NCBI RefSeq assembly: GCF_002873335.1
Contig: NZ_MCUW01000089.1
Location: 186,001-250,000 of the forward strand
DNA: 64,000 nucleotides
Direction of reading: 5' to 3'
Source of the DNA: Vibrio sp. 10N.286.49.B1
GTDB taxonomy: Bacteria > Pseudomonadota > Gammaproteobacteria > Enterobacterales > Vibrionaceae
Below, one piece after another: positions 1 through 64,000 of this stretch (within the stretch, counting starts at the first letter, position 1; each line of letters starts with the position of its first letter). The notes under the pieces were generated by a model. That model did not search any database, had not been told where the DNA came from, and saw only the letters and a program-made list of their open reading frames with translations. The translations under genes were made by a program, and so were the position numbers.

Positions 1-319
1 CCAAGATGATGAAATACAAGCCAATGTTCTGAATGGACTCGAGAATACCTTGCCAGCACCCGAACAGATTTTATTTAATCTGATGGTCACCTTATGGCCC
101 CTAAATGCTTGGGAAGCCTCATTAAATAAGATAAAGTGGCACATTACTGATTCAGAACGTCAGCGCCTGATCACCGATGAAACTGGGGCAACGGTTATTA
201 TCATTAACTATGATAATGACGATCCCCTACAAGGTACGATCCGCTTTACGCACCAACAGCTGGGTTACTCCATCGTCATCGACACCCTTAATTCTCAACT
301 CAATAACGAAAACAATTAG
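1..319 (+). CDS. C-terminal part of a DUF3261-like lipoprotein of the aryl polyene cluster (cut by window edge)
   Basis: The frame is open from the first bases of the window to a TAG at 317-319, so the start lies to the left. About 105 residues are visible, with a short beta-rich C-terminal domain (WPLNAWEASL, then GATVIIINYD and GTIRFTHQQLGYSIVIDTL). This resembles the end of DUF3261 proteins, which in aryl polyene (APE) clusters sit directly before the apeO-apeP-apeQ-apeR block; exactly that block follows only 2 nt downstream. The family is usually a lipoprotein, but the N-terminus cannot be seen here. The assignment rests more on gene order than on motif evidence. Confidence 0.6.
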   Translation, partial: QDDEIQANVLNGLENTLPAPEQILFNLMVTLWPLNAWEASLNKIKWHITDSERQRLITDETGATVIIINYDNDDPLQGTIRFTHQQLGYSIVIDTLNSQLNNENN

Positions 320-321
320 GC

Positions 322-1527
322 ATGAAACAAACCAACCCTCAAATCCCATTGTTTATCCATGATTGTGGCTTTCACTCATCGCTAGGCAAGGCCTCTGAAA
401 GCATTCATCGAAGCTTGTCTTTGGGCCGCTGTGAACACATGGTGCATGAAGACGGATTACTGAATAACGGTAAACCAACCGTTGTCGGGCGCGTCACGGA
501 ATCACTGCCTTCACTACCACAATCTTTGGTTGCATTCGATTCAAGAAACAATCGCCTGGCCCTTTCTGCTCTGCAGCAGATAGAACCGTCTATTCACGAC
601 GCAATACGTCGCTATGGGTCAGATCGCGTGGCGGTCATTATCGGTACTAGTACTTCAGGTATCTCAGACGGTGAAACCGCGTATGCACACAAATTGGCGA
701 CCGGTCAGTTCCCCAATGATTTCCACTATTCAAAACAAGAGTTGGGCAACACGAGCGACTTCATTCGTCAATATTTTGGTATTAACGGGCCAAGCTATTC
801 CATCTCGACGGCATGCTCATCCAGCGGTCGAGTCTTTATCAGCGCTAAACGCCTACTCAAAGCAGGCGTTGTTGATGCCGTTCTTGTCGGTGGCGTTGAT
901 ACTATTTGCGCCCTCACTCTCAATGGCTTTAATAGCTTAGAAGCGCTATCCAACACGCTTTGTCGTCCGTTTGATGAACACCGAAATGGCATCAACATTG
1001 GTGAATCCGCCGCTTTCATGTTGCTTAGCAAAAAAGCACCAGCCAACGATGACAACCCCATCGCTTTACTCGGCGCCGGTGACAGTTCCGATGCCCATCA
1101 TATTTCCGCGCCACACCCTGAGGGAAATGGTGCCGCTCAAGCCATGGAAAAAGCTCTGAATGACGCAGGACTGCAACCTGAAGACATTGGTTATATCAAC
1201 GCCCATGGCACCGCTACGCCATTAAATGACCGTATGGAAAGTAAAGCCATCAGCCGTGTATTCCGCCAATCGGTGCCCGTGAGCTCAACTAAACCGCTAA
1301 CCGGTCATACATTAGGGGCAGCTAGCGCGACCGAAGCGGCCATTGCCTGGCATATACTCAAACATGACTTGGTGTTACCAGCGCAACATTGCCAAAGTAA
1401 AGCCCCAGACATCGAGGTTACCCTGGTCGAAAACAAGACTAAGCTCAATGGTAAAGCCATTTTGAGTAACTCCTTTGCATTTGGTGGCAATAATATCAGC
1501 CTTATTTTTGGAACAGTACATGACTAG
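322..1527 (+). CDS. apeO: APE beta-ketoacyl-ACP synthase (ApeO type)
   Basis: A 401-residue thiolase-fold ketosynthase of normal KAS II length. The catalytic triad is complete: Cys165 in STACSSSG, His295 in NAHGTATP and His329 in LTGHTLGA, with Lys324 just before the last. In APE clusters this enzyme elongates the aryl-primed polyene chain on a dedicated ACP in the cytoplasm. It starts 2 nt after the DUF3261-like stop and overlaps the next gene by 8 nt, so the block is translationally coupled. The symbol follows the E. coli/Xenorhabdus APE order (KS, DH, KR, KS). The KS family assignment is certain; the ApeO label is inferred from position. Confidence 0.85.
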   Translation: MKQTNPQIPLFIHDCGFHSSLGKASESIHRSLSLGRCEHMVHEDGLLNNGKPTVVGRVTESLPSLPQSLVAFDSRNNRLALSALQQIEPSIHDAIRRYGSDRVAVIIGTSTSGISDGETAYAHKLATGQFPNDFHYSKQELGNTSDFIRQYFGINGPSYSISTACSSSGRVFISAKRLLKAGVVDAVLVGGVDTICALTLNGFNSLEALSNTLCRPFDEHRNGINIGESAAFMLLSKKAPANDDNPIALLGAGDSSDAHHISAPHPEGNGAAQAMEKALNDAGLQPEDIGYINAHGTATPLNDRMESKAISRVFRQSVPVSSTKPLTGHTLGAASATEAAIAWHILKHDLVLPAQHCQSKAPDIEVTLVENKTKLNGKAILSNSFAFGGNNISLIFGTVHD

Positions 1528-1984
1528 CTATCCCCCTATAGAGCAGCTTCTTCCTCATGATGCCCCAATGGTTTTGGTGGATCGCGTTGTTGATATTCAA
1601 GCCGAGTCCGTTCATTGCCAAGTTGATATTGGTGATCACCATTTATTTTTTGATCCAAAGACACAATCAACACCTTCTTACGTTGGCATTGAATTTATGG
1701 CGCAATCTGTTGCGGCGTGGTCTGGGTTTCATGCTCAACAAAAAGGCGAAGCGCCACCCATTGGCTTTTTGCTTGGTAGCCGCCGATATCAGGTAGAGTG
1801 TGATGCGTTTCAACAAGGGCAAACTCTCGACATCTACGCAGAAAAAGTAATAGAAGACAATGGCATGGCCGTTTTTTCAGCGCGGCTTGAACGTAATGGG
1901 ACACAGATTGGCTCTTGCCAACTCAACGTTTATGTCCCCTCTCAAGAAAAACTAAAAGAAATGAAAAATAGGAATCCTCAATGA
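1520..1984 (+). CDS. apeP: APE 3-hydroxyacyl-ACP dehydratase, hotdog fold (ApeP type)
   Basis: A 154-residue hotdog-fold protein with the opening LLPHDAPMVLVDRV typical of APE dehydratases and the helix region GIEFMAQSVAAWSGF. It removes water from the 3-hydroxyacyl-ACP to form each polyene double bond. A longer open frame begins at 1475, but the ATG at 1520 is preferred: it starts just before the conserved LLPHDAPM segment and gives the usual short overlap (8 nt) with the ketosynthase, whereas the extension would read 15 non-family residues. It overlaps the reductase gene by 4 nt (ATGA). Confidence 0.83.
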   Translation: MTSYPPIEQLLPHDAPMVLVDRVVDIQAESVHCQVDIGDHHLFFDPKTQSTPSYVGIEFMAQSVAAWSGFHAQQKGEAPPIGFLLGSRRYQVECDAFQQGQTLDIYAEKVIEDNGMAVFSARLERNGTQIGSCQLNVYVPSQEKLKEMKNRNPQ

Positions 1985-2706
1985 GTCGACAAGTATTAGT
2001 GACGGGTGCCAGCAAAGGTATCGGTCAAGCTATCGCTATCCAATTAGCCAGTGATGGATTCACCATCGCCGTCCACTACATGGGCGATGAGGCAGGGGCT
2101 CAACAGACACTGGCGACCATTGAAGCAAACGGTGGCTCCGGCCGCTTGATTCAATTTGACATCAGTAACCGAGCGCAATGCCGTGAACGACTCGAAGCCG
2201 ACATTGAGTCGCATGGTGCCTACTACGGTGTCGTCAACAATGCCGGCATCACCAGAGACACTGCCTTTCCTGCCATGACAGAAGAAGAATGGGACGGCGT
2301 TATTCATACCAATCTCGACAGTTTTTACAACGTGCTGCACCCTTGCGTAATGCCCATGGTTCAAAAGCGCAAAGGCGGACGTATCGTTACCCTTGCATCG
2401 GTCTCCGGCATTATGGGCAATCGCGGTCAAACCAACTATAGCGCTGCCAAAGCAGGCGTAATTGGTGCAACAAAATCGCTCGCCCTTGAACTCGCAAAAC
2501 GAAAAATCACCGTAAACTGCGTCGCACCTGGGTTGATTGACACGGGTATGGTAGACGAGCATGTAAAAGAACACGCCATGCCACAAATTCCATTACGCCG
2601 CATGGGTGAGCCTGAAGAAGTGGCAGGATTGGTGAGCTATCTAATGTCAGATATCGCTTCGTACGTTACGCGCCAAGTTATTTCAGTGAATGGAGGCTTA
2701 GTATGA
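1981..2706 (+). CDS. apeQ: APE 3-oxoacyl-ACP reductase, FabG-like SDR (ApeQ type)
   Basis: A 241-residue classical short-chain dehydrogenase. The nucleotide-binding motif TGASKGIG is at residues 8-15, NNAG at 86-89, and the catalytic residues are Ser140, Tyr153 and Lys157 (TNYSAAKAG). It reduces the 3-keto group after each condensation using NAD(P)H. FabG length and motifs alone would also allow a housekeeping FabG, but the position between the APE dehydratase and the second ketosynthase, with 4-nt overlaps on both sides, places it in the APE pathway. Confidence 0.87.
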   Translation: MSRQVLVTGASKGIGQAIAIQLASDGFTIAVHYMGDEAGAQQTLATIEANGGSGRLIQFDISNRAQCRERLEADIESHGAYYGVVNNAGITRDTAFPAMTEEEWDGVIHTNLDSFYNVLHPCVMPMVQKRKGGRIVTLASVSGIMGNRGQTNYSAAKAGVIGATKSLALELAKRKITVNCVAPGLIDTGMVDEHVKEHAMPQIPLRRMGEPEEVAGLVSYLMSDIASYVTRQVISVNGGLV

Positions 2707-3926
2707 ACCGTCGAGTAGTAGTCACGGGGATGTCTGGTGTCACCGCATTTGGTAATGACTGGGGATCTATTGAACCAAAATTGCGCGCATGCGAAAACGC
2801 AACACAGTACATGGCCTCTTATGAACAATATGACGGCCTAAATACCAAGCTCGCTGCACCTATCGATCACTTTGAATTGCCTAAGCACTACAAGCGTAAG
2901 CAAGTCAGAGGTATGGGGCGAGTATCAAAGCTTGCCACGGTTGCCACAGAAAATGCCCTGAGCCAATCCGGTTTGCTCGGCAACGAGATATTGACCAACG
3001 GACAAACCGGCATTGCTTATGGCTCTTCAACAGGCAGTACCGACGCGATTGGTGCCTTTGGCGTCATGCTAAACGAAAAAAGCACGAAGGCCATCACTGC
3101 AACAACGTATGTGCAAATGATGCCCCACACCACCGCCGTTAATGTTGGGTTGTTTTTTGGTCTAAGAGGCCGTGTCATCCCAACCAGCAGCGCGTGCACC
3201 TCAGGAAGCCAAGCGATTGGTTACGCCTTTGAAGCCATCAAACATGGCTATCAAACCGTCATGGTCGCGGGGGGTGGTGAAGAGCTTTGCCCAACGGAGT
3301 CAGCGGTATTTGATACGCTGTTTGCCACCAGCTTAAAAAACGACGCGCCTAAATCAACGCCAAGCCCCTATGACGCAAGCCGTGATGGCCTTGTTATTGG
3401 TGAAGGTGCAGGTACTTTAGTGCTGGAAGAGTACGAGCATGCGATGGCACGTGGTGCGACCATCTATGCAGAAGTCATCGGCTTTGCTAGTAACTGTGAC
3501 GCTGCCCATGTGACTCAGCCACAGATGGAAACCATGCAGATTTGTATGGAGATGGCATTGCAAAATGCGGCGCTGTCTGCTGATAAGATTGATTATGTCT
3601 CAGCCCACGGTACCGCGACTGAGCGTGGTGATATTGCAGAAAGCAATGCGACTGCCAATGTGTTTGGCAAGGTGCCTATCAGCTCTTTGAAGAGCTACTT
3701 TGGTCATACACTTGGTGCTTGTGGTGCCATTGAGGCATGGCTGGGGCTAGAGATGATGCATACCGGTTGGTTCAACCCCACGCTTAATCTCAATCAACTG
3801 GACAGCCAATGCGGTGACCTAGATTACATTACTGGCACAGGCCGTGAAATGGACGCTCAGTACGTTATGAGTAACAACTTTGCCTTTGGTGGCATCAACA
3901 CGTCCATCATCTTCAAAAAAATCTGA
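2703..3926 (+). CDS. apeR: APE beta-ketoacyl-ACP synthase (ApeR type)
   Basis: A 407-residue ketosynthase with active-site Cys165 in SSACTSGSQ, the first histidine in SAHGTATERGD and the second in YFGHTLGACGA. It is diverged from the upstream ketosynthase and is the second, separate KS that APE systems carry at the end of the cluster. It overlaps the reductase gene by 4 nt, and a hairpin follows the stop at once, so this is probably the last gene of the operon. The exact division of labour between the two synthases is known only from other APE systems and is not shown by this sequence. Confidence 0.85.
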   Translation: MNRRVVVTGMSGVTAFGNDWGSIEPKLRACENATQYMASYEQYDGLNTKLAAPIDHFELPKHYKRKQVRGMGRVSKLATVATENALSQSGLLGNEILTNGQTGIAYGSSTGSTDAIGAFGVMLNEKSTKAITATTYVQMMPHTTAVNVGLFFGLRGRVIPTSSACTSGSQAIGYAFEAIKHGYQTVMVAGGGEELCPTESAVFDTLFATSLKNDAPKSTPSPYDASRDGLVIGEGAGTLVLEEYEHAMARGATIYAEVIGFASNCDAAHVTQPQMETMQICMEMALQNAALSADKIDYVSAHGTATERGDIAESNATANVFGKVPISSLKSYFGHTLGACGAIEAWLGLEMMHTGWFNPTLNLNQLDSQCGDLDYITGTGREMDAQYVMSNNFAFGGINTSIIFKKI

Positions 3927-3944
3927 CATATTGCCAATCCTACG

Positions 3945-3968
3945 ACTGGCGACCTACCCGTCGCCAGT
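3945..3968 (+). terminator. Hairpin after the APE operon
   Basis: A perfect 9-bp stem (ACTGGCGAC / GTCGCCAGT) with a 6-nt loop lies 18 nt after the apeR stop and is followed by a short TTTA. The T-tract is weak, so termination may be inefficient. Confidence 0.55.
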
Positions 3969-4083
3969 TTATGGCGACCAGAAAAACCTTATTCAGCCAC
4001 ATCAACCCAAACGGCTCCCTTCAATCAAAATGAGGCCGTTATCCAAATGAAAACGAGCAGACCCTCTGCAAAAACCTAAACAG

Positions 4084-4236
4084 CTAATCATCCGCGCCGC
4101 ATTTTGCACACTCAGAATAAGTACGCTCGCCTTCATTGATCACAACATAACTGGTGACGCACTTTTCACAGAGTACTAGCTTAGGATAGGCTTTTTTTGC
4201 CTGCTTATCGCCTTCAACGGTGTAATATTTTCTCAT
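4084..4236 (-). CDS. Small zinc-ribbon protein, 50 aa
   Basis: This short reading frame encodes 50 residues. Four cysteines form two pairs, Cys23-x2-Cys26 (LCEKC) and Cys43-x2-Cys46 (CAKCG), the arrangement of a zinc ribbon or rubredoxin-like knuckle. The N-terminus is lysine- and tyrosine-rich (MRKYYTVEGDKQAKKAY). A good ribosome-binding site (AGAGGGAAA) stands directly before the ATG. It is a lone gene between the APE terminator and the TRAP operon terminator, on the opposite strand to the APE genes. A role in nucleic-acid binding or metal handling is possible but not shown; the family is not recognised. Confidence 0.7.
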   Translation of the reverse strand: MRKYYTVEGDKQAKKAYPKLVLCEKCVTSYVVINEGERTYSECAKCGADD

Positions 4237-4412
4237 TTTCCCTCTAACGCTCGGTGGTATTTAACCCCAGAGTATACAAGCTTAAGGGCATGATCAACGC
4301 TCAGTATTAATCGTCCATGACAGGAAGTGTTATTGCAGACCAGTCGCCAATTCCATCGCGCACGAATCGCACTCTGCCGGGCGTCGGCTATGCATGGCGA
4401 TAAAACAATGAA

Positions 4413-4436
4413 GGCCTTAACATTACTGCTAAGGCC
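4413..4436 (-). terminator. Terminator of the TRAP transporter operon
   Basis: On the minus strand a GGCCTTA/TAAGGCC stem (7 bp, extended by a G) with a 10-nt loop is followed by the T-rich tract TTCATTGTTTT. It lies 26 nt beyond the dctM stop. Confidence 0.6.
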
Positions 4437-4462
4437 CGATTTACTTTATTGAGAAGTCGACT

Positions 4463-5770
4463 TTATTGAATCAAGCCAAACATTCTTGGCAGGGTCAAAC
4501 TAATTGACGGAATGAAGGTGATAAGTAGTAAGGTGATCATCATTACTGCGCAAAATGGCCATATTGAACGAATCACACTTTCAATTCTTGCACCACTGAC
4601 ACTACAACCGACAAACAATGCGGTGCCGACCGGAGGAGTCGCGATACCAATACACAAGTTAAAAATAATCATCATTGCAAAGTGGATCGGATCCATACCC
4701 AACTGAGTAGCAATCGGCATAAAAATTGGCGTGAAAATTAGTAATGCCGGCGTTAAGTCCATGAACATACCAATAATCAAAAGAATAATATTCATCAATA
4801 TGAAGATGATGATTGGGTTATCTGATATCGATAACATCCACTCACTGATCATGGTCGGTAAACCTGTAAACGCCATTGCCCAAGACATGATGGTTGAGGC
4901 GCCAATAAGAAAGAGCATGATCCCTGTAATTTCGGTTGTCTCTACACAAATCGTTTTCATATCCGTCAACTTCAGTGACCGATAGCAAAGCGAGAGCGCA
5001 AACGCATAAAGAACCGCAATACATGCGCCTTCCGTTGCAGTAAAGACTCCACCAATAATCCCGCCAATTACGACAATGATCAGTCCAAGGCTCGGGGTAG
5101 CTTGCCACACAACGGTCGCGATCTCCTTGAGCGTTTTTCTTGGACCAACCTCAGCACCGTAGCCTTTTTTCTTTGCGATAAAGTAAGCCACGACCATACA
5201 ACTAACGCCCATCAAAATACCTGGCACATAGCCTGCAACAAATAAAGCCGCCACCGAGGTACCACCGCTGACAACGGAAAAGACAATTAAAGAGTTACTC
5301 GGTGGAATCAACAAACCAGACGGACATGAAGCAACATTTACCGCCGTCGCAAACGACTTGTCGTAACCCTCTTTTTTAAGTTGTGGAGCAAGGGTTTTAC
5401 CTACCGCAGCGGCAGAAGCGACGGCTGATCCAGAAACAGCACCAAACATCATATTTGACAGGATATTAACGTGGGCCAAGGAGCCCGGTAGCCATCCCAC
5501 CAATAATTTCGCAAAGTTAACTAAACGAGTCGCAATTCCGCCTCGATTCATAATGTTACCGGCTAGAATAAAAAATGGGATCGCGAGTAAGCTAAAACTG
5601 TCTATTCCGGTCACAATTTTTTGCCCTGCGGTCATCGCAGCGACATCAAATGGCAAGATAGTAAACATAATAATGAGAGAAGACATGGCAATTGCAATTG
5701 CAATAGGGACACTAAAAGCAATCATCACCATAAATAAGCTGAGTAACCAAATGCCTATGGACATATCCAT
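4463..5770 (-). CDS. dctM: TRAP transporter large membrane subunit DctM
   Basis: A 435-residue, very hydrophobic protein of standard DctM length with about a dozen membrane segments. It shows the family signatures IPFFILAGNIMNRGGIATRL near residue 60 and PPSNSLIVFS near 155. DctM carries the substrate across the inner membrane, driven by the sodium gradient, after delivery by the periplasmic binding protein. It is the last gene of a dctP-dctQ-dctM operon on the minus strand, with only a 19-nt gap to dctQ, and is followed by a terminator. The sequence of the membrane subunit does not reveal the substrate. Confidence 0.93.
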   Translation of the reverse strand: MDMSIGIWLLSLFMVMIAFSVPIAIAIAMSSLIIMFTILPFDVAAMTAGQKIVTGIDSFSLLAIPFFILAGNIMNRGGIATRLVNFAKLLVGWLPGSLAHVNILSNMMFGAVSGSAVASAAAVGKTLAPQLKKEGYDKSFATAVNVASCPSGLLIPPSNSLIVFSVVSGGTSVAALFVAGYVPGILMGVSCMVVAYFIAKKKGYGAEVGPRKTLKEIATVVWQATPSLGLIIVVIGGIIGGVFTATEGACIAVLYAFALSLCYRSLKLTDMKTICVETTEITGIMLFLIGASTIMSWAMAFTGLPTMISEWMLSISDNPIIIFILMNIILLIIGMFMDLTPALLIFTPIFMPIATQLGMDPIHFAMMIIFNLCIGIATPPVGTALFVGCSVSGARIESVIRSIWPFCAVMMITLLLITFIPSISLTLPRMFGLIQ

Positions 5771-5789
5771 ACTTGGAATTCCTTATTAA

Positions 5790-6269
5790 TTATTTTTCGT
5801 AGAACGAATCCAGCATATTAAGCAAGAGATATATCGTTATAAGAACGGCTGAAACAGGCAATATGCAATACACATAGCCCATTGGTATTTGTAAGGCTGG
5901 TGAAAACTGTTGCATGGTTCGGCCAATTAACGCTACCCCGCCTTTAAACATTGCGAGCGACACAAACGTTAGAATAAGCGCATTAATAGCGAACTGAAGA
6001 ACTTGATTCACTTGCTTAGGAACACTGTCAGCAAGGAGGGTGATCGCCAAATGCCCTCTTACGCCAAATAAATAACTCGCGCCTAGCAACCCTAACCAGA
6101 TCATAACGTAGCGCGATAATTCATCGGTAAAAGAGCTAGGATCATTTAATACATATCGACTAAAAACTTGCCATGTGACGGTTATTACCAAAACAATCAG
6201 TGCCACTCCACAGAATGATAGTATTAGCTTGTCTACAATACTTCGTAGACCTTTCAAAAAGGAATGCAT
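5790..6269 (-). CDS. dctQ: TRAP transporter small membrane subunit DctQ
   Basis: A 159-residue protein with four predicted membrane segments and the family-typical region FSRYVLNDPSSFTDELSRYV followed by WLGLLGASYLFG. DctQ pairs with DctM to form the membrane complex of a tripartite ATP-independent periplasmic transporter. It stands between dctP and dctM with a ribosome-binding site AAGGA before its ATG. Length and motif order are normal. Confidence 0.9.
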   Translation of the reverse strand: MHSFLKGLRSIVDKLILSFCGVALIVLVITVTWQVFSRYVLNDPSSFTDELSRYVMIWLGLLGASYLFGVRGHLAITLLADSVPKQVNQVLQFAINALILTFVSLAMFKGGVALIGRTMQQFSPALQIPMGYVYCILPVSAVLITIYLLLNMLDSFYEK

Positions 6270-6348
6270 TCAATATCCTTATTATTATAAATACAATACC
6301 GGCCCTATAGGCATATTATTTATAGAGCCAGTATTAGACGGTTAATAC

Positions 6349-7308
6349 TTACATCTCTTGAATCTTATTGACGTAATAACCTAGTTTTTCATCTTCACGC
6401 GCAGAATCTAGCATCGGCTTAACTTTTTCTCTGAATTTTTCTTTATCTACTTCGACAAAGGTGACACCCAGCGCTTTCGCCTTTTCTACATTGGCACTCT
6501 CGGTCTCATCCCAGATGCGAATTTCTTCGTCTAGCGATTCTGCCGCTGCTTCTTTTAATATTTTTTGCTCAGCATCACTTAAGCGCGCCCATGTTTCTTC
6601 TGAAATGATGATAAGGTCAGGCGTCATGGTGTGTTGATCCAATGAATAGAACTTCGCGACTTCTGTATGACGCATCTCCACTAAGCTCGACACATTATTC
6701 TCTGCCGCGTCGATGACACCTTGTTGCAATCCAGTATAAATCTCAGTGAATGGCATTGGTGTTGCTCTAGCGCCTAAAAGATTAATCATCTCCATCATCG
6801 TTGGAGACTCAGGCACACGCACTTTTAGACCTTTCAAATCTTCTGGCGTATTAATTGGTTTTTCACTGTAAAAGCTTCGAGATCCTGAATCATAAAATGT
6901 CAGACCAATAAAACCTTTACCTTTACTCGACACTAATAATTCTTCTGCTGTATCGCTCTTCATAAAGCGGCGCATATGCTCAGGATCATTAAATAAGAAA
7001 GGAATAGATAGTACTTTAAATGTTGGTTCAAACGATTCAGACAATGCACCGTTTATTTTCGCCATATCAATTGCACCAGTTACCACTTGTTCGGCTTGGT
7101 CTCGCTCTGATCCCAACTGAGCATTAGGGAATATTCTAACGTTCATGTCGCCATTAGATTTCTCTTTCACCTTGTCTGCAAAAATAACCATTCCTTTGTG
7201 GGCTGCATTATCTAATGACATTGCATGCCCCAACGTTAACGTTGTCGCGCTTACATTAAAAGCGGCTAAAATGGATGTCGCCAATAATGGTAATATAAGT
7301 TTTTTCAT
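6349..7308 (-). CDS. dctP: TRAP transporter substrate-binding protein DctP
   Basis: A 319-residue periplasmic binding protein with a clear signal peptide (MKKLILPLLATSILAAFNVSA). The central arginine that holds the ligand carboxylate is in LKVRVPESP near residue 165, and the second-lobe motif is GLQQGVIDAAENN. The AENN form, with the following SLDQHTMTPDLIIIS, is common among TRAP proteins that bind sugar acids such as hexuronates; that substrate is an inference. It is the first gene of the operon, with the ribosome-binding site AAGGAAG before the ATG and a long AT-rich leader upstream. No catabolic enzymes are linked in the window, so context does not settle the substrate. Confidence 0.9.
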   Translation of the reverse strand: MKKLILPLLATSILAAFNVSATTLTLGHAMSLDNAAHKGMVIFADKVKEKSNGDMNVRIFPNAQLGSERDQAEQVVTGAIDMAKINGALSESFEPTFKVLSIPFLFNDPEHMRRFMKSDTAEELLVSSKGKGFIGLTFYDSGSRSFYSEKPINTPEDLKGLKVRVPESPTMMEMINLLGARATPMPFTEIYTGLQQGVIDAAENNVSSLVEMRHTEVAKFYSLDQHTMTPDLIIISEETWARLSDAEQKILKEAAAESLDEEIRIWDETESANVEKAKALGVTFVEVDKEKFREKVKPMLDSAREDEKLGYYVNKIQEM

Positions 7309-7783
7309 TGAACTTCCTTAGATGTGTTTTCTGTCAATTCCAACTCAACATTCAATGCCATTATAAAAATTCACTTTTGTAATACAATAATCTAAGAATA
7401 CATACATGAGCGAGATCACAACTGTTCATACAACAAAAAATAACATTTACTTATTGGCGTTACATCTATTTACATGTAAATGATAGAATCAATCACATTT
7501 TTCATCTCATTATTATCTCACCTCAAGATTGACATCTAACAATTAATATAAATTACTGATAAAACTATATTTTATCAACGGTAAATATGTAGCTAACACA
7601 ATTAATGTTTTTGTGATGGCTCTTCAAATCTCTCAGCTAATTATCTTGTCATATAATAACAATCCTGTTTGTAGGTAATCATTCTCAATACCTACAATGA
7701 CTTCCGCCTCTCAATATTTTCTGAATACATTAACGACGTACCGAAGGGTAGATCCAGCTAAAAGCATGTGTACACAGATGGCA
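7309..7783. other. AT-rich intergenic leader upstream of the TRAP operon
   Basis: About 475 bases with no convincing gene on either strand. It should hold the promoter of dctP, which reads leftward. The only distinct elements seen are a 14-bp palindrome at 7468-7481 and a minus-strand terminator that begins at its right edge. Confidence 0.5.
7468..7481. promoter_or_regulatory. Palindromic operator candidate upstream of dctP
   Basis: ATTTACATGTAAAT is a perfect 14-bp palindrome 160 bp before the dctP start. A second TTACAT half lies just to its left. The size and symmetry suit a dimeric repressor, but no regulator gene is adjacent. Confidence 0.4.
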
Positions 7784-7810
7784 AAAAAGCCACCAAACAG
7801 TGACTTTTTA
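7784..7810 (-). terminator. Terminator downstream of the gene remnant
   Basis: Read on the minus strand, AAAAAGTCAC pairs with GTGGCTTTTT (one G-U pair) across a 6-nt loop and runs into a TTTTTT tract. It lies just beyond the stop of the remnant at 7822-8037. Confidence 0.6.
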
Positions 7811-7821
7811 TAATGAACGGG

Positions 7822-8037
7822 TTAACTACTGACAACCAGTCGCTCGTAGTTAGGCGCTTTAGCATCTAGTACTAATGTGGCTGATAAAGATTGGCATTCA
7901 TTTCTTGGTCTTTTATGGGCAGGAATAACCTCAATCAAGTCACTACACTCAACACTTTCTTTGATCAACTCATCAATTTACGACTGCTTCATCGGTGGCA
8001 ACGATTTTACATATCACATAGTCTAGCAAGCCTTTCC
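7822..8037 (-). pseudogene. Frameshifted remnant of an unrecognised gene
   Basis: Two adjoining minus-strand frames look coding but are broken. The first reads GLLDYVICKIVATDEAVV up to a stop near 7974; the second continues as ELIKESVECSDLIEVIPA and on through KAPNYERLVVSS to a TAA at 7822-7824, followed by a good terminator. Joining the two frames gives a plausible protein end of about 70 residues with no start codon, which suggests the 3' part of a decayed gene. I do not recognise the family. It sits between the scs operon and the TRAP leader. Confidence 0.4.
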
Positions 8038-8043
8038 TACTTA

Positions 8044-8766
8044 TTAATCAAGCTCAGACTCTAACGCTTTCTTTAGCTCTGAATAGGGCAAATAACCAGG
8101 AATAATTTGGTCGTTAATAATCATTGCTGGCGTACCGCGCAAGCCTAAATCGAGGAAGAATTGGTTATTTCGCTCCAAGATCTCATCCGAGACATTTGAT
8201 TGCACCAACTGGCTTTGTGTACCTGTTTTATCCGCAATAGCTTTCAACGAACGTTCATTATGAAGACGTGGATTCGCTGCCAACAAATCATTCACTTGTT
8301 GAAACTTATCCGGTGCGTCACGCCATACATTCAAGGCATAACTCGCGGTTGTGTATTCCAGTTTACTATTGCGCTCTTTCAGTGGCACATAGATATTAAC
8401 CACCTTCACTTGAGGGTAATCTTTCACCAGTTTTTCTAATTCAGCATCGAGTTTTTTGCAGTAAGGGCAATTGTAGTCCGTCACATTTACAATCGTCAGT
8501 TGTGGATTTTCTGCCTCACCGAACGATGAGTGAACGGCACTATTAATATGTGGCTGATAACGCTGCAGCGCGACACTAATACCTTGCTGTTGCGCGATAA
8601 ATCCGCTGAGGCTTTGATGAAGCGTGTCCACGACTTCAGGATGGTCTTGAAGCATTTGAGTGATCTCTTTAATTTTCAAATTGGTCGCGTCCGAGGCTGA
8701 GTCCGCCATCGCGTTAACGCTAAAACCAAGCAACCCAATTGAGATTAATGTCTTAATTTTATTCAT
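8044..8766 (-). CDS. scsC: ScsC-like periplasmic DsbA-family thiol oxidoreductase
   Basis: A 240-residue secreted thioredoxin-fold protein with a signal peptide ending near AMADSA. The redox motif is Cys100-Pro-Tyr-Cys103 (DYNCPYCKKLDAEL), and the cis-proline is Pro213 after Thr212 (RGTPAMII). An N-terminal helical extension precedes the fold, as in the oligomerising ScsC/Com1 group. ScsC proteins bind copper and shuffle disulfides in the periplasm and are kept reduced by ScsB. It is the last gene of the operon (order A-like, B, D, C), 77 nt after scsD. A generic Com1-type DsbA is the alternative; the neighbourhood favours ScsC. Confidence 0.82.
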   Translation of the reverse strand: MNKIKTLISIGLLGFSVNAMADSASDATNLKIKEITQMLQDHPEVVDTLHQSLSGFIAQQQGISVALQRYQPHINSAVHSSFGEAENPQLTIVNVTDYNCPYCKKLDAELEKLVKDYPQVKVVNIYVPLKERNSKLEYTTASYALNVWRDAPDKFQQVNDLLAANPRLHNERSLKAIADKTGTQSQLVQSNVSDEILERNNQFFLDLGLRGTPAMIINDQIIPGYLPYSELKKALESELD

Positions 8767-8831
8767 GTTTACTATCCATTTAACTGTCTATATCAGCAAG
8801 GCTCTGCCATGCTGAGCGTGCAATAAAGAAT

Positions 8832-8853
8832 GATGTTGGTTGACTACAACATC
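8832..8853 (-). other. Hairpin across the end of scsD
   Basis: A perfect 7-bp stem GATGTTG/CAACATC with an 8-nt loop covers the scsD stop codon region. It has no T-tract. It could mark mRNA processing or reduced readthrough into scsC. Confidence 0.35.
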
Positions 8854-9380
8854 ACTAACCGAGCAAAGAGGCCTATTGGGGTTGTGACCCCTGTTGTGGT
8901 GGAGGCGATTTTTCCGTCCTTTATAATGACAATGGTTGGCGTTGCCCTAATACCCCAACGATGCAAGATCTCACCTTTTGGGTCATTGATATTTGGGAAG
9001 TCCGTCTCTTTGCCGGCCATAAATTTTTCTACCCGCTCAGCCGGGCCGGAAGTCGCGGAAACACCGACGACCTTGTAAGGGCCATTAAACCAATCAACCG
9101 TTGGAGTAACGAACTTGCACGCAGGGCACCATGTCGCCCAAAAATAGACAATCACCGGTGCTTGTTTACTCTCTTTCAACACATCTATCCACTCGCCTTG
9201 CAATGTCTGACCCGCTAAAGAAGGCAGGTCAACGACCGGCATATCGCGAGTCCGATAGTGGTCGACAGCGATACTCACCACGGTGATGATCAGCACTATC
9301 AAGCCCCACTCTTTGACGTGATGACGCCAGCCTTTACGTGGCTTTTTGGCTTTGTTTTTAACGCGCTTATCACCCACCAT
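8844..9380 (-). CDS. scsD: ScsD-like membrane-anchored thioredoxin
   Basis: A 178-residue protein with a basic N-terminus, one membrane anchor (GLIVLIITVVSIAVDHY, about 26-42) and a periplasmic thioredoxin domain. The active site is Cys85-Pro-Ala-Cys88 in YFWATWCPACKF, and the cis-proline segment is RATPTIVII. ScsD proteins belong to the TlpA-like reductases that work with ScsB and ScsC in copper and oxidative stress. Its ATG overlaps the scsB stop as TAATG on the minus strand, so the two are translationally coupled. Confidence 0.83.
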   Translation of the reverse strand: MVGDKRVKNKAKKPRKGWRHHVKEWGLIVLIITVVSIAVDHYRTRDMPVVDLPSLAGQTLQGEWIDVLKESKQAPVIVYFWATWCPACKFVTPTVDWFNGPYKVVGVSATSGPAERVEKFMAGKETDFPNINDPKGEILHRWGIRATPTIVIIKDGKIASTTTGVTTPIGLFARLVML

Positions 9381-11584
9381 TATTGTACTCCCTGTGCCTC
9401 GGCGATGGCACCAAGTACGGTGTCATCCGATAAGATCACGGGAAGTGGAATGCCTTGTGGTGCATTGGGACCAAATACGATGTTAAATGGCACACCGTAT
9501 CGCCCATATGAGCGTAAAAATGCCGTGACATTGTCACTCGGTGTTGTCCAGTCACCTTTCATGGCGATCACATCACTACGCTGTAGCGTGTCATAGACAG
9601 GCGGTTGCAAGATAACGCCAATTTTATTGGCCTTACAAGTAATGCACCAATCTGCCGTCACATCGACAAATACCGTATTACCAGCGGCAACCTGCGCTGA
9701 AATCTCTTTCGTGGAGAGCTTCACCCAATCAGGCTCAGGAGGCAGCGGTGTTGCCCAGCTATTTGCCGTCATGCTGCCACCAATGAGCATACCCGCTAGG
9801 GTAATAATGCTAACACCACCCAAAATTAAGGCTGGTTTATCACCGTAGGTTTTCTTTACCCGTAAAAACAGCCACACGAAACCCGCTAAGGCCAGCACTC
9901 CGACCCAAAACGGTGGAAGGTGATTATTCAGCAAAGACAAGAGCCAAATGGATGTCATGAGCATCATCACACCAAAGACAATCTTGACCTTATTCATCCA
10001 AGCGCCTGGCTTCGGTAACCAAGAGACCATGCGAGGAAACAAGGCGATAACAATCCATGGGGATGCCATGCCGACTGCTAGAGCGGTAAAGATAGCAAAC
10101 GTTGCCACTGTACTCGTCGCCAGCGCAAACGCCACAGCGGTACCTAGAAACGGTGCTGAACAAGGTGTTGCTAATAATGTCGCAAACATTCCCTGTACAA
10201 AGTGCCCCGCATAAGAGCTGTCTCCTTTCGTGGCCAGCCACGTGTTCATAGTGCTTGGTAATCGCAGCTCAAACAGACCGAGCATATTAGCCCCAAACAA
10301 CGCCGTGATAAGCAACATGAACCCAATAAAGCCACCGCTTTGGAATTGAATCCCCCAACCGATACTTGACCCGGATAATTTCAGTAGCGTGATAAATAAG
10401 GCAAGCAACCAAAATGAGGCCAAAATACCTAAAGCGGACGCCATAAATTGAGTTCGAACCTTGGTCCGTTCCGACGCCGCGGCAGAGATAACGTGGCTTA
10501 ATTTCATTCCCAGTACAGGAAAGACGCACGGCATGATATTAAGGATGAGTCCACCCAACAGGGCAAAACCTAACATCGACAACATCGAGCCTGAAGCCCA
10601 TGATTCAGAGGCACTTGGCTCACTGACCACACCATTAGTCACGGTGAGGGACTGCTCAGCCAGTAGATTTTGGTCGATTAAGGTCACCAATATCGGTCGC
10701 TGGTCCAGGTCAGGGTCACTTAACCAACTAGTCACCTTCATCGTCGCCACTAGGGTATCTTCATTGACGACAATGTTTGGCGATAGAAATGAGTAGTCTT
10801 CAATATCAACGTCGCTGCTAGCCACCAATAAATCTGGCTTCACCCAGCCTTGTGGATTGACGACGGTGACTTGTAACTGTTGACGAGAGCTATCCCAGAT
10901 AGCGTCCACCTTTTCAATTAATGGCGACGCCTTTGGAACTTGACTGATAGCCTGTGCATATTGATACATCGAGGCTTCCGACACTTGCAAGTCCATTGGT
11001 ACAAAGGTCATGTCTATCGGAAAGTCTGTCAGTACACAAACCGTTGTGCAGCTTGAAATAGTGGCGATCGCCGAAAGCGTCACCGGCGCATGAATGTCCT
11101 TCACTTCAATATGAAGTGGGAACGTCACGTCATGCTTGTAGCCCAACGTTTCAAGGCCAAGTAGATCGAATCGATGCGGGTACGGCCATTCCCAATCAAT
11201 AGCGTTGATGTTACTTGAGGCTTGCCAGTTTAGCTCAGGGGCGATCCCCCCCTCACCAGGTGATCGCCAATACGTTTTCCAGTCTCCTGATAAACGAACC
11301 TCGAGAAAGCCCTCAACGATTTGGGTTTGTTCGTTTACTTGCCCAGTCAGCACGACCCTGGTTTCAACGTGGGGATAATCACTATTTTGTATCCAGCCTG
11401 TGCCTATTTCTGTCGCAGTAGTGGTCGAGTCATTCTGACTTTCACTCACCCCAACACTAAGAATCTCAGGGCTCACCAAGAGCCCCTCTTTTGCAAGTGC
11501 TGGCGAGGTGAACGATGACAATACGAGCACAAATAACGTTAACAGTGCCATTACTGAACGTTGGTATAAGTTTAGTTTTTTCAT
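9380..11584 (-). CDS. scsB: ScsB-like transmembrane thiol reductase (DsbD family)
   Basis: 734 residues: signal peptide, a long periplasmic N-terminal region (about 30-330) with Cys179 and Cys183, an eight-segment DsbD-type membrane domain with Cys353 (MPCVFPVLGMK) and Cys475 (TPCSAPFLGTA), and a C-terminal thioredoxin domain with Cys647-x2-Cys650 (ADWCITCK). It passes electrons from cytoplasmic thioredoxin to periplasmic ScsC and ScsD. A longer frame opens at 11668, but the ATG at 11584 is chosen because it has AGGA upstream and begins a normal signal peptide (MKKLNLYQRS). The large N-terminal region, bigger than that of DsbD, is typical of ScsB. Confidence 0.87.
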   Translation of the reverse strand: MKKLNLYQRSVMALLTLFVLVLSSFTSPALAKEGLLVSPEILSVGVSESQNDSTTTATEIGTGWIQNSDYPHVETRVVLTGQVNEQTQIVEGFLEVRLSGDWKTYWRSPGEGGIAPELNWQASSNINAIDWEWPYPHRFDLLGLETLGYKHDVTFPLHIEVKDIHAPVTLSAIATISSCTTVCVLTDFPIDMTFVPMDLQVSEASMYQYAQAISQVPKASPLIEKVDAIWDSSRQQLQVTVVNPQGWVKPDLLVASSDVDIEDYSFLSPNIVVNEDTLVATMKVTSWLSDPDLDQRPILVTLIDQNLLAEQSLTVTNGVVSEPSASESWASGSMLSMLGFALLGGLILNIMPCVFPVLGMKLSHVISAAASERTKVRTQFMASALGILASFWLLALFITLLKLSGSSIGWGIQFQSGGFIGFMLLITALFGANMLGLFELRLPSTMNTWLATKGDSSYAGHFVQGMFATLLATPCSAPFLGTAVAFALATSTVATFAIFTALAVGMASPWIVIALFPRMVSWLPKPGAWMNKVKIVFGVMMLMTSIWLLSLLNNHLPPFWVGVLALAGFVWLFLRVKKTYGDKPALILGGVSIITLAGMLIGGSMTANSWATPLPPEPDWVKLSTKEISAQVAAGNTVFVDVTADWCITCKANKIGVILQPPVYDTLQRSDVIAMKGDWTTPSDNVTAFLRSYGRYGVPFNIVFGPNAPQGIPLPVILSDDTVLGAIAEAQGVQ

Positions 11585-11649
11585 TGATATTCCTAAAATA
11601 AAATCACGACGAATCCGATTGCGATAAGCAATCCAGTACGACGATATTT

Positions 11650-12105
11650 TTACTCGTGGAAAGTGCAAAGCCGGAGATGGATCCGATACCGACTAAAAAT
11701 AGGCTCAGTAAACGGACGGTATGAATGGTAATAAACACGGCAAACGCCGAACGTGAGCAGCATAACCGTGAGGGTAATCAACCAAAGGCCATCAAGGTCT
11801 AAGGTGTGAAAGTTGAGTAACTTACTCGATAAGCTGCATTCATCACTGGCTTGTTTCACTGGCGCTGAAGCCGCAGGACTAATAAGAGACGCGTCTCGAT
11901 TCGCAGAGCTTACCTCTGATATCGCGCCTTTTGAGCTACTCAGCGATTGATTGGGTTCGACGGCATTAGGATGAGAACACACTTGCAGTAGACCACTACT
12001 TTGCATCAAGCACACAAACAACACCCACCCAGTAAGGATGAGCGCCAATTTGGCTTTTTTGCTTAATGATTTCTCTCTGAGATCAGAGATAAAAAGTGGA
12101 CTCAA
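11650..12105 (-). CDS. Small membrane protein at the head of the scs operon (ScsA-like position)
   Basis: A 151-residue protein with one membrane segment near 20-40 (LALILTGWVLFVCLMQ), a serine-rich periplasmic stretch with Cys43-Ser-His and Asp-Glu-Cys90, and a second membrane segment near 105-123. The C-terminal tail is basic. It precedes scsB by 65 nt and is the first gene of the operon, where ScsA-type copper-tolerance proteins are found, but I cannot confirm homology. The start is a TTG with a GGTAAC-type ribosome-binding site; a downstream start is possible. Confidence 0.6.
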   Translation of the reverse strand: MSPLFISDLREKSLSKKAKLALILTGWVLFVCLMQSSGLLQVCSHPNAVEPNQSLSSSKGAISEVSSANRDASLISPAASAPVKQASDECSLSSKLLNFHTLDLDGLWLITLTVMLLTFGVCRVYYHSYRPFTEPIFSRYRIHLRLCTFHE

Positions 12106-12637
12106 AATAATTTCGTTACCGTTTGTCAGCGTTACTGTCTGCTTTTCGCACAGTGTAGTGAACCTCTGTGACTAACTCTAGAGAAATTTATACATTTTCG
12201 TGATTATTAACACTTTTCGGACCATAAACTCTATGAATAGGAAACGTCATAGTCTGACATGACTATCCAACATTTAATCGAAACGCTTGAATCAAATGCT
12301 CATAGTAGACACCTCGAGTTATCGACTCATCGCGAGTTAATTTGTTTGAATCTCCCTTTATCTGCCACGTCAATAGAGGTACCTTCATAAAATCCTTGTT
12401 AGCTTCTACTGACTCTTGTCACACCCAAGCATTCCTTCGTGCTTTTATCTGATAGTAGTCATGTGTTGCCCGTACTTTATTTCAATTTATATTTTTTTTT
12501 AACCTTCTCCAGTGGGCTATGTTATAACATAACTCGAACTCAGCTAATTGATAACTATTCGTGATTATAGCTGTATCAATCTACTTGGCCAGCGCCTAGC
12601 TTCCAATTCTAATACTCAAATAGGTACACATCTCCAC
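12106..12637. promoter_or_regulatory. Divergent intergenic region between the scs operon and the acyltransferase
   Basis: A stretch of about 530 bases without a credible gene. It must carry the scs promoter (leftward) and the acyltransferase promoter (rightward). A T-run of ten and a 14-bp palindrome near 12518 are the visible elements. An in-frame TTG at 12548 upstream of the acyltransferase lacks a ribosome-binding site and its extra 30 residues do not resemble the family. Confidence 0.45.
12518..12531. promoter_or_regulatory. Perfect 14-bp palindrome before the acyltransferase gene
   Basis: TATGTTATAACATA is self-complementary over 14 bp and contains a TATAAC that could serve as a -10 element, so a repressor bound here would block the promoter. 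It lies 107 bp before the chosen start. Confidence 0.35.
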
Positions 12638-13816
12638 ATGTCAGCCCAAGCCACTATTCCGCCCTCACCTTCGGACGTTCAAAGTGTGAAAACACGTCTC
12701 GCTTCTATCGATATTATGCGGGGATTAGTTATCTTATTGATGCTCATTGACCACGTTCGTGAGCGATTTTACTACCACAAACCCGTATCTGACCCAATGA
12801 GCCTGTCGGATACCGAACCAGAACTGTTCTTCACTCGCATCCTTGCGCACTTATGCGCACCGTTATTTGTTTTTCTGACGGGGATTTCGGCGTGGCTTTA
12901 TGAAAACCCACACGGTAGACCCAGCAGGAATGCGAGTGAGTTCCTTTTAAAGCGTGGCTTGTTTCTGGTCTTTCTAGAAATGACATTGGTTAACTTTTCA
13001 TGGTTTGGGCGCTACGAGACACTGTATTTACAGGTCATATGGGCTATCGGGTTGAGTATGATAAGCCTTAGCTTACTTTGCCGTTTACCACGTACCGCCA
13101 CCGCACTCTTGGGCTTGTTGATTGTATTTGGGCATAACTTACTTACCCCAATTAATTTCGCCATGCATGAGGTGGGATATACGTTTTGGACTATCTTCCA
13201 TGACGCGAATTTTTTAGTCACTGAAGGGCCACTGAAAATCAAAGTGTCGTACCCAGTATTACCTTGGATTGGGGTTATTTTACTTGGTTATTCTGTCGGC
13301 CCACTATTTGGTTCAGCGGTCACTCAAGCAAAGCGTCAGTCAACCCTAGTTAAACTTGGTTTGCTAAGCCTTGCATTACTTATTGTATTGCGTGGATTCA
13401 ACATATATGGCGAAACAGATGCTTGGGTTAACAATGGGAGCCTGCTTGAAAGTGTCATGTCTTTTGTGAACTTTACTAAATACCCACCGTCGTTGTTGTA
13501 TATCCTGATGACCTTAGGTGCTGGCCTCCTTTTGCTAGCTGCATTTGAAAAGATGAACAATGCGGCCACCAATGTACTGCAAGTCTTTGGCTCCGCGCCC
13601 ATGTTCTTCTACATAATACATCTTTACTTGTTACTCATTGGCTATCGATTAGTCTTGACGGTCTTTGGTCCAAACCATGGTGACTTATTCGGAATACCAA
13701 GCGTGGGCTATATTTGGTTAATTTCAGCGATCTTAGCTGCGGTACTTTATTTCCCTACGAAGGCTTTTTCGACCTATAAACAACGAAGCAATAGTAAGAT
13801 TTTGAAGTATTTCTAA
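12638..13816 (+). CDS. DUF1624 / heparan-alpha-glucosaminide acetyltransferase-like membrane protein
   Basis: A 392-residue polytopic membrane protein with about ten hydrophobic segments. The signature is at the start: RLASIDIMRGLVILLMLIDH, the HGSNAT-catalytic/DUF1624 motif, followed by LCAPLFVFLTGISAWLY. This family is thought to move acetyl groups across the membrane onto sugars, but bacterial members are mostly uncharacterised. The ATG at 12638 is chosen over a TTG at 12548 because family proteins begin close to this motif. It is a single gene ending at a strong bidirectional terminator and is not obviously linked to its neighbours. Confidence 0.8.
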   Translation: MSAQATIPPSPSDVQSVKTRLASIDIMRGLVILLMLIDHVRERFYYHKPVSDPMSLSDTEPELFFTRILAHLCAPLFVFLTGISAWLYENPHGRPSRNASEFLLKRGLFLVFLEMTLVNFSWFGRYETLYLQVIWAIGLSMISLSLLCRLPRTATALLGLLIVFGHNLLTPINFAMHEVGYTFWTIFHDANFLVTEGPLKIKVSYPVLPWIGVILLGYSVGPLFGSAVTQAKRQSTLVKLGLLSLALLIVLRGFNIYGETDAWVNNGSLLESVMSFVNFTKYPPSLLYILMTLGAGLLLLAAFEKMNNAATNVLQVFGSAPMFFYIIHLYLLLIGYRLVLTVFGPNHGDLFGIPSVGYIWLISAILAAVLYFPTKAFSTYKQRSNSKILKYF

Positions 13817-13836
13817 ATAACTCAATTGCTATACGT

Positions 13837-13875
13837 CGAGATGACCTTCACTTGTAAAGTGGTCAGGTCATCTCG
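13837..13875. terminator. Bidirectional terminator between convergent genes
   Basis: A perfect 11-bp stem CGAGATGACCT/AGGTCATCTCG encloses a 17-nt loop with an inner ACTT/AAGT pair. It stands between the acyltransferase gene (plus strand) and srlB copy 1 (minus strand). The stem is long but no T-tract follows. Confidence 0.65.
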
Positions 13876-13887
13876 GTACTGGTCATA

Positions 13888-14247
13888 TTAGCCAAAAACA
13901 ATAGCGTCGTTTACGCTAATGGTTGTTGGTCGTTTCCCAAGAACGTGAACCATACCGGGTAATTCTGGTGTCATTCTTCCATCAAACTTTATCGTCACAT
14001 GTCCTAGCTCATTAAGGTTTTTGGTCGCCATCTTACCAATAGAAGTCACTATATAATCTCGCTCACCAATCAGTAACGTGCTTTCAGTCGTTAATGTACC
14101 TCGCTCTGCTCCTTGGTTATGGATAAAGCAATAATCCACTACATCTTCAGGAGCAGATTCATTGAATAAGATCATCATATCGTCCTCCAATGAATCATTC
14201 GCAAGTTCACCAATTTTCGTTATAGATGCTTTAAATTGCAGTGACAT
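13888..14247 (-). CDS. srlB: Glucitol/sorbitol PTS EIIA component, copy 1
   Basis: A 119-residue protein of the PTS EIIA-Gut family, similar in length to E. coli SrlB. The phospho-acceptor histidine is in DYCFIHNQG, and the family motif NLNELGHVTIKFDG is present. It takes phosphate from HPr and passes it to the EIIB cysteine. An upstream GTG extension at 14286 exists, but the ATG at 14247 has AGGAG 5 nt before it and matches the second copy. It is the last gene of a srlA-srlE-srlB set; about half of its residues differ from the copy at 18207-18563. Confidence 0.9.
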   Translation of the reverse strand: MSLQFKASITKIGELANDSLEDDMMILFNESAPEDVVDYCFIHNQGAERGTLTTESTLLIGERDYIVTSIGKMATKNLNELGHVTIKFDGRMTPELPGMVHVLGKRPTTISVNDAIVFG

Positions 14248-14255
14248 CTCGACTC

Positions 14256-15242
14256 CTATTGATAAATGAACATAGACACGAACCACGCCAATAAGACTGT
14301 AGGAGCTCCTGTAATAAAGCGAGAGTACAATACGGATGGTACGCCAATTTCTACCGTTTCTTGCTTAGCATCTGCCAACCCAAGCCCAACAGGAACAAAA
14401 TCACAGGCTGCCTGAGAATTTATCGCAAACAAAGCAGGTAATGCTAAATGAGGGGGGATGGCACCCGCACCAATTTGCACCCCTACAAGCACGCCGATGA
14501 CTTGTGCAATGACAGCCCCTGGGCCAAGAAATGGCGAGAACAGAGGGAATGAACAAATTAATGCCAGCGTAATAAGGCCTAATGGATTCTGTGACAAGGG
14601 GGTCAGCACGTTTGCGATAAGATCACCTATACCTGACGCCATGATAATACCGATGAGCATCGATACAAACGCCATAAAAGGCAGAATTGTTTTCAAAACA
14701 GTATCAATGGTGTCACGCCCTGCTTGGTAAAATATCGACATGACATTTCCCATCGAAAGTCCAATACTGGCAACTAAACCACTGCTCTGCTCGCTTATTT
14801 TTTTTGTTATATCAATCGCAGGAGCAGTGGGTGAAGGGATAGGATCCGAATGAACGACTTTTCGATGATCGATAGTTCGAGAAACTAGACTCATGCCAGA
14901 AGAGTCTATAGATGAGACATAAATGTCTTCGTGAATATACTCAGCCAGTGGCCCACTCTTACCAGTCGCATGTATATTAAGCGTAAATAGTTTTTTCTTA
15001 GGGTATAAGCCACAACGTAATGTTCCACCACAATCGATAACAACGAAGGCCACATCTGAGTCGTCGACAATATTCCTAAACCCATCAACCACTTCTAAAC
15101 CGGTTAATTGACTCAAATAATCAACAATCTCCGGTTTTACTCCACCAGTTACATATAAGATTTTCTTACCAGGTTTTATTGGAATATAGAGTGGGCCTCC
15201 CCAGCCTCCACTGCCTGCAATTACCTTTAAACTTTGATTCAT
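14256..15242 (-). CDS. srlE: Glucitol/sorbitol PTS EIIB (EIIBC) component, copy 1
   Basis: A 328-residue EIIB-Gut protein. The soluble N-terminal domain starts with [11 protein letters not shown] and contains the phosphorylated-cysteine region [15 protein letters not shown] (Cys71 and Cys77); the C-terminal part is membrane-embedded ([47 protein letters not shown]). It phosphorylates the hexitol during transport together with SrlA. It overlaps the srlA stop by 4 nt. The C-terminal 120 residues are very similar to copy 2, while the linker near residues 110-165 has diverged and is shorter. Confidence 0.9.
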
Positions 15243-15802
15243 ACATTCCTCCGGCTTTCAAAGTCCGGATTGTCCGAAAGCGTTTTACCTTGCTGCCGAC
15301 ATAGCATCGAAGTCGTGAAGTCCGTGACCCAGCCTCTAAAGAAATTACTTATCAAGCCCACAAGTAAATAAGTGATAGCTAAAGGGCCTAGAGGAAGACC
15401 TAATTGTGACAGTCCATTTGCAATGCCCAAATATATAAAAAGCTCCCCGGGATTTACGTGAGGGAACATACCGTTCATAGTATGGCAACTGTATGACGCT
15501 GATGCGTAATAAGAAGGTTTATAACGTTCCGGTAGAAACTTACCCAAACTTAATGTCATAGGATTACAGAAGAAAAAAGTACCAAGGAAAGGAAGAACTA
15601 AATAACGAGAAAACGGGTTGCTTGCACATTTTTTAGCAAGTTTTTCAATTCGATGCTGCCCGATAATTCGAATAAGAGAATTCATGGCAACGAGCAAACA
15701 AATAAGAACTGGCAATATATCAACGACCATTCCTAGTAGAACATCCCCGCCTTTTTCAAAAAGGCTAAAAAACCACTCAGCGGCAAGTGTTATGCTATCC
15801 AT
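15239..15802 (-). CDS. srlA: Glucitol/sorbitol PTS EIIC component, copy 1
   Basis: A 187-residue membrane protein with the EIIC-Gut signatures [20 protein letters not shown] and [20 protein letters not shown]. It forms the hexitol channel with the membrane part of SrlE. The ATG at 15802 is chosen rather than the GTG at 15811 because it aligns with the start of copy 2 (MDSI versus MDTI). A palindromic operator candidate lies about 100 bp upstream, directly behind the srlR stop, so this set could have its own promoter as well as readthrough from the srl operon. Confidence 0.9.
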
Positions 15803-15902
15803 AGTGTCCACACGGTTACGTTCAAGTGACCACTATTTTTCATTGGTTGCAGTCACTTGAAAAGCACATATCTTTCATTTTGTGAGTTCTATCAATAACA
15901 AA

Positions 15903-15930
15903 ACTTTCAAAGTGAAAGTGATCACTTTTA
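15903..15930. promoter_or_regulatory. Operator candidate for srl set 1 (shared with set 2)
   Basis: The element contains ACTTTCAAAGTG followed by the palindrome AAAGTGATCACTTT (15915-15928). The same composite occurs at 20207-20235 before the other srlA copy, with the core AAAGCGATCGCTTT. The nearest regulator is SrlR, whose gene ends just 3 bp away. Confidence 0.65.
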
Positions 15931-15933
15931 ACC

Positions 15934-16710
15934 TTACACTAGATACACCGTAATCCCTTTACTCTTTAAGCCCTCTAGATCACTTTTAGCTATGTCTGTA
16001 TCCGTCACAACGATATCAACGAGATCAATAGGGACTACAACGTTTGGACTTTTACGACCAAACTTCGAAGAATCAAGCACCGCTATAATTTGATTCGCTG
16101 ATTGACACATCGCTTGACTGACTTGATAAGCTTCTATGTATGTCGTACAGCCTTGAAGTAAATCGAAGCCGTCGGCTCCAATAAATAGCTTGTCAAACGA
16201 AAACTGGCTAAATGCGCTTTCTGCTAAGCTACCATGAAAAGAAGCCGATTTTTTCCTGTAAGTACCACCTGGCATTATCACCGTATGCTCTGAGTCGAGA
16301 TCATTCAGAGCACTTAGAATATCAATACTGTTTGTCATTAATGTCAATGACATAACCTTATCTAAGTTGGGTATCATCTGTAATGTGGTGCTCCCACAGT
16401 CCAAGATTATAGATTCACCATCTTGAACAAGCTCTGCCGCTTTGCGAGCAATTCGGGTTTTCTTGTCTAGATTGATTGTTTTCTTGTCATCCATCGCTAT
16501 ATCTTCGGCGATAGATGTAGGTTCTGATGGCGCACAAGCTTCTGCACTACCATACCGTCGCGCAACGACACCTTGAAGCTCCAGTTGTCGTAGATCCGTT
16601 CTAATTGTTGCGCCAGAAGTTTCAAAGATAACCGCGAGTTCATTCACTGCGGTCTTCCCGTGCTCTTGTAAATAAGAGACCAATCTACTACGTCTATCAC
16701 CAATGGTCAT
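15934..16710 (-). CDS. srlR: DeoR-family sorbitol operon repressor SrlR (GutR)
   Basis: A 258-residue DeoR-family regulator. The N-terminal winged helix (LVSYLQEHGKTAVNELAVIF then SGATIRTDLRQLE) is followed by a sugar-phosphate-sensing domain with ILDCGSTTLQMIP, MTNSIDILSAL, MPGGTYRKKSASFHG and SSKFGRKSPNVV, all shared with E. coli SrlR. It probably represses both glucitol PTS sets and is released by a hexitol phosphate. It follows gutM by 59 nt in the operon srlA-E-B-D-x-gutM-srlR, the order known from enteric bacteria with one extra micro-ORF. Confidence 0.9.
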   Translation of the reverse strand: MTIGDRRSRLVSYLQEHGKTAVNELAVIFETSGATIRTDLRQLELQGVVARRYGSAEACAPSEPTSIAEDIAMDDKKTINLDKKTRIARKAAELVQDGESIILDCGSTTLQMIPNLDKVMSLTLMTNSIDILSALNDLDSEHTVIMPGGTYRKKSASFHGSLAESAFSQFSFDKLFIGADGFDLLQGCTTYIEAYQVSQAMCQSANQIIAVLDSSKFGRKSPNVVVPIDLVDIVVTDTDIAKSDLEGLKSKGITVYLV

Positions 16711-16769
16711 TAGCTAAAATCTCCTCTTTTTTTTATTGTACACGAAAAGCATTTCACTTTAAAAGCCGC

Positions 16770-17126
16770 TCATTCAGTTTGAAAAGCCACTTTTAGCGCT
16801 TCTTGTGTACCCTTATCAAGGCTACTTACCTTTTGATTTGAAAAAGGAAATGCATCACCAATCAAGCTATCTAACGTTTCAGGCCTAGCAAATACCGTCA
16901 CACCTTTTAACACTTTTGCATCAATAATTTTATGTTCTGGAGATTCAGAAAGCACTACTATCGTTCTTTTTTTCCATTTACTCTGAGTGCGTCCTATTTT
17001 TACCGTCCCTTTTTTCGCCATTGCTTGAAGCATTCGGTTAAAAGCTCGAATTTGAAAAAAACTCAAGCCTATTTGCCCTATCCAGGCAGCAATCGCCACC
17101 ACAATTAACATCGATATTGAGTCCAT
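16770..17126 (-). CDS. gutM: Glucitol operon activator protein GutM
   Basis: A 118-residue protein with one N-terminal membrane segment (MLIVVAIAAWIGQIGLSFFQ) and a soluble domain containing KGTVKIGRTQSKWKKR and LKGVTVFARPET, matching GutM (SrlM) in length and motifs. In E. coli it stimulates expression of the srl operon, although it has no recognisable DNA-binding fold and is membrane-anchored. It lies between the micro-ORF and srlR, as in enteric operons. Confidence 0.85.
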   Translation of the reverse strand: MDSISMLIVVAIAAWIGQIGLSFFQIRAFNRMLQAMAKKGTVKIGRTQSKWKKRTIVVLSESPEHKIIDAKVLKGVTVFARPETLDSLIGDAFPFSNQKVSSLDKGTQEALKVAFQTE

Positions 17127-17190
17127 AAATCACCTATGACGCATTTACATTAAATCAAATAACTTTACTGACAGTAATATTACTACACCG

Positions 17191-17277
17191 TCATTTCTTT
17201 AACTTCATTACATCAATGAAAAACCGCGTTGCAAAAACCATTGCCGCGAAGACTAAAACATCAATCACAATGTCCAT
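17191..17277 (-). CDS. 28-residue single-span membrane micro-protein between srlD and gutM
   Basis: A micro-ORF in the srlD-gutM gap. It encodes 28 residues: MDIVIDVLVFAAMVFATRFF as a hydrophobic helix, then a short basic tail ending KLKK. A very strong ribosome-binding site (GAGGAG, 6 nt spacing) precedes the ATG, better than those of most neighbours. It is on the operon strand, 64 nt before gutM and downstream of a hairpin that follows srlD. The charge pattern suggests an inner-membrane helix that could bind the PTS subunits or GutM. No homologue is known to me. Confidence 0.6.
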   Translation of the reverse strand: MDIVIDVLVFAAMVFATRFFIDVMKLKK

Positions 17278-17320
17278 GAACAGCTCCTCAAATCAATCAA
17301 AAAATTCGCCCCTAAAGAGG

Positions 17321-17350
17321 AACTCCCCCATACAATGGTGTGGGGGAGTT
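17321..17350 (-). terminator. Intercistronic hairpin after srlD
   Basis: A perfect 10-bp stem (AACTCCCCCA on the plus strand pairing with TGGGGGAGTT) with a 10-nt loop lies 26 nt after the srlD stop. No T-tract follows, so it is more likely a partial terminator or mRNA-stabilising element separating the transport/dehydrogenase genes from the regulatory genes. Confidence 0.6.
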
Positions 17351-17376
17351 ACAACATAACCGTTCACATTCGTCGT

Positions 17377-18153
17377 TTAAAACATTACCTGTCCACCAGT
17401 AATATTGATGGATTGTCCTGTGCAATATTTAGCACCTTCACTTGCATAGAATTTCAATACATTCAGGACATCATCATAACCACAACCTGCTTTAAGTGGG
17501 ACTTTATCGATATAGTGGTCCATTACTTTATCTTCCGGTAATCCTAATTTCTTTGCATATTGCGGAATTAGACTCTGGAACATAGGAGACTGCAACAGGT
17601 TACCCAGCATTAGACTGTTCACAGTAATATTGTCATCTGCCAAGTCCAAGGCGATGGACTGCGTAAGCCCTATACCTGCAAATTTTGCAGAGCTATAACC
17701 CGCGTTATGCTTACTTCCAACTTTACCCGATTTGCTGTTGATTTGAAGAATTCGCCCCCCCCTACCTTGCTCAACCATATATCGAGCAGCTTCTCTGGCG
17801 CATAAGAAATAGCCATTCAAATTGACATTGACATTAAAATTGAAGTCATCGAGCGAAAAGTCCGTCACCTTTGCCGCTTTTGCTACACCTGCGCTGTAAA
17901 CCAATACATCTATACTACCGAATTGGTCATTAATTGCTTTGAACGCTTTCTCAACACTACCTTCATCAGTGGCATCAACTGCGACTCCGAATGCGTTTGT
18001 TTGCCCAGACATAGTGCAGATATGATCAGCTACTCTCACTGCATTTTGACCATTGAGGTCAGCAACACCAACATTGTACCCTTCTAGTGCTAATCCTTCA
18101 CAAAGGTACTCACCAAGCGTTTGACCGCCACCAATTACAACTGCTGTTCTCAT
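17377..18153 (-). CDS. srlD: Sorbitol-6-phosphate 2-dehydrogenase
   Basis: A 258-residue short-chain dehydrogenase, about the length of E. coli SrlD. It has the nucleotide-binding segment VVIGGGQTLGEYL, catalytic Tyr153 and Lys157 in NAGYSSAKFAG and Ser142 upstream. It oxidises sorbitol 6-phosphate to fructose 6-phosphate with NAD+, the first catabolic step after PTS uptake. The ATG at 18153 is chosen because GGAGA lies 8 nt upstream and the protein then begins MRTAVVIGGG; an upstream in-frame start would overlap the gap to srlB. Only the second PTS set has a linked dehydrogenase. Confidence 0.9.
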   Translation of the reverse strand: MRTAVVIGGGQTLGEYLCEGLALEGYNVGVADLNGQNAVRVADHICTMSGQTNAFGVAVDATDEGSVEKAFKAINDQFGSIDVLVYSAGVAKAAKVTDFSLDDFNFNVNVNLNGYFLCAREAARYMVEQGRGGRILQINSKSGKVGSKHNAGYSSAKFAGIGLTQSIALDLADDNITVNSLMLGNLLQSPMFQSLIPQYAKKLGLPEDKVMDHYIDKVPLKAGCGYDDVLNVLKFYASEGAKYCTGQSINITGGQVMF

Positions 18154-18206
18154 AACAAACTCTCCAAAAAGGGCGAGGCTTGAAAGGTTCAAACCTCAAA
18201 TATTAA

Positions 18207-18563
18207 TTAATTAAATGAAATCGTTGAGCCAACATGTAACGATTGAGGCTGCAGACCATCTAGGTGCAAACTTCCAACAAAATCGGCCTCATTGGCGGCA
18301 TCAAAACGTAAAGTAATATGACCTAAGTTACCTAAATTTTGGTTAACAGCATCGCCAACAGCGGTAATCGGATATTGTGTATCATTGATAACAACGCTCC
18401 CCCCGACGTTAATGACACCTTTAAGCTGATCATGACTGTGAACAAAACAGTATTCAGCAGCATCGGCAGGCACTGACTCATTAAATAGAATCAGCATGTC
18501 ATCACTCAAAGCCTCTATTGCAGACTCACCTACTTTAATAATTTGTATATCGTATAAGCTCAT
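18207..18563 (-). CDS. srlB: Glucitol/sorbitol PTS EIIA component, copy 2
   Basis: A 118-residue EIIA-Gut protein with the phospho-acceptor histidine in EYCFVHSHDQ and the motif NLGNLGHITLRFD. It sits between srlE copy 2 and srlD, the enteric order. It is closer to E. coli SrlB (EALSDDMLILF, YPITAVGDAV) than copy 1 is, which suggests that this set is the original sorbitol system. Confidence 0.9.
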   Translation of the reverse strand: MSLYDIQIIKVGESAIEALSDDMLILFNESVPADAAEYCFVHSHDQLKGVINVGGSVVINDTQYPITAVGDAVNQNLGNLGHITLRFDAANEADFVGSLHLDGLQPQSLHVGSTISFN

Positions 18564-18572
18564 GATGTGCGC

Positions 18573-19598
18573 CTAGTTATAGATGAACATTGAAGCAAAC
18601 CAAGCAAGTAATACTGTTGGTGCGCCAGTTAAGAATCGACTGTATAAAACCGATGGGACACCGACTCGCACAGTTTCAGGTTTCGCTTCTGCCAAGCCCA
18701 ACCCGACAGGAATGAAATCACAGGCTGCTTGTGCGTTAATAGCGAATAAAGCTGGTAGCGCTAAATGTGGCGGAATATTTCCTAACCCTATTTGCGTGCC
18801 AATCAGCACTCCAATGACTTGAGCAATCACTGCGCCAGGGCCTAAGAAAGGTGACAAAAATGGGAATGAACAGATTAATGCCAATGTAATCAGCCCCACT
18901 GGATTAGTCGCGAGCGGCACTAGCACATGTGCAATACTATCTCCAATCCCACTGGCTAAGATGACCCCGATTAACATGGAAACAAATGCCATGAATGGGA
19001 TAATTGTTGATATTACGGTATCAATGGTATCCCGGCCGGCTTGGAAAAATGTCGCCATGACATTTCCCATACCCATACCAATCCGAGCTAATAAGCTGTC
19101 TGACTGTTCCGTCAATTTTTTATTTGTATCGATGTACCCGCCACCTGTAAGAGAAGCATTACCATTGGCATCAACAGATATGTCTCCCACTATTTGATGA
19201 GGTGCCGCCTTCGCGGTAGACGCTACAGTTTCAGTTTGATTGGCAAAGCTGACACAGTCGACATCCACACTCGACACATAATTACTTTCATTAATATATT
19301 TTGCCATCACGCCAGACTTACCCGTCGGCATGACATTCAAGGTTGGAATATTATTTTTTGGATACAAACCGCACCGCATTGAACCGCCACAGTCGATAAC
19401 AGCACATGCCATGTCCTCGTAATCACACCCCTCAGCAAAACCATCTACCGCTTCTAGACCTGTCAATTCAACCAATTTGTCAACCAACGCAGGGCGAGTC
19501 CCTCCCACCATGTACATGATTTTTTTGTTACTAGGGAAATTAATTAGTAATTCACTACCCCAACCGCCTTTACCTGCTTTCACTCTAAGTGTTGTCAT
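18573..19598 (-). CDS. srlE: Glucitol/sorbitol PTS EIIB (EIIBC) component, copy 2
   Basis: A 341-residue EIIB-Gut protein. It has the N-terminal [11 protein letters not shown], the cysteine region [15 protein letters not shown] (Cys70, Cys76), and a C-terminal membrane domain nearly identical in layout to copy 1. It differs by a 13-residue longer linker around residues 125-155 that is rich in alanine and glycine ([13 protein letters not shown]). The ribosome-binding site AGGAGA precedes the ATG. It works with SrlA and SrlB of the same set. Confidence 0.9.
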
Positions 19599-19613
19599 TG
19601 TGGTATCTCCTAA

Positions 19614-20162
19614 TTAACCAAATTTAACTTCACGCTCTAACGAAATGCCTTGTTGCTTCTCAACCATCATGGTCGTGAAATCAGTCACCCAACCTCTAAA
19701 GAAATTAGACACAGCCCCAACAACTAGATACGCCACAGCTAACGGTGCAAGAGGCAGCCCTAACGTTGTGAGGCCGCTAGCTATACCTAAGTAGACGAAC
19801 AACTCACCCGGATTGACGTGAGGAAAGAGTCCATTCATTGAGTGGCAAGAATATGAGCCGGCAGCGTAGTAGCTTGGCTTATAACGCTCTGGTAGAAATT
19901 TGCCTAATGACAACGTCATCGGATTACAAAAAATGAAAGTTCCAACCACTGGGAGTATTAAGTAGCGTGACACCGGGTTGCTTGCGCATCGGCTCGCTAG
20001 TTTCTCAACGCGATGTTCCCCGACAAAAGCAATCAACGCGTTCATCGCACATAACAAAGCAATAAGTAACGGAAGAATACCGGTCATCATACCGAGCATG
20101 ACTTCTCCGCCTTTTTGAAATAACCCTATAAACCATTCAGCTAAAAATATTATTGTGTCCAT
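19614..20162 (-). CDS. srlA: Glucitol/sorbitol PTS EIIC component, copy 2
   Basis: A 182-residue EIIC-Gut membrane protein with [20 protein letters not shown] and [20 protein letters not shown]. The ATG at 20162 has AAGGTG 6 nt upstream and is preferred over the in-frame GTG at 20171 that lies inside that ribosome-binding site. It is the first gene of the main srl operon; the operator candidate at 20207-20235 begins 45 bp upstream. Confidence 0.9.
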
Positions 20163-20206
20163 CTGTTTCACCTTGTTGTTATTTGATGGACTGATTATGC
20201 AAGATG

Positions 20207-20235
20207 ACTTTCAAAATAAAAGCGATCGCTTTCAC
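20207..20235. promoter_or_regulatory. Operator candidate for srl set 2
   Basis: ACTTTCAAAATA is followed by the perfect palindrome AAAGCGATCGCTTT (20219-20232). It matches the element at 15903-15930 at 23 of 28 aligned positions, and the core differs only by one compensating C/T-G/A pair, as expected of a selected protein-binding site. Confidence 0.68.
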
Positions 20236-20412
20236 AATTTTCAATTCAAAAATAACAATCAGGATAAAAAGAAAGTAATGAAAGAAATGCGGAAATAAAT
20301 CGCGACAGACCAAACAAGAATATAATCTTATTAAACAATAAGATAAGAGATGAGATTTAAATTAGAAGCCAGCAAGGCAAAATATCACACCATACTGAGC
20401 AATTTGACAGTA

Positions 20413-20428
20413 TGTGACCCTCGTCAAA
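20413..20428. promoter_or_regulatory. CRP-like site between srl and gutQ
   Basis: TGTGA-CCCTCG-TCAAA matches the CRP consensus TGTGA-N6-TCACA in one full half and three of five bases of the other. Carbon-catabolite control of srl genes by CRP is known in enteric bacteria. Confidence 0.4.
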
Positions 20429-20530
20429 CAACAACAATCACGATCACAAAAAAAGAAATGAAAGCAACTATTTTCATTTTGATAATTATATCGTAAAGTA
20501 AAGAGACAGAAAGGATTGGGAGGAACGAGA

Positions 20531-21508
20531 ATGCATCAACCGTATGACAATGAAGAAATATGTAGAACAGCAACCACAATTATTGAGAGAGAAATAAAAC
20601 ATGCATCTCAATTAATTGGTGGCATAAACGATAACTTCGCCAATGCATGCCACAGTATTGCAGGATGCAAAGGTAAAGTGATTATCTCAGGTATTGGTAA
20701 ATCCGGGCATATAGGCAAGAAGATTGCCGCAACACTCGCTTCAACGGGGACCCCCTCTTTCTTTGTGCATCTCGCCGAGGCCTTACATGGTGATCTGGGG
20801 ATGATCGAGAAGTCAGACATTGTTATTTTCATTTCAAACTCTGGCCAGGCTAACGAACTCAAAACCATTCTGCCATTGTTGGCAATAAAAATGATAACGA
20901 CCATTGCTATCACATGCCGAACCGATAGTTACCTCTCACAAGAATCAACATTTACCTTGCCAATTGCAATTGAAGAAGAAGCTTGCCCGCTTGGGTTGGC
21001 CCCCAGTTCCAGCGCCGTTAACACTCTCATATTAGGCGACGCGTTAGCTCTCACAGTAATGACAATGAAAGGATTTGGAAAAGCGGACTTTGCTCGCTCT
21101 CACCCCGCAGGAACACTAGGCGCTCAGTTGTTAACACAAATCAAACAGCTCCTCAAAGAAACACACCGATTAGCCTATTGTAAAGCAGAGACCTCTCTGA
21201 TGGAGGCGGTACACATCATGTGCAAAACAGGTCTGGGTTTAATCGCTGTCGTCGACGGTGAACATGTTATTGGTGTCTTTACGGATGGTGATTTACGTCG
21301 TTCATTAAACGACAAAGTGTCATTAGATAACGGTATTGGCACTGTCATGACTCGTCAATTTCATAGCTTAAATGAAAATGACCTCTGTAGTAACGCGACG
21401 CACACAATGAATCACCACACTATTTCGGCGCTTCCTGTGACAAACAATGCGGGGAAATATGTTGGGGTCATCAACCTCAGTACTATTCATGAAGCGGGTA
21501 TTTATTAG
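20531..21508 (+). CDS. gutQ: GutQ/KdsD-type arabinose-5-phosphate isomerase
   Basis: A 325-residue protein with an N-terminal SIS sugar-isomerase domain (GIGKSGHIGKKIAATLASTG, FISNSGQANELKTILP, SHPAGTLGAQL) and two C-terminal CBS domains (MEAVHIMCKTGLGLIAVVDG; VMTRQFHSL). It interconverts ribulose 5-phosphate and arabinose 5-phosphate. The ATG at 20531 is chosen because GGGAGGA precedes it. In E. coli gutQ closes the srl operon; here it is divergent from the operon and heads a two-gene unit with a hexitol phosphatase, sharing the srl control region. Confidence 0.85.
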   Translation: MHQPYDNEEICRTATTIIEREIKHASQLIGGINDNFANACHSIAGCKGKVIISGIGKSGHIGKKIAATLASTGTPSFFVHLAEALHGDLGMIEKSDIVIFISNSGQANELKTILPLLAIKMITTIAITCRTDSYLSQESTFTLPIAIEEEACPLGLAPSSSAVNTLILGDALALTVMTMKGFGKADFARSHPAGTLGAQLLTQIKQLLKETHRLAYCKAETSLMEAVHIMCKTGLGLIAVVDGEHVIGVFTDGDLRRSLNDKVSLDNGIGTVMTRQFHSLNENDLCSNATHTMNHHTISALPVTNNAGKYVGVINLSTIHEAGIY

Positions 21509-21536
21509 ATTTTTTATAATTAAAACAGGAGGGTAT

Positions 21537-22187
21537 ATGTTTCAAAAAACACTTTTTATCTTTGATATGGATGGTGTGCTAATTGAGTCGGAGCCGTTTT
21601 GGAGAGAAGCGCAGATAGAAGTATTACGTCATTACGATGTGACTATTTCCGCTGAAGATTGCATTTGCTATACGATGGGAAAACGTATCGATGATATTGC
21701 TAGATTGTGGATTAAGCGTTTCAATCTACCCGTCACAGAAGAGTGCTTAAGGTCTAAAATTATCGAAAAAGCCGAAAGTTTGATACGCCAATTCGGGACC
21801 ATAAAGCCTGGCATAAATGAACTCATCACTCAACTGCAACACCAACGCTATAGAATTGCGCTCGCTACGTCTTCTAGTCAAGCTATCATCGATGCCGTGA
21901 TACACCGACTCAAGCTTGACAATATCTTCGAACTCGCACTTAGTGCCGACGACGTGCCATTAGGTAAGCCTGCACCTGATGTTTATGACGAAGTATGTCG
22001 ACGCCTAAATGTAGAACCAACAAAAGCGATCGCGTTAGAAGACAGCCTCACGGGAGTCCGATCTGCACTAGCCGCAGGTATCACAACGATTGCTATACCA
22101 GAATTCCACAGCATCGAGTTCCACATCGCTGATTATTGTGTCTCAAATATCAACGAAGTATTCGTTTTATTGCAAAACGATCATTAA
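21537..22187 (+). CDS. HAD-family hexitol/sugar phosphatase (HxpB/YniC-like)
   Basis: A 216-residue HAD hydrolase of subfamily IA. The nucleophile motif is Asp10-Met-Asp12 (FDMDGVLIESEPFWREAQ), with ATSSS as motif II, GKPAPDVY as motif III and LEDSLTGVRSALAAG as motif IV. The opening is typical of the E. coli HxpB/YniC group, which dephosphorylates 2-deoxyglucose 6-phosphate and hexitol phosphates. Next to sorbitol genes it may relieve sorbitol-phosphate stress. The ATG at 21537 follows AGGAGG at ideal spacing. A beta-phosphoglucomutase is less likely because no other such genes are present. Confidence 0.82.
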   Translation: MFQKTLFIFDMDGVLIESEPFWREAQIEVLRHYDVTISAEDCICYTMGKRIDDIARLWIKRFNLPVTEECLRSKIIEKAESLIRQFGTIKPGINELITQLQHQRYRIALATSSSQAIIDAVIHRLKLDNIFELALSADDVPLGKPAPDVYDEVCRRLNVEPTKAIALEDSLTGVRSALAAGITTIAIPEFHSIEFHIADYCVSNINEVFVLLQNDH

Positions 22188-22190
22188 CTA

Positions 22191-22226
22191 TTAACAAACA
22201 GCTCAACAATTTGGGCTGTTTGTTAA
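22191..22226. terminator. Bidirectional terminator
   Basis: A perfect 12-bp stem TTAACAAACAGC/GCTGTTTGTTAA with a 12-nt loop lies 3 bp after the phosphatase stop. It separates two convergent genes, and the stem's own T-rich arm supplies the tail. Confidence 0.7.
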
Positions 22227-22255
22227 ACCACGTTGATTACATTGATGTCCATACG

Positions 22256-23581
22256 CTAACGCATCTTAAACGCTTCCTGATGAAAGCGGTTCGCTGGCAA
22301 CCCAGCCTCCACCAGTCCAGATTTTAGCGAATCACCAAAGGTCTCTGGACCACAAAAACTGACCTCAAACGACTCTGATTTGAATGATTCTAGGACTTGA
22401 GTACTGTCTAAGAATTCTCCGCTTTCGGCATCTACCACATGCAATTCCACGAAGGATAGGTGGCGAAGTAACATTATTATCTCATTGTTAAAAAAGGCTT
22501 CTTTCTTCGACTGTACACAGTAAAATAAATGTATTTTATTGATGCGGCTGACTTGATCGTTTGATTGCGCTTTTAGCCAGTACAATCGCGAGATAAATGG
22601 CACGATACCAATACCAGCACCTACCCATATTTGGTGCATCGATTGAGGCACTTGAAAGTAGCCATATCCTCCTTCAACTGTCACACCTTGCTCTGCCGCT
22701 AACGTGTTAACCAAGTCGTGGGTATAATCGCCTAAGTTCTTGATTCCGAATTCAATGCGTAGGGTACTAGGGTCATAATTTAAAATAGAAAAAGGATGAG
22801 GCGATTCCCCATCATGGAAATTCAAATAGGCAAATTGCCCTTCTCTATACAGAATGCCCGAAGTTAATTGAATTGTTATACGGATGGCGTCGTTGTGATT
22901 CAATTCTCTAGCCTGAGACGAAAACGGCTTTACTTCTACTACGGTACCATCAGCTTTATTCTTGCGCCCAATTCGACCAGTCAGCGACAACCAAGACCCC
23001 ACTCCCCCAGCTAAGCAAAGGGCAATAATCGTCATGTTTTGTGGGATCGCCACCAGCGTCCAATCAAGCAGCAAGAGTGTGTGAAAAATCCCTGCAACCA
23101 TCAAGGCTCCCCCTAACTTATGAGTGAACTTGAATTTTTTATAGCTAATCGCTTGTACTAAGCTAATCACACTAAAGATAAGCAACACGTAAAAGGCCAG
23201 TTCACCCACCTGCTCCGCAATTGGCCGCCATTGAATCCCTTCGACAATGGCTCTAGGCCCTCGATGGGGACGCTCAATCATACCGGCACCGACCATCCAT
23301 TTGGCAGACTGAACCGTCAACCAATGCAATAGCAGTGCTACCGCCGCACCAATGCCTAGCTTTTTGTGTAATTTATAACCTTGGTCGAGGCCATTAACCA
23401 TTTTTTCTACCCAACGAAACCGGGCAACCAGCAAGACAGCTACACTCATATACGCCAGCCCCAACAGACCAGTAAGCATAATGAGCTGGTGACGCCATAC
23501 AAAAAATTCACCTAACTTATCCCATTGAATCAATAGATTGGGTAGCCAAAGCAAGGTCAATAATACGGTAAGTCTCAACAT
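22256..23581 (-). CDS. Ferric-reductase-like membrane flavoprotein with FAD/NAD(P)H domain
   Basis: 441 residues. Five to six N-terminal membrane segments make a ferric-reductase-like heme domain (histidines in LHKKLGIGAAVALLLHWL and FTHKLGGALMVAGIFHTLL). A cytoplasmic ferredoxin-reductase module follows, with the FAD motif HPFSILNYDPS near residue 265 and the NAD(P) motif GAGIGIVPFISRL near 322. Such proteins move electrons from NAD(P)H across the membrane, to ferric iron or another acceptor. The gene is single, convergent with the phosphatase and backed onto the RND pump promoter. The true acceptor is unknown. Confidence 0.82.
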   Translation of the reverse strand: MLRLTVLLTLLWLPNLLIQWDKLGEFFVWRHQLIMLTGLLGLAYMSVAVLLVARFRWVEKMVNGLDQGYKLHKKLGIGAAVALLLHWLTVQSAKWMVGAGMIERPHRGPRAIVEGIQWRPIAEQVGELAFYVLLIFSVISLVQAISYKKFKFTHKLGGALMVAGIFHTLLLLDWTLVAIPQNMTIIALCLAGGVGSWLSLTGRIGRKNKADGTVVEVKPFSSQARELNHNDAIRITIQLTSGILYREGQFAYLNFHDGESPHPFSILNYDPSTLRIEFGIKNLGDYTHDLVNTLAAEQGVTVEGGYGYFQVPQSMHQIWVGAGIGIVPFISRLYWLKAQSNDQVSRINKIHLFYCVQSKKEAFFNNEIIMLLRHLSFVELHVVDAESGEFLDSTQVLESFKSESFEVSFCGPETFGDSLKSGLVEAGLPANRFHQEAFKMR

Positions 23582-23651
23582 GGGAGCCTCTTTCGATTAA
23601 TAAAAATATCCATTCAATAGGATACGCCCAATAATCCACACAAAAAGTAGG

Positions 23652-23713
23652 TTTACACAGCTTTAATCTGATTTACATTTGTTTACAAACAGCGTTAACC
23701 CCTTCTTAACCCC
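23652..23713 (+). promoter_or_regulatory. Phased direct repeats before the RND pump
   Basis: TTTACA occurs at 23652, 23672 and 23682, at 20- and 10-bp spacing, and TTAACCCC-type repeats occur at 23695 and 23706. Repeats on one face of the helix are the usual binding pattern for OmpR/PhoB-family response regulators, and such a regulator is encoded downstream of the pump. Confidence 0.55.
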
Positions 23714-23768
23714 CCCTATTGTTATCTTACCCGTCATTGCTATGTCGCTACTTTTTGAAGGTCACCTT

Positions 23769-24941
23769 ATGTTCTCATCTACTGTACTTAAACGCGGTGT
23801 TAGTCTGCTTCTTCCTTTCGTTTTACTTGGTTGCAATGCCCAGGCAGAACCAGAACAAAAAGCCGTTGAATCGGTCCACGTTGATACGCTCACATTATCG
23901 TCATCGACCTTGCGATTAACCAAAGAATTACCAGGGCGAATTACCGCATTTAAGCAAGCCGAGGTGAGACCTCAAGTGTCAGGCATCGTCATTGAGCGTT
24001 TATTTGAGGAAGGCAGCTACGTCAACAGTGGTGATTTACTGTACCAAATTGACTCGACCAGCTATCAAGCCACGGTGAACAGCGCAAAAGCCCAACTTGA
24101 TAAAGCGATTGCCAATGAAAATACGACACAAAAAGCGGCGGTACGATACAGCGAACTGCTCAAGAAAAATCTAACCAGCCAAGTACTTTCTGACGAAGCG
24201 ACCTCCGCTTATCAGCAAGCTGTCGCGGAGGTTGCGATTCGCCAAGCGGATCTTGATAACGCCAATATTGAGCTGTCCTATACTCAGGTGAAGGCGCCCA
24301 TATCTGGAAAAATCGGTATTTCTCAGGTTTCTGAGGGCTCTTTAGTGACGTCTGGGCAATCTGCGTATTTGACGACGATTATTCAGTCAGATCATGTTTA
24401 CGTGGATATGCAGCAGTCATCACTCTCGCTGTACAAGATACAACAAGAATTTATCGGACAAGAACACGGTGACATTGACGTTCCTGTTTCGGTGACTTTA
24501 GAAGATGGGACGCAATATGGAGAGATTGGTTACTTAGCGTTTTCTGATGCACACGTTGATGACTCGACAGGAAGCGTAACACTGCGAGCGGTTATACCAA
24601 ACTCAAATCATGCGTTGTTATCTGGGATGTTCGTGCGAGCGACGATCTCAATGCCCGTAGAAAAAGACTATTTGGTGGTACCACAATCGACGGTAGTACG
24701 CAGCCAGTCAGGTGAACCTTCAGTATTTGTTGTCGATGAAACTGGTTTAACTGAAAAAAAATCGGTGGTTTTAGGTAATGAAATTGGTAATGGTTGGGTC
24801 GTAGAAGAAGGACTTGTTGCGGGTGACAAAGTCGTGGTGTCTAACCTTATTAGAGTCAAAAACAATCAAAGCGTTATCATCGATACAGACACCGATGTGA
24901 ACGGCGACATTATCTATACCGCTAGTGTTTCGACCCATTAA
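23769..24941 (+). CDS. RND efflux periplasmic adaptor lipoprotein
   Basis: A 390-residue membrane-fusion protein. The signal peptide ends in a lipobox (VLLGC, Cys22), followed by the barrel-sandwich halves (AEVRPQVSGIVIERLFEEGS; YTQVKAPISGKIGISQV), a coiled-coil hairpin between them (about 100-170) and a beta-barrel/membrane-proximal end. It links the inner-membrane pump to an outer-membrane channel such as TolC; no channel gene is present. The ATG at 23769 is chosen because GAAGG stands upstream and it gives a proper lipoprotein signal. It is 17 nt before the pump gene. Confidence 0.92.
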   Translation: MFSSTVLKRGVSLLLPFVLLGCNAQAEPEQKAVESVHVDTLTLSSSTLRLTKELPGRITAFKQAEVRPQVSGIVIERLFEEGSYVNSGDLLYQIDSTSYQATVNSAKAQLDKAIANENTTQKAAVRYSELLKKNLTSQVLSDEATSAYQQAVAEVAIRQADLDNANIELSYTQVKAPISGKIGISQVSEGSLVTSGQSAYLTTIIQSDHVYVDMQQSSLSLYKIQQEFIGQEHGDIDVPVSVTLEDGTQYGEIGYLAFSDAHVDDSTGSVTLRAVIPNSNHALLSGMFVRATISMPVEKDYLVVPQSTVVRSQSGEPSVFVVDETGLTEKKSVVLGNEIGNGWVVEEGLVAGDKVVVSNLIRVKNNQSVIIDTDTDVNGDIIYTASVSTH

Positions 24942-24958
24942 TTTAATAGGATTTCTTC

Positions 24959-27900
24959 ATGTCTCGCTTTTTTATTAACAGACCGATATTTGCTTGGGTC
25001 ATCGCCATTATCATCATGCTTTCAGGCATTGCTTCTATCTTAAGTCTGCCGGTTGCTCAGTACCCCACTATTGCTCCTCCATCAATAAAGATCAGTACTT
25101 CGTACCCGGGCGCCTCAGCAAAAGCGATTGAAGACAGTGTGACTCAGGTCATTGAGCAAAGCATGACCGGACTTGATAACCTTTTGTACATGTCGTCCAT
25201 TAGCGATTCTTCAGGCAATGCGTCTATCACCCTAACGTTCAGCGCTGATACCGACCCAGACATCGCACAGGTTCAGGTTCAAAATAACCTGCAACAAGCG
25301 ACTAATCGCCTGCCAACAGCGGTTCAAAACCAGGGAACCTCGGTGACAAAAAGCAGCTCTGGGTTCATGTCAGTGACCAACCTGTATTCACCGGACGGCA
25401 CCATGAGTTCTGCCGATATTCAAGACTATGCCAATTCAAGCATCAAAGATATTTTGAGCAGAGTAAATGGTGTAGGTGAAGTCACTATATTCGGCCCGTC
25501 TTATGCCATGCGTATTTGGCTCGATCCTGCAAAACTAAACAGCTATACCTTAACCCCTTCGGATATCTCTGCAGCTGTCTCAGAGCAAAACAGTCAAGTC
25601 ACGGTAGGACAACTAGGGGGAACTCCAGCCACCGATTCTCAGCTTATCAATGCCTCGATTACCGCTCAGAGCCTGCTCACAACAACGGAAGAGTTTGAGA
25701 ATATCCTCATCAAAGTGGAAGACAATGGTTCTCAAATTCGCCTCAAGGATGTGGCGCGAGTCGAACTTGGCAGCGAAGATTTCAGTGTGGTCCCTGCCTT
25801 TAATGGTTATGGTTCTTCAGGGATTGCGATCACCTTAGCATCTGGCGCGAACTCACTCGACACACAAGCGGCAGTCGATGCCAAGTTAGCACAAATGTCA
25901 GAGAGCTTCCCGGATGGCTTATTGATGGCCAAGGCCACCGACAATAACGCCTTTATTCGTCTGTCCATTACTGAGGTGGTGAAAACCCTTTTTGAAGCAG
26001 TCGTACTTGTTTTCTTTGTTATGTTATTGTTTTTGCAAAACTTACGTGCCACCTTGATTCCAACCATTGCGGTACCCGTTGTATTGCTGGGCACCTTTTC
26101 CGTTATGGCCGTGCTGGGATTTAGTATCAACACTCTTACGATGTTTGGCATGGTGCTGGCTATCGGACTCTTGGTAGATGATGCCATTGTTGTGGTCGAG
26201 AACGTTGAACGAATCATGCATGAGGAAAAACTATCACCACTAGAAGCCACTAAAAAGTCCATGAATCAAATAACTGGCGCGCTCATTGGTATCACGATGG
26301 TACTGGCGGTGGTATTCATTCCAATGGCATTTATGTCAGGGTCCAGCGGAGCGATTTATCAACAATTCTCACTCACCATCGTTTCTGCCATGGTTCTGTC
26401 TGTCCTTGTTGCTTTGATTCTAACGCCAGTGCTGTGTGCTACGTTGCTAAAACCGGCTGGGCATACCTCAAACTCAGCATTCTTTAATGCATTTAACCGT
26501 TTCTTTGACCGGTCATTATTTCGTTATCGTGCTTCAATAAAACACGTACTGAATCGCCCATTGCGCTTTGTTTTCATTTATATCGTTCTGCTTGGCGGTG
26601 GGGCGTATATCTACAACTCGTTACCAAGCGCATTCTTACCTAATGAAGACCAAGGTGAATTTATGGTTATGGCATCATTACCTAATGGCTCAACGTTAAG
26701 GGAAACCACGGAAGTCATGAATGATGTCACGGCGTATTTTCAGCAACATGAACCAGATACGGTCAATACCGTTTTTACAACATCAGGGTTTAACTTTTCA
26801 GGTAAAGGACAAAACGCAGCGATGGGGTTCATCGGGCTAAAAGATTGGTCTGAAAGAACAGCAGAAGGCACCGATGTTAACGCCATCATTGCACGCACCA
26901 TGGCGTATTTTTCTACCTATAAAAAAGCGTCTATATTTGCTTTTAGTAGCCCAGCAATTCGAGAACTTGGCACATCATCAGGCTTTGATTTCTATCTCGA
27001 AGACGTCGGGAATTTAGGTCATGACGAGCTTATCAATCTGCGTAACCAACTGCTCGAAAAAATGGCACAAAGCCCTATATTACAAAAAGTACGACCAAAC
27101 GGTTTAGAAGATAATGCTCAGTTCTTTCTGGATATCGACTACGAAAAGGCCAAAGTACTCGGTCTCGAAATCAACGATATCAATGAAACGCTCTCCATCG
27201 CGTGGGGGTCATCCTATGTCAACGATTTCATTGATAGAGGTCGTTCGAAAAAAGTCTACTTACAAGCTGATGCGGAATATCGTATGACGCCAGAAGATCT
27301 AGAACTGTGGTACGTGCGAAACAGCAACGATGAGATGGTGCCGCTGTCGGCATTCAGTTCATCTCATTGGGGAAAAGGCTCACCACAACTGATGCGCTAT
27401 AACGGCAACTCTGCCGTAGAGATAATTGGCGAGGCTGGCGCTGGCTACAGTACCGGTGATGCTATGGACGAGGTCAATCGCCTCGCTGCGGAGCTTTCAA
27501 ACAACATTCAGGTAAGCTGGACAGGAATGTCTTACCAAGAACTAGAATCTGGTGGGCAAGCTCCCATTCTGTATGCCGTATCACTATTAATGGTATTTTT
27601 ATGTTTAGCGGCATTGTACGAGAGTTGGAGCATTCCCGTCGCCATTATTCTTGTCGTGCCACTTGGGATACTAGGTGCGCTTGCGGCGACTACGCTTCGC
27701 GGAATGGAAAATGATGTTTATTTCCAAGTTGGGCTATTAACCACCATCGGACTGTCGGCAAAAAATGCTATCTTAATTGTTGAGTTTGCGAAGGAATTGT
27801 ATGAAAAAGGCATGAGCTTGGTCGACGCTACCGTCAAAGCATGTGAGATGCGTCTTCGCCCAATCATCATGACCTCACTAGCATTTGTTCTTGGTGTCTT

Positions 27901-28114
27901 GCCGTTGGTGATCAGCACAGGGGCAGGGGCAAATGCACGTAATGCACTCGGTACATCCGTCATGGGTGGAATGATAGCCGCCACTATCCTGGTGGTTTAC
28001 TTTGCGCCCCTATTTTTTGTTTTAATTGTTAAGATGTTTGGTGGCAACAAAGATACGATGAACACTGCCTCTACGAGAAAATCTGAAGCAGATACAGATA
28101 CAGATACAGCATAA
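24959..28114 (+). CDS. RND multidrug efflux pump (HAE1 family)
   Basis: A 1051-residue pump of AcrB length. It shows [20 protein letters not shown] at the N-terminus, the proton-relay aspartates in [16 protein letters not shown], and the second-half motifs [20 protein letters not shown] and [20 protein letters not shown]. The large periplasmic loops follow TM1 and TM7. It exports drugs, bile salts or other amphiphiles using the proton gradient. The C-terminus ends in an unusual acidic DTDTDT repeat. The adaptor and a two-component system are in the same operon direction, suggesting envelope-stress control. The substrate cannot be deduced. Confidence 0.95.
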
Positions 28115-28162
28115 TGAATTAGCCCCACGGCTCCAGTACCGATGAACAAGTCCCATACCATT

Positions 28163-28181
28163 GCGCCTTACTGCAAGGCGC
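28163..28181 (+). other. Hairpin between the RND pump and its response regulator
   Basis: A perfect 7-bp GC-rich stem GCGCCTT/AAGGCGC with a 5-nt loop lies 49 nt after the pump stop and 23 nt before the regulator ATG. Without a T-tract it may be an attenuator or processing site that lowers regulator levels. Confidence 0.45.
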
Positions 28182-28203
28182 TCAACCTCTTCAAGGAGCA
28201 ACC

Positions 28204-28893
28204 ATGAAGTCCGACAATCTTTGTTTTTTGTTGGTCGAAGACGACCTTGACCTCGCCTCTGCGGTCATTGACTATCTCGATTTAGAAGACATTTCATGTG
28301 ACCATGCTGCCAATGGTGTTGCGGGCCTAGAGCTAATAAAAACGAACACTTACGATGTCATTATTCTTGATTTAAATTTGCCTAAAATGAATGGATTGCA
28401 AGTCTGTGAGCATATACGGGGTCAAGGCATTGACGTGCCAGTACTCATGCTCACCGCTCGCGATACGCTCGACGACAAATTAATTGGGTTCTCTAAAGGT
28501 GCCGACGACTACCTCATTAAACCCTTTGCCATGGAGGAGTTGATTGTTCGATGCCAAGTATTGGCAAAGCGCCGCAGTGGTCAAATATCGCGCTTGTCGG
28601 TATCGGATCTCGTGTTAGATCTTAAACTCAAACAAAGCTTTCGAAATGAGACATTATTAAAGCTGTCTCCAACGGCGCTAAAGATACTTGAGTTGCTAAT
28701 GCGAGAAAGCCCAAACCCTGTTTCAAGAGAAAAGATCATGCAGACGGTATGGGGAGACGACCAGCCCGATAGCAATAGCCTAAAGGTTCACATATTCAAT
28801 CTGAGAAAGCAGGTTGACGGTGACTACAACAACAAACTTATTCATACCATCGCAGGCAGCGGTTTTGCCGTAAAGGATAGCGAACACTTATGA
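28204..28893 (+). CDS. OmpR-family response regulator of the RND locus
   Basis: 229 residues: a receiver domain with the phospho-acceptor Asp56 (VIILDLNLPKMNGLQ), acidic pocket VEDD at 11-14 and the conserved lysine in YLIKPF, then a winged-helix output domain (about 130-225; LMRESPNPVSREKIMQTVWG). The ribosome-binding site AGGAG precedes the ATG. The kinase gene overlaps its end by 4 nt. The likely target is the pump promoter, where phased TTTACA repeats are seen. Confidence 0.92.
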   Translation: MKSDNLCFLLVEDDLDLASAVIDYLDLEDISCDHAANGVAGLELIKTNTYDVIILDLNLPKMNGLQVCEHIRGQGIDVPVLMLTARDTLDDKLIGFSKGADDYLIKPFAMEELIVRCQVLAKRRSGQISRLSVSDLVLDLKLKQSFRNETLLKLSPTALKILELLMRESPNPVSREKIMQTVWGDDQPDSNSLKVHIFNLRKQVDGDYNNKLIHTIAGSGFAVKDSEHL

Positions 28894-30182
28894 AAATTAA
28901 ACCAAGCCTTCGCGTCTATGTCTTGCTTTCTATGCTCATCAGCGGGGTAGGTTTAATTTGGACTCTATCTGCCCTAAGCAATGGGTATTTCATTACCGGC
29001 ATGGACATGGCAATGCGCCACGGAATGCTCGCCTATTCTCAACAACAAACCACGGATAACGAACTGGTTTATGTTGAATCACCAGAAAATCCGACGCAGC
29101 CTCATCGTCGAACCTTGCAATATAATTTTGTTCAGCACTGGCAAGATTTGCCTCCTATATTCACCTCAACTTACCAAGCCGATGATATTGAGCTCAACGA
29201 ACTCTATAAAAACATGCAAGATGCCACGTTGTTAATGCCTCCCAAGACAGGCTTTTTTTTGATGAAAATAATGAAAGATGGTACGCCGTATTATGTGTCC
29301 GTCATTATTTCTCATGATGGGCCGCTATCTAATGAGATCTCTGATCTTCCTCATGTCGCCATCATCGCTTTTACGGCCTTAGGGGGCACGTTCGCCTTCA
29401 CACTCATCTTGTTATTTGTCATGAGAAGAGTCACGACTCCCGTCGAAAAACTAAAAGATTGGGCTAAACAGCTCGATGATAAACAACTTAAAAAACCCAT
29501 TCCTGATTTTCATTACAGTGAACTCAACACACTCGCGACATTGATACGGGATAGTCTTAGCTCGGTACAAAATAGCTTGGATAGGGAACGACAGTTTTTG
29601 GGTTATGCCAGCCATGAGTTACGTACGCCAATCGCCGTAACAAGAACGAACGGTGAACTATTAAAAAAACTCATCGAGAACAATAAACCCCCAGAAAAGC
29701 AACTCGACGTTGTCGCTCGAATTTTGCGAGCAAGCTTTACCATGACCGACCTGACCGAGACGCTACTTTGGCTTAATCGACGAGACGGGAAAGCACTAGA
29801 CACCCAAGACGTTCAGTTGGGCTCACTGACGACTCAACTGGTCACGGACTTAACGTATTTGACCCAAGAAAAAGCGATTAACATCGAGATAAAAACCGAT
29901 GAATTCATAACAAAACTGCCTGAAAGCGTTTGTCGGATTGTCATTTCAAACCTTATTCGGAACGCCTTTCAACATACCCTCAGCGGGCATGTAAGTATTA
30001 TTCAATCAGGGCTTACTTTCTCTATCACCAATCAAAGTAACAATAATGAATCATTAGGTGATAGCCTAGGTTTTGGTCTGGGTTTAGAGCTAACCGAGCG
30101 TTTGATTACCCAACATCAATGGCAATACACGAGCTCTGAAATCGCGGGAGGTAAACACGTCACCGTCACCTTTCAATCCTAG
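28890..30182 (+). CDS. Sensor histidine kinase of the RND locus
   Basis: 430 residues: two membrane segments (about 10-30 and 155-177) flank a 120-residue periplasmic sensor region, followed by a HAMP-like linker, a HisKA domain with His242 in YASHELRTPIAV and an HATPase domain with N-box NLIRNAFQH and a glycine-rich SLGFGLGLELTERL. The usual G1 box DxGxG is not visible: the segment before the glycine-rich loop reads SITNQSNNNESLGDS. This trait occurs in some sensor kinases and need not mean loss of activity. It overlaps the regulator gene by 4 nt. Confidence 0.9.
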   Translation: MKIKPSLRVYVLLSMLISGVGLIWTLSALSNGYFITGMDMAMRHGMLAYSQQQTTDNELVYVESPENPTQPHRRTLQYNFVQHWQDLPPIFTSTYQADDIELNELYKNMQDATLLMPPKTGFFLMKIMKDGTPYYVSVIISHDGPLSNEISDLPHVAIIAFTALGGTFAFTLILLFVMRRVTTPVEKLKDWAKQLDDKQLKKPIPDFHYSELNTLATLIRDSLSSVQNSLDRERQFLGYASHELRTPIAVTRTNGELLKKLIENNKPPEKQLDVVARILRASFTMTDLTETLLWLNRRDGKALDTQDVQLGSLTTQLVTDLTYLTQEKAINIEIKTDEFITKLPESVCRIVISNLIRNAFQHTLSGHVSIIQSGLTFSITNQSNNNESLGDSLGFGLGLELTERLITQHQWQYTSSEIAGGKHVTVTFQS

Positions 30183-30243
30183 GTCACTAAAATTAAAATA
30201 ACGGACTATATTTAGGAAGGTTTAATTATTCTAGAGAAGACTA

Positions 30244-30717
30244 ATGAGTGACGTTCATCGTATCCAGTGGCCAGACTACTTTCACCCTAAGAATGCACAA
30301 ATCCATGTCCAAAATGACATTATTATCCCAGCAGAATGCGGGAAAATATGGCAGTGCATTGTTCGTGCTCCCTGTTGGCCACACTGGCCTCATCGACGTA
30401 CAGCGATCCAAATCATTAGAGGAAATAGCCAAGAGCTGCAAAAAGGAACCGTCTTCAACTGGATAACAAAAACTAAGCAGTTCAATTGTACGGTGGTTGA
30501 ATACACCCCATTCGAACGAATTGCATGGCGCGGAAAAACAGGGGATGTCGACATGTATCATGCATGGCTTCTCAGCCCTTGCAGCAAAGGTTGTCGAGTG
30601 CTCACCGAATCAACACAGCGTGGTGGCATGACCTGGCTGACCAAACGCTTTGTGTCAAAACAAGTGAATGCATACCACCAACATTGGTTAGAGACACTCA
30701 ATAAGCAACTTAACTAA
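30244..30717 (+). CDS. SRPBCC-family (polyketide cyclase/START-like) protein
   Basis: A 157-residue soluble protein with the SRPBCC pattern: an early strand (IHVQNDIIIPAECGKIWQCI), a tryptophan-rich helix (PCWPHWPHRR), central strands (GTVFNWITKTKQFNCTVVEY, PFERIAWRG) and a long C-terminal helix (VNAYHQHWLETLNKQL). These folds bind small hydrophobic ligands; a specific function cannot be stated. It is a single gene 61 nt after the sensor kinase and may be co-transcribed with it. Confidence 0.7.
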   Translation: MSDVHRIQWPDYFHPKNAQIHVQNDIIIPAECGKIWQCIVRAPCWPHWPHRRTAIQIIRGNSQELQKGTVFNWITKTKQFNCTVVEYTPFERIAWRGKTGDVDMYHAWLLSPCSKGCRVLTESTQRGGMTWLTKRFVSKQVNAYHQHWLETLNKQLN

Positions 30718-30752
30718 AGCCTGCCAATGACCATGTCATAAACCACGGCGAT

Positions 30753-31358
30753 CTACTGTTGATACTTACCATAAATATAAGAAAGCTCCGCAACCGTCTT
30801 GGCCGACAGTTTTTTCAACAAACTTGAGCGATGGACTTCAACTGTACGCATGGCAATGCATAGTTCGTCAGCAATACGTTGATTGCGTTTGCCCTCAATG
30901 ATCAAACGCAGAATGTCTCGCTCTCTGGCCGTCAAGGTATCGAATGCCGCGCGTGCTGATTGTGACTCCATTGCACACGAAGAATGAAGCAAACCATCTC
31001 GAATCGCTTGTGCCAACTCGCTTCCTTTGACTGGTTTTTGGAAAAAATTCACCGCGCCAGCTTGCAACGCATCGACCGCCATTGGTACATCACCATGGCC
31101 GGTAAGAAAAATCACCGCTAAAGGACTTTTCGCATCATTTAAACATTGATGAACTTGCTGCCCTCGTAGTCTCGGCATTCGACTATCTAATACCACGCAG
31201 CCAGGTTCTGTAATATCGACCGAGTCCAGAAATTGTTGTCCATCGCTAAATGTCGCCACCTTAAAGCCATATTCTTCCAACATAAACTCTAATGAATCAC
31301 ACACTGACTCATCGTCATCGACGACGTAAACAGGGAGTAACATATCGACTTCTGTCAT
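30753..31358 (-). CDS. ttrR: Tetrathionate-responsive regulator TtrR
   Basis: A 201-residue response regulator with receiver Asp58 (GCVVLDSRMPRLRG) and a C-terminal LuxR-type helix-turn-helix (LTARERDILRLIIEGKRNQR and MRTVEVHRSSLLKKL). The ATG at 31358 is preferred to the GTG at 31373 because AAAGGAA lies 5 nt before it. It is downstream of ttrS and divergent from ttrBCA, the arrangement known from Salmonella and Vibrio. Phosphorylated TtrR should activate ttrB; a dyad at 33307 is a candidate site. Confidence 0.88.
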   Translation of the reverse strand: MTEVDMLLPVYVVDDDESVCDSLEFMLEEYGFKVATFSDGQQFLDSVDITEPGCVVLDSRMPRLRGQQVHQCLNDAKSPLAVIFLTGHGDVPMAVDALQAGAVNFFQKPVKGSELAQAIRDGLLHSSCAMESQSARAAFDTLTARERDILRLIIEGKRNQRIADELCIAMRTVEVHRSSLLKKLSAKTVAELSYIYGKYQQ

Positions 31359-31372
31359 TGGTATTCCTTTCA

Positions 31373-33214
31373 CTATTTTGTTGGCTGTTCATAAGGGAAA
31401 AACATCTCAACGACGCAGCCATGCGGTTGCAATGAAGAAATGGAAAACTCACCGTTATGCATCTCAATCACGTCACTGCAAATGGCTAATCCGAGCCCCA
31501 ACCCGCCTTCTTTCGTGCTAACAAAGGCGCTCGTCGGATCATCATGAATCAAACCGGTTCCATTGTCACAGATACGAATACTCACCCCACGGAACGTATA
31601 CTCAGTATGCACGTCAATCTTGGCGTGAAAGTGATCGCCGCTTTGTTCTTGATAAGACACGCACGCATCAAGTGCATTACTAATGACATTCACCAGCACC
31701 TGTTGTAGCCCTACCATATCCGCCACAATATTTTGGGGTTCCCCTTCATAAGTATGATGAAGGTTAACGCTCGACTTTTGCACCCGAAAGTTCAGCAACT
31801 CAATCGTGTCTTCTATGATGCCCTGTACATCGCAATCTTGTTTGTCGACGCTGCGTTTTTTAATTAACGTGCGCAGGCGACTAACAATCGCATCAATTCT
31901 CTCCACCTGCCCCTGTATTTTTTCAAATATCGGTCCAATGTCTTCCACTGGCCGCTGTTTCGCTACTCGTAATAACCCTCCCTCACTGTAATTACGAATG
32001 GCAGCAAGCGGTTGATTAATCTCATGCGCGACGCTGCTGCCCATCTCACCAACAATGGCAACCCGTTGTGAGTGTTCCAGCATCTCACTTTTTTCTTTCA
32101 GTCGATGAACGGTAAGCTCCAGTGCTTTTTTACTGTTACTGAATCGATACTCTAGCCAAAAATGATAGCCATTAAGAACGACAATAAAAATGAATAACAC
32201 CCATGCCCATTCTTGATGAAACCGCAGCCAACGAAATGCTTCTTTCCACCAAGGTTGCTGTAAGGGATGAAGATCTAATGCTTGATAAAGTTTGTCGATA
32301 GACAATAAGCTCACCGGTGGGGTCCAGCCAGATACACCAGCGGATACCGCAGCAGGGGCATCGGAAGGCATATCCAATAAGACTTGCGCTATTTTTTTCG
32401 CCAACGCCGCCGAACCACGCTCGGTTTTGGCCATCGACCAGTTGGGGTAAAGCGGTGTCGACACCTGACAATTAAAATGCTCGTTGGGTTGAGCGTTAAC
32501 CACTCGAAACCTTCCAACATCGAGCAACCCTTCTTTGACCATCGTTTCAAGAAGGCAGGCAGGAACAACGGCTGCCTCAACATTGCTATCACGAAGCTGA
32601 TAGAGGTTGGCATCAATGGGAAAGCCCAAATAGCGCACATCGGCAAAAAAGTCATTGGGGTTTATGCCTTGCTGAACCAGTTCGTAGCGCAGTGTAAGGT
32701 ACCCTCCAAATGCCTTGTCAGATACCGCGGCCAATGGCAAGCCTTGTACATCTTGTAACGTCTCATAAGATGAATCCGCGCGTACAACCAATGCAGAACC
32801 AATACCGTCGTTCGTTTTATTGGGCGCTCGGTTGGTCACTGTCGCTATCCATGATAACTCGTACTGACGACCTAGCCGAACGGCTTGACCTGGGTTGGTC
32901 AACACAAAATCGATGCTCTGCTCTTGCACCGCTTTCGTCATGCCATCGAGATCCAATGGCTTGAAAACAAAATGGGCTTCTGGAATCTTCTGATTCAGCC
33001 AATCAATCGTCGGCTGCCAACGTTGGGTGGCATAAAGATGACCACGAATCGCAAGCACACTCACCATGACTTCGGGCTTCTCTCTTTGAGGGTGAGTGAA
33101 TTGAACGTCGGCGGCGCCGTCGCGGCTGGAAGCTTGCGTCGCGTTAGCCTGACCAAACCACCCGGCCATTATCACCGCGACAAAAACGCACACAAAGCCC
33201 TGCCGATTTATCAT
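31373..33214 (-). CDS. ttrS: Tetrathionate sensor histidine kinase TtrS
   Basis: A 613-residue kinase: signal peptide (MINRQGFVCVFVAVIMAGW), a PhnD-like periplasmic substrate-binding domain (about 45-310; VLAIRGHLYATQRWQPTIDW), one membrane span near 340-365 (WAWVLFIFIVVLNGYHFW), a coiled linker, HisKA with the histidine in GSSVAHEINQPLAAIRNY, and an HATPase with ICDNGTGL and GGLGLGLAI. The architecture is diagnostic of TtrS. An open frame extends to 33331, but the start at 33214 gives the secretion signal; its ribosome-binding site is poor. It senses tetrathionate outside the cytoplasm. Confidence 0.88.
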   Translation of the reverse strand: MINRQGFVCVFVAVIMAGWFGQANATQASSRDGAADVQFTHPQREKPEVMVSVLAIRGHLYATQRWQPTIDWLNQKIPEAHFVFKPLDLDGMTKAVQEQSIDFVLTNPGQAVRLGRQYELSWIATVTNRAPNKTNDGIGSALVVRADSSYETLQDVQGLPLAAVSDKAFGGYLTLRYELVQQGINPNDFFADVRYLGFPIDANLYQLRDSNVEAAVVPACLLETMVKEGLLDVGRFRVVNAQPNEHFNCQVSTPLYPNWSMAKTERGSAALAKKIAQVLLDMPSDAPAAVSAGVSGWTPPVSLLSIDKLYQALDLHPLQQPWWKEAFRWLRFHQEWAWVLFIFIVVLNGYHFWLEYRFSNSKKALELTVHRLKEKSEMLEHSQRVAIVGEMGSSVAHEINQPLAAIRNYSEGGLLRVAKQRPVEDIGPIFEKIQGQVERIDAIVSRLRTLIKKRSVDKQDCDVQGIIEDTIELLNFRVQKSSVNLHHTYEGEPQNIVADMVGLQQVLVNVISNALDACVSYQEQSGDHFHAKIDVHTEYTFRGVSIRICDNGTGLIHDDPTSAFVSTKEGGLGLGLAICSDVIEMHNGEFSISSLQPHGCVVEMFFPYEQPTK

Positions 33215-33278
33215 GCTAAAGCCACTCTGAAATAAAAAATTCGACCACAGAATAACAGCCTCCCCTAGCGAACCGTAT

Positions 33279-33292
33279 TTGTTTTGGATCAA
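33279..33292. promoter_or_regulatory. FNR-like box upstream of ttrB
   Basis: TTGTT-TTGG-ATCAA matches the FNR consensus TTGAT-N4-ATCAA at nine of ten arm positions, 94 bp before ttrB. Anaerobic FNR control of ttr is established in Salmonella. Confidence 0.55.
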
Positions 33293-33306
33293 GTTTGATT
33301 CGAGTA

Positions 33307-33320
33307 TGTGGAAATCCACA
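33307..33320. promoter_or_regulatory. Dyad upstream of ttrB, TtrR-site candidate
   Basis: TGTGGA-AA-TCCACA is a perfect 6-bp inverted repeat with a 2-bp spacer, 66 bp before the ttrB ATG. Its place between the FNR-like box and the gene suits an activator or repressor site. Confidence 0.45.
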
Positions 33321-33385
33321 ATATCACGCAAGATCCACTTTTATCACAATAGAAACAAGCCCCCATTAATCTTAGCAGGTAAGTT

Positions 33386-34171
33386 ATGGACTCTTCTAAA
33401 CGACGCTTTCTCAGCGCCGTCACCGCAGGCGCTGCACTCATCCCGGTCGCAGGGATTAACACCGCTACGGCGGGCACCGTGATTCGCAATAACAATGAAC
33501 CAGATCGAAAGGGACAGGTAGGTAAACGCTACGCGATGGTCGTCGACCTTAGAAAATGTGTCGGCTGTCAGGCATGCACGGTCGGGTGCAGTATCGAAAA
33601 CCAAGCCCCTATCGGCCAGTTTCGCACCACGGTTAAGCAGTATGAAGTCACGCTAGACGACGGATCCAAACGCTCTAAAGAAGTCAAATCGTTCATGCTA
33701 CCTAGGCTGTGTAACCATTGCGAGAACCCGCCATGTGTGGCCGTTTGCCCCGTTCAAGCCACATTCCAGCGCGAAGATGGCATCGTCATGGTAGACAATA
33801 GCCGCTGTGTCGCCTGTGCCTATTGCGTCCAAGCTTGCCCTTATGACGCTCGCTTCATCAATGAAGAGACACTCACCGCCGATAAATGCACCTTTTGTGC
33901 CCATCGCCTTGAGCAAGGCTTGCTTCCTGCTTGCGTCGAAACCTGTGTCGGTGGCGCTCGTGTGATCGGTGACATCAATGACCCGTCCAGTGAAATTCGC
34001 CGCTTACTGACCGAACATCAAGACGATATTAAGGTCCTCAAACCGGAAGAAAACACCAAGCCTCATGTGTTTTATATCGGCATGAATGAGCGCTTCACAA
34101 GCCACGTGCAAGGTCAGCCTGCTATTTATGACCCACAAGACAGCAGCCACAACAAAGGAGAAAAGGTATGA
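33386..34171 (+). CDS. ttrB: Tetrathionate reductase iron-sulfur subunit TtrB
   Basis: A 261-residue protein with a Tat signal (SKRRFLSAVTAGAALIP) and four [4Fe-4S] motifs. The first is Cys58-x2-Cys61-x2-Cys64-x3-Cys68 (CVGCQACTVGC); later groups are LCNHCENPPCVAVCP, CVACAYCVQACP and CTFCAHRLEQGLLPACVETC. It carries electrons from the membrane subunit TtrC to the catalytic TtrA at the periplasmic face. It is the first gene of ttrBCA and overlaps ttrC by 4 nt. Confidence 0.92.
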   Translation: MDSSKRRFLSAVTAGAALIPVAGINTATAGTVIRNNNEPDRKGQVGKRYAMVVDLRKCVGCQACTVGCSIENQAPIGQFRTTVKQYEVTLDDGSKRSKEVKSFMLPRLCNHCENPPCVAVCPVQATFQREDGIVMVDNSRCVACAYCVQACPYDARFINEETLTADKCTFCAHRLEQGLLPACVETCVGGARVIGDINDPSSEIRRLLTEHQDDIKVLKPEENTKPHVFYIGMNERFTSHVQGQPAIYDPQDSSHNKGEKV

Positions 34172-35271
34172 ATATCACCGAAATCCTAGTCCCCGCTCAA
34201 GCGTCTGCTTGGCTTCCGTGGGCAGTACAATACTTTTTCTACATCGGTTCGGCTTATGCTGCCGCGATTCTGTTTTTGATCGCCCTAGTTTTTCACGGTC
34301 AAACCACCCATCGCCTGCGTGCCGCTCTCGTACTGACATTAGCGATTGGCGCGATTGTCGGTCCACTAGCATTAACCGGTGACTTACACCAACCTGGCCG
34401 AGCATGGCATTTCTATACCCACTTAACCCCTTGGTCGTGGATGTCACTCGGTTCAATTTTTCTGCCTGTTTTTTCCGGACTCGCGGTTGGGACAGCATGG
34501 CTGTACCTACGTAACGACCTGATGCGATTGAAACATAACGACAATGCTATTTTGAGACGTTTCGCGGTGCTATCGCTTGGTCATTGGCCAACCTCTCGAC
34601 GTCTCATGCTCAGTGTCGCCGTATTGACCGTGGTTTCTGGCTTATCTATCGCACTCTACACGGGGGCTGAGATTGCCGTGGTTCAAGCTCGTTCACTTTG
34701 GCATCAACCGGCTTCGCCATTACTTTGGTTTACCACCGCTTTTCTCGGCGCGATTGGTTTTTCATTAATTCTTTGGTTGTTATTCACTGGCAGAGAACAA
34801 CGTCACGCACTCTCTGCACCAGATATTCATTTGCTTAAACGCTCAACAACGATCAGCGCAATCCTGGCGTTCATTCTCGTCCCTATTTGGGCGTCAAATA
34901 ACGCCTCATTTTCGCTATTTGAAAATCATAGTTGGGTGGTGAATTTGGCCATCGTCAGTGTTTCTTTGCTTGTTTGCGTACTCGCTTCACGCCTCATTCT
35001 CAAGGACCAATATCAACCGCTGGGATTAGCGATTTTGGCACTGATCACCTTGGCGACATGCTGGGTCACTCGTTGGGTCACCATGATGGATGTACAAACT
35101 ATTGCCAAATTTGATGTTGGCCCATACCCCTATATTCTTCCGGCCGGAAGCAGCGGACTATTAGGCATTGTTGGCATGTTTGGGCTTTGGGTTGCGTTAG
35201 CAATGCTCGCGTCTGAACTCGTCGACTCAACGGAAGACACACCGGTCAGCACTACGCTTACCCACCACTAA
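34168..35271 (+). CDS. ttrC: Tetrathionate reductase membrane subunit TtrC (NrfD family)
   Basis: A 367-residue polytopic membrane protein with about nine hydrophobic segments. It has the NrfD-type features GDLHQPGRAWHFYTHLTPWSWMSLG (segment near residues 71-95) and SGLSIALYTGAEIAVVQARSLWH (near 152-174). It takes electrons from menaquinol and hands them to TtrB. The gene lies between ttrB (4-nt overlap) and ttrA (17-nt gap with a ribosome-binding site AAGAGGG). Confidence 0.9.
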   Translation: MNITEILVPAQASAWLPWAVQYFFYIGSAYAAAILFLIALVFHGQTTHRLRAALVLTLAIGAIVGPLALTGDLHQPGRAWHFYTHLTPWSWMSLGSIFLPVFSGLAVGTAWLYLRNDLMRLKHNDNAILRRFAVLSLGHWPTSRRLMLSVAVLTVVSGLSIALYTGAEIAVVQARSLWHQPASPLLWFTTAFLGAIGFSLILWLLFTGREQRHALSAPDIHLLKRSTTISAILAFILVPIWASNNASFSLFENHSWVVNLAIVSVSLLVCVLASRLILKDQYQPLGLAILALITLATCWVTRWVTMMDVQTIAKFDVGPYPYILPAGSSGLLGIVGMFGLWVALAMLASELVDSTEDTPVSTTLTHH

Positions 35272-35288
35272 TTTAAGAGGGTTTCACA

Positions 35289-38200
35289 ATGGATAATAAA
35301 CGTCGTCAATTTTTGAAATCAGGTATCGCGGTGGGTGGTCTAGGCGCATTTGCGGCGGGTTATGCGACTACAACTAAACACATGGTTGAAGGGGTAATTG
35401 AGGGGACAGCTGGGCAGAAAACTCGAGATATCCACCACGGTAATTCACTTGAGCCTGAGTACAGCGTAAATTCAAATGGTAATCTGATCCCCAACCCAAA
35501 CCAGCGGGTTGCACCGTCGATGTGTTTTGGATGTTGGACACTATGTGGCCTTCGTGTTCGTATTGATAACCGAAATGACGAGATATTACGCATCAGTGGT
35601 AACCCTTATCACCCGCTTTCACATCAAAACCATATACCGTTTGAAACGCCAGTAAAAGATGCCTATCTAGGCTTGGCTGGAGAGTCAGGGTTAGAGGGAC
35701 GCTCAACGGCGTGTGCCCGAGGTAATGGCATGATGGAAATCCGCAATAGCCCTTATCGAATCACGCAACCGCTTAAACGAGTGGGCAAACGCGGCGAAGG
35801 GAAATGGCAACCCATCAGTTACGAGCAACTCATTGACGAAGTCGTTGAAGGTGGTGATTTATTTGGCGAGGGACACGTAGATGGTTTGGCCGCGATTCGT
35901 GATTTAGACACACCCGTTGACCCTCTTAACCCTGAATATGGCCCCAAAGCCAACCAATTACTGATGACCAATGCAGGTAATGAAGGACGTGATGACATAC
36001 TAAAACGCTTTGCTTTCAATAGTTTTGGTACACGGAACTTTGGACATCATGGTTCATACTGCGGCTATGCATTCCGAGCTGGCAGTGGCGCGTTCATGAA
36101 CGATCTCGACAAATTTTCTCATCTAAAACCTGACTTCGACAACGCTGAGTATGTGATATTTATTGGCATGTCACCGGCACAAGCGGGTAACCCGTTTAAG
36201 CGCCAAGCCCGTCAGCTTGCAAAAGCACGCACAGAAGGCAAACTTGAATACACCATCATCACGCCAAGCTTACCGGCAGGCTCATCCAGCTTAGCGGCGG
36301 GCGACAACAATAACTGGATTCCCATCAAACCCGCCAGTGACTCTGCGCTTGTGCTGGGGATGATTCGCTGGATTATTGACAACGAACGCTATAACGCGAC
36401 ATTCCTAGCCCAGCCAGGCGTAAGTGCAATGAAGAAGGCCGGTACGGCGCATTGGTGTAATGCCACTCACCTGGTGATTAGTGATCCTCACCACCCTCGC
36501 CAAGGCAGTTTTTTACGCGCCTCTGATATGAATCTGCCTTTTGAGGGAGAGGCGCAATCCGATACGGATCCCTACGTGATTGTCGATGCGCAAAGCAACA
36601 CGCTAGGCATCAATACGCAAGCCAACGAAGCAACGCTCTTTGTCGATCGCGATATTGAACTTGCAGGTGAAGTGGTACGGGTCAAATCATCGCTACAAAG
36701 ATTGAAAGAGGAAGCATTTAAACACGACCTCACGTTCTACAGCCAACAATGTGGCATTGCTGAAACCGAGATCAGCGCTCTCGCTAAGCGATTCACCAGC
36801 TACGGTACAAAGGCTGTGGTTGATACCCACGGTGGCAATATGCACACCAATGGTTTCTACAATGCCTTCACAATTGTCATGCTCAATGCCTTGGTTGGGA
36901 ACATTAATCGTAAGGGCGGCGCCATGGCGAAAGCGGGTGGCTACCCAACATCCGGTAAAGGCCCGCGTTATGATTTCACCCAGTTCGCGGGCAAAACCGC
37001 ACCTAAAGGTGTGTTTCTTTCACGCAGCAAGTTTCCTTACCAAAAAAGCAGCGAATACAAACGACGTGTGGCGGCGGGTCAGTCGCCTTACCCTACTCGT
37101 GCGCCTTGGTATCCGATATCAGCGCCATTGTTAACCGAGCATTTGTCTGCCGCTATTGATGGCTATCCGTATCGAGCTAAAGCATGGATCAACCACATGG
37201 CTAATCCGATTTATGGTGTACCCGGCTTGAAAACCCTGCTGGAAGACAAACTCAAGGATCCTAAAGAGTTGGGGCTGATCATCTCGATCGACGCGTTCAT
37301 CAATGAAACCACCGCACTGTCTGATTACATTGTGCCTGACACCGTGACCTATGAAAGCTGGGGGATGGCTACGCCTTGGCACGATGTGCCGGTAAAAACC
37401 GTCACAGCTCGCTGGCCTGTCGTGGAGCCACGCACAGAGAAAACCGCAGATGGCCGAGCGATTTGCCTAGAAGATTTTCTCATTGATGTCGCTAAAAAAA
37501 TGAAGTTAGGCGGTTTTGGTGACAAGGCGATTCCTGATGCTAACGGACAGTGGCATAGCATCCATACTGCGGAAGATTTTTATCTTCGCTCTGCCGCCAA
37601 CCTCGCATTTGTAAAAGGTGGCGTTCCAGACGTATCTGCCGAAGATATTGTTTGGTCAGGGTTAGAAAGACTCATGCCTGCCATGCAGAAAACCCTTACG
37701 CCCGATGAACTCAAGCGTGTGGCGTTTATCTTTGCTCGTGGCGGTCGTTTTGAGGATGCATCGCAAACCTATCAAGGTGAGCTGATGAAGTATAAGTGGA
37801 CGAAACCACTGGCCATCTGGAATGAAAAACTGGGCACCTCCAGAAACACCATGACGGGTGAATTTTACAGTGGATGTCCGACGTGGCACCCGCAAAAACT
37901 GAGCGACGGTACGCCACTTGAAGAGCAATACCCTAGCAGTGAATGGCCGTTCAGCCTCACCAACTTTAAGTCAAACATTCATAGCGCGGTATCGAATTTA
38001 TCACCTCGTTTGAATTCGATTAAAGGGGTGAACCCGGTTTACATCCACCCGTCAGATGCAGAAAAGGCCGGCATACAAACGGGTGACCGCTTTGTTGTAG
38101 AAACACCTGACGCCAGCACTGAAGCTTTAGCTATGGTAGTGGATGGGATTCGACCAGGCACACTCGGGTTTGAGCACGGCTTTGGTCACACTGAGCTTGG

Positions 38201-38381
38201 AGAGCGCGCGCACTGGATTGGCGATCAACAGCAACCGGTTAAAGCTATGAGAGGCGATGGCGTAAATATCAATGACATTGGCCTGGTCGACCCGACGCGG
38301 CAAGGTAAAGGGGTAATGCTGGATTGGGTGGTGGGTGCCGCGGCTCGGCAGTCTCTACCTGCTAAAATTCGTAAAGCCTAG
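35289..38381 (+). CDS. ttrA: Tetrathionate reductase catalytic subunit TtrA
   Basis: A 1030-residue molybdopterin oxidoreductase of TtrA length. The Tat signal is KRRQFLKSGIAVGGLGAF. An N-terminal [4Fe-4S] motif has Cys79, Cys82, Cys86 and probably Cys142 (STACARGNG). Cys258 in FGHHGSYCGYAF is the likely molybdenum ligand. The C-terminal molydopterin dinucleotide-binding domain carries IHPSDAEKAGIQTGDRFVVE. It reduces tetrathionate to thiosulfate in the periplasm, letting the cell respire without oxygen. The last gene of the operon, it is followed by a terminator. Confidence 0.93.
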   Translation: MDNKRRQFLKSGIAVGGLGAFAAGYATTTKHMVEGVIEGTAGQKTRDIHHGNSLEPEYSVNSNGNLIPNPNQRVAPSMCFGCWTLCGLRVRIDNRNDEILRISGNPYHPLSHQNHIPFETPVKDAYLGLAGESGLEGRSTACARGNGMMEIRNSPYRITQPLKRVGKRGEGKWQPISYEQLIDEVVEGGDLFGEGHVDGLAAIRDLDTPVDPLNPEYGPKANQLLMTNAGNEGRDDILKRFAFNSFGTRNFGHHGSYCGYAFRAGSGAFMNDLDKFSHLKPDFDNAEYVIFIGMSPAQAGNPFKRQARQLAKARTEGKLEYTIITPSLPAGSSSLAAGDNNNWIPIKPASDSALVLGMIRWIIDNERYNATFLAQPGVSAMKKAGTAHWCNATHLVISDPHHPRQGSFLRASDMNLPFEGEAQSDTDPYVIVDAQSNTLGINTQANEATLFVDRDIELAGEVVRVKSSLQRLKEEAFKHDLTFYSQQCGIAETEISALAKRFTSYGTKAVVDTHGGNMHTNGFYNAFTIVMLNALVGNINRKGGAMAKAGGYPTSGKGPRYDFTQFAGKTAPKGVFLSRSKFPYQKSSEYKRRVAAGQSPYPTRAPWYPISAPLLTEHLSAAIDGYPYRAKAWINHMANPIYGVPGLKTLLEDKLKDPKELGLIISIDAFINETTALSDYIVPDTVTYESWGMATPWHDVPVKTVTARWPVVEPRTEKTADGRAICLEDFLIDVAKKMKLGGFGDKAIPDANGQWHSIHTAEDFYLRSAANLAFVKGGVPDVSAEDIVWSGLERLMPAMQKTLTPDELKRVAFIFARGGRFEDASQTYQGELMKYKWTKPLAIWNEKLGTSRNTMTGEFYSGCPTWHPQKLSDGTPLEEQYPSSEWPFSLTNFKSNIHSAVSNLSPRLNSIKGVNPVYIHPSDAEKAGIQTGDRFVVETPDASTEALAMVVDGIRPGTLGFEHGFGHTELGERAHWIGDQQQPVKAMRGDGVNINDIGLVDPTRQGKGVMLDWVVGAAARQSLPAKIRKA

Positions 38382-38420
38382 TCAGCTTGAGTAGCTAAAA
38401 GGGTACACGAGTCGTAATAA

Positions 38421-38453
38421 CGTCGCCTTGTGGGTGCTTCCCACAAGACGACG
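38421..38453. terminator. Terminator after ttrA
   Basis: A 14-bp stem with one mismatch (CGTCGCCTTGTGGG/CCCACAAGACGACG) and a 5-nt loop lies between convergent ttrA and the GDPD gene, so it may serve both. Confidence 0.75.
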
Positions 38454-38466
38454 GGTCTTGCTTACT

Positions 38467-40812
38467 CTAATTAATTGTCACCGTAATTGGCGCAGAAAAT
38501 ATATGGTAGCCATCAACATTGTGTTGGTCTTCGTTGCTCTCTTCAACTGCATCAAACTCATGGAAATACCGCGCAAGTATTTGTGCTTCCCCACTTGTTG
38601 TAAATATCAGTTTACCGCTGTCATCAAGTTGGTAGTCTGCCGAGCTCTCAATCACCACAAAGTGATTCGCATCCCATGTAATCAATTCTCCTATTTGAGT
38701 TTTGATTGTCGCATCAACCGCAACAACCGCGTCAACGTCAACGGTTAAGTCATGCGTTTCCACTTCAATATCCGTTACGAAATCGCTGCTCCATTGGATA
38801 TAATCGGTCGTCAAGCCGTGAATGCCAGCGGCATAATCACGCTGCTGATCTTGCTCGTTACGGTAAGTCCATGGCCAAACCGTTACACCTCGATGCTTGG
38901 CTGCTTCTACCGTGCTATTTGCTAACGCAGCGTAAGATGGGTTATAGGTGGTGGAGATAGGCTGCACTTTTTTAAGCATAGACAGCAACGTTGCGTTCTC
39001 ATCTCTACCTTCAGAATGCCCAGTTAACAAACCAACTGGGATCTCCGGCATCACATCTCCCATTCGCTTAGCCTGCTCTTCACTAAACGCAATCACAATC
39101 AGCTGGTCTGCCACATCATATCGCTCTGTTACTCGTGAAATTTCGTCCACGATGAGTGGGTTGCCACTCTTTATTTCTAAGAAATGAGTCATCTCCTCAC
39201 CTTTGAAAGTCTCGAAAAACTCATCTAGGGTTGGGACTTTCATATCAGAAACAGAGCCATCGATATTGAGTATATTCAATTGTTTAATCTCAGCTAAGCT
39301 CATCTCTTCGATAAGCCCCGTGCCATCGGTCGTTCTGTCAACCGTCGCATCATGGATCACCACAACATGATTATCTGCCGATAAGTAAACATCATACTCA
39401 TTACCATCGACGCCTAATTCCAACGCTTTTACCGCGCTCTCTAAGGTATTTTCTGGCAACAGCGAAGGTACGCCTCGATGGCCAATAAACAATGGCTTTC
39501 TTATCAGAGAGTTTTCAGGAAAGGCCGTCAATGCCTGATTAATTGTATCGGTATCATCAACAACAAGTCCATGGGCACCCAATGTCATTAGGTCAGCAGT
39601 CGATTCTGTTTCATCAGCTACCACCCACACCGTTAGCAAGCGACGCTGCAAGTAACGCATATTTTCTTTTGTTGCCCAGTTTTGTGGTACAACTACAATG
39701 CGTGACTTCGAACGAGTGGTATCACTCACCACGTCATGCCAATTAGAGATCGACTGATCATCACTTTGCGGTAAGAACTCAAAGGCACTTCGTACATTTG
39801 GTGACGCCTGACGTAAAACCTGCAAAGCATCAACATTATCCGATACCACAGTCACATCCAACGACTTTGTCTTGTTCAATAGTTCCGATAATTTCAATGG
39901 GTCAACGTCATTGGACATCCGAATAACAGGAATAGTATTAAGATCCATCTCTAGCAGTTCAGCTAAGCTACCAAGCGACATACCATGTAACGAAGTAAGG
40001 TCAAGGTTAGCATCAAGCTGCAACCACGCATTCGATACTGGAAGAGATTGCAGGTCATCAAGGGCTTGCACATTGGTTGTCACAATAGAGGGGGCCATCG
40101 CGATATTTGTCTCTGGCTCGTTGACTGTGTAGATTTGCTCGAGCTTTGGTAACGGTTCATGCTGTTCAGTGATCTTGATATCTTGTACTTTAAGCACAGC
40201 GCCTGCCGCCTGCAAACCGACATTGCCAAGCATTGGTAATATGTCTGCGTCGTGCAAAACCTGACCATTTAATGTCTGTTGAACTCGATTACCAAAAGTT
40301 GTAATTGTCGCTGTATAGATCTGCTCTGAATCAATATCTTGATCAAACGCCATCGTATCCATGACATCCCATTCGTCATTGTATCGAGAAGAGAGCTCAG
40401 TTCCATTACCGCTTGTCGCCCCTTGTCTAATTGCCATCTGGTAGTATGGCTGGTCACCGGCGATACGATATTTAATTCCCCCCCAACGAGAGCTATTGTT
40501 CGCCTCAGCTATGGTAAAGTTCACTTCAACTTTATAGTTAGCATGGCTAGCTACCACTTGTGGAAGTTCAATCGCAGTCGCGGTGTAGTTATCTGCTCGT
40601 CCATCAATATACAAGGAGCCATCTTCGATATAAGCATCACCAATATTGGTAATGATATCCCACCCTTCAGGTAGGCTACCCTCTTCAATACCTTCAAAAT
40701 TCTCATACACAATGACATTTGACTCGACAACGGTGTTGTCATCTTTATCATCACTGCATCCTACTAGCGTCAAAGCGACAAAAGACGTCACCCATAGTTT
40801 ATTGTTAGACAT
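38467..40812 (-). CDS. Large lipoprotein with C-terminal glycerophosphodiester phosphodiesterase domain
   Basis: 781 residues with a lipobox (LTLVGC, Cys19). The N-terminal region (about 35-210) looks like a jelly-roll/LamG-type binding domain (YENFEGIEEGSLPEGWD). A central part of about 220-430 contains a degenerate TIM-barrel-like stretch. The GDPD domain starts near 444 with GHRGVPSLLPENTLESA, then EYDVYLSADNHVVVIHDATVDRTTDGTG in segments, holding the two catalytic histidines and metal-binding acids. A short all-beta tail follows. It should cleave glycerophosphodiesters at the cell surface. It is divergent from a GlpR-like regulator. Confidence 0.82.
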   Translation of the reverse strand: MSNNKLWVTSFVALTLVGCSDDKDDNTVVESNVIVYENFEGIEEGSLPEGWDIITNIGDAYIEDGSLYIDGRADNYTATAIELPQVVASHANYKVEVNFTIAEANNSSRWGGIKYRIAGDQPYYQMAIRQGATSGNGTELSSRYNDEWDVMDTMAFDQDIDSEQIYTATITTFGNRVQQTLNGQVLHDADILPMLGNVGLQAAGAVLKVQDIKITEQHEPLPKLEQIYTVNEPETNIAMAPSIVTTNVQALDDLQSLPVSNAWLQLDANLDLTSLHGMSLGSLAELLEMDLNTIPVIRMSNDVDPLKLSELLNKTKSLDVTVVSDNVDALQVLRQASPNVRSAFEFLPQSDDQSISNWHDVVSDTTRSKSRIVVVPQNWATKENMRYLQRRLLTVWVVADETESTADLMTLGAHGLVVDDTDTINQALTAFPENSLIRKPLFIGHRGVPSLLPENTLESAVKALELGVDGNEYDVYLSADNHVVVIHDATVDRTTDGTGLIEEMSLAEIKQLNILNIDGSVSDMKVPTLDEFFETFKGEEMTHFLEIKSGNPLIVDEISRVTERYDVADQLIVIAFSEEQAKRMGDVMPEIPVGLLTGHSEGRDENATLLSMLKKVQPISTTYNPSYAALANSTVEAAKHRGVTVWPWTYRNEQDQQRDYAAGIHGLTTDYIQWSSDFVTDIEVETHDLTVDVDAVVAVDATIKTQIGELITWDANHFVVIESSADYQLDDSGKLIFTTSGEAQILARYFHEFDAVEESNEDQHNVDGYHIFSAPITVTIN

Positions 40813-41033
40813 TTAACATCTCCTTATTAGATAGTTATTATCCTATAGGCGATGAATTAATATCCTCTTTCACCTTAATGAACATTCTGTGAGAAAAACC
40901 CTCATATTTTTCATTAGAAAACTCTTGGTTTTTACAGATAATTACAAATACAGCCTTATTTAACCTCATTAATTAACTGTTAAGAAATATATTCAGATTA
41001 TTTTCATATGAACATTTTAATATAGGAACCAGC

Positions 41034-41783
41034 ATGACAAATTGTAGAAAACCAGAGATCCTCACTCTATTAGATAAAAATGGCACAATTACAACCAACG
41101 CACTCGCAAAATTGTTTTCTGTTACGCCACAAACAATATGTCGAGACATCAATGAGCTGTGTGATCAAGGACAAGCACGTCGTGTACATGGCGGTGTAAC
41201 ACTGCCTGCTAGTATGGATAATACTCATTACAACCAAAGAATTAGCAATAACAGTCAAGGAAAAGCTCTTATTGCCAAAATTGCCGCTAGGCATATCTTA
41301 CCGGGTCAAACTGTCTTTCTTGGTTACGGTTCAACCACCGCAAACCTTGCTTCTTTAATCAGTATCAAATCTCCGATTAAGGTGATCACCAATAATTTGG
41401 ATGTTGCGACAGCCCTGGAAAACAGCAACTCTGAAGTGTGGTTGTCCGGCGGTCGCGTGCGTAACCGTCAAAGAGACGTGACAGGCTATGCTACTGCCAA
41501 CTTCCTCAATAGTTTCAGGGCTGATATTGCCTTTTGTGGTGTGGGTGCCATTGACAAAAATGGCGATCTACTAGAGTTCAATTATGAAGAAGCTGAGTTA
41601 TCTCGAGTGATGCTATCAAACGCCAAGCAGAAAGTGATCCTAGCCGACCATACAAAACTAGGCAGACACGCATCGGTATTTTGTGAAAAGCTAGCCAATA
41701 TAGACATATTAATCACAGACATAGAAACCCAAGAAATTAAACAACTTTGTCAAAAACATTCAGTTAAAATTATATCCAATTAA
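41034..41783 (+). CDS. DeoR-family regulator, GlpR-like
   Basis: A 249-residue regulator. The winged helix (ILTLLDKNGTITTNALAKLF, TPQTICRDINELCDQGQARR-VHGG) is followed by the sugar-phosphate domain (LGYGSTTANLA, ITNNLDVATAL, WLSGGRVRNRQRDVTG, ADIAFCGVGAIDKNGDLLEF). The last motif, with its NYEEAELSRVML, is the form seen in GlpR, the glycerol 3-phosphate repressor. It lies between the divergent GDPD lipoprotein gene and the phosphodiester-glycosidase/phosphatase gene, so glycerol 3-phosphate or a sugar phosphate released by these enzymes is a plausible inducer. Confidence 0.8.
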   Translation: MTNCRKPEILTLLDKNGTITTNALAKLFSVTPQTICRDINELCDQGQARRVHGGVTLPASMDNTHYNQRISNNSQGKALIAKIAARHILPGQTVFLGYGSTTANLASLISIKSPIKVITNNLDVATALENSNSEVWLSGGRVRNRQRDVTGYATANFLNSFRADIAFCGVGAIDKNGDLLEFNYEEAELSRVMLSNAKQKVILADHTKLGRHASVFCEKLANIDILITDIETQEIKQLCQKHSVKIISN

Positions 41784-41800
41784 ATAACCAAAATCCATAC

Positions 41801-41823
41801 GATATATTGATATATTGATATAT
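41801..41823. repeat. Short tandem repeat of an 8-bp unit
   Basis: GATATATT is present in nearly three tandem copies between the regulator and the giant lipoprotein gene. It may be a slippage-prone tract in the promoter region of the downstream gene. Confidence 0.6.
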
Positions 41824-42082
41824 GGGAATTAAATAATTACAAACTGAACAATATAATATTATGTGAACGATGAATGGAAACTGTAACAAATCGCTTCTTA
41901 GTTATTTTTATAATTTTGATAATTACGTCATTTTATTCAGCCTACTCATAAACTTAAATCAAAAACAATTCCCAATGTAATATTATTTTAATGTTTAGAC
42001 TTTTTAGTGTAATAAACCATACATGCAGCATTCATCTCGCTCACTTACTGTCGTCACGATTTTTTATAGGAGATATAAACGC

Positions 42083-45000
42083 ATGTTATTGAAAGAGTAC
42101 ATTCCTCAGGTTCGGAATTTACTGTCAGTAAGTATTGTGGCTGCTTTGGTTGTTGGATGTAATTCAGAATCAGAAGACCGTGACTACATTGATGGAAACC
42201 CAGGCGGAGAGAATTTTGTCGCCAATATTATTGATCCGCCAAGCGACCTCGTTGATCGAATTAAACCCGCTATTCCCCCTAAGGTCATGGATGTAACAGG
42301 GCATCCGAACGAGCAAGTGCCTACCGAAATCAACCATTACCATGAATATCCAGTAAACCAAGATCTAATGTTGACACGCGGTACACTAAACCACACTCGT
42401 GATTCCGATATTATGACGATGGATTTCACCAGCGGCGCGGGTATTAATTTGATTCCTATTGAACGTTCTACAGGGCAGTTCAGTATGGAAACCACCACTG
42501 ATTCAGTCAATCACCTTATCGACCAAGGGCATAATGTTATCGGGGCAATCAACGCAGACCCTTACAACATGGTCAATGGTTGGAATCTAGGTGCAGTGAC
42601 AATCGATGGTGAGAACTTTACTGGTTGGGGGGTTTCACAAGAAGCCGTCATCATCGTCAACCAAGATGACTCCTTAGCTATCTGGGAACATACCCCAAAC
42701 TTTGAGCTCACGTGGGGCATTAACGACCAGTACCAAGGCAGTGTTGCCAATGTGTATTACTTCGACAAAGAAAACTATACCACACACTCTTTTTCTCAAG
42801 AAGGCGGTAACCTCAACGTTTACCCTGGTGACCGCTACCGAGGTACTGTGGACTTAACTGGCCGTACCGGTGCACTTGTGAAACCACAAATCAATGGTGT
42901 CAGCGTTGTTGCGAATGAAGACGATGGTTCTGCCATTGCCCAGTTCGCGCCTTTCGAGGGTGATATTGTACAAGTCATCGAAGACGACACAAACTATATC
43001 GTGCCTGCGGGGCATATTCTTGTCACTTCTCCCGATATCGATTTAGTCAACGGTGACCGACTCTCCACGACCTTCCAGACCGATGACCCTCGCTGGAGTG
43101 AGGTAAAGCACGCACTTGGTGCTGGCTTTAGAAACGTCATGTTAGTGAAAGATGGGCAATTGCATACCGATAATGACGAGTCTGCGATTAGTGGTCGAAC
43201 TGCATTTGGTATTCGCGCCGACGGCTCCGGATTTTTTTTAGTCGCAGACAAACCTATTGGCACCTTTTCTGATGGCATAACACTAAGAAAACTCGCTCAG
43301 ATTATGCAAGCTTATGGGGCGGTTGATGCCGTTAACCTCGATGGTGGAGGTTCAACAACCATGACCATGCGCATGCCTGGAGAAAAGTATAATCATGTCA
43401 TCAATGTTCCGTCCGATGGTTCTGAACGTGTGGTCGCTTCAAAGTGGGGACTACGACTCAATCCAGAGCGAGCATCTTATGATGATGCCATCGCTATTTT
43501 TCCAAAAGAGATGACCATCTTAGCAAACTCAACATACCGTAGGTTTAAGGCACTGGGTTACGACGGCGATTCGTTACACGAATCAGGTGAGCATGTGGAG
43601 TTTGGTATCAACGACCGCTCAATCGGCTTAATCGATGTCGATTCAGGTGCGTTTAGAGCCAGTGCCAATGCGGCAGAAGGTTTTATTATTGCTAACCTAG
43701 GTGAAAACCCTCAAGACGCGGATCATCTTAAGGGCGTTGCTAAAATCAATGTCGTCACCGACATCGATGAGATGTACTTTGGTAGTGATCAAATTACACT
43801 AGGCAGAGGCGAATCAACTACGATTTTACCAGTATTAACGGCGTCAGGGCAGATTGTCACCTACGAACCCCATGCGTTGAACTATACGCTGGACAACAAT
43901 CATAGCGGTCGAATCGACTCCGACACCGGTATCTTTTACGCTGCAGATATTCAGGGCGGTGAGGTTACTGTCACCGTCAGCTATACAAACAACGGTCAAG
44001 TGTTTGAATCGACTATCGACATCAACATTGGCTTACCACCAGTTATCATTGAAGACTTTGAAGGTTCAATCTCTCATTTATCCGCGATCGGAGCTCGTGA
44101 TCTCAATGTCGATATTTCTCAAGTAGATACACCCGTTTTTGATGGCGAATATTCTCTAGAATTATCGTGGGAAGCGGACCCAAATCAACCAGGTACATTT
44201 GGCGCCTATGTCGTCGATACCGACAAGGTCACCGAACTTCCAGGCTATCCTCGTCAACTTGGGGTCAATGTTTATATTCCAGAAGAGTTAGCCGGTAAGG
44301 TATGGTGGGTTCGAGGTCAGTTACGTGACGGTGATGGCAATGCAGTAGGCATTAATTACAACAATGAAGGTGAAGCTCTTCCAAGTCGCGGGTGGAACTT
44401 CATGACCGCTGATATTCCAGAAGGCCACGAGCTGCCTTTGACCTTTGATCAGCCCTTCCGATTCCTTGTATTGCAAACCGCTGAGCGTATCGACACTAGC
44501 GTGGTTCTTGATAACTTTACCGCGATTTATGATGTCAACACCGACCTCGCAGGTCCGTCGGTTACCCTTACCCCTTCTGACCGCGATACCGTAAATAGTA
44601 AAGATGTGACCGTTCGTCTGCAAGTATTTGATGAATCAGGCGTCGATTTTGATCGTATTGAGTTGGAGCTTAATGGTGAGATCATCTCAAGCGGAGAGAT
44701 CGAAAACAATGGTGACGACGCCTTCTGGGTTAAACTCCATAACCTTGATGACGGCTGGCACCGTCTCGACTATCGCGTTTTTGATAAGTTAGGTAACGCC
44801 TCTGCTGGTGATAGCCTATTCAATGTTATTACGGATGACGCTCGTATCTATATCGGTGGTGAACACGATACTATTTACGCGGGTGGGACGTTTAATCTGC
44901 CTATTCAAGCAACAAAAGCGGAGACCTTTTCAACATTTACATTATCACTCAATTACGACGCAACCAAAACCTCACTCAAGGTTCTTGCTGAAGATCTAGA

Positions 45001-46651
45001 GTTTGAAAATGTCATCGAGGAAAATGGATATTGGCAAGGAACATTTAACGGTTTTTCTGAAAATGTTCACACCCTAGCCCAGATTGAGTTAACGGTTGAT
45101 GGCTATGTTCAAAACAGCGCAGCATCACTTGTTATTAGTGGTGAGCTAGACGGCAAACCATTTTATTATCCAGTATTGAAGAAGGATATCGCCGGCAAGT
45201 ACATTGTCGTCACTGAGCACACCATTTCACATCAAGATGCACGAATCTTCATCACTGATGCTAACGGAGTGTCTGCCCCAGGAGTTGACGTCGAAAGGGT
45301 TTATTATGACGTAGCCAATGATTTGGTCACCGATGTTGAATTTATTGGTACTACTGATCAATTTGGTCTCGTTCGTTACCCTCCATTTGATGATAGCGAC
45401 AGCAGTATTGAGTTTACGTTGCGTGCATTTGATAGCGAAGGTGCTTCGTTAATGTCAAAACTTATGGCTCTGAAAGAGCGACTTACTGCGATACCTCGCT
45501 ACGCCTTCTTTATGCCCGGCAAGGATCAGAGTGAGGTAAAGGTCACTTGGTTCACTGATTCAGAGACTGAGCAGACGTACGCACGATTCGGTCAAAACAA
45601 CAACCTCAACCAAAGCGGTGTGGAATTAGAATCTGAAATCCTACCATTCTTTTATGGTCCAGAATCGGGCGTAGTTCGAGTCCATCATGCCACATTAACT
45701 GGTTTGCAAGCCGATACTGAATATCACTACCAAGTCGGTAACGATGATGCGTGGAGTGATGTGTTCTCATTCACCACTGACCGTCAAGACGAGGAAGTTC
45801 GCATTCATCTATTTGGTGATACCCAGACAACCAACGACTACCACGAAAACCATGGTTCACAACTGGTTTCTGAGATCTTTGCCAAAATGCAAGCGCAACT
45901 ACCCAACCCCGACCTAATCCTTCATGTTGGAGACATGACCGAGGACATGAGTGACTATCAACTCGTACGTCAATTCTTTGAGGCACTGGAGGGTGAAGGG
46001 CGCATGAGTTCAGTGATGTTTGCGCCTTCTATGGGTAACCATGAAGTCTACAATGAGGGGCGTCATAAGTACGAGTCTATCTTTAAATCACCAGCAAACG
46101 GCCCCTTTGATGCACCAAACAAGCAAGCCGTTTATAGCTTTGATTATGGCAACGCTCGCATTGGTGTCATTACGACAGAGTTCTTTACTATTGATGAATG
46201 GGTAACCATGGTTGACTGGATTGAAGAAGATATGGCTCAGTCAGAACAAAAGTGGAAGCTGCTCCTCATGCACCGTCCGCCTTATGAAGGAAACAAGGAC
46301 TCTGGAAATGAATGGCCAAAACGCTACCTACCGAGACTGGTAGACAAAGCCGGCATTGATTTGGTTATCGCAGGTCATGATCACATGTACTCACGCAGCC
46401 TACCGATGGCGCACGGACAACCTAATGAATCGGGTGCTACTTACCTCATTGCTGGGTCTGCTTCAATGAAGTTCTATGATGCTGACTTTGGCGGCATCGT
46501 ACCATTTGCCGATGTCCTCTATGACGACAATGTACACACCTATACCACGCTGCATATCCAAGGTGAATCACTTGAAGTTCACACCAGAAACCTAAGTGGA
46601 CAGCTAATTGACCGTACCATTTTAACACCTCGTGCATCACGTGGGTTTTAA
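42083..46651 (+). CDS. Giant lipoprotein: phosphodiester glycosidase (NAGPA) plus purple acid phosphatase
   Basis: 1522 residues from an ATG with AGGAGA upstream. The lipobox is VVGC (Cys26). Residues about 70-470 form a NAGPA/DUF2233-type phosphodiester glycosidase (INADPYNMVNGWNLG; VNLDGGGSTTMTMR near 418). A middle part of about 470-1130 has Ig-like and carbohydrate-binding-like beta domains. Near 1140 a fibronectin-like domain opens a purple acid phosphatase, with metal motifs GDTQ (about 1246), GDM (1283), GNHE (1318), HRPP (1396) and GHDHMYSR (1430). It could uncap a sugar-1-phosphodiester and then release phosphate. The gene is followed 11 nt later by a small lipoprotein gene. Confidence 0.82.
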   Translation: MLLKEYIPQVRNLLSVSIVAALVVGCNSESEDRDYIDGNPGGENFVANIIDPPSDLVDRIKPAIPPKVMDVTGHPNEQVPTEINHYHEYPVNQDLMLTRGTLNHTRDSDIMTMDFTSGAGINLIPIERSTGQFSMETTTDSVNHLIDQGHNVIGAINADPYNMVNGWNLGAVTIDGENFTGWGVSQEAVIIVNQDDSLAIWEHTPNFELTWGINDQYQGSVANVYYFDKENYTTHSFSQEGGNLNVYPGDRYRGTVDLTGRTGALVKPQINGVSVVANEDDGSAIAQFAPFEGDIVQVIEDDTNYIVPAGHILVTSPDIDLVNGDRLSTTFQTDDPRWSEVKHALGAGFRNVMLVKDGQLHTDNDESAISGRTAFGIRADGSGFFLVADKPIGTFSDGITLRKLAQIMQAYGAVDAVNLDGGGSTTMTMRMPGEKYNHVINVPSDGSERVVASKWGLRLNPERASYDDAIAIFPKEMTILANSTYRRFKALGYDGDSLHESGEHVEFGINDRSIGLIDVDSGAFRASANAAEGFIIANLGENPQDADHLKGVAKINVVTDIDEMYFGSDQITLGRGESTTILPVLTASGQIVTYEPHALNYTLDNNHSGRIDSDTGIFYAADIQGGEVTVTVSYTNNGQVFESTIDINIGLPPVIIEDFEGSISHLSAIGARDLNVDISQVDTPVFDGEYSLELSWEADPNQPGTFGAYVVDTDKVTELPGYPRQLGVNVYIPEELAGKVWWVRGQLRDGDGNAVGINYNNEGEALPSRGWNFMTADIPEGHELPLTFDQPFRFLVLQTAERIDTSVVLDNFTAIYDVNTDLAGPSVTLTPSDRDTVNSKDVTVRLQVFDESGVDFDRIELELNGEIISSGEIENNGDDAFWVKLHNLDDGWHRLDYRVFDKLGNASAGDSLFNVITDDARIYIGGEHDTIYAGGTFNLPIQATKAETFSTFTLSLNYDATKTSLKVLAEDLEFENVIEENGYWQGTFNGFSENVHTLAQIELTVDGYVQNSAASLVISGELDGKPFYYPVLKKDIAGKYIVVTEHTISHQDARIFITDANGVSAPGVDVERVYYDVANDLVTDVEFIGTTDQFGLVRYPPFDDSDSSIEFTLRAFDSEGASLMSKLMALKERLTAIPRYAFFMPGKDQSEVKVTWFTDSETEQTYARFGQNNNLNQSGVELESEILPFFYGPESGVVRVHHATLTGLQADTEYHYQVGNDDAWSDVFSFTTDRQDEEVRIHLFGDTQTTNDYHENHGSQLVSEIFAKMQAQLPNPDLILHVGDMTEDMSDYQLVRQFFEALEGEGRMSSVMFAPSMGNHEVYNEGRHKYESIFKSPANGPFDAPNKQAVYSFDYGNARIGVITTEFFTIDEWVTMVDWIEEDMAQSEQKWKLLLMHRPPYEGNKDSGNEWPKRYLPRLVDKAGIDLVIAGHDHMYSRSLPMAHGQPNESGATYLIAGSASMKFYDADFGGIVPFADVLYDDNVHTYTTLHIQGESLEVHTRNLSGQLIDRTILTPRASRGF

Positions 46652-46662
46652 GGAGAACAACG

Positions 46663-47439
46663 ATGAGTAAAACTCTATTTCCTGTGCTACTTGCCTCCAC
46701 AGCAGTGCTGATTGGCTGTAACGAGACTCACTACAACGATAACCTGATTCCCGTTGATAAAGAGGTACGTGGTTTCTGGACCATGTTATCCGATACAGAT
46801 TGTGAGCTTGCCGAGCACTGCTATCTTGACTATAGCAACCATAACAACAAACTCTATGCGATTGATGAGGGCGATCGCATGCTCACACTCAATGAGGTCA
46901 GTAAAGCCGAAACCGCCACCTCAGGGCGTTTAGGTGATGCCATATACCTCACAGCCTTTGAAGACGATAACGGCGTTCAGACCCCTCAGCCTCGCTTGCA
47001 AACGGACACCTTTAGCGACTTCGAAAGCCGACCGATATCTGACATCTTTACGATCCACGTTCGAGCAACTGGCGAACAAGGTTCTATTCTATCGCTCTGG
47101 AATGAGAACGGACTTGCGTTGCACCTTGAGGTGCTCGACGGTGTACTATTGGCGACGTTTGATAAACACCAAAAAAAGTTGTTTACCTCAATCGACAGCG
47201 AAGTATTTCAAGAGATACAAATCGTCTCGAATGGCGAAACGGTTTCTTTGATAAACCACTGTGAACAGGCTGGCGAGTTTGCCCGTACCTCAGGATCACC
47301 GATACTGAGTGACTCACCACTCAAGCTTACTGCCTACGAGATGAAAGGCGGATACACCGATGCCACACAGTTCACTGGTGCCATTGATGTCATTCGAATC
47401 TCTGACCGAGTTGAATCAAACATTTTCTGCAATCAGTAA
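46663..47439 (+). CDS. Small lipoprotein with LamG/concanavalin-like pattern
   Basis: 258 residues with a lipobox (VLIGC, Cys19) and the ribosome-binding site AAGGAG. After a cysteine pair (DCELAEHC) the rest is beta-rich in the order of a LamG/concanavalin-type fold (IFTIHVRATGEQGSILSLWN; LHLEVLDGVLLATFD; EIQIVSNGETVSLINH; GAIDVIRISDRVE). It is probably a glycan- or protein-binding partner of the giant lipoprotein, with which it forms an operon. No catalytic motif is seen and the family call is tentative. Confidence 0.65.
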   Translation: MSKTLFPVLLASTAVLIGCNETHYNDNLIPVDKEVRGFWTMLSDTDCELAEHCYLDYSNHNNKLYAIDEGDRMLTLNEVSKAETATSGRLGDAIYLTAFEDDNGVQTPQPRLQTDTFSDFESRPISDIFTIHVRATGEQGSILSLWNENGLALHLEVLDGVLLATFDKHQKKLFTSIDSEVFQEIQIVSNGETVSLINHCEQAGEFARTSGSPILSDSPLKLTAYEMKGGYTDATQFTGAIDVIRISDRVESNIFCNQ

Positions 47440-47463
47440 CAATCTGCCTAGCTAGGCTTATTC

Positions 47464-47491
47464 GGCACTCACCTCACACTTGGTGAGTGCC
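47464..47491 (+). terminator. Terminator after the lipoprotein operon
   Basis: A perfect 10-bp stem GGCACTCACC/GGTGAGTGCC with an 8-nt loop, followed by TACCTTTTG, lies 24 nt after the lipoprotein stop. Confidence 0.75.
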
Positions 47492-47672
47492 TACCTTTTG
47501 TCGTCCTTATTCACTAAGACTCCCCCGAAAAATTCTCGTGCTCCACAACCCCAAATCGCTTCCCATTGCGTGGCTTTTTTCGAGGCTTGCTGCATCCGTT
47601 AACGTTTATCACCCCCCTCCTTTCCCCCGTTTTAGGCCACGGCATATTCACATGACACGCCTGAGGAGCATA

Positions 47673-48131
47673 ATGATCGGCAGTGTAGCCATTAAAGAAG
47701 GGACTCCTGAATTAGGTAGCCACTTGCAAGCGGGAGAGATAACACTGCTGGTTGATAAAGCCCAACGTCCTTCTACTCGAAAGCTGCAAGTACTGCTATC
47801 TGAACAGAAGATACATTGGAATGGCTACGATGAACTCGCGCCAGACTTGATTTCCTCTAGAGTTGTCAGCGACTGGTGTCAGGCATCTGCCGTCTCTTTA
47901 AGCCGTTTAATTGAGATGATTATCGCCATCAATGATCCGTCTAAGATAGTCATTGGCGGGGGGTTAAACCTAAAGCTAGTCGAGACGATCGTTGACAATA
48001 TCGCCCTTAAAAATGGCACAAGAAAGGAAAAGATCGCCTTTGCAACGCCGGTCTTAACGGCTGAAGCTGAGCGAGGGTCACCTGCATTTGGTGCTGCCTA
48101 CCTGCCTTTACTTGAGGTCATGTATCAATAA
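47673..48131 (+). pseudogene. C-terminal fragment of a ROK-family kinase/regulator
   Basis: The 152-residue frame from the ATG at 47673 matches only the C-terminal half of ROK proteins: AGEITLLVD, then SRLIEMIIAINDPSKIVIGGG, and GSPAFGAAYLPL at the end. The N-terminal ATP-binding half is absent and the ROK zinc motif (CGCxxxxCxE) is missing. A GAGGAG sequence before the ATG would permit translation, so a functional short protein is not excluded. The frame stays open back to 47487, but those residues look non-coding. It follows a terminator and so would need its own promoter. Confidence 0.55.
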
Positions 48132-48214
48132 AACGTATCCACCAAAAATCTCATAGTGCCAAGCACTCAAGGCTGAGTTCAAGGTAATGTTAATACGCTC
48201 AGTTTATACAAACC

Positions 48215-48245
48215 AGTAAGCCGACTGATTATCAGCCGGCTTACT
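48215..48245. terminator. Bidirectional terminator
   Basis: AGTAAGCCG pairs with CGGCTTACT (9 bp), with an inner CTGA/TCAG pair after one mismatch. It separates the convergent ROK fragment and flavoprotein gene. Confidence 0.7.
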
Positions 48246-48277
48246 ATAAAGGCAATGCGGTGATTCAATAAATGCTC

Positions 48278-50047
48278 TTAAGACAAGGCCGGCCACTTAT
48301 CGAACGGTTGCTTTTCAAATACCATTTCACCTTTGTCGCCTTTACGGATGTTCAGCCACGCCTGCCAGTTTTCATTATCAATATCAGGATAATCCAATCG
48401 ATAATGGCTACAGCGGCTTTCGGTTCTCATCATCGAAGCCTTGAGCTTCATCTCTGCGGTAATGATCATATTTTTCGTTTCATGAGCGAGTCGCAGTTGA
48501 TGCCTGTCTTGTGCCATCAACATCTCTGCATGATGTTCCTTAAGCTCTTCGACATAGGCCAACGCCCCTTGCATCATGCGTGCTTTCTTCACATACAAGA
48601 CAAAATTGGGAATCATAACCCCTTGTAAAACCTGTGTAACCCAGGCAGGACTATAACCACTTTTTCGCTTAAGCGGCGCTAGGATCTCTTGTTTAATCTG
48701 TGCCTGACGAGCCTTTGGTGCCTGATACGAAACAACATCAAAGCTCGCCTTCGCGGCCGCTTCACCGGCAAACGCGCCCTGCACCGCAGAACCGGCCAAC
48801 GACCCTCCAATCTGGGTATAAATACCACCTGACATATATGATCCCAGAGCATCTCCGGCGGCATACAAGCCTGGGATGGTGCTCAAGCCTGTTTCATCGA
48901 TTGGTACAAGACCTTCGGCTTTATGAATCGCCATGCCTGCCGTTGAGCCACCCACTTGTTCTCCGCCCATACCGGGAGGGCCTTCGTGGCGTTTTTTAGC
49001 AAATAACGACAACAAGCCACTCTCTTCTGGAGGACGAGGAGGCATGTCTGTTTGCCTAAATGCCTCTGGCGTAAACGGTCCTTTAGGAAAGGTTGTTGTC
49101 ACTGATGATGCGTCGTCACTCGCTCCATTTCCAGGCCCAGGAGGCCCCATTTTAATCGGCGCACCTTGGGTGTATGCCTGATAGTTCATGTCTACCCCTA
49201 AATGGTGATTGACCTGAACCCCGGTCAAGCCCGGTTTTTCTTCTACCTGACCATGCCAATTGTCGTAACATGAACCCGAATTTTCTGCTGAACCTGGATG
49301 GCCATCATTCCACTCCTTACCCGTCACGACCGCGCCGATGTCATAGGCCATAATCGTGCCATCATGAGTTAGGTCGCACATCGGGAATCCATTGGGTTTA
49401 AAGCCGCCAGAACCGGTACAAAGCACCACGGTTTTCGCGTTGTAAAATATGACCTTATTCTCATCCATACTAAAACCTGCTGCGCCAACCACGCGCCCAT
49501 CTTCTTTCATAAGGTGGGTAATCATGATTCGTTCTTGCAATGGAACATTGCGCGATTCCATTGGCCGCATAAAGGACTTATTGCACAGCGGTGAATCAAA
49601 GAACCCCCAAGATTTTAGCTCTTGGACTCGAGCATACGAGTGCTCTGCTACCTGACGTGTAAACACCGGATTACTCGTCCCCAGTGAGGATTCAGAAACC
49701 TTAGCAACAAATTCATCAATGCTCACCGACGCATTGGCTTTGTCATAGGAAAAAATCCCCTTTGCAAAAGGCGTCAAACCCGAGCTACCTAGGCGTCCCT
49801 TTGACACCATCATTACGCTAGCGCCGGCATCATGGGCCTTCACCGTGGCAAAAAGCCCTGCCATACCGCCACCAATAACCAACACATCGGTATCATGTGA
49901 TTCTTGAGTAAACGTTTCTGCATCGATCTTGGGCATGTTCTCAACCGGTGTACCGGCAAAGACAGAGGAGGCAAGCATGGAAGCACCAATCACGCCCCCA
50001 GCGACACCAATAAATTGACGTCTGGATAAATCGGTTTTATTACTCAT
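48278..50047 (-). CDS. Tat-exported FrdA/AprA-like FAD reductase
   Basis: 589 residues with a Tat signal (SRRQFIGVAGGVIGASMLAS). The FAD motif is VLVIGGGMAGLFATVKAHDA, and the second flavin segment is GLYAAGDALGSYMSGGIY. The C-terminal helical domain ends with ESRCSHYRLDYPD, as in fumarate reductase, APS reductase and related flavoproteins. An unusual Pro/Gly-rich insertion (GPPGPGNGASDD to PPGMGGEQ, roughly 300-375) interrupts the capping region. The ATG at 50047 has GGAGGT upstream. It probably reduces an unidentified organic acceptor outside the cytoplasm, fed by the ferredoxin and membrane flavoprotein of the same operon. Confidence 0.8.
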   Translation of the reverse strand: MSNKTDLSRRQFIGVAGGVIGASMLASSVFAGTPVENMPKIDAETFTQESHDTDVLVIGGGMAGLFATVKAHDAGASVMMVSKGRLGSSGLTPFAKGIFSYDKANASVSIDEFVAKVSESSLGTSNPVFTRQVAEHSYARVQELKSWGFFDSPLCNKSFMRPMESRNVPLQERIMITHLMKEDGRVVGAAGFSMDENKVIFYNAKTVVLCTGSGGFKPNGFPMCDLTHDGTIMAYDIGAVVTGKEWNDGHPGSAENSGSCYDNWHGQVEEKPGLTGVQVNHHLGVDMNYQAYTQGAPIKMGPPGPGNGASDDASSVTTTFPKGPFTPEAFRQTDMPPRPPEESGLLSLFAKKRHEGPPGMGGEQVGGSTAGMAIHKAEGLVPIDETGLSTIPGLYAAGDALGSYMSGGIYTQIGGSLAGSAVQGAFAGEAAAKASFDVVSYQAPKARQAQIKQEILAPLKRKSGYSPAWVTQVLQGVMIPNFVLYVKKARMMQGALAYVEELKEHHAEMLMAQDRHQLRLAHETKNMIITAEMKLKASMMRTESRCSHYRLDYPDIDNENWQAWLNIRKGDKGEMVFEKQPFDKWPALS

Positions 50048-50052
50048 CGTGA

Positions 50053-50268
50053 TTACCTCCAAGAAACCATAACGGGTAAGCTCTTTTCAGGCGTGATCGT
50101 GATCGCACCAACCGGACAGTACAAACGGCATAGATGACAAATCTGACAATCTTCTGGGTACGCGATGACGGCTTTTTTAGTTTTTGCATCAAACTGAATA
50201 ACGTCAGTTGGACAGCTCTCAACACAGGTTTTGCAACCTATACAACCTGAAATCTGATGAATTGGCAT
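50053..50268 (-). CDS. Two-cluster [4Fe-4S] ferredoxin
   Basis: A 71-residue ferredoxin with two cysteine groups, CIGCKTCVESCP and CQICHLCRLYCP, each C-x2-C-x2-C-x3-C-P. The ATG at 50268 has GGTAAC upstream; a longer frame begins inside the preceding gene and adds residues foreign to the family. No signal peptide is present. It sits between the membrane flavoprotein (22-nt gap) and the Tat flavoprotein (5-nt gap), so it is likely an electron-transfer or assembly partner of that reductase, in the manner of the small AprB-like subunits. Confidence 0.85.
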   Translation of the reverse strand: MPIHQISGCIGCKTCVESCPTDVIQFDAKTKKAVIAYPEDCQICHLCRLYCPVGAITITPEKSLPVMVSWR

Positions 50269-50290
50269 AATGTTACCTCTAAATCTGTGT

Positions 50291-51685
50291 TTAAAATGAA
50301 AGCTTCTCGTAATGAATATCAGCGGGCGAAATCTCAAGGTCATTCAGGCTGGTTTTCACTGCTTCAAGCATGCCCTCAGGGCCACACAAATAGACACTCC
50401 AATTATCGGCCTGAGCACTTTTTAGTACTTTACTGATACATTCTTGGTCAATCACACCATGAGAAACCTGCGCCTTATTGGTTGGGTGAACACAAACCAA
50501 TTGTTGAGAGAAATCCGTCATCGTCCTTTGGAGCTCTGCAATTTCGTCTTGTAAAACCATCTGTTCAAAATCACTATTACCGTAAATAAGACGCACTGGG
50601 CGTGTGTCTTTGGCACATGCCAATTCGCGTAACAGGCTTAACATGGGCCCAATTCCCGCCCCACCCGCAATCAAAATGATGCCATCCGCTTTTTTACTGT
50701 CATCCAAATTCATACTGCCGTAAGGGCCGTCAATATAGACATCTTGGCCGATTACAAGCGTATGCAAACTCGCGGTGTAATCGCCTAGCTCACGAATCAC
50801 CATTGAGAACTGAGGGAGATCATCGGCGCACGAGGCGATAGAAAAAGGATGGTCATTTAGGTTAAATACGGACTGACTGCTATTCATCCACACAAATTGA
50901 CCCGCCTCAAACTCAAAACGACCTTGGTCCTTTTTTTCCAGTGTTATCTGCCAATCACGACTACTGACCTTAGTCACATCAACCAGAGTAAAAGGTTGTG
51001 ACTTAATGACCACTTTCTTGACTGTGTGGTTATAAATCACAAGGGTGACCGAAGCGGTACAAAGCGCCCACCAAATCGCATTAAATTGCGATTCAAATTG
51101 CCCATGACTGCCCACGCTGGTTACGTGTATTGTGGCTAAAATAGCAACCGCTACAAATCCCAACATGTGTGTCAGGCGCCACGTCTCATAACGCATTTTA
51201 ATTGTGTTTTTAAACACCGCCATCAGCGTCCAAATAATCATCGTCACCCAAGCAATGAGGCCCGTTAGCATAGTCGGTGCGGTGAGCACTTCGACTAAAC
51301 TCGTCAAACCATCATCAAAAGACTGAATAAAGCGCGGGGCGAGAATAAAAACAGGATGCAGAAGAAAAAATACCCCAAGCCATTGTCCAACACTTTTGTG
51401 TTTCGCCATGCTCCAATCAATATTGGCAAAAAGAGGCAGTGCCTTAACTCGACTGGCTAAAGGGAATTGAATGAAAAATGCCATCATGGCAAGTGCATTA
51501 AATAGGCTTAACGCACTCAGGTAGAGCCCTTTATTGTCCATATCTAAAAATTGTGTGGCGAGAAAAGGGAGCACCAATAACACAGCATAGCCTGCAGCCA
51601 ACCTTCCGTGTCTAATCGTCTGTTTTATCCTACGAAATCTTGGCGGTTCACCCGTCAACGAGATTGCTTGCTTCATCATTTTCAT
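50291..51685 (-). CDS. Ferric-reductase-like membrane flavoprotein (NAD(P)H oxidoreductase)
   Basis: 464 residues with six predicted N-terminal membrane segments (heme-ligand histidines possible in GVFFLLHPVF, RLTHMLGFVA and ATIHVTSVG) and a C-terminal FAD/NAD(P) module (HPFSIASCADD near residue 270; GGAGIGPMLSLLREL near 345; YLCGPEGMLEAV at the end). It is similar in layout to the protein at 22256-23581 but belongs to a three-gene operon with a ferredoxin and a Tat flavoprotein. The first ATG has a ribosome-binding site too close; the third codon (ATG at 51679) has GGGT at better spacing and may be the real start. Confidence 0.8.
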   Translation of the reverse strand: MKMMKQAISLTGEPPRFRRIKQTIRHGRLAAGYAVLLVLPFLATQFLDMDNKGLYLSALSLFNALAMMAFFIQFPLASRVKALPLFANIDWSMAKHKSVGQWLGVFFLLHPVFILAPRFIQSFDDGLTSLVEVLTAPTMLTGLIAWVTMIIWTLMAVFKNTIKMRYETWRLTHMLGFVAVAILATIHVTSVGSHGQFESQFNAIWWALCTASVTLVIYNHTVKKVVIKSQPFTLVDVTKVSSRDWQITLEKKDQGRFEFEAGQFVWMNSSQSVFNLNDHPFSIASCADDLPQFSMVIRELGDYTASLHTLVIGQDVYIDGPYGSMNLDDSKKADGIILIAGGAGIGPMLSLLRELACAKDTRPVRLIYGNSDFEQMVLQDEIAELQRTMTDFSQQLVCVHPTNKAQVSHGVIDQECISKVLKSAQADNWSVYLCGPEGMLEAVKTSLNDLEISPADIHYEKLSF

Positions 51686-51986
51686 TACCCAATGTCATGG
51701 CAAATGGATGTTCAAGAGCGTGTGCTATTCATGTGCAAATAGCGACAAACTCAAGCTGATATGGTTAGCATAACGAAGTAAGGGTTAATGCAAGGTTAAG
51801 ACTAAGGCATCGCCTGCACAGCCATACTCTTTAACACATTAACTATGCGATGATTGTTGCTCATTTGGTCGATGACTCGCGGGTGGATCCACCTCACAGC
51901 TATCACAGATCATATTCACATTATTTAATAGCCATGTAATATGAATCTCATAACCTGTGGTTCCGATGTAGAGTGCAAAGACAGAC
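51686..51986. promoter_or_regulatory. Divergent intergenic region, reductase operon / esterase pair
   Basis: About 300 bases without a gene; it must contain the promoters of both divergent units. Two GGTTAA-type repeats near 51780-51800 (AAGGGTTAATGC and AAGGTTAAGAC) are the only visible pattern. Confidence 0.4.
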
Positions 51987-52961
51987 ATGCCAGAGACTAT
52001 TAAGCACGAGTACGAATTTGACCCAACCTATGGGTATGATTTTGACAGCCTGTTGCAAGCCAAACCGAGTTCCGTTCCATACGGATTCACCAGTTTCTGG
52101 CAGCAAAAGTATCAACAAGCGTTGAATGTTGCCCCATCACTTAACCTTCAAGACACCGGTATTATTAACAATCATTGGCGAATATTTGATTGTCATTACC
52201 AATCGACGGATGGTGTTCGTATTGGCGGTTGGCTACTGTTGCCGGAAAGAGGCAAGGTCAATAGTGCCATTATATGGGCGCACGGGTATGGCGGCATAGA
52301 AGCACCAGACACCAGCTGGAAACTCAAGCATACCGCCATATTAATACCCTGCTTTCGTGGCATCAGCCGAAGCCAACAAGCATCGATATCCAATGAGCCT
52401 TATTGGCATGTACTGCATGATATTCAAGACAAACAAAAATACATCATGGGGGGGTGCGTTCAAGATCTTTGGTGTGGTATCTCGGCATTGCTGACGCTTT
52501 TCCCTCACATAGATAAACGCATCGGTCTCATTGGCAATAGCCTTGGTGGCGGTTTAAGCGTTTTTGCTAGCGCCTTTGATAAGCGCATATCACGCTGTCA
52601 CTTCCACGTCCCCACTTTTGGCAGTACATCACTCAGGTTCGCGATGCGTACTGCAGGTAGTACCCAGGCACTCATCGACTATAAAGACAGAGATATGATC
52701 ATGAAAACCCTGCCTTTTTTTGATGCGTCCTGCGCCGCCAAGTTTCTAACTCAACCCACATTATGGGGTCTTGCCTTGTTCGATCCTTATGTCGCACCTC
52801 CCGGACAATTTAGCATCTACAACGCCTGTCACAATAAAAAAGAATTGTTTTTGCTCGATGCAGGACATTGTACTTACCACAACGAAGACAAGCAGAATCG
52901 TGAATTGAGAAAAAGCGTCGAAGCGTTTTTTAAAGTATTGGGAGCACACGATGCATCGTGA
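51987..52961 (+). CDS. AXE1-family alpha/beta hydrolase (acetyl esterase)
   Basis: A 324-residue protein of the acetyl xylan esterase/cephalosporin-C deacetylase type. An N-terminal part containing FWQQKYQQAL leads into the hydrolase core, with HGYGG as the oxyanion region, IGNSLGGGLS with the nucleophile serine, an aspartate in LALFDPYVAPPGQ and the histidine in DAGHCTYHN. No signal peptide is seen, so it acts in the cytoplasm, probably removing acetyl groups from imported sugars or other small esters. It overlaps the next hydrolase gene by 11 nt. Confidence 0.8.
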   Translation: MPETIKHEYEFDPTYGYDFDSLLQAKPSSVPYGFTSFWQQKYQQALNVAPSLNLQDTGIINNHWRIFDCHYQSTDGVRIGGWLLLPERGKVNSAIIWAHGYGGIEAPDTSWKLKHTAILIPCFRGISRSQQASISNEPYWHVLHDIQDKQKYIMGGCVQDLWCGISALLTLFPHIDKRIGLIGNSLGGGLSVFASAFDKRISRCHFHVPTFGSTSLRFAMRTAGSTQALIDYKDRDMIMKTLPFFDASCAAKFLTQPTLWGLALFDPYVAPPGQFSIYNACHNKKELFLLDAGHCTYHNEDKQNRELRKSVEAFFKVLGAHDAS

Positions 52962-53679
52962 ATATCACCGCTGGAGAAGCCCTAACCTCAACAGAGAAAT
53001 GGAGCTGCTCATCTTTGGGCATGCTGGCGCGAAGGTATTGGTGTTTCCCACTCGAGGAGGACGATTTTTTGAATATGAAAATCTAGGTTTGGTGAATAGT
53101 ATTGCCGATAAAATCAACGCAGGACAACTGCAGCTGTATTGCGTCGACAGTATAGATTCGGAAAGTATGTATTGCTTTTGGGCTCACCCTCATGGCCGTA
53201 TACATCGCCACAAACAATATGAAGAATATATCCTACAAGAAGTCATGCCACTCATGGCCAGCAAAAACGACCACCCATGCACCATCTCCCATGGCTGCTC
53301 GCTTGGAGCGTATCATGCCGCCAATATTTTTTTCCGCCATCCTCACTTGTTCCAAAAACTCGCCGCCTTTTCGGGGCGTTATGATCTGACTTGGGGAATC
53401 GAATCATTCAATGACTTATTCGATGGGTATTATCATGAAGATATTTATTACCATACCCCTACTCACTTCTTACAAAACTTATCAAATTCCGAGCAACTCC
53501 ATCATATAAAAAACAGTGATATTGTCTTCGCGATTGGCAACGAAGATCCCTTCTTACAAAACAACCATATAATCAGTGGAATACTCAATCAGAAAGGAGT
53601 GCTTCATAGGATGTATGAGTGGGATGGGAGAGCGCACCGTGGGCGCTATTGGCGGCAAATGATTCCACTGTATTTGTAA
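52951..53679 (+). CDS. Esterase-family alpha/beta hydrolase
   Basis: 242 residues of the esterase D / feruloyl-esterase-like group. The nucleophile elbow is HGCSLGAYHA, the acid is probably in GNEDPF and the histidine in WDGRAHRGRYW. The N-terminus (HREYHRWRSPNLNREMELLI) and VLVFPTRGGRFFEYEN are usual for cytoplasmic members of this family. It overlaps the AXE1-type gene by 11 nt, so the two hydrolases are made together. The substrate is unknown. Confidence 0.78.
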   Translation: MHREYHRWRSPNLNREMELLIFGHAGAKVLVFPTRGGRFFEYENLGLVNSIADKINAGQLQLYCVDSIDSESMYCFWAHPHGRIHRHKQYEEYILQEVMPLMASKNDHPCTISHGCSLGAYHAANIFFRHPHLFQKLAAFSGRYDLTWGIESFNDLFDGYYHEDIYYHTPTHFLQNLSNSEQLHHIKNSDIVFAIGNEDPFLQNNHIISGILNQKGVLHRMYEWDGRAHRGRYWRQMIPLYL

Positions 53680-53722
53680 AGTTTAGGGTTTATCGTTAAT
53701 CGATAGGTCATTCGAGTGACAT

Positions 53723-53992
53723 TCAAGCCACCGATAACGGCTTTGTTTCAATGGCGGAATGGGTCAACTTGTGGATGAGGGATTCGCGTCTTATCTCTAA
53801 AATTTCCTCTATCAATTTACCTTGTGCATCGAGACCAAAGTGCATCGCGTACTTTTTCACTTTCGCAATTTCATTGGGTTGTAAGTGATAAACTTCGCGC
53901 TTTAGGTAAGATTCTATCTCGTGTTTAATGAGACCCCTGTCTCTTAATAATCTTGCGATCACGTTGTCTAAATGGTGAGTTTGTCTGGCCAT
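53723..53992 (-). CDS. Hypothetical protein, 89 aa
   Basis: A small, basic, helical protein (HHLDNVIARLLRDRGLIKHE; EIAKVKKYAMHFGLDAQGKL). An AAGGGAA ribosome-binding site lies about ten bases before the ATG. The composition suggests a soluble helical protein that might bind DNA or a partner. No family is recognised. It is a single gene that converges with the esterase pair. Confidence 0.6.
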   Translation of the reverse strand: MARQTHHLDNVIARLLRDRGLIKHEIESYLKREVYHLQPNEIAKVKKYAMHFGLDAQGKLIEEILEIRRESLIHKLTHSAIETKPLSVA

Positions 53993-54133
53993 AGCGGTGT
54001 ACTTTTCCCTTTAGAAATGAGTGCGGCGGTCAGCCTTTATTTCATCTAGGCGCGAAGGTACACAGGCAATATGACAATAAGATTAATCCGCTTGTACGCA
54101 GCTAAACACAAAAATAACGGCATCGGCATCTCT

Positions 54134-54181
54134 AGCCCAAACAAAAGCCCATCGCTATAACAATGGGCTTTTGTTTGGGCT
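54134..54181. terminator. Very long perfect hairpin terminator
   Basis: A 19-bp perfect stem (arms 54134-54152 and 54163-54181) with a 10-nt loop. The GC-rich core GCCCAT/ATGGGC is followed by TTTTGTTT on both strands, so it can stop transcription from either side. It lies 43 nt after the DUF3087 gene stop. Confidence 0.8.
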
Positions 54182-54224
54182 TTCAACGTTGAACAGAGTG
54201 GTTAGAACACCCGCTACTTCGACT

Positions 54225-54740
54225 TTATTTGATTAAGCTAACGTCAAAATCTTCAACACTCACTTGCAAAGCCAGCGTATCAATCTTGTTTTCCAAATCA
54301 CGGATATTGACCTCAAGCTCTGGCAGTGTAAGCGTATTGTTATCGAGAACGTAGACCTGCTTTAAGCTGTGGTAATAAAAATAAAGAACCACGATGGCAT
54401 CACGGTCATTCTCTTCAACGCGCTGCTTTAATGACTTTAGCTTTCTATAGATACGATTCTGGATCGATTTTAATCGCCATACATAGTAAACCTCGACAAA
54501 GTAAGGCGTACTTTTTAGGTAAGAGAGCACCACACCACAGACGATCACAGCTCCCACGACCCCCATCAGGTTCAAGTGGAAATTCCCGGTCGACTCGCCC
54601 GGTACTTGCTGTGCACCAAACATAGCAATGAGTATGCTACCAAAACCTACAGATAATACCGCTAGTGCCCCTACTAGAACGACCGTCACCAAATTAAGGC
54701 GTTGTTTATAAACTGATTTATCTATGTTGATTAATTGCAT
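54225..54740 (-). CDS. DUF3087 family membrane protein
   Basis: A 171-residue protein with two membrane segments (about 16-42 and 55-74) and a long helical cytoplasmic tail (SIQNRIYRKLKSLKQRVEEN; LPELEVNIRDLENKIDTLAL). This matches the DUF3087 family of Vibrio and Shewanella. The role is unknown. It is a single gene ending at the long hairpin terminator. Confidence 0.8.
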   Translation of the reverse strand: MQLINIDKSVYKQRLNLVTVVLVGALAVLSVGFGSILIAMFGAQQVPGESTGNFHLNLMGVVGAVIVCGVVLSYLKSTPYFVEVYYVWRLKSIQNRIYRKLKSLKQRVEENDRDAIVVLYFYYHSLKQVYVLDNNTLTLPELEVNIRDLENKIDTLALQVSVEDFDVSLIK

Positions 54741-54990
54741 ACTTTAAATCTATTAGCGAAATATTCACCCATGATACCCCATATTTACAGCCATAGGCTA
54801 ACGGTTCCATTAGCAGGTATCCGTAACACTCAACGTCTTTGTCGCCTTAAAAAACAGAAGGGTAAAAAATTATCACACATACAATTGTACAATCGCGCTT
54901 ATGAGCATATAATAACAATTATGTCGGTCTTAACACGAATATATTCCCAAAAATAAACGGCAAGCGACGTCAACTAAACACGACAAATAG

Positions 54991-55149
54991 GGAACCCTTT
55001 TAGGGGCACTCTTCGGTATGTTAACGCCATTTTGTAGTGCCGCTGTTGCCCCTGTCACGATGGCGAAACGAAAGGCGGTTATCGCGTTTGTGGGAATAAT
55101 ATTAACAACAGCCATTGTTGGCGGTGCTATCTTCCAATACGTGGTTTAG
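54991..55149 (+). pseudogene. Internally deleted YraQ/DUF318-type permease
   Basis: A 52-residue open frame begins right after a stop and reads GTLLGALFGMLTPFCSAAVA, then VTMAKRKAVIAFVGIILTTA, ending in VGGAIFQYVV. The first half matches the early LLGxxTPFCSCS region of YraQ/DUF318 permeases and the second the last transmembrane helix of the same family. The roughly 250 residues that normally lie between are gone and there is no start codon. The ArsR-family gene that usually accompanies such permeases follows intact. An ATAACAATTATG operator-like sequence lies near 54908. Confidence 0.6.
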
Positions 55150-55155
55150 ATTTGA

Positions 55156-55179
55156 CGCGTCACCATTGTGGGTGACGCG
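55156..55179 (+). terminator. Hairpin between the permease remnant and the ArsR gene
   Basis: A perfect 9-bp stem CGCGTCACC/GGTGACGCG with a 6-nt loop directly follows the remnant's stop. There is no T-tract; it may instead be an operator or an attenuator for the ArsR gene 26 nt downstream. Confidence 0.45.
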
Positions 55180-55204
55180 ACTCTTTGATGAAAAGGTAAC
55201 AATC

Positions 55205-55600
55205 ATGATGGATGAAAAATATATCGATTCACTAAAAGCCTTATCGGAGCCCAACCGATTACGCTTGTTTTGGTTATTTCTTCATGTCGATAAGTGTATG
55301 GCCGTCGCAGAAGCGATGGACATTATTGGTGACACTCAATACAACGTGTCTCGAAATCTCAAAATGCTCTATCGCGCTGGGTTACTAAACCATGAAAAGA
55401 AAGGGAAATGGGTTTTTTATACCCTAAAAGAGCAAAGTTCCGCTCACTGCAAGGCATTAGTCGATTCGGTTAAGTTTTTACCAAAAGACGAGTTTGAAGA
55501 AGTCACGACACGCTGCGTACTTCGTTTGTCACTCAGAGTAAATGGTGAGTGTGTCTTAGGTGCGGATACCGACATCTGGCGCGACGCACTCAATGAGTAG
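55205..55600 (+). CDS. ArsR-family winged-helix regulator
   Basis: 131 residues with a winged helix (DSLKALSEPNRLRLFWLFLH, DTQYNVSRNLKMLYRAGLLN, KKGKWVFYTL) followed by a cysteine-containing tail (TTRCVLRLSLRVNGECVLG) that could bind metal or a thiol reagent. The ATG at 55205 has AAAAGGTAAC upstream. It stands where a regulator of a permease of the YraQ type is expected, but the permease is broken, so its present targets are unclear. It is 8 nt before the pentapeptide-repeat gene. Confidence 0.82.
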   Translation: MMDEKYIDSLKALSEPNRLRLFWLFLHVDKCMAVAEAMDIIGDTQYNVSRNLKMLYRAGLLNHEKKGKWVFYTLKEQSSAHCKALVDSVKFLPKDEFEEVTTRCVLRLSLRVNGECVLGADTDIWRDALNE

Positions 55601-55608
55601 CTAACACA

Positions 55609-56058
55609 ATGAAAACGCTTACTAAAATTGAATTGGATAACCTTTTAGAACAACACACGGCTTGGTTGGAAAATAAAGGCGGTCAACGAGCCGATTTAAG
55701 TTATACAGACTTGAGTCACATGGATCTAAAAGGCTCCGTATTGCAATGCGCTAACTTAACTCGCACCAATTTTAACGATGCTCTGCTGAACGCAGTAGAC
55801 ATGAGAGATGCTGACATTACGTATGCAAGTTTTAGGCATTCAAACCTCACCGATGCAAACTTTCAAGACGCTGATTTACGTAATTCCGATTTTCGCGCTG
55901 CCCGGTTGCGAAATACCAATTTTCATCGAGCCGATTTGTATCGTGCTGAATTTGATGATACTGGTGTAAATAAAGCGATGTGTCATCTACCTAAGTTAAC
56001 CAATACACTCATTGAATTGCGTGACGTTAATCGACCACATTGCTCAGACCCTTTATGA
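55609..56058 (+). CDS. Pentapeptide-repeat protein
   Basis: A 149-residue protein with about 18 pentapeptide repeats of the A(D/N)LxX type from residue 28 to 117 (ADLSYTDLSHMDLKGSVLQC; ANLTRTNFNDALLNAVDMRD). These form a right-handed quadrilateral beta helix that can mimic DNA. The function is unknown; some such proteins protect gyrase. It follows the ArsR gene by 8 nt without a clear ribosome-binding site, suggesting coupled translation. Its 3' end lies in a tandem duplication. Confidence 0.8.
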   Translation: MKTLTKIELDNLLEQHTAWLENKGGQRADLSYTDLSHMDLKGSVLQCANLTRTNFNDALLNAVDMRDADITYASFRHSNLTDANFQDADLRNSDFRAARLRNTNFHRADLYRAEFDDTGVNKAMCHLPKLTNTLIELRDVNRPHCSDPL

Positions 56059-56084
56059 TTAATTACTCAGACCCTTTATGATTA
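56043..56084 (+). repeat. Tandem duplication at the end of the pentapeptide gene
   Basis: A 19-bp sequence (CTCAGACCCTTTATGATTA) is repeated exactly after a 4-bp spacer (56043-56061 and 56066-56084). The first copy contains the stop codon of the gene. Confidence 0.9.
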
Positions 56085-56456
56085 TAGGTAGACGGGCCAA
56101 GTTTTACGCCCTAATCCCTCACCTAGATAGCTTTACTGACATCATTAGCCAAATATAAGCGTCATGCATTTCTCACATACCAGAACTATAGACATTACCT
56201 ATCAATAGGCACCGGCTCAGTTGGGTCGGCTTCATTCTCGTCATTGGTTAATGTCGTAGGAAACAGATACTTTTTACTCAAACGAGCTCTACTAGAGTCA
56301 CCTGCTTACAATACCTTCAGTTGAGCCTAACTAAGTCATTGTTTATATGTTCAAAAAACACTAACAATTTTGATTAGTAATTTATAATGCATTGTCACGT
56401 CAGTCATGTATATAATTATATAGAGCTAGAAATTACGTTGTACTAGGTAACATTGA
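56085..56456. other. Gene-poor accessory stretch
   Basis: About 370 bases without an intact gene. A short minus-strand remnant is visible at 56195-56305. The rest is AT-rich and shows a TATAAT at 56383 that may serve the next gene. Confidence 0.4.
56195..56305 (-). pseudogene. Possible C-terminal coding remnant, unrecognised
   Basis: A minus-strand frame opens after a stop and reads SSRARLSKKYLFPTTLTNDE and on to an acidic, proline-rich end (ADPTEPVPIDR) at a TAA. The composition resembles a natural protein C-terminus. There is no start codon with a ribosome-binding site. Only 36 codons are present, so chance cannot be excluded. Confidence 0.25.
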
Positions 56457-56942
56457 ATGTTAATAAAAAAAATGGACGCACCAAAAGATATGCAAATTGG
56501 TGCGTTGTTTGACACCAAAAGGCATGGATCCGTCACCGTTATTGAGTATTACAATACTCATACGGTAATTGTCGCCTTTGAGAACACAGGTAATATTCGA
56601 GCGACGACGGCAGCAAAGCTTCGCAGTGGCCAAATAACTGACCGCTCCGTTCCGGCACAGTCTTCCATGGTAGGCAAAAAAGTAGAATCCTTAAAGCACG
56701 GTATATTAACAATTAAGAGCGTTGAATCAGAAAATATCGTTGTTTTACAAAATGAAAATGGCGAAGAAGTGAGAATGCTACTTCCTGCTGTACAAAAGAT
56801 GAAAGAACAAATAAATGAAGACATTGAACACGATGATGAGTTGGAATTACCAACGTCACTCAGTGCACTCACTAAAAGAAATAAGAAAACAAAAGATGTG
56901 AACTCTCTTCTTAAAAAAATGATCACTGAATATGGTAAGTAA
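56457..56942 (+). CDS. Hypothetical protein, 161 aa
   Basis: A soluble, charged protein. The central segment GSVTVIEYYNTHTVIVAFEN followed by TGNIRATTAAKLRSGQITD resembles a small beta domain seen in phage and accessory proteins, and a similar pattern repeats weakly (KHGILTIKSVESENIVVLQN). The C-terminus is acidic and then lysine-rich. AGGTAAC stands before the ATG. It is a single gene in an accessory stretch. A phage or mobile origin is a guess. Confidence 0.6.
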   Translation: MLIKKMDAPKDMQIGALFDTKRHGSVTVIEYYNTHTVIVAFENTGNIRATTAAKLRSGQITDRSVPAQSSMVGKKVESLKHGILTIKSVESENIVVLQNENGEEVRMLLPAVQKMKEQINEDIEHDDELELPTSLSALTKRNKKTKDVNSLLKKMITEYGK

Positions 56943-57057
56943 ACACTCATTCATAATATATAAGCAACTGCTCACACAACTCGTGATCACACTTTATTAT
57001 CCTCTCTAAAACTCTATATTTTCGATAGTCGCCACTGGGCTTTGATGCGATCATTTA

Positions 57058-57073
57058 TGTGACCTGCGTCACA
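57058..57073. promoter_or_regulatory. Consensus CRP site before the ascorbate-type PTS operon
   Basis: TGTGA-CCTGCG-TCACA matches the CRP core perfectly in both halves, 118 bp before the EIIB start. It predicts cAMP-CRP activation of the operon. Confidence 0.8.
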
Positions 57074-57098
57074 AGGTCATTTTGACTTTGTGACGCAG
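57064..57098. promoter_or_regulatory. Inverted repeat overlapping the CRP site
   Basis: CTGCGTCACAA pairs with TTGTGACGCAG (11 bp, 13-nt loop). It shares the right half of the CRP site and creates a second TGTGA at 57089, so it may be a second CRP or repressor element or a terminator of upstream transcription. Confidence 0.6.
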
Positions 57099-57191
57099 AT
57101 CGATACCAATTTCTACTATTTTGGGTAACATCGCTCCAACAAATACGTGAAACGATTATTTTTAGATCAACTAACCCTATAGAGAAATATT

Positions 57192-57461
57192 ATGAAAAAG
57201 ATTCTGGTTGTATGCGGAAATGGCCTTGGCACTTCATTAATGATGGAAATGGCGGTTAAAGAAGTTGTTAAGAAAATGGGATTTGAAGCTGAAGTTGATC
57301 ATGAAGACTTATCATCAGCAACATCAAGTAATGCAGATATCTGGGTAGCAGCAACCGATGTTGCTGGTCAACTTGAAGAAGCAGGAAAAACTAACATCGT
57401 TAGCTTATCTAATATTTTTGATAAAGTATCAATCGAAGAACAATTAAAAGCGATCATCTAA
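57192..57461 (+). CDS. Ascorbate-type PTS EIIB component
   Basis: An 89-residue EIIB of the lactose/ascorbate structural class. The phospho-cysteine is Cys8 in LVVCGNGLGTSLMMEM, a P-loop-like motif of the UlaB/SgaB group. It takes phosphate from the EIIA histidine and gives it to the sugar in the EIIC channel. It is the first gene of a three-gene operon (B-C-A) under a consensus CRP site, followed 10 nt later by the EIIC gene. Confidence 0.88.
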   Translation: MKKILVVCGNGLGTSLMMEMAVKEVVKKMGFEAEVDHEDLSSATSSNADIWVAATDVAGQLEEAGKTNIVSLSNIFDKVSIEEQLKAII

Positions 57462-57471
57462 GGTTTATATA

Positions 57472-58728
57472 ATGGCTAATTTCTTTGAGTTTATGCTTGG
57501 CTTATTAAAAGAGCCAGCAATCATGGTTGGATTAATTGCTTTCATTGGCTTAGTTGCTCAAAAAGCAGATGTTTCAACCATTTTAAAAGGCACCATTAAA
57601 ACCGTAATGGGTTTCCTAATTTTAGGTTTTGGTGCTGGCGCCCTTGTTGGTGCGCTTAATAACTTTTCTGTTGTATTTACGGAAGCATTTGGTGTAAGTG
57701 GTGTCATTCCAAATAACGAAGCGATTGTTGCTTTAGCACAAGAAGCTTTTGGTTATGAAATGGCATTAATAATGTTTTTTGCCTTTGTTGTGAATATTCT
57801 TTTAGCACGATTCACACCGCTAAAATACATATTTCTAACGGGTCATCACACTATGTTTATGTCTATGTTGGTTGCTGTGATTTTGTCTACAGCAGGCATC
57901 ACAGGGACGGCATTAGTTGCCATTGGTGCGATGATTGTTGGTTCATTGATGGTCATCATGCCAGCGCTTGCCCAAAAATATACCGTCAAAGTAATGGGCA
58001 CTGACCAGTTAGCAATGGGACACTTTTCAACGCTCTCTTACTTAGTTTCAGGTTATATCGGCAGCAAGTTTGGTGATACATCTAAAACAACAGAAGACAT
58101 GAACGTACCAAAGAGCTTAATGTTCTTACGTGATACTCCAGTCGCCGTTGCTGTCACCATGGCAATCTTTTTCTTGTTCGCCTCTGTTTTTGCCGGTGGT
58201 GATTTTGTAGAAACGGTCTCTGGTGGTCAAAACTGGGTCGTCTTTACCTTTATTCAATCGCTCACATTTGCAGGTGGTGTCTACATCGTTCTGCAAGGTG
58301 TTAAAATGTTGATTGCCGAAATTGTGCCTGCATTCAAAGGTATATCTGACAAGCTTGTACCGGGTGCAAAACCGGCTCTTGATTGTCCAATGGTATTCCC
58401 TGTGGCACCAAACGCGGTGTTGATTGGTTTCCTATCTTCATTCTCTGCTGGCCTAGTCGCGATGGGTATCCAAGGCATGTTTGATTGGACTATCATTGTT
58501 GCGGGTGTGGTTCCACACTTCTTCGTTGGTGGTGCATCTGGTGTATACGGTAACGCGACAGGTGGTCTACGTGGTGCCATTTTAGGCGCATTCGCTCAAG
58601 GCCTATGTATCTCATTCTTACCAATGCTTCTTCTTCCAGTACTCGGTAACATTGGTCTTGAGGCCACTACCTTTGCTGATTTTGACTTTGGTGTTGTCGG
58701 TCTAATTCTTGGATGGATTGTATCATGA
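57472..58728 (+). CDS. Ascorbate-type PTS EIIC component (UlaA/SgaT family)
   Basis: A 418-residue polytopic membrane protein with the UlaA-type segments LKYIFLTGHHTMFMSMLVAV, MGTDQLAMGHFSTLSYLVSG and HFFVGGASGVYGNATGGLRG. It is somewhat shorter than E. coli UlaA (465), as in the SgaT subgroup. It carries L-ascorbate or a related sugar acid or pentitol across the inner membrane with phosphorylation. It overlaps the EIIA start by 4 nt. No ula catabolic genes are nearby, so the substrate is not fixed by context. Confidence 0.9.
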   Translation: MANFFEFMLGLLKEPAIMVGLIAFIGLVAQKADVSTILKGTIKTVMGFLILGFGAGALVGALNNFSVVFTEAFGVSGVIPNNEAIVALAQEAFGYEMALIMFFAFVVNILLARFTPLKYIFLTGHHTMFMSMLVAVILSTAGITGTALVAIGAMIVGSLMVIMPALAQKYTVKVMGTDQLAMGHFSTLSYLVSGYIGSKFGDTSKTTEDMNVPKSLMFLRDTPVAVAVTMAIFFLFASVFAGGDFVETVSGGQNWVVFTFIQSLTFAGGVYIVLQGVKMLIAEIVPAFKGISDKLVPGAKPALDCPMVFPVAPNAVLIGFLSSFSAGLVAMGIQGMFDWTIIVAGVVPHFFVGGASGVYGNATGGLRGAILGAFAQGLCISFLPMLLLPVLGNIGLEATTFADFDFGVVGLILGWIVS

Positions 58729-59171
58729 GCCTTATGAAACTAATCGGCGATAACATCGTTATCTCTACTGAAGAAAACCTAAGCGTTGATGCAATACTCG
58801 ACATCACATGTTCAAAACTTATTGAACATGGCAAGGTGAACGCTTCTTACTTAGAAGCCATTAAACAAAAACACCAAGAAATTGGCGCTTACTATGTCCT
58901 TGCACCCAAAATTGCTATGCCACATGCTCGCCCAGAAGATGGCGTTAATGAAGCAGCACTTCAAATCACAGTATTCAAAAATGGTGCAAACCTAGAGTCT
59001 GACGATAATGGGGATGTTTACTTCTCTGTGACATTGGCTGCGATGGATTCAGACAGTCATATTCAAACGATTATGGCATTGTCAGAATTATTCCAAAATG
59101 AGAGCGATGTGGATGCCATCATTGCGGCTCAGTCGAAAGACGAGATTGTTGAGATCCTAGAAAGATACTAG
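58725..59171 (+). CDS. PTS EIIA component (fructose/ascorbate type)
   Basis: A 148-residue EIIA with the phospho-acceptor His67 in KIAMPHARPEDGV and the C-terminal helix IQTIMALSELFQNESDVDAI, as in UlaC. The ATG at 58725 overlaps the EIIC stop as ATGA; an earlier in-frame ATG at 58713 lies within the EIIC gene and is less likely. It completes the B-C-A operon and is followed by a strong terminator. Confidence 0.88.
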   Translation: MSLMKLIGDNIVISTEENLSVDAILDITCSKLIEHGKVNASYLEAIKQKHQEIGAYYVLAPKIAMPHARPEDGVNEAALQITVFKNGANLESDDNGDVYFSVTLAAMDSDSHIQTIMALSELFQNESDVDAIIAAQSKDEIVEILERY

Positions 59172-59196
59172 TCGTCACTTTTGCTGTTATTTCAAT

Positions 59197-59225
59197 AAAG
59201 CCCTCTATCTAAGAGGGCTTTTTTT
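59197..59225 (+). terminator. Strong intrinsic terminator after the PTS operon
   Basis: A 10-bp stem AAAGCCCTCT/AGAGGGCTTT with a 5-nt loop runs into a TTTTTTT tract 26 nt after the EIIA stop. Confidence 0.92.
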
Positions 59226-59336
59226 CCTTTGAATAGGCCGAAAAGTACAGAGTAATACTTATGTAAATGAATATGGAAAGGACATGACTCGCACGATGAT
59301 CGATGATAGCAATCGGTGCATTTTTCAGGGCTTCGT

Positions 59337-59698
59337 TTAGTCATTTATTTAGTCGTAATTGTCTTCGTCATCATCCAAGATGAATTCAAACAGATTGCCT
59401 TACCGCCCATTCCAAAACACTGGGGATTAGCACTTTTTCATAGAACCCCGTTGCCGACCAGCATCCTATTCCCATAATAGATAACAATGCTAATGCACAG
59501 GTACCTATTCAACGTTGGTACACGGCCAACGAGTTAGGTATCAACGTCATTGCACAAGGAATACAAACTACCGAACCAATGCATATTCTGGTGGAACATG
59601 ATTGCCGCTGGGGTCAAGGTTTTCTATTTAGTCAGCCGCTTCCCATTGCCAAATACATCGAGTTTTGTCAGAAAAAATCCAACAATATTGATCGATGA
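59337..59698 (+). pseudogene. EAL-domain (c-di-GMP phosphodiesterase) remnant
   Basis: Two overlapping frames carry pieces of a broken gene. The first (59337-59477) reads a hydrophobic end LVIYLVVIVFVIIQDEFKQI and then a degraded stretch. The second (59444-59698) has ANELGINVIAQGIQTTEPMH and CRWGQGFLFSQPLPIAKY, the C-terminal signature of EAL domains, and ends at TGA. In a working enzyme the motif reads VIAEGIET; here the catalytic Glu is a Gln, and most of the domain, including the EAL motif itself, is missing. The gene is dead. Confidence 0.65.
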
Positions 59699-59749
59699 AC
59701 TCAATTGGTTAAGTTTGTAATAAATGACAACCCCGCCCACTTACAGACA

Positions 59750-59781
59750 CAAAAAAGCCAACAGCGAATGCCATTGGCTTA
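59750..59781 (-). terminator. Terminator of the melB-like gene
   Basis: Read on the minus strand, AAGCCAA pairs with TTGGCTT across a 12-nt loop and is followed by TTTTTTG. It lies 75 nt beyond the symporter stop. Confidence 0.7.
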
Positions 59782-59855
59782 ACCTATCATTTTGATGCCT
59801 AACACAAAGGTGTCGTTATATTCTCATCTGAGACATGACCCCGATAGGTAAGGCT

Positions 59856-61229
59856 CTACGCCGATACTGGCGTGACCTCCACTTGCGTTTCCTGCTCAGC
59901 ATCGTCTTTATTAAAACCGTCATGTAAACGGTAATAACGTTGATAAATAATACCACTGATGGTCATCATAATGGCAGGGAGACCGATCATCATGAACTCC
60001 AGCCCATTGATCGTACTTGCTGACTGTTCAACATTTGGCACATATCCAACCACCGTCAGCCCCATACCGACAATGAAGCCACCAGCTGCACCGGCGAATT
60101 TTACTAGCATGGTTTGAACAGAGAAAATAACACTTTCACTACGACGGCCTGTTTTGTATTCACCGTAGTCAACTACATCTGCCAGCATGACCGTTTGTAG
60201 TGCGTTGGCAATACCCACACCGAACTTAATTGCGGCCCCTGCCATACCAATCATTAGCGCACTTGCTGGTGCAATAAAGCCCATCAATAGCAGTAACACA
60301 CAAGACAATACCGGGAAACCACACGCGATTATCCATAGATATTTACGAGGGAGCGTTGATGCGATGCGAGGGAACAAGAAGACGCCAGCAACTTCTGCAA
60401 TACCTGCCACCATCATGTAAACAGGGAATAAAGAAGCATCACCAAGTGCGTAAGAGAAGTAATAAATCGCGAAGCCACCTACTAATAAGTTAGCAATTTG
60501 GAATGACAACACGGTACCGATTAGCGCTTTAAGTTGATCGTTTTTGCCAATGATCGTTAGCACGTCTTTAAAGCTAAATTTCTCGACCGGTTTTGCGTTT
60601 GCAGGCGCGGCTTTCTCTTTTACGTTACGAGCGATAAGGAAGGCACTCATAACAAACAAGACTGCAATCAACATCGCGACATTGAAGAAACCATCACCTT
60701 GGTTACCGTTACCGAGCTCGCCGACAATGTGAAGGCCATAAGTCCCGGTAATGAACCAAGCAAGGCTTGCGAAAAGGCGAGGCCAAACAACCAACTTTTC
60801 ACGCTCTTGACGAGAGCTAGAAAGCGCAGGAATCATCGACCAGTAAGGGATATCCATAATGGTGTACGTGAGTCCCCACAAGATATATGCCGCGGCTGCG
60901 TAGATATAAAGTGTCGTACCTTCAAACATATGGGTACTGAACAGGCCAACCAATACGATAGCGTTTAATATGGTACCAATGACGATCCAAGGGCGAAATT
61001 TACCAAATCTAGAGCGTGTATTATCAACAATGACACCCATCATTGGATCCGTAACGGCATCGATAATACGTGCCGCCAAGAAAATAGTACCGACGAAAGC
61101 GGCTGACAACCCAGCCACATCCGTAAAATAGAACATTAAGAAGATGTAAATAGGTGCACAAGCAAAATCTTTACCCAGTGCGCCAAGGCCGTAAGACAGC
61201 TTAGTTTGTAGTGTAATTTGGTCAGACAT
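59856..61229 (-). CDS. MelB-type sodium/galactoside symporter (GPH family)
   Basis: 457 residues with twelve predicted membrane segments. Family features are LSYGLGALGKDFACAPIYIF, the cation-site aspartates in AARIIDAVTDPMMG and DIPYWSMIP, and DVVDYGEYKTGRRSESVIF in the later half. It imports melibiose-like alpha-galactosides with Na+ or H+. The gene is 360 nt downstream of the alpha-galactosidase gene on the same strand and shares LacI-type operator sites with it. The C-terminal tail is acidic. Confidence 0.88.
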   Translation of the reverse strand: MSDQITLQTKLSYGLGALGKDFACAPIYIFLMFYFTDVAGLSAAFVGTIFLAARIIDAVTDPMMGVIVDNTRSRFGKFRPWIVIGTILNAIVLVGLFSTHMFEGTTLYIYAAAAYILWGLTYTIMDIPYWSMIPALSSSRQEREKLVVWPRLFASLAWFITGTYGLHIVGELGNGNQGDGFFNVAMLIAVLFVMSAFLIARNVKEKAAPANAKPVEKFSFKDVLTIIGKNDQLKALIGTVLSFQIANLLVGGFAIYYFSYALGDASLFPVYMMVAGIAEVAGVFLFPRIASTLPRKYLWIIACGFPVLSCVLLLLMGFIAPASALMIGMAGAAIKFGVGIANALQTVMLADVVDYGEYKTGRRSESVIFSVQTMLVKFAGAAGGFIVGMGLTVVGYVPNVEQSASTINGLEFMMIGLPAIMMTISGIIYQRYYRLHDGFNKDDAEQETQVEVTPVSA

Positions 61230-61360
61230 AATAATTCCTTGGTGTCGTGCCGCTATTCATCCTCCTCACGAGACTTCATAGCGCCGACGTCTTATATTTA
61301 TATTTCGACGTTCATGCTACCCACACACTTGATGCCTTACTGTGATCAAATACCTGTTTA

Positions 61361-61374
61361 TGGAAACGTTTACA
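61361..61374. promoter_or_regulatory. LacI-family operator candidate 1
   Basis: TGGAAACGTTTACA has the central CG and the A/T-rich arms of LacI/GalR-type sites. It matches two other sites in this locus (61478 and 63787, both on the other strand) on the pattern TGGAA-N-CGTT-NN-CA. Confidence 0.7.
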
Positions 61375-61477
61375 ATCAAGATATCAAAATGAGACATCGA
61401 ACATCTTATAGCCTCCAAAAAAAGACTTGAATCACATTATTTACACTAATTTATCAAATCATTAACCCAACCTCACA

Positions 61478-61491
61478 TGAAAACGATTCCA
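61478..61491. promoter_or_regulatory. LacI-family operator candidate 2
   Basis: On the minus strand this reads TGGAATCGTTTTCA, fitting the pattern shared with 61361 and 63787. It lies 99 bp downstream of the alpha-galactosidase stop and 248 bp before the symporter start. Confidence 0.6.
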
Positions 61492-61589
61492 AATGAGTTA
61501 ACGATAGATATAAAAAAGCCGCACAAACTACTCGTCTGTACGGCGTAAATAAACCGATTAAAAATCACTCAAAAAATAGTAGATATGGG

Positions 61590-63707
61590 TTAGCGAATAC
61601 GTTCAAACTTCACTAGCATTGCGGTTTCCGCATCAAGAATCGGCATCGTTAAGCCGATTTCCTCGCACCATTGACCAGAAAGCTCACAGCCTGAACTGGT
61701 CCAAGGCGGTTGATAATTAACGATATCATTATAATTTTCAGGCTGGTCCAATACCGAAATACGATAGACCGCTTTTGGATCTAAGCCCGGCACTTTTAAA
61801 TGACCGCTCAGCGAGTTGGTTGGCATACCCAGCTGAGCGAGCATCACCACGGCTTCGGATTGATCGTTGGCGACGACCGCATGGATTTGGTGAGCTTTAT
61901 CGTCGGTTGGAACGCGCCATGTTCTACCACTGTGCAGCAATGGTCGCAACATTTTGTGCAGCTTAATGTAACGTTCAAACCCTTGTTTTTCAGTTTGCTC
62001 TTCTTTAACCGGATCCAGTTCGATCCCCATATGGCCAAACAACGCGGTTAAGCCACGGAACTCAATACCATGACGACGACGTGTACTGTGACAATGACTC
62101 GCACCAATATGGCTACCCATGACCTCAGGCGGGAAGAAGTAGCTCATACCTCGCTGGATAGTCTGACGTTCCAATGCATCATTGTTGTCGGATGCCCAAA
62201 AACGATGAGTACGTTTCAACACTTCAAAATCAATACGTCCCCCACCCGCCGCGCACGACTCAATGTCCACGTTAGGGTGTGCCAGTCGAACTTTATCCAC
62301 TAGCGCATAGTAACGCTGTGTTTGCTTGCACGCCGCGGCTTGACCAACGTGAGCAGGCTGAACGACTTCACGGTTCATATCCCACTTGATATAAGCAATA
62401 TTGTAAGTCGACAAGAAATAATCGAGTCGCTCAAACAAGAAATTGAACGCGTCATCATTTTGCAGATCAATGACGTACTGGTTACGACCCGTTGGCTGCT
62501 CATAACCCTCAATAGCTAATAACCAATCAGGATGGGTACGAAAGAGATCGGAGTCTTTATTGATCATCTCCGGTTCAAACCACAAGCCAAATTCCATACC
62601 GAGTGCATTCACGTGCTCGACTATCGGTTGTAAGCCATGTGGATATTTGTCTTCACACAGAAACCAATCGCCTAGCCCAGCTTTATCACCGTTACGCCCT
62701 TTAAACCAACCGTCATCAATGATAAACCGTTCGACGCCCATCTCTGCTGACTCACTTGCCATCGCCATGATGTACTCTGGGTCATGATCGAAGTAGATGC
62801 CTTCCCATGTATTCAAATGAATGGGACGAGGCTTATGATGAAAATCACTTGGTAAAATAGTGTCGCGAACGTGCGAGTGAAAATGATGACTCATTCCATT
62901 CAAACCTGAGTGACTATAGCTTGCGTAAAGCCACGGCGTCGTCAGGCTCTCACCCTCTTTGAGAGCGACTTCACCGGGCAGGTAAATGACTTCAGCTTGC
63001 ATATAGCGGCGGCCATCGGCCTTCACATCCACACGCAATCGATGATTTCCGCTCCAAGCGAAATGGAAGCCCCACACATCACCTTGCATCTCATCAAAGT
63101 GTGCGTTGCCTGCAACTAATGCCGGGTAGTGCTCGTGGGAAGTACGACCACGACGATTTTCTTGTTGGTAACCGCCTTGTTGTAAAGGCTGACGAACCGT
63201 TTGGAATTCATTCACCCAACGCCCGTAGTACGTCATTAACTCGTTAGCTCGCTCAGGTAGAGGTAGCGTATTGGCAAGACGATTGACTTGATAAGTACCG
63301 GCTTTAGTGTTGGTCAATGTATGACGTGTTTTCACCACATCATGGATATCCAACTCAAGTTCTGTCTTGAGCGCTAAACCGGCTATCGTATCTTCACTTT
63401 CAACCACTAACCCATTGTTATTTTGTTCAATACGAGTGATAACAAATACTGGCGACCAATCTTGCCCATTACGGTGACCTTCCACTCCTGGGCTACTGAA
63501 CACACCGCGCCCAAGCTCAGGGCTTAACGTCATAGAAACATCGTTATCTAAACGGCCATAAGGCACAGGGCGATGTAAGGCAACACGACAGCTTTTGAGA
63601 TCGCCCGTGACCTTTTTACCCCAATGTAGGATCTCCGCATAGTCACCCAGCTCTACAATCAGTTGAGTCTGCGCTCCTGCCAGTTCTATCACGGTTTTAT
63701 CAATCAT
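61590..63707 (-). CDS. Alpha-galactosidase, GH36 family
   Basis: A 705-residue enzyme of standard GH36 length. An N-terminal beta-sandwich (about 1-270) is followed by a TIM barrel with nucleophile Asp443 (YIKWDMNRE) and acid/base Asp507 (FWASDNNDALERQ), plus WFEPEMINKDS and CAAGGGRIDFEVL, and then a C-terminal beta domain. No signal peptide is seen, so it acts in the cytoplasm on melibiose, raffinose or related sugars brought in by the symporter. A LacI-type operator lies 80 bp before the start. Confidence 0.93.
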   Translation of the reverse strand: MIDKTVIELAGAQTQLIVELGDYAEILHWGKKVTGDLKSCRVALHRPVPYGRLDNDVSMTLSPELGRGVFSSPGVEGHRNGQDWSPVFVITRIEQNNNGLVVESEDTIAGLALKTELELDIHDVVKTRHTLTNTKAGTYQVNRLANTLPLPERANELMTYYGRWVNEFQTVRQPLQQGGYQQENRRGRTSHEHYPALVAGNAHFDEMQGDVWGFHFAWSGNHRLRVDVKADGRRYMQAEVIYLPGEVALKEGESLTTPWLYASYSHSGLNGMSHHFHSHVRDTILPSDFHHKPRPIHLNTWEGIYFDHDPEYIMAMASESAEMGVERFIIDDGWFKGRNGDKAGLGDWFLCEDKYPHGLQPIVEHVNALGMEFGLWFEPEMINKDSDLFRTHPDWLLAIEGYEQPTGRNQYVIDLQNDDAFNFLFERLDYFLSTYNIAYIKWDMNREVVQPAHVGQAAACKQTQRYYALVDKVRLAHPNVDIESCAAGGGRIDFEVLKRTHRFWASDNNDALERQTIQRGMSYFFPPEVMGSHIGASHCHSTRRRHGIEFRGLTALFGHMGIELDPVKEEQTEKQGFERYIKLHKMLRPLLHSGRTWRVPTDDKAHQIHAVVANDQSEAVVMLAQLGMPTNSLSGHLKVPGLDPKAVYRISVLDQPENYNDIVNYQPPWTSSGCELSGQWCEEIGLTMPILDAETAMLVKFERIR

Positions 63708-63786
63708 CTTGTCTTACCAAAAAAAGGGAAATTACGTTGCATCATAATGAAAAGGATAAAATAATCTGTGATCGGCCCCATAATCA

Positions 63787-63800
63787 TGAGAACGTTTCCA
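63787..63800. promoter_or_regulatory. LacI-family operator candidate 3, before alpha-galactosidase
   Basis: On the minus strand this reads TGGAAACGTTCTCA, 80 bp before the alpha-galactosidase start, in a position to block its promoter. Confidence 0.7.
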
Positions 63801-63860
63801 GTTTTCAATTTATTCTATTAGATGGATCACGATATGATAGTCGGCCTACGCATAAGTGAG

Positions 63861-63896
63861 GTCTAAAGAAGGCTTGATCACAGCTCTTCTTTAGAC
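63861..63896. terminator. Hairpin at the right end
   Basis: A perfect 11-bp stem GTCTAAAGAAG/CTTCTTTAGAC with a 14-nt loop. It overlaps the end of a possible minus-strand gene and may be its terminator, although no T-tract follows. Confidence 0.5.
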
Positions 63897-64000
63897 ATTA
63901 CGTCAAACCCAACCTTCGGTAGCCCATTCGCAGCACGGTAGTGTAACCAAGTATGACAGGTCTCTACAGCGCACAATCCAATCTCCACGGATACTATATC
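63878..64000 (-). CDS. Possible C-terminal end of a gene cut by the window edge
   Basis: A minus-strand frame is open from the window edge through 40 codons to a TGA (63878-63880). The end reads CHTWLHYRAANGLPKVGFDV followed by MSKEEL. It is too short to assign. The stop lies inside the loop of the hairpin at 63861, which fits a gene ending there. It may be another member of the alpha-galactoside operon or an unrelated gene. Confidence 0.35.
   Translation of the reverse strand, partial: DIVSVEIGLCAVETCHTWLHYRAANGLPKVGFDVMSKEEL

Follow-up and report, generated by a model that had tools for sequence, protein, structure and literature searches.

The four neighboring genes analyzed here, which had been taken for one dedicated system scavenging a phosphodiester-linked glycan, are probably two independently inherited two-gene modules lying side by side: pair A, a GDPD lipoprotein with a DeoR-family regulator, and pair B, a NAGPA-metallophosphoesterase fusion lipoprotein with a small lipoprotein (Table 1). 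The enzyme classes of both pairs are well supported. Each pair is conserved as a two-gene unit and the four together are not; the modules would adjoin by chance or through recent insertion, and a joint system is not supported. The window, i.e. the whole 64,000-nucleotide stretch that was analyzed, belongs to contig NZ_MCUW01000089.1 of Vibrio sp. 10N.286.49.B1, whose genome comprises 5.15 Mb in 89 contigs.

Table 1. Features of the two pairs and of the sequence around them (positions refer to the window)
Feature	Position	Strand	Remarks
GDPD lipoprotein, 781 aa	38467..40812	-	pair A; lipobox, jelly roll, two barrels, C-terminal beta domain
Divergent promoter region	40813..41033	.	two TGAACATT octamers (40879-40886, 41009-41016), from alignment and motif search
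DeoR-family regulator, 249 aa	41034..41783	+	pair A; not GlpR itself
NAGPA fusion lipoprotein	42083..46651	+	pair B; NAGPA, Ig-like region, PAP-type N domain, calcineurin-like metallophosphoesterase
Small lipoprotein, 258 aa	46663..47439	+	pair B; 11 bp behind the NAGPA fusion
Terminator-like hairpin after pair B	47464..47491	+	from hairpin search
ROK-family C-terminal stretch	47487..48131	+	20.8 bits, just below the cut-off of 22.9

Layout and conservation of the two pairs

The ORF listing bore out the layout given in the original prediction, with the four genes together in the window and the GDPD and DeoR genes divergent, and the lipoboxes claimed there were found as lipobox-like starts (LVGC/SDDKDDN, VVGC/NSESEDR and LIGC/NETHYND). 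Its domain assignments held for the GDPD, the DeoR family, the NAGPA and the metallophosphoesterase; those to GlpR and to a strict purple acid phosphatase did not, and the LamG match fell below its cut-off. That prediction had also named linkage in related genomes as the check on its single four-gene system. At E <= 1e-50, 4 of 227 Vibrio genomes carry the NAGPA fusion (G000, G052, G083 and G115) and 3 carry the GDPD lipoprotein (G000, G107 and G232). Among them only G000, the window genome, has both enzymes, and linkage of all four genes was seen nowhere but there. The conserved four-gene system was thus rejected on linkage. The regulator scored above 500 bits in the same three genomes as the GDPD lipoprotein, the next matches (G016 and G193) dropping to about 252 bits, and the three other Vibrio genomes with the NAGPA fusion held no such DeoR at E <= 1e-60. 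These thresholds exclude generic GDPD, phosphatase and DeoR paralogues, generic GDPDs alone matching in 146 of 148 genomes. The GDPD and DeoR genes lie side by side and divergent in all three Vibrio genomes carrying them, a co-occurrence that represents two lineages, since G107 and G232 are 96-98% alike in the pair A genes.

In pair B, the small lipoprotein follows the NAGPA fusion in the window, and tblastn placed a homologue of it behind the fusion in 12 of 15 other loci, making 13 of 16 in all; the tblastn count was preferred because ORF calling misread some high-GC stretches. The partner is present in the window, in G052 and in 11 of 12 named loci (Alcanivorax, Alloalcanivorax and Marinobacter), and had no tblastn match beside the fusion in G083, G115 and Pseudoduganella. 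No regulator homologue was seen beside the 15 other NAGPA loci, where ORF calling misread some high-GC stretches. The 12 named loci are only those matching two peptide patterns in an alignment scan; a single-protein scan of genome contigs for the fusion returned no loci. A full-length GDPD lipoprotein is also encoded in 3 of these 12 named genomes (A. xenomutans, Alcanivorax sp. 24 and M. daepoensis), each time elsewhere and unlinked to the NAGPA fusion, and none of these three loci outside Vibrio has a DeoR gene beside it. In M. daepoensis both enzymes seemingly lie on one contig (1,045,162 bases), at ~116-120 kb and ~388-391 kb, about 268 kb apart.

The left-flank operon was read as tetrathionate-reductase-like, its large subunit lying outside the profile scan, and includes a sensor kinase with Phosphonate-bd, HATPase_c and HisKA domains; the right flank holds a flavoprotein/ferric-reductase-like pair. 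Neither module adjoins a flank gene in three relatives with the left-flank gene or in one with the right-flank pair, which suggests that the segment bearing both pairs is an accessory insertion. Among the matches listed (for the fusion, the best 120 of 338), the top named relatives of both enzymes come from Vibrio, each search having scored 8000 candidates. The noted span ends in a fifth feature, the ROK C-terminal stretch, which is probably a pseudogene remnant belonging to neither pair. Terminator-like hairpins such as the one behind pair B occur at chance level in the stretch (10 found vs 8.5 expected).

A GDPD lipoprotein and its putative divergent regulator

The GDPD lipoprotein, claimed as such from the outset, is confirmed by its lipobox-like start and by a PF03009 match of 131.5 bits (cut-off 23.6). 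It comprises a CBM66-like jelly roll (residues ~37-219), a degenerate GDPD-like barrel (~222-437) and an intact GDPD barrel (438-682), in which H445, E472, D474, H487 and E546, presumably the catalytic His pair and the metal carboxylates, are invariant in all 13 aligned sequences. The CBM66-like assignment comes from a structural match, the sequence match (PF06439, 25.9 bits) being slightly below its cut-off of 26.8. The central part of the protein matched no informative Pfam family and aligned to the active GDPD domain in a pairwise hhalign comparison, as distinct from a database search (92.8%, E 4e-7, 152 columns); this alignment lies behind the first catalytic motifs. A possible parallel that was considered is the tandem GDPDs of the plant SHV3 type. 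The protein shares its fold, its conserved residues and its likely glycerol-3-phosphate product with GlpQ/UgpQ-type GDPDs, but differs from them in being a lipoprotein with a CBM66-like domain, a degenerate first barrel and its own divergent DeoR gene.

At its lipobox the GDPD lipoprotein reads CSDDKDDN, a D/N-rich pattern that is less clear in the two remaining lipoproteins, and the host genome encodes GspN (182.9 bits in a profile search). Table 1 of PMC12802150, which covers lipoproteins of A. baumannii whose dependence on the T2SS is verified or putative, includes a GDPD with CNDDDKTE after its lipobox; the pattern of a lipobox followed by a D/N-rich stretch is our own reading of that table, some rows of which lack it. 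Membership of both GDPDs in one family was not established, CNDDDKTE occurring in none of the 201 proteins compared. The GDPD lipoprotein is probably displayed on the cell surface.

The regulator is a DeoR-family protein (DeoRC 153.9 bits, cut-off 31.8; HTH_DeoR 56.3 bits, cut-off 21). The description "GlpR-like" holds at that level but not as identity: it reaches 177 bits against the GlpR model NF008154, whose cut-off of 331 is passed by another gene of the same genome (367 bits). It shares the domain structure of GlpR and of Ugp-linked DeoR regulators and is 33% identical to the genome's own GlpR. Its relatives adjoin Ugp-type transporter genes and a GDPD (of the two Ugp-like loci, the ABC proteins were profile-scanned at G193). 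The promoter region between the divergent genes holds two copies of the octamer TGAACATT, which we take to resemble a GlpR half-site. This motif was chosen after viewing the promoter alignment, is no commoner across the window than chance (4 seen vs 4.3 expected), and is absent before pair B and from G193; as a candidate operator of pair A it is a lead only.

A surface phosphodiester enzyme under a DeoR switch, as originally proposed, fits pair A, where the divergent arrangement is kept in 3/3 genomes, but not the four-gene set. In the module that we propose, a DeoR-family repressor would control the divergent GDPD lipoprotein, which would bind glycan through its CBM66-like domain and cleave glycerophosphodiesters, probably at the surface. 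The glycerol-3-phosphate released would be taken up by the Ugp transporter that the genome encodes and would lift the repression, either itself or in the form of a related phosphate ester.

The NAGPA fusion and its partner lipoprotein

The more likely start of the fusion is 42083, because of the signal peptide MLLKEYIP... and a database copy of 1522 aa, 42023 being a possible alternative. The protein passes the cut-offs for NAGPA (PF09992, 97.6 vs 25 bits), Metallophos (67.7 vs 21.5) and Pur_ac_phosph_N (60.5 vs 30), the last lying ahead of Metallophos in the domain order typical of purple acid phosphatases; the Ig-like region comes from weak matches. The NAGPA domain, the only one in the host genome, also takes the fold of solved NAGPA structures in a model of middling confidence (mean pLDDT 59.3), for which Foldseek TM-scores of NAGPA-type matches are low (0.15-0.33 by query).

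Conserved residues were compared in 28 sequences, i.e. the window protein with P0001 and P0003-P0028, P0002 being the window's own copy and sequences from P0029 onward being partial or distant. The metal ligands of calcineurin-like metallophosphoesterases (D, D, N, H, H, H) are invariant in all 28, placing the domain in that family, and motif I reads DxQ, not DxH. The hallmark of purple acid phosphatases is the tyrosine ligand of GDxxY, a position occupied in the 28 sequences by E (13) or D (15). The fusion is therefore not a strict purple acid phosphatase: of the NAGPA-purple acid phosphatase fusion originally described, the NAGPA, the metallophosphoesterase and the PAP-type N domain stand, and the tyrosine ligand does not (0/28). 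The small lipoprotein reached 12.8 bits against Laminin_G_3 (PF13385, cut-off 27.6), and a second profile scan of it and two homologues gave no LamG match at E 0.1; from its sequence, a ConA/LamG-like fold is possible.

Module B would be a two-gene operon of the fusion and its small partner, in which the NAGPA domain would first hydrolyze a sugar-1-phosphodiester and the PAP-like metallophosphoesterase would then take off the exposed phosphomonoester. The proposal that a phosphodiester is split and phosphate then freed is plausible for these two domains, not as a joint function of the four genes. Animal lysosomes perform the same sequence with two enzymes, an uncovering enzyme followed by an acid phosphatase; pair B differs from animal NAGPA, the mannose-6-phosphate uncovering enzyme, in carrying NAGPA and phosphatase domains in one chain. 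Tentatively, one lipoprotein chain of pair B might both "uncover and dephosphorylate", so that environmental phosphoglycans (phosphomannans, for instance) would first lose their sugar-1-phosphate caps and then the phosphate. The metallophosphoesterase site that it would use has Glu/Asp and Gln where Tyr and His/Gly are usual.

The enzyme types themselves are known: as far as the sources were accessible, NAGPA-calcineurin fusions and a GDPD among T2SS-dependent lipoproteins (PMC12802150) are already in print. Cell-surface calcineurin-like phosphoesterases of the ShfP radiation may be fused to NAGPA, and Ig and LamG domains are mentioned there; the accessible text of that paper (PMC11188070) has neither an operon of a NAGPA fusion with a small lipoprotein nor the replacement of the PAP tyrosine by E/D that is seen in pair B. 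Other partly accessible papers report NAGPA together with another enzyme in Bacillota (PMC12419801) and, as one of several putative effectors that depend on the T1SS, a protein of the phosphodiester glycosidase family (PMC8376066). Neither this locus nor the operon of pair B was found described in the literature searched, from which most subscription papers were absent.

Alternative readings and biological meaning

A single dedicated system of the four genes, in which the DeoR switch would govern the breakdown of a phosphodiester-linked glycan, is suggested by their proximity in the window, by the presence of the GDPD lipoprotein in 3/12 named NAGPA genomes and by two NAGPA-fusion loci near sugar-catabolic genes: that of G083 lies near ROK, epimerase/isomerase, MGH1/GH63-like and deacetylase genes, and that of Pseudoduganella near ABC permeases and GH38. 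We nevertheless regard it as quite improbable, given the single Vibrio genome in 227 with both enzymes, their separation outside Vibrio (~268 kb in M. daepoensis), the missing TGAACATT octamer before pair B and the missing DeoR (E <= 1e-60) in the three other Vibrio genomes with pair B orthologues.

Both modules might instead free Pi under phosphate starvation, from no particular polymer. The chemistry would yield glycerol-3-phosphate and Pi, and the hosts of pair B include Alcanivorax, hydrocarbon users with little expected use for a sugar polymer; we consider this unlikely, however, and a search of the window with the E. coli Pho-box consensus, from which Vibrio sites may differ, found no match at 3 mismatches (0.32 expected). 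We also doubt that the enzymes serve to remodel the cell's own surface, trimming phosphodiester substituents or teichoic-acid-like links from its capsule or LPS, instead of feeding on foreign polymer. Such remodeling would agree with the position of pair A among polysaccharide synthesis genes in G107 and G232 (YjbH, PF06082, in G107; Ugd, GalU and pseudaminate-type genes, as we read the sequences around the pair in both) and with the teichoic-acid-like capsule polymers of Gram-negatives, with glycosylglycerol phosphate backbones, described in the accessible part of PMC8262930. It is opposed by the lack of any polysaccharide synthesis gene among the 27 profile-scanned ORFs of the window (54 listed) and by the kinship of the regulator with Ugp-linked DeoR proteins, which points to catabolism.

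On the reading that we favor, that of two separate modules, the apparent four-gene novelty resolves into two testable units. Through pair A, glycerophosphodiesters would be cleaved at the surface, under a dedicated switch, to feed the Ugp route. If our reading of pair B is true, it would assign a class of substrates and a mechanism in two steps to bacterial NAGPA fusions, and phosphodiester-linked sugars could be conveniently removed with the pair B enzyme.

Sugar genes near the NAGPA fusions

In G083, a sugar cluster lies immediately 5' of the gene for the NAGPA fusion, a lipoprotein with NAGPA and metallophosphoesterase domains. GH36 alpha-galactosidases are encoded in the window and in G052, another Vibrio genome carrying the fusion, and are 54% identical.

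Features of the window and of related Vibrio loci
Feature	Location	Remarks
Membrane protein	window 12548-13816	heparan-alpha-glucosaminide N-acetyltransferase domain, PF07786
Operon	window 31373-38381	
ROK-family C-terminal stretch	window 47487-48131	N-terminal half absent
Flavoprotein + ferric-reductase-like protein	window 48278-51685	flavoprotein TAT-type, fumarate-reductase-like
GH36 alpha-galactosidase	window 61590-63707	~15 kb from NAGPA fusion
GH36 alpha-galactosidase, G052	L039:2433-4535	~6 kb from NAGPA fusion
Sugar cluster, G083	L040:1489-9193	ROK, epimerase-isomerase fusion, MGH1/GH63-like, 2 deacetylases, esterase

Flanking genes

On the left, the operon is tetrathionate-reductase-like by reading of its sequence, and its sensor kinase has a phosphonate-binding-type domain. 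The truncated ROK-family stretch 3' of the fusion and its small lipoprotein partner is probably a kinase or regulator gene in decay. The flavoprotein and ferric-reductase-like pair is also present in the Vibrio genome G013 (77% and 64%).

Ugp-like loci

In G016 and G193 (loci L088 and L089), genes for a DeoR and an Exo_endo_phos-type protein accompany a Ugp-like ABC operon, joined in G016 by a HAD phosphatase; this set is possibly a further phosphodiester uptake system.
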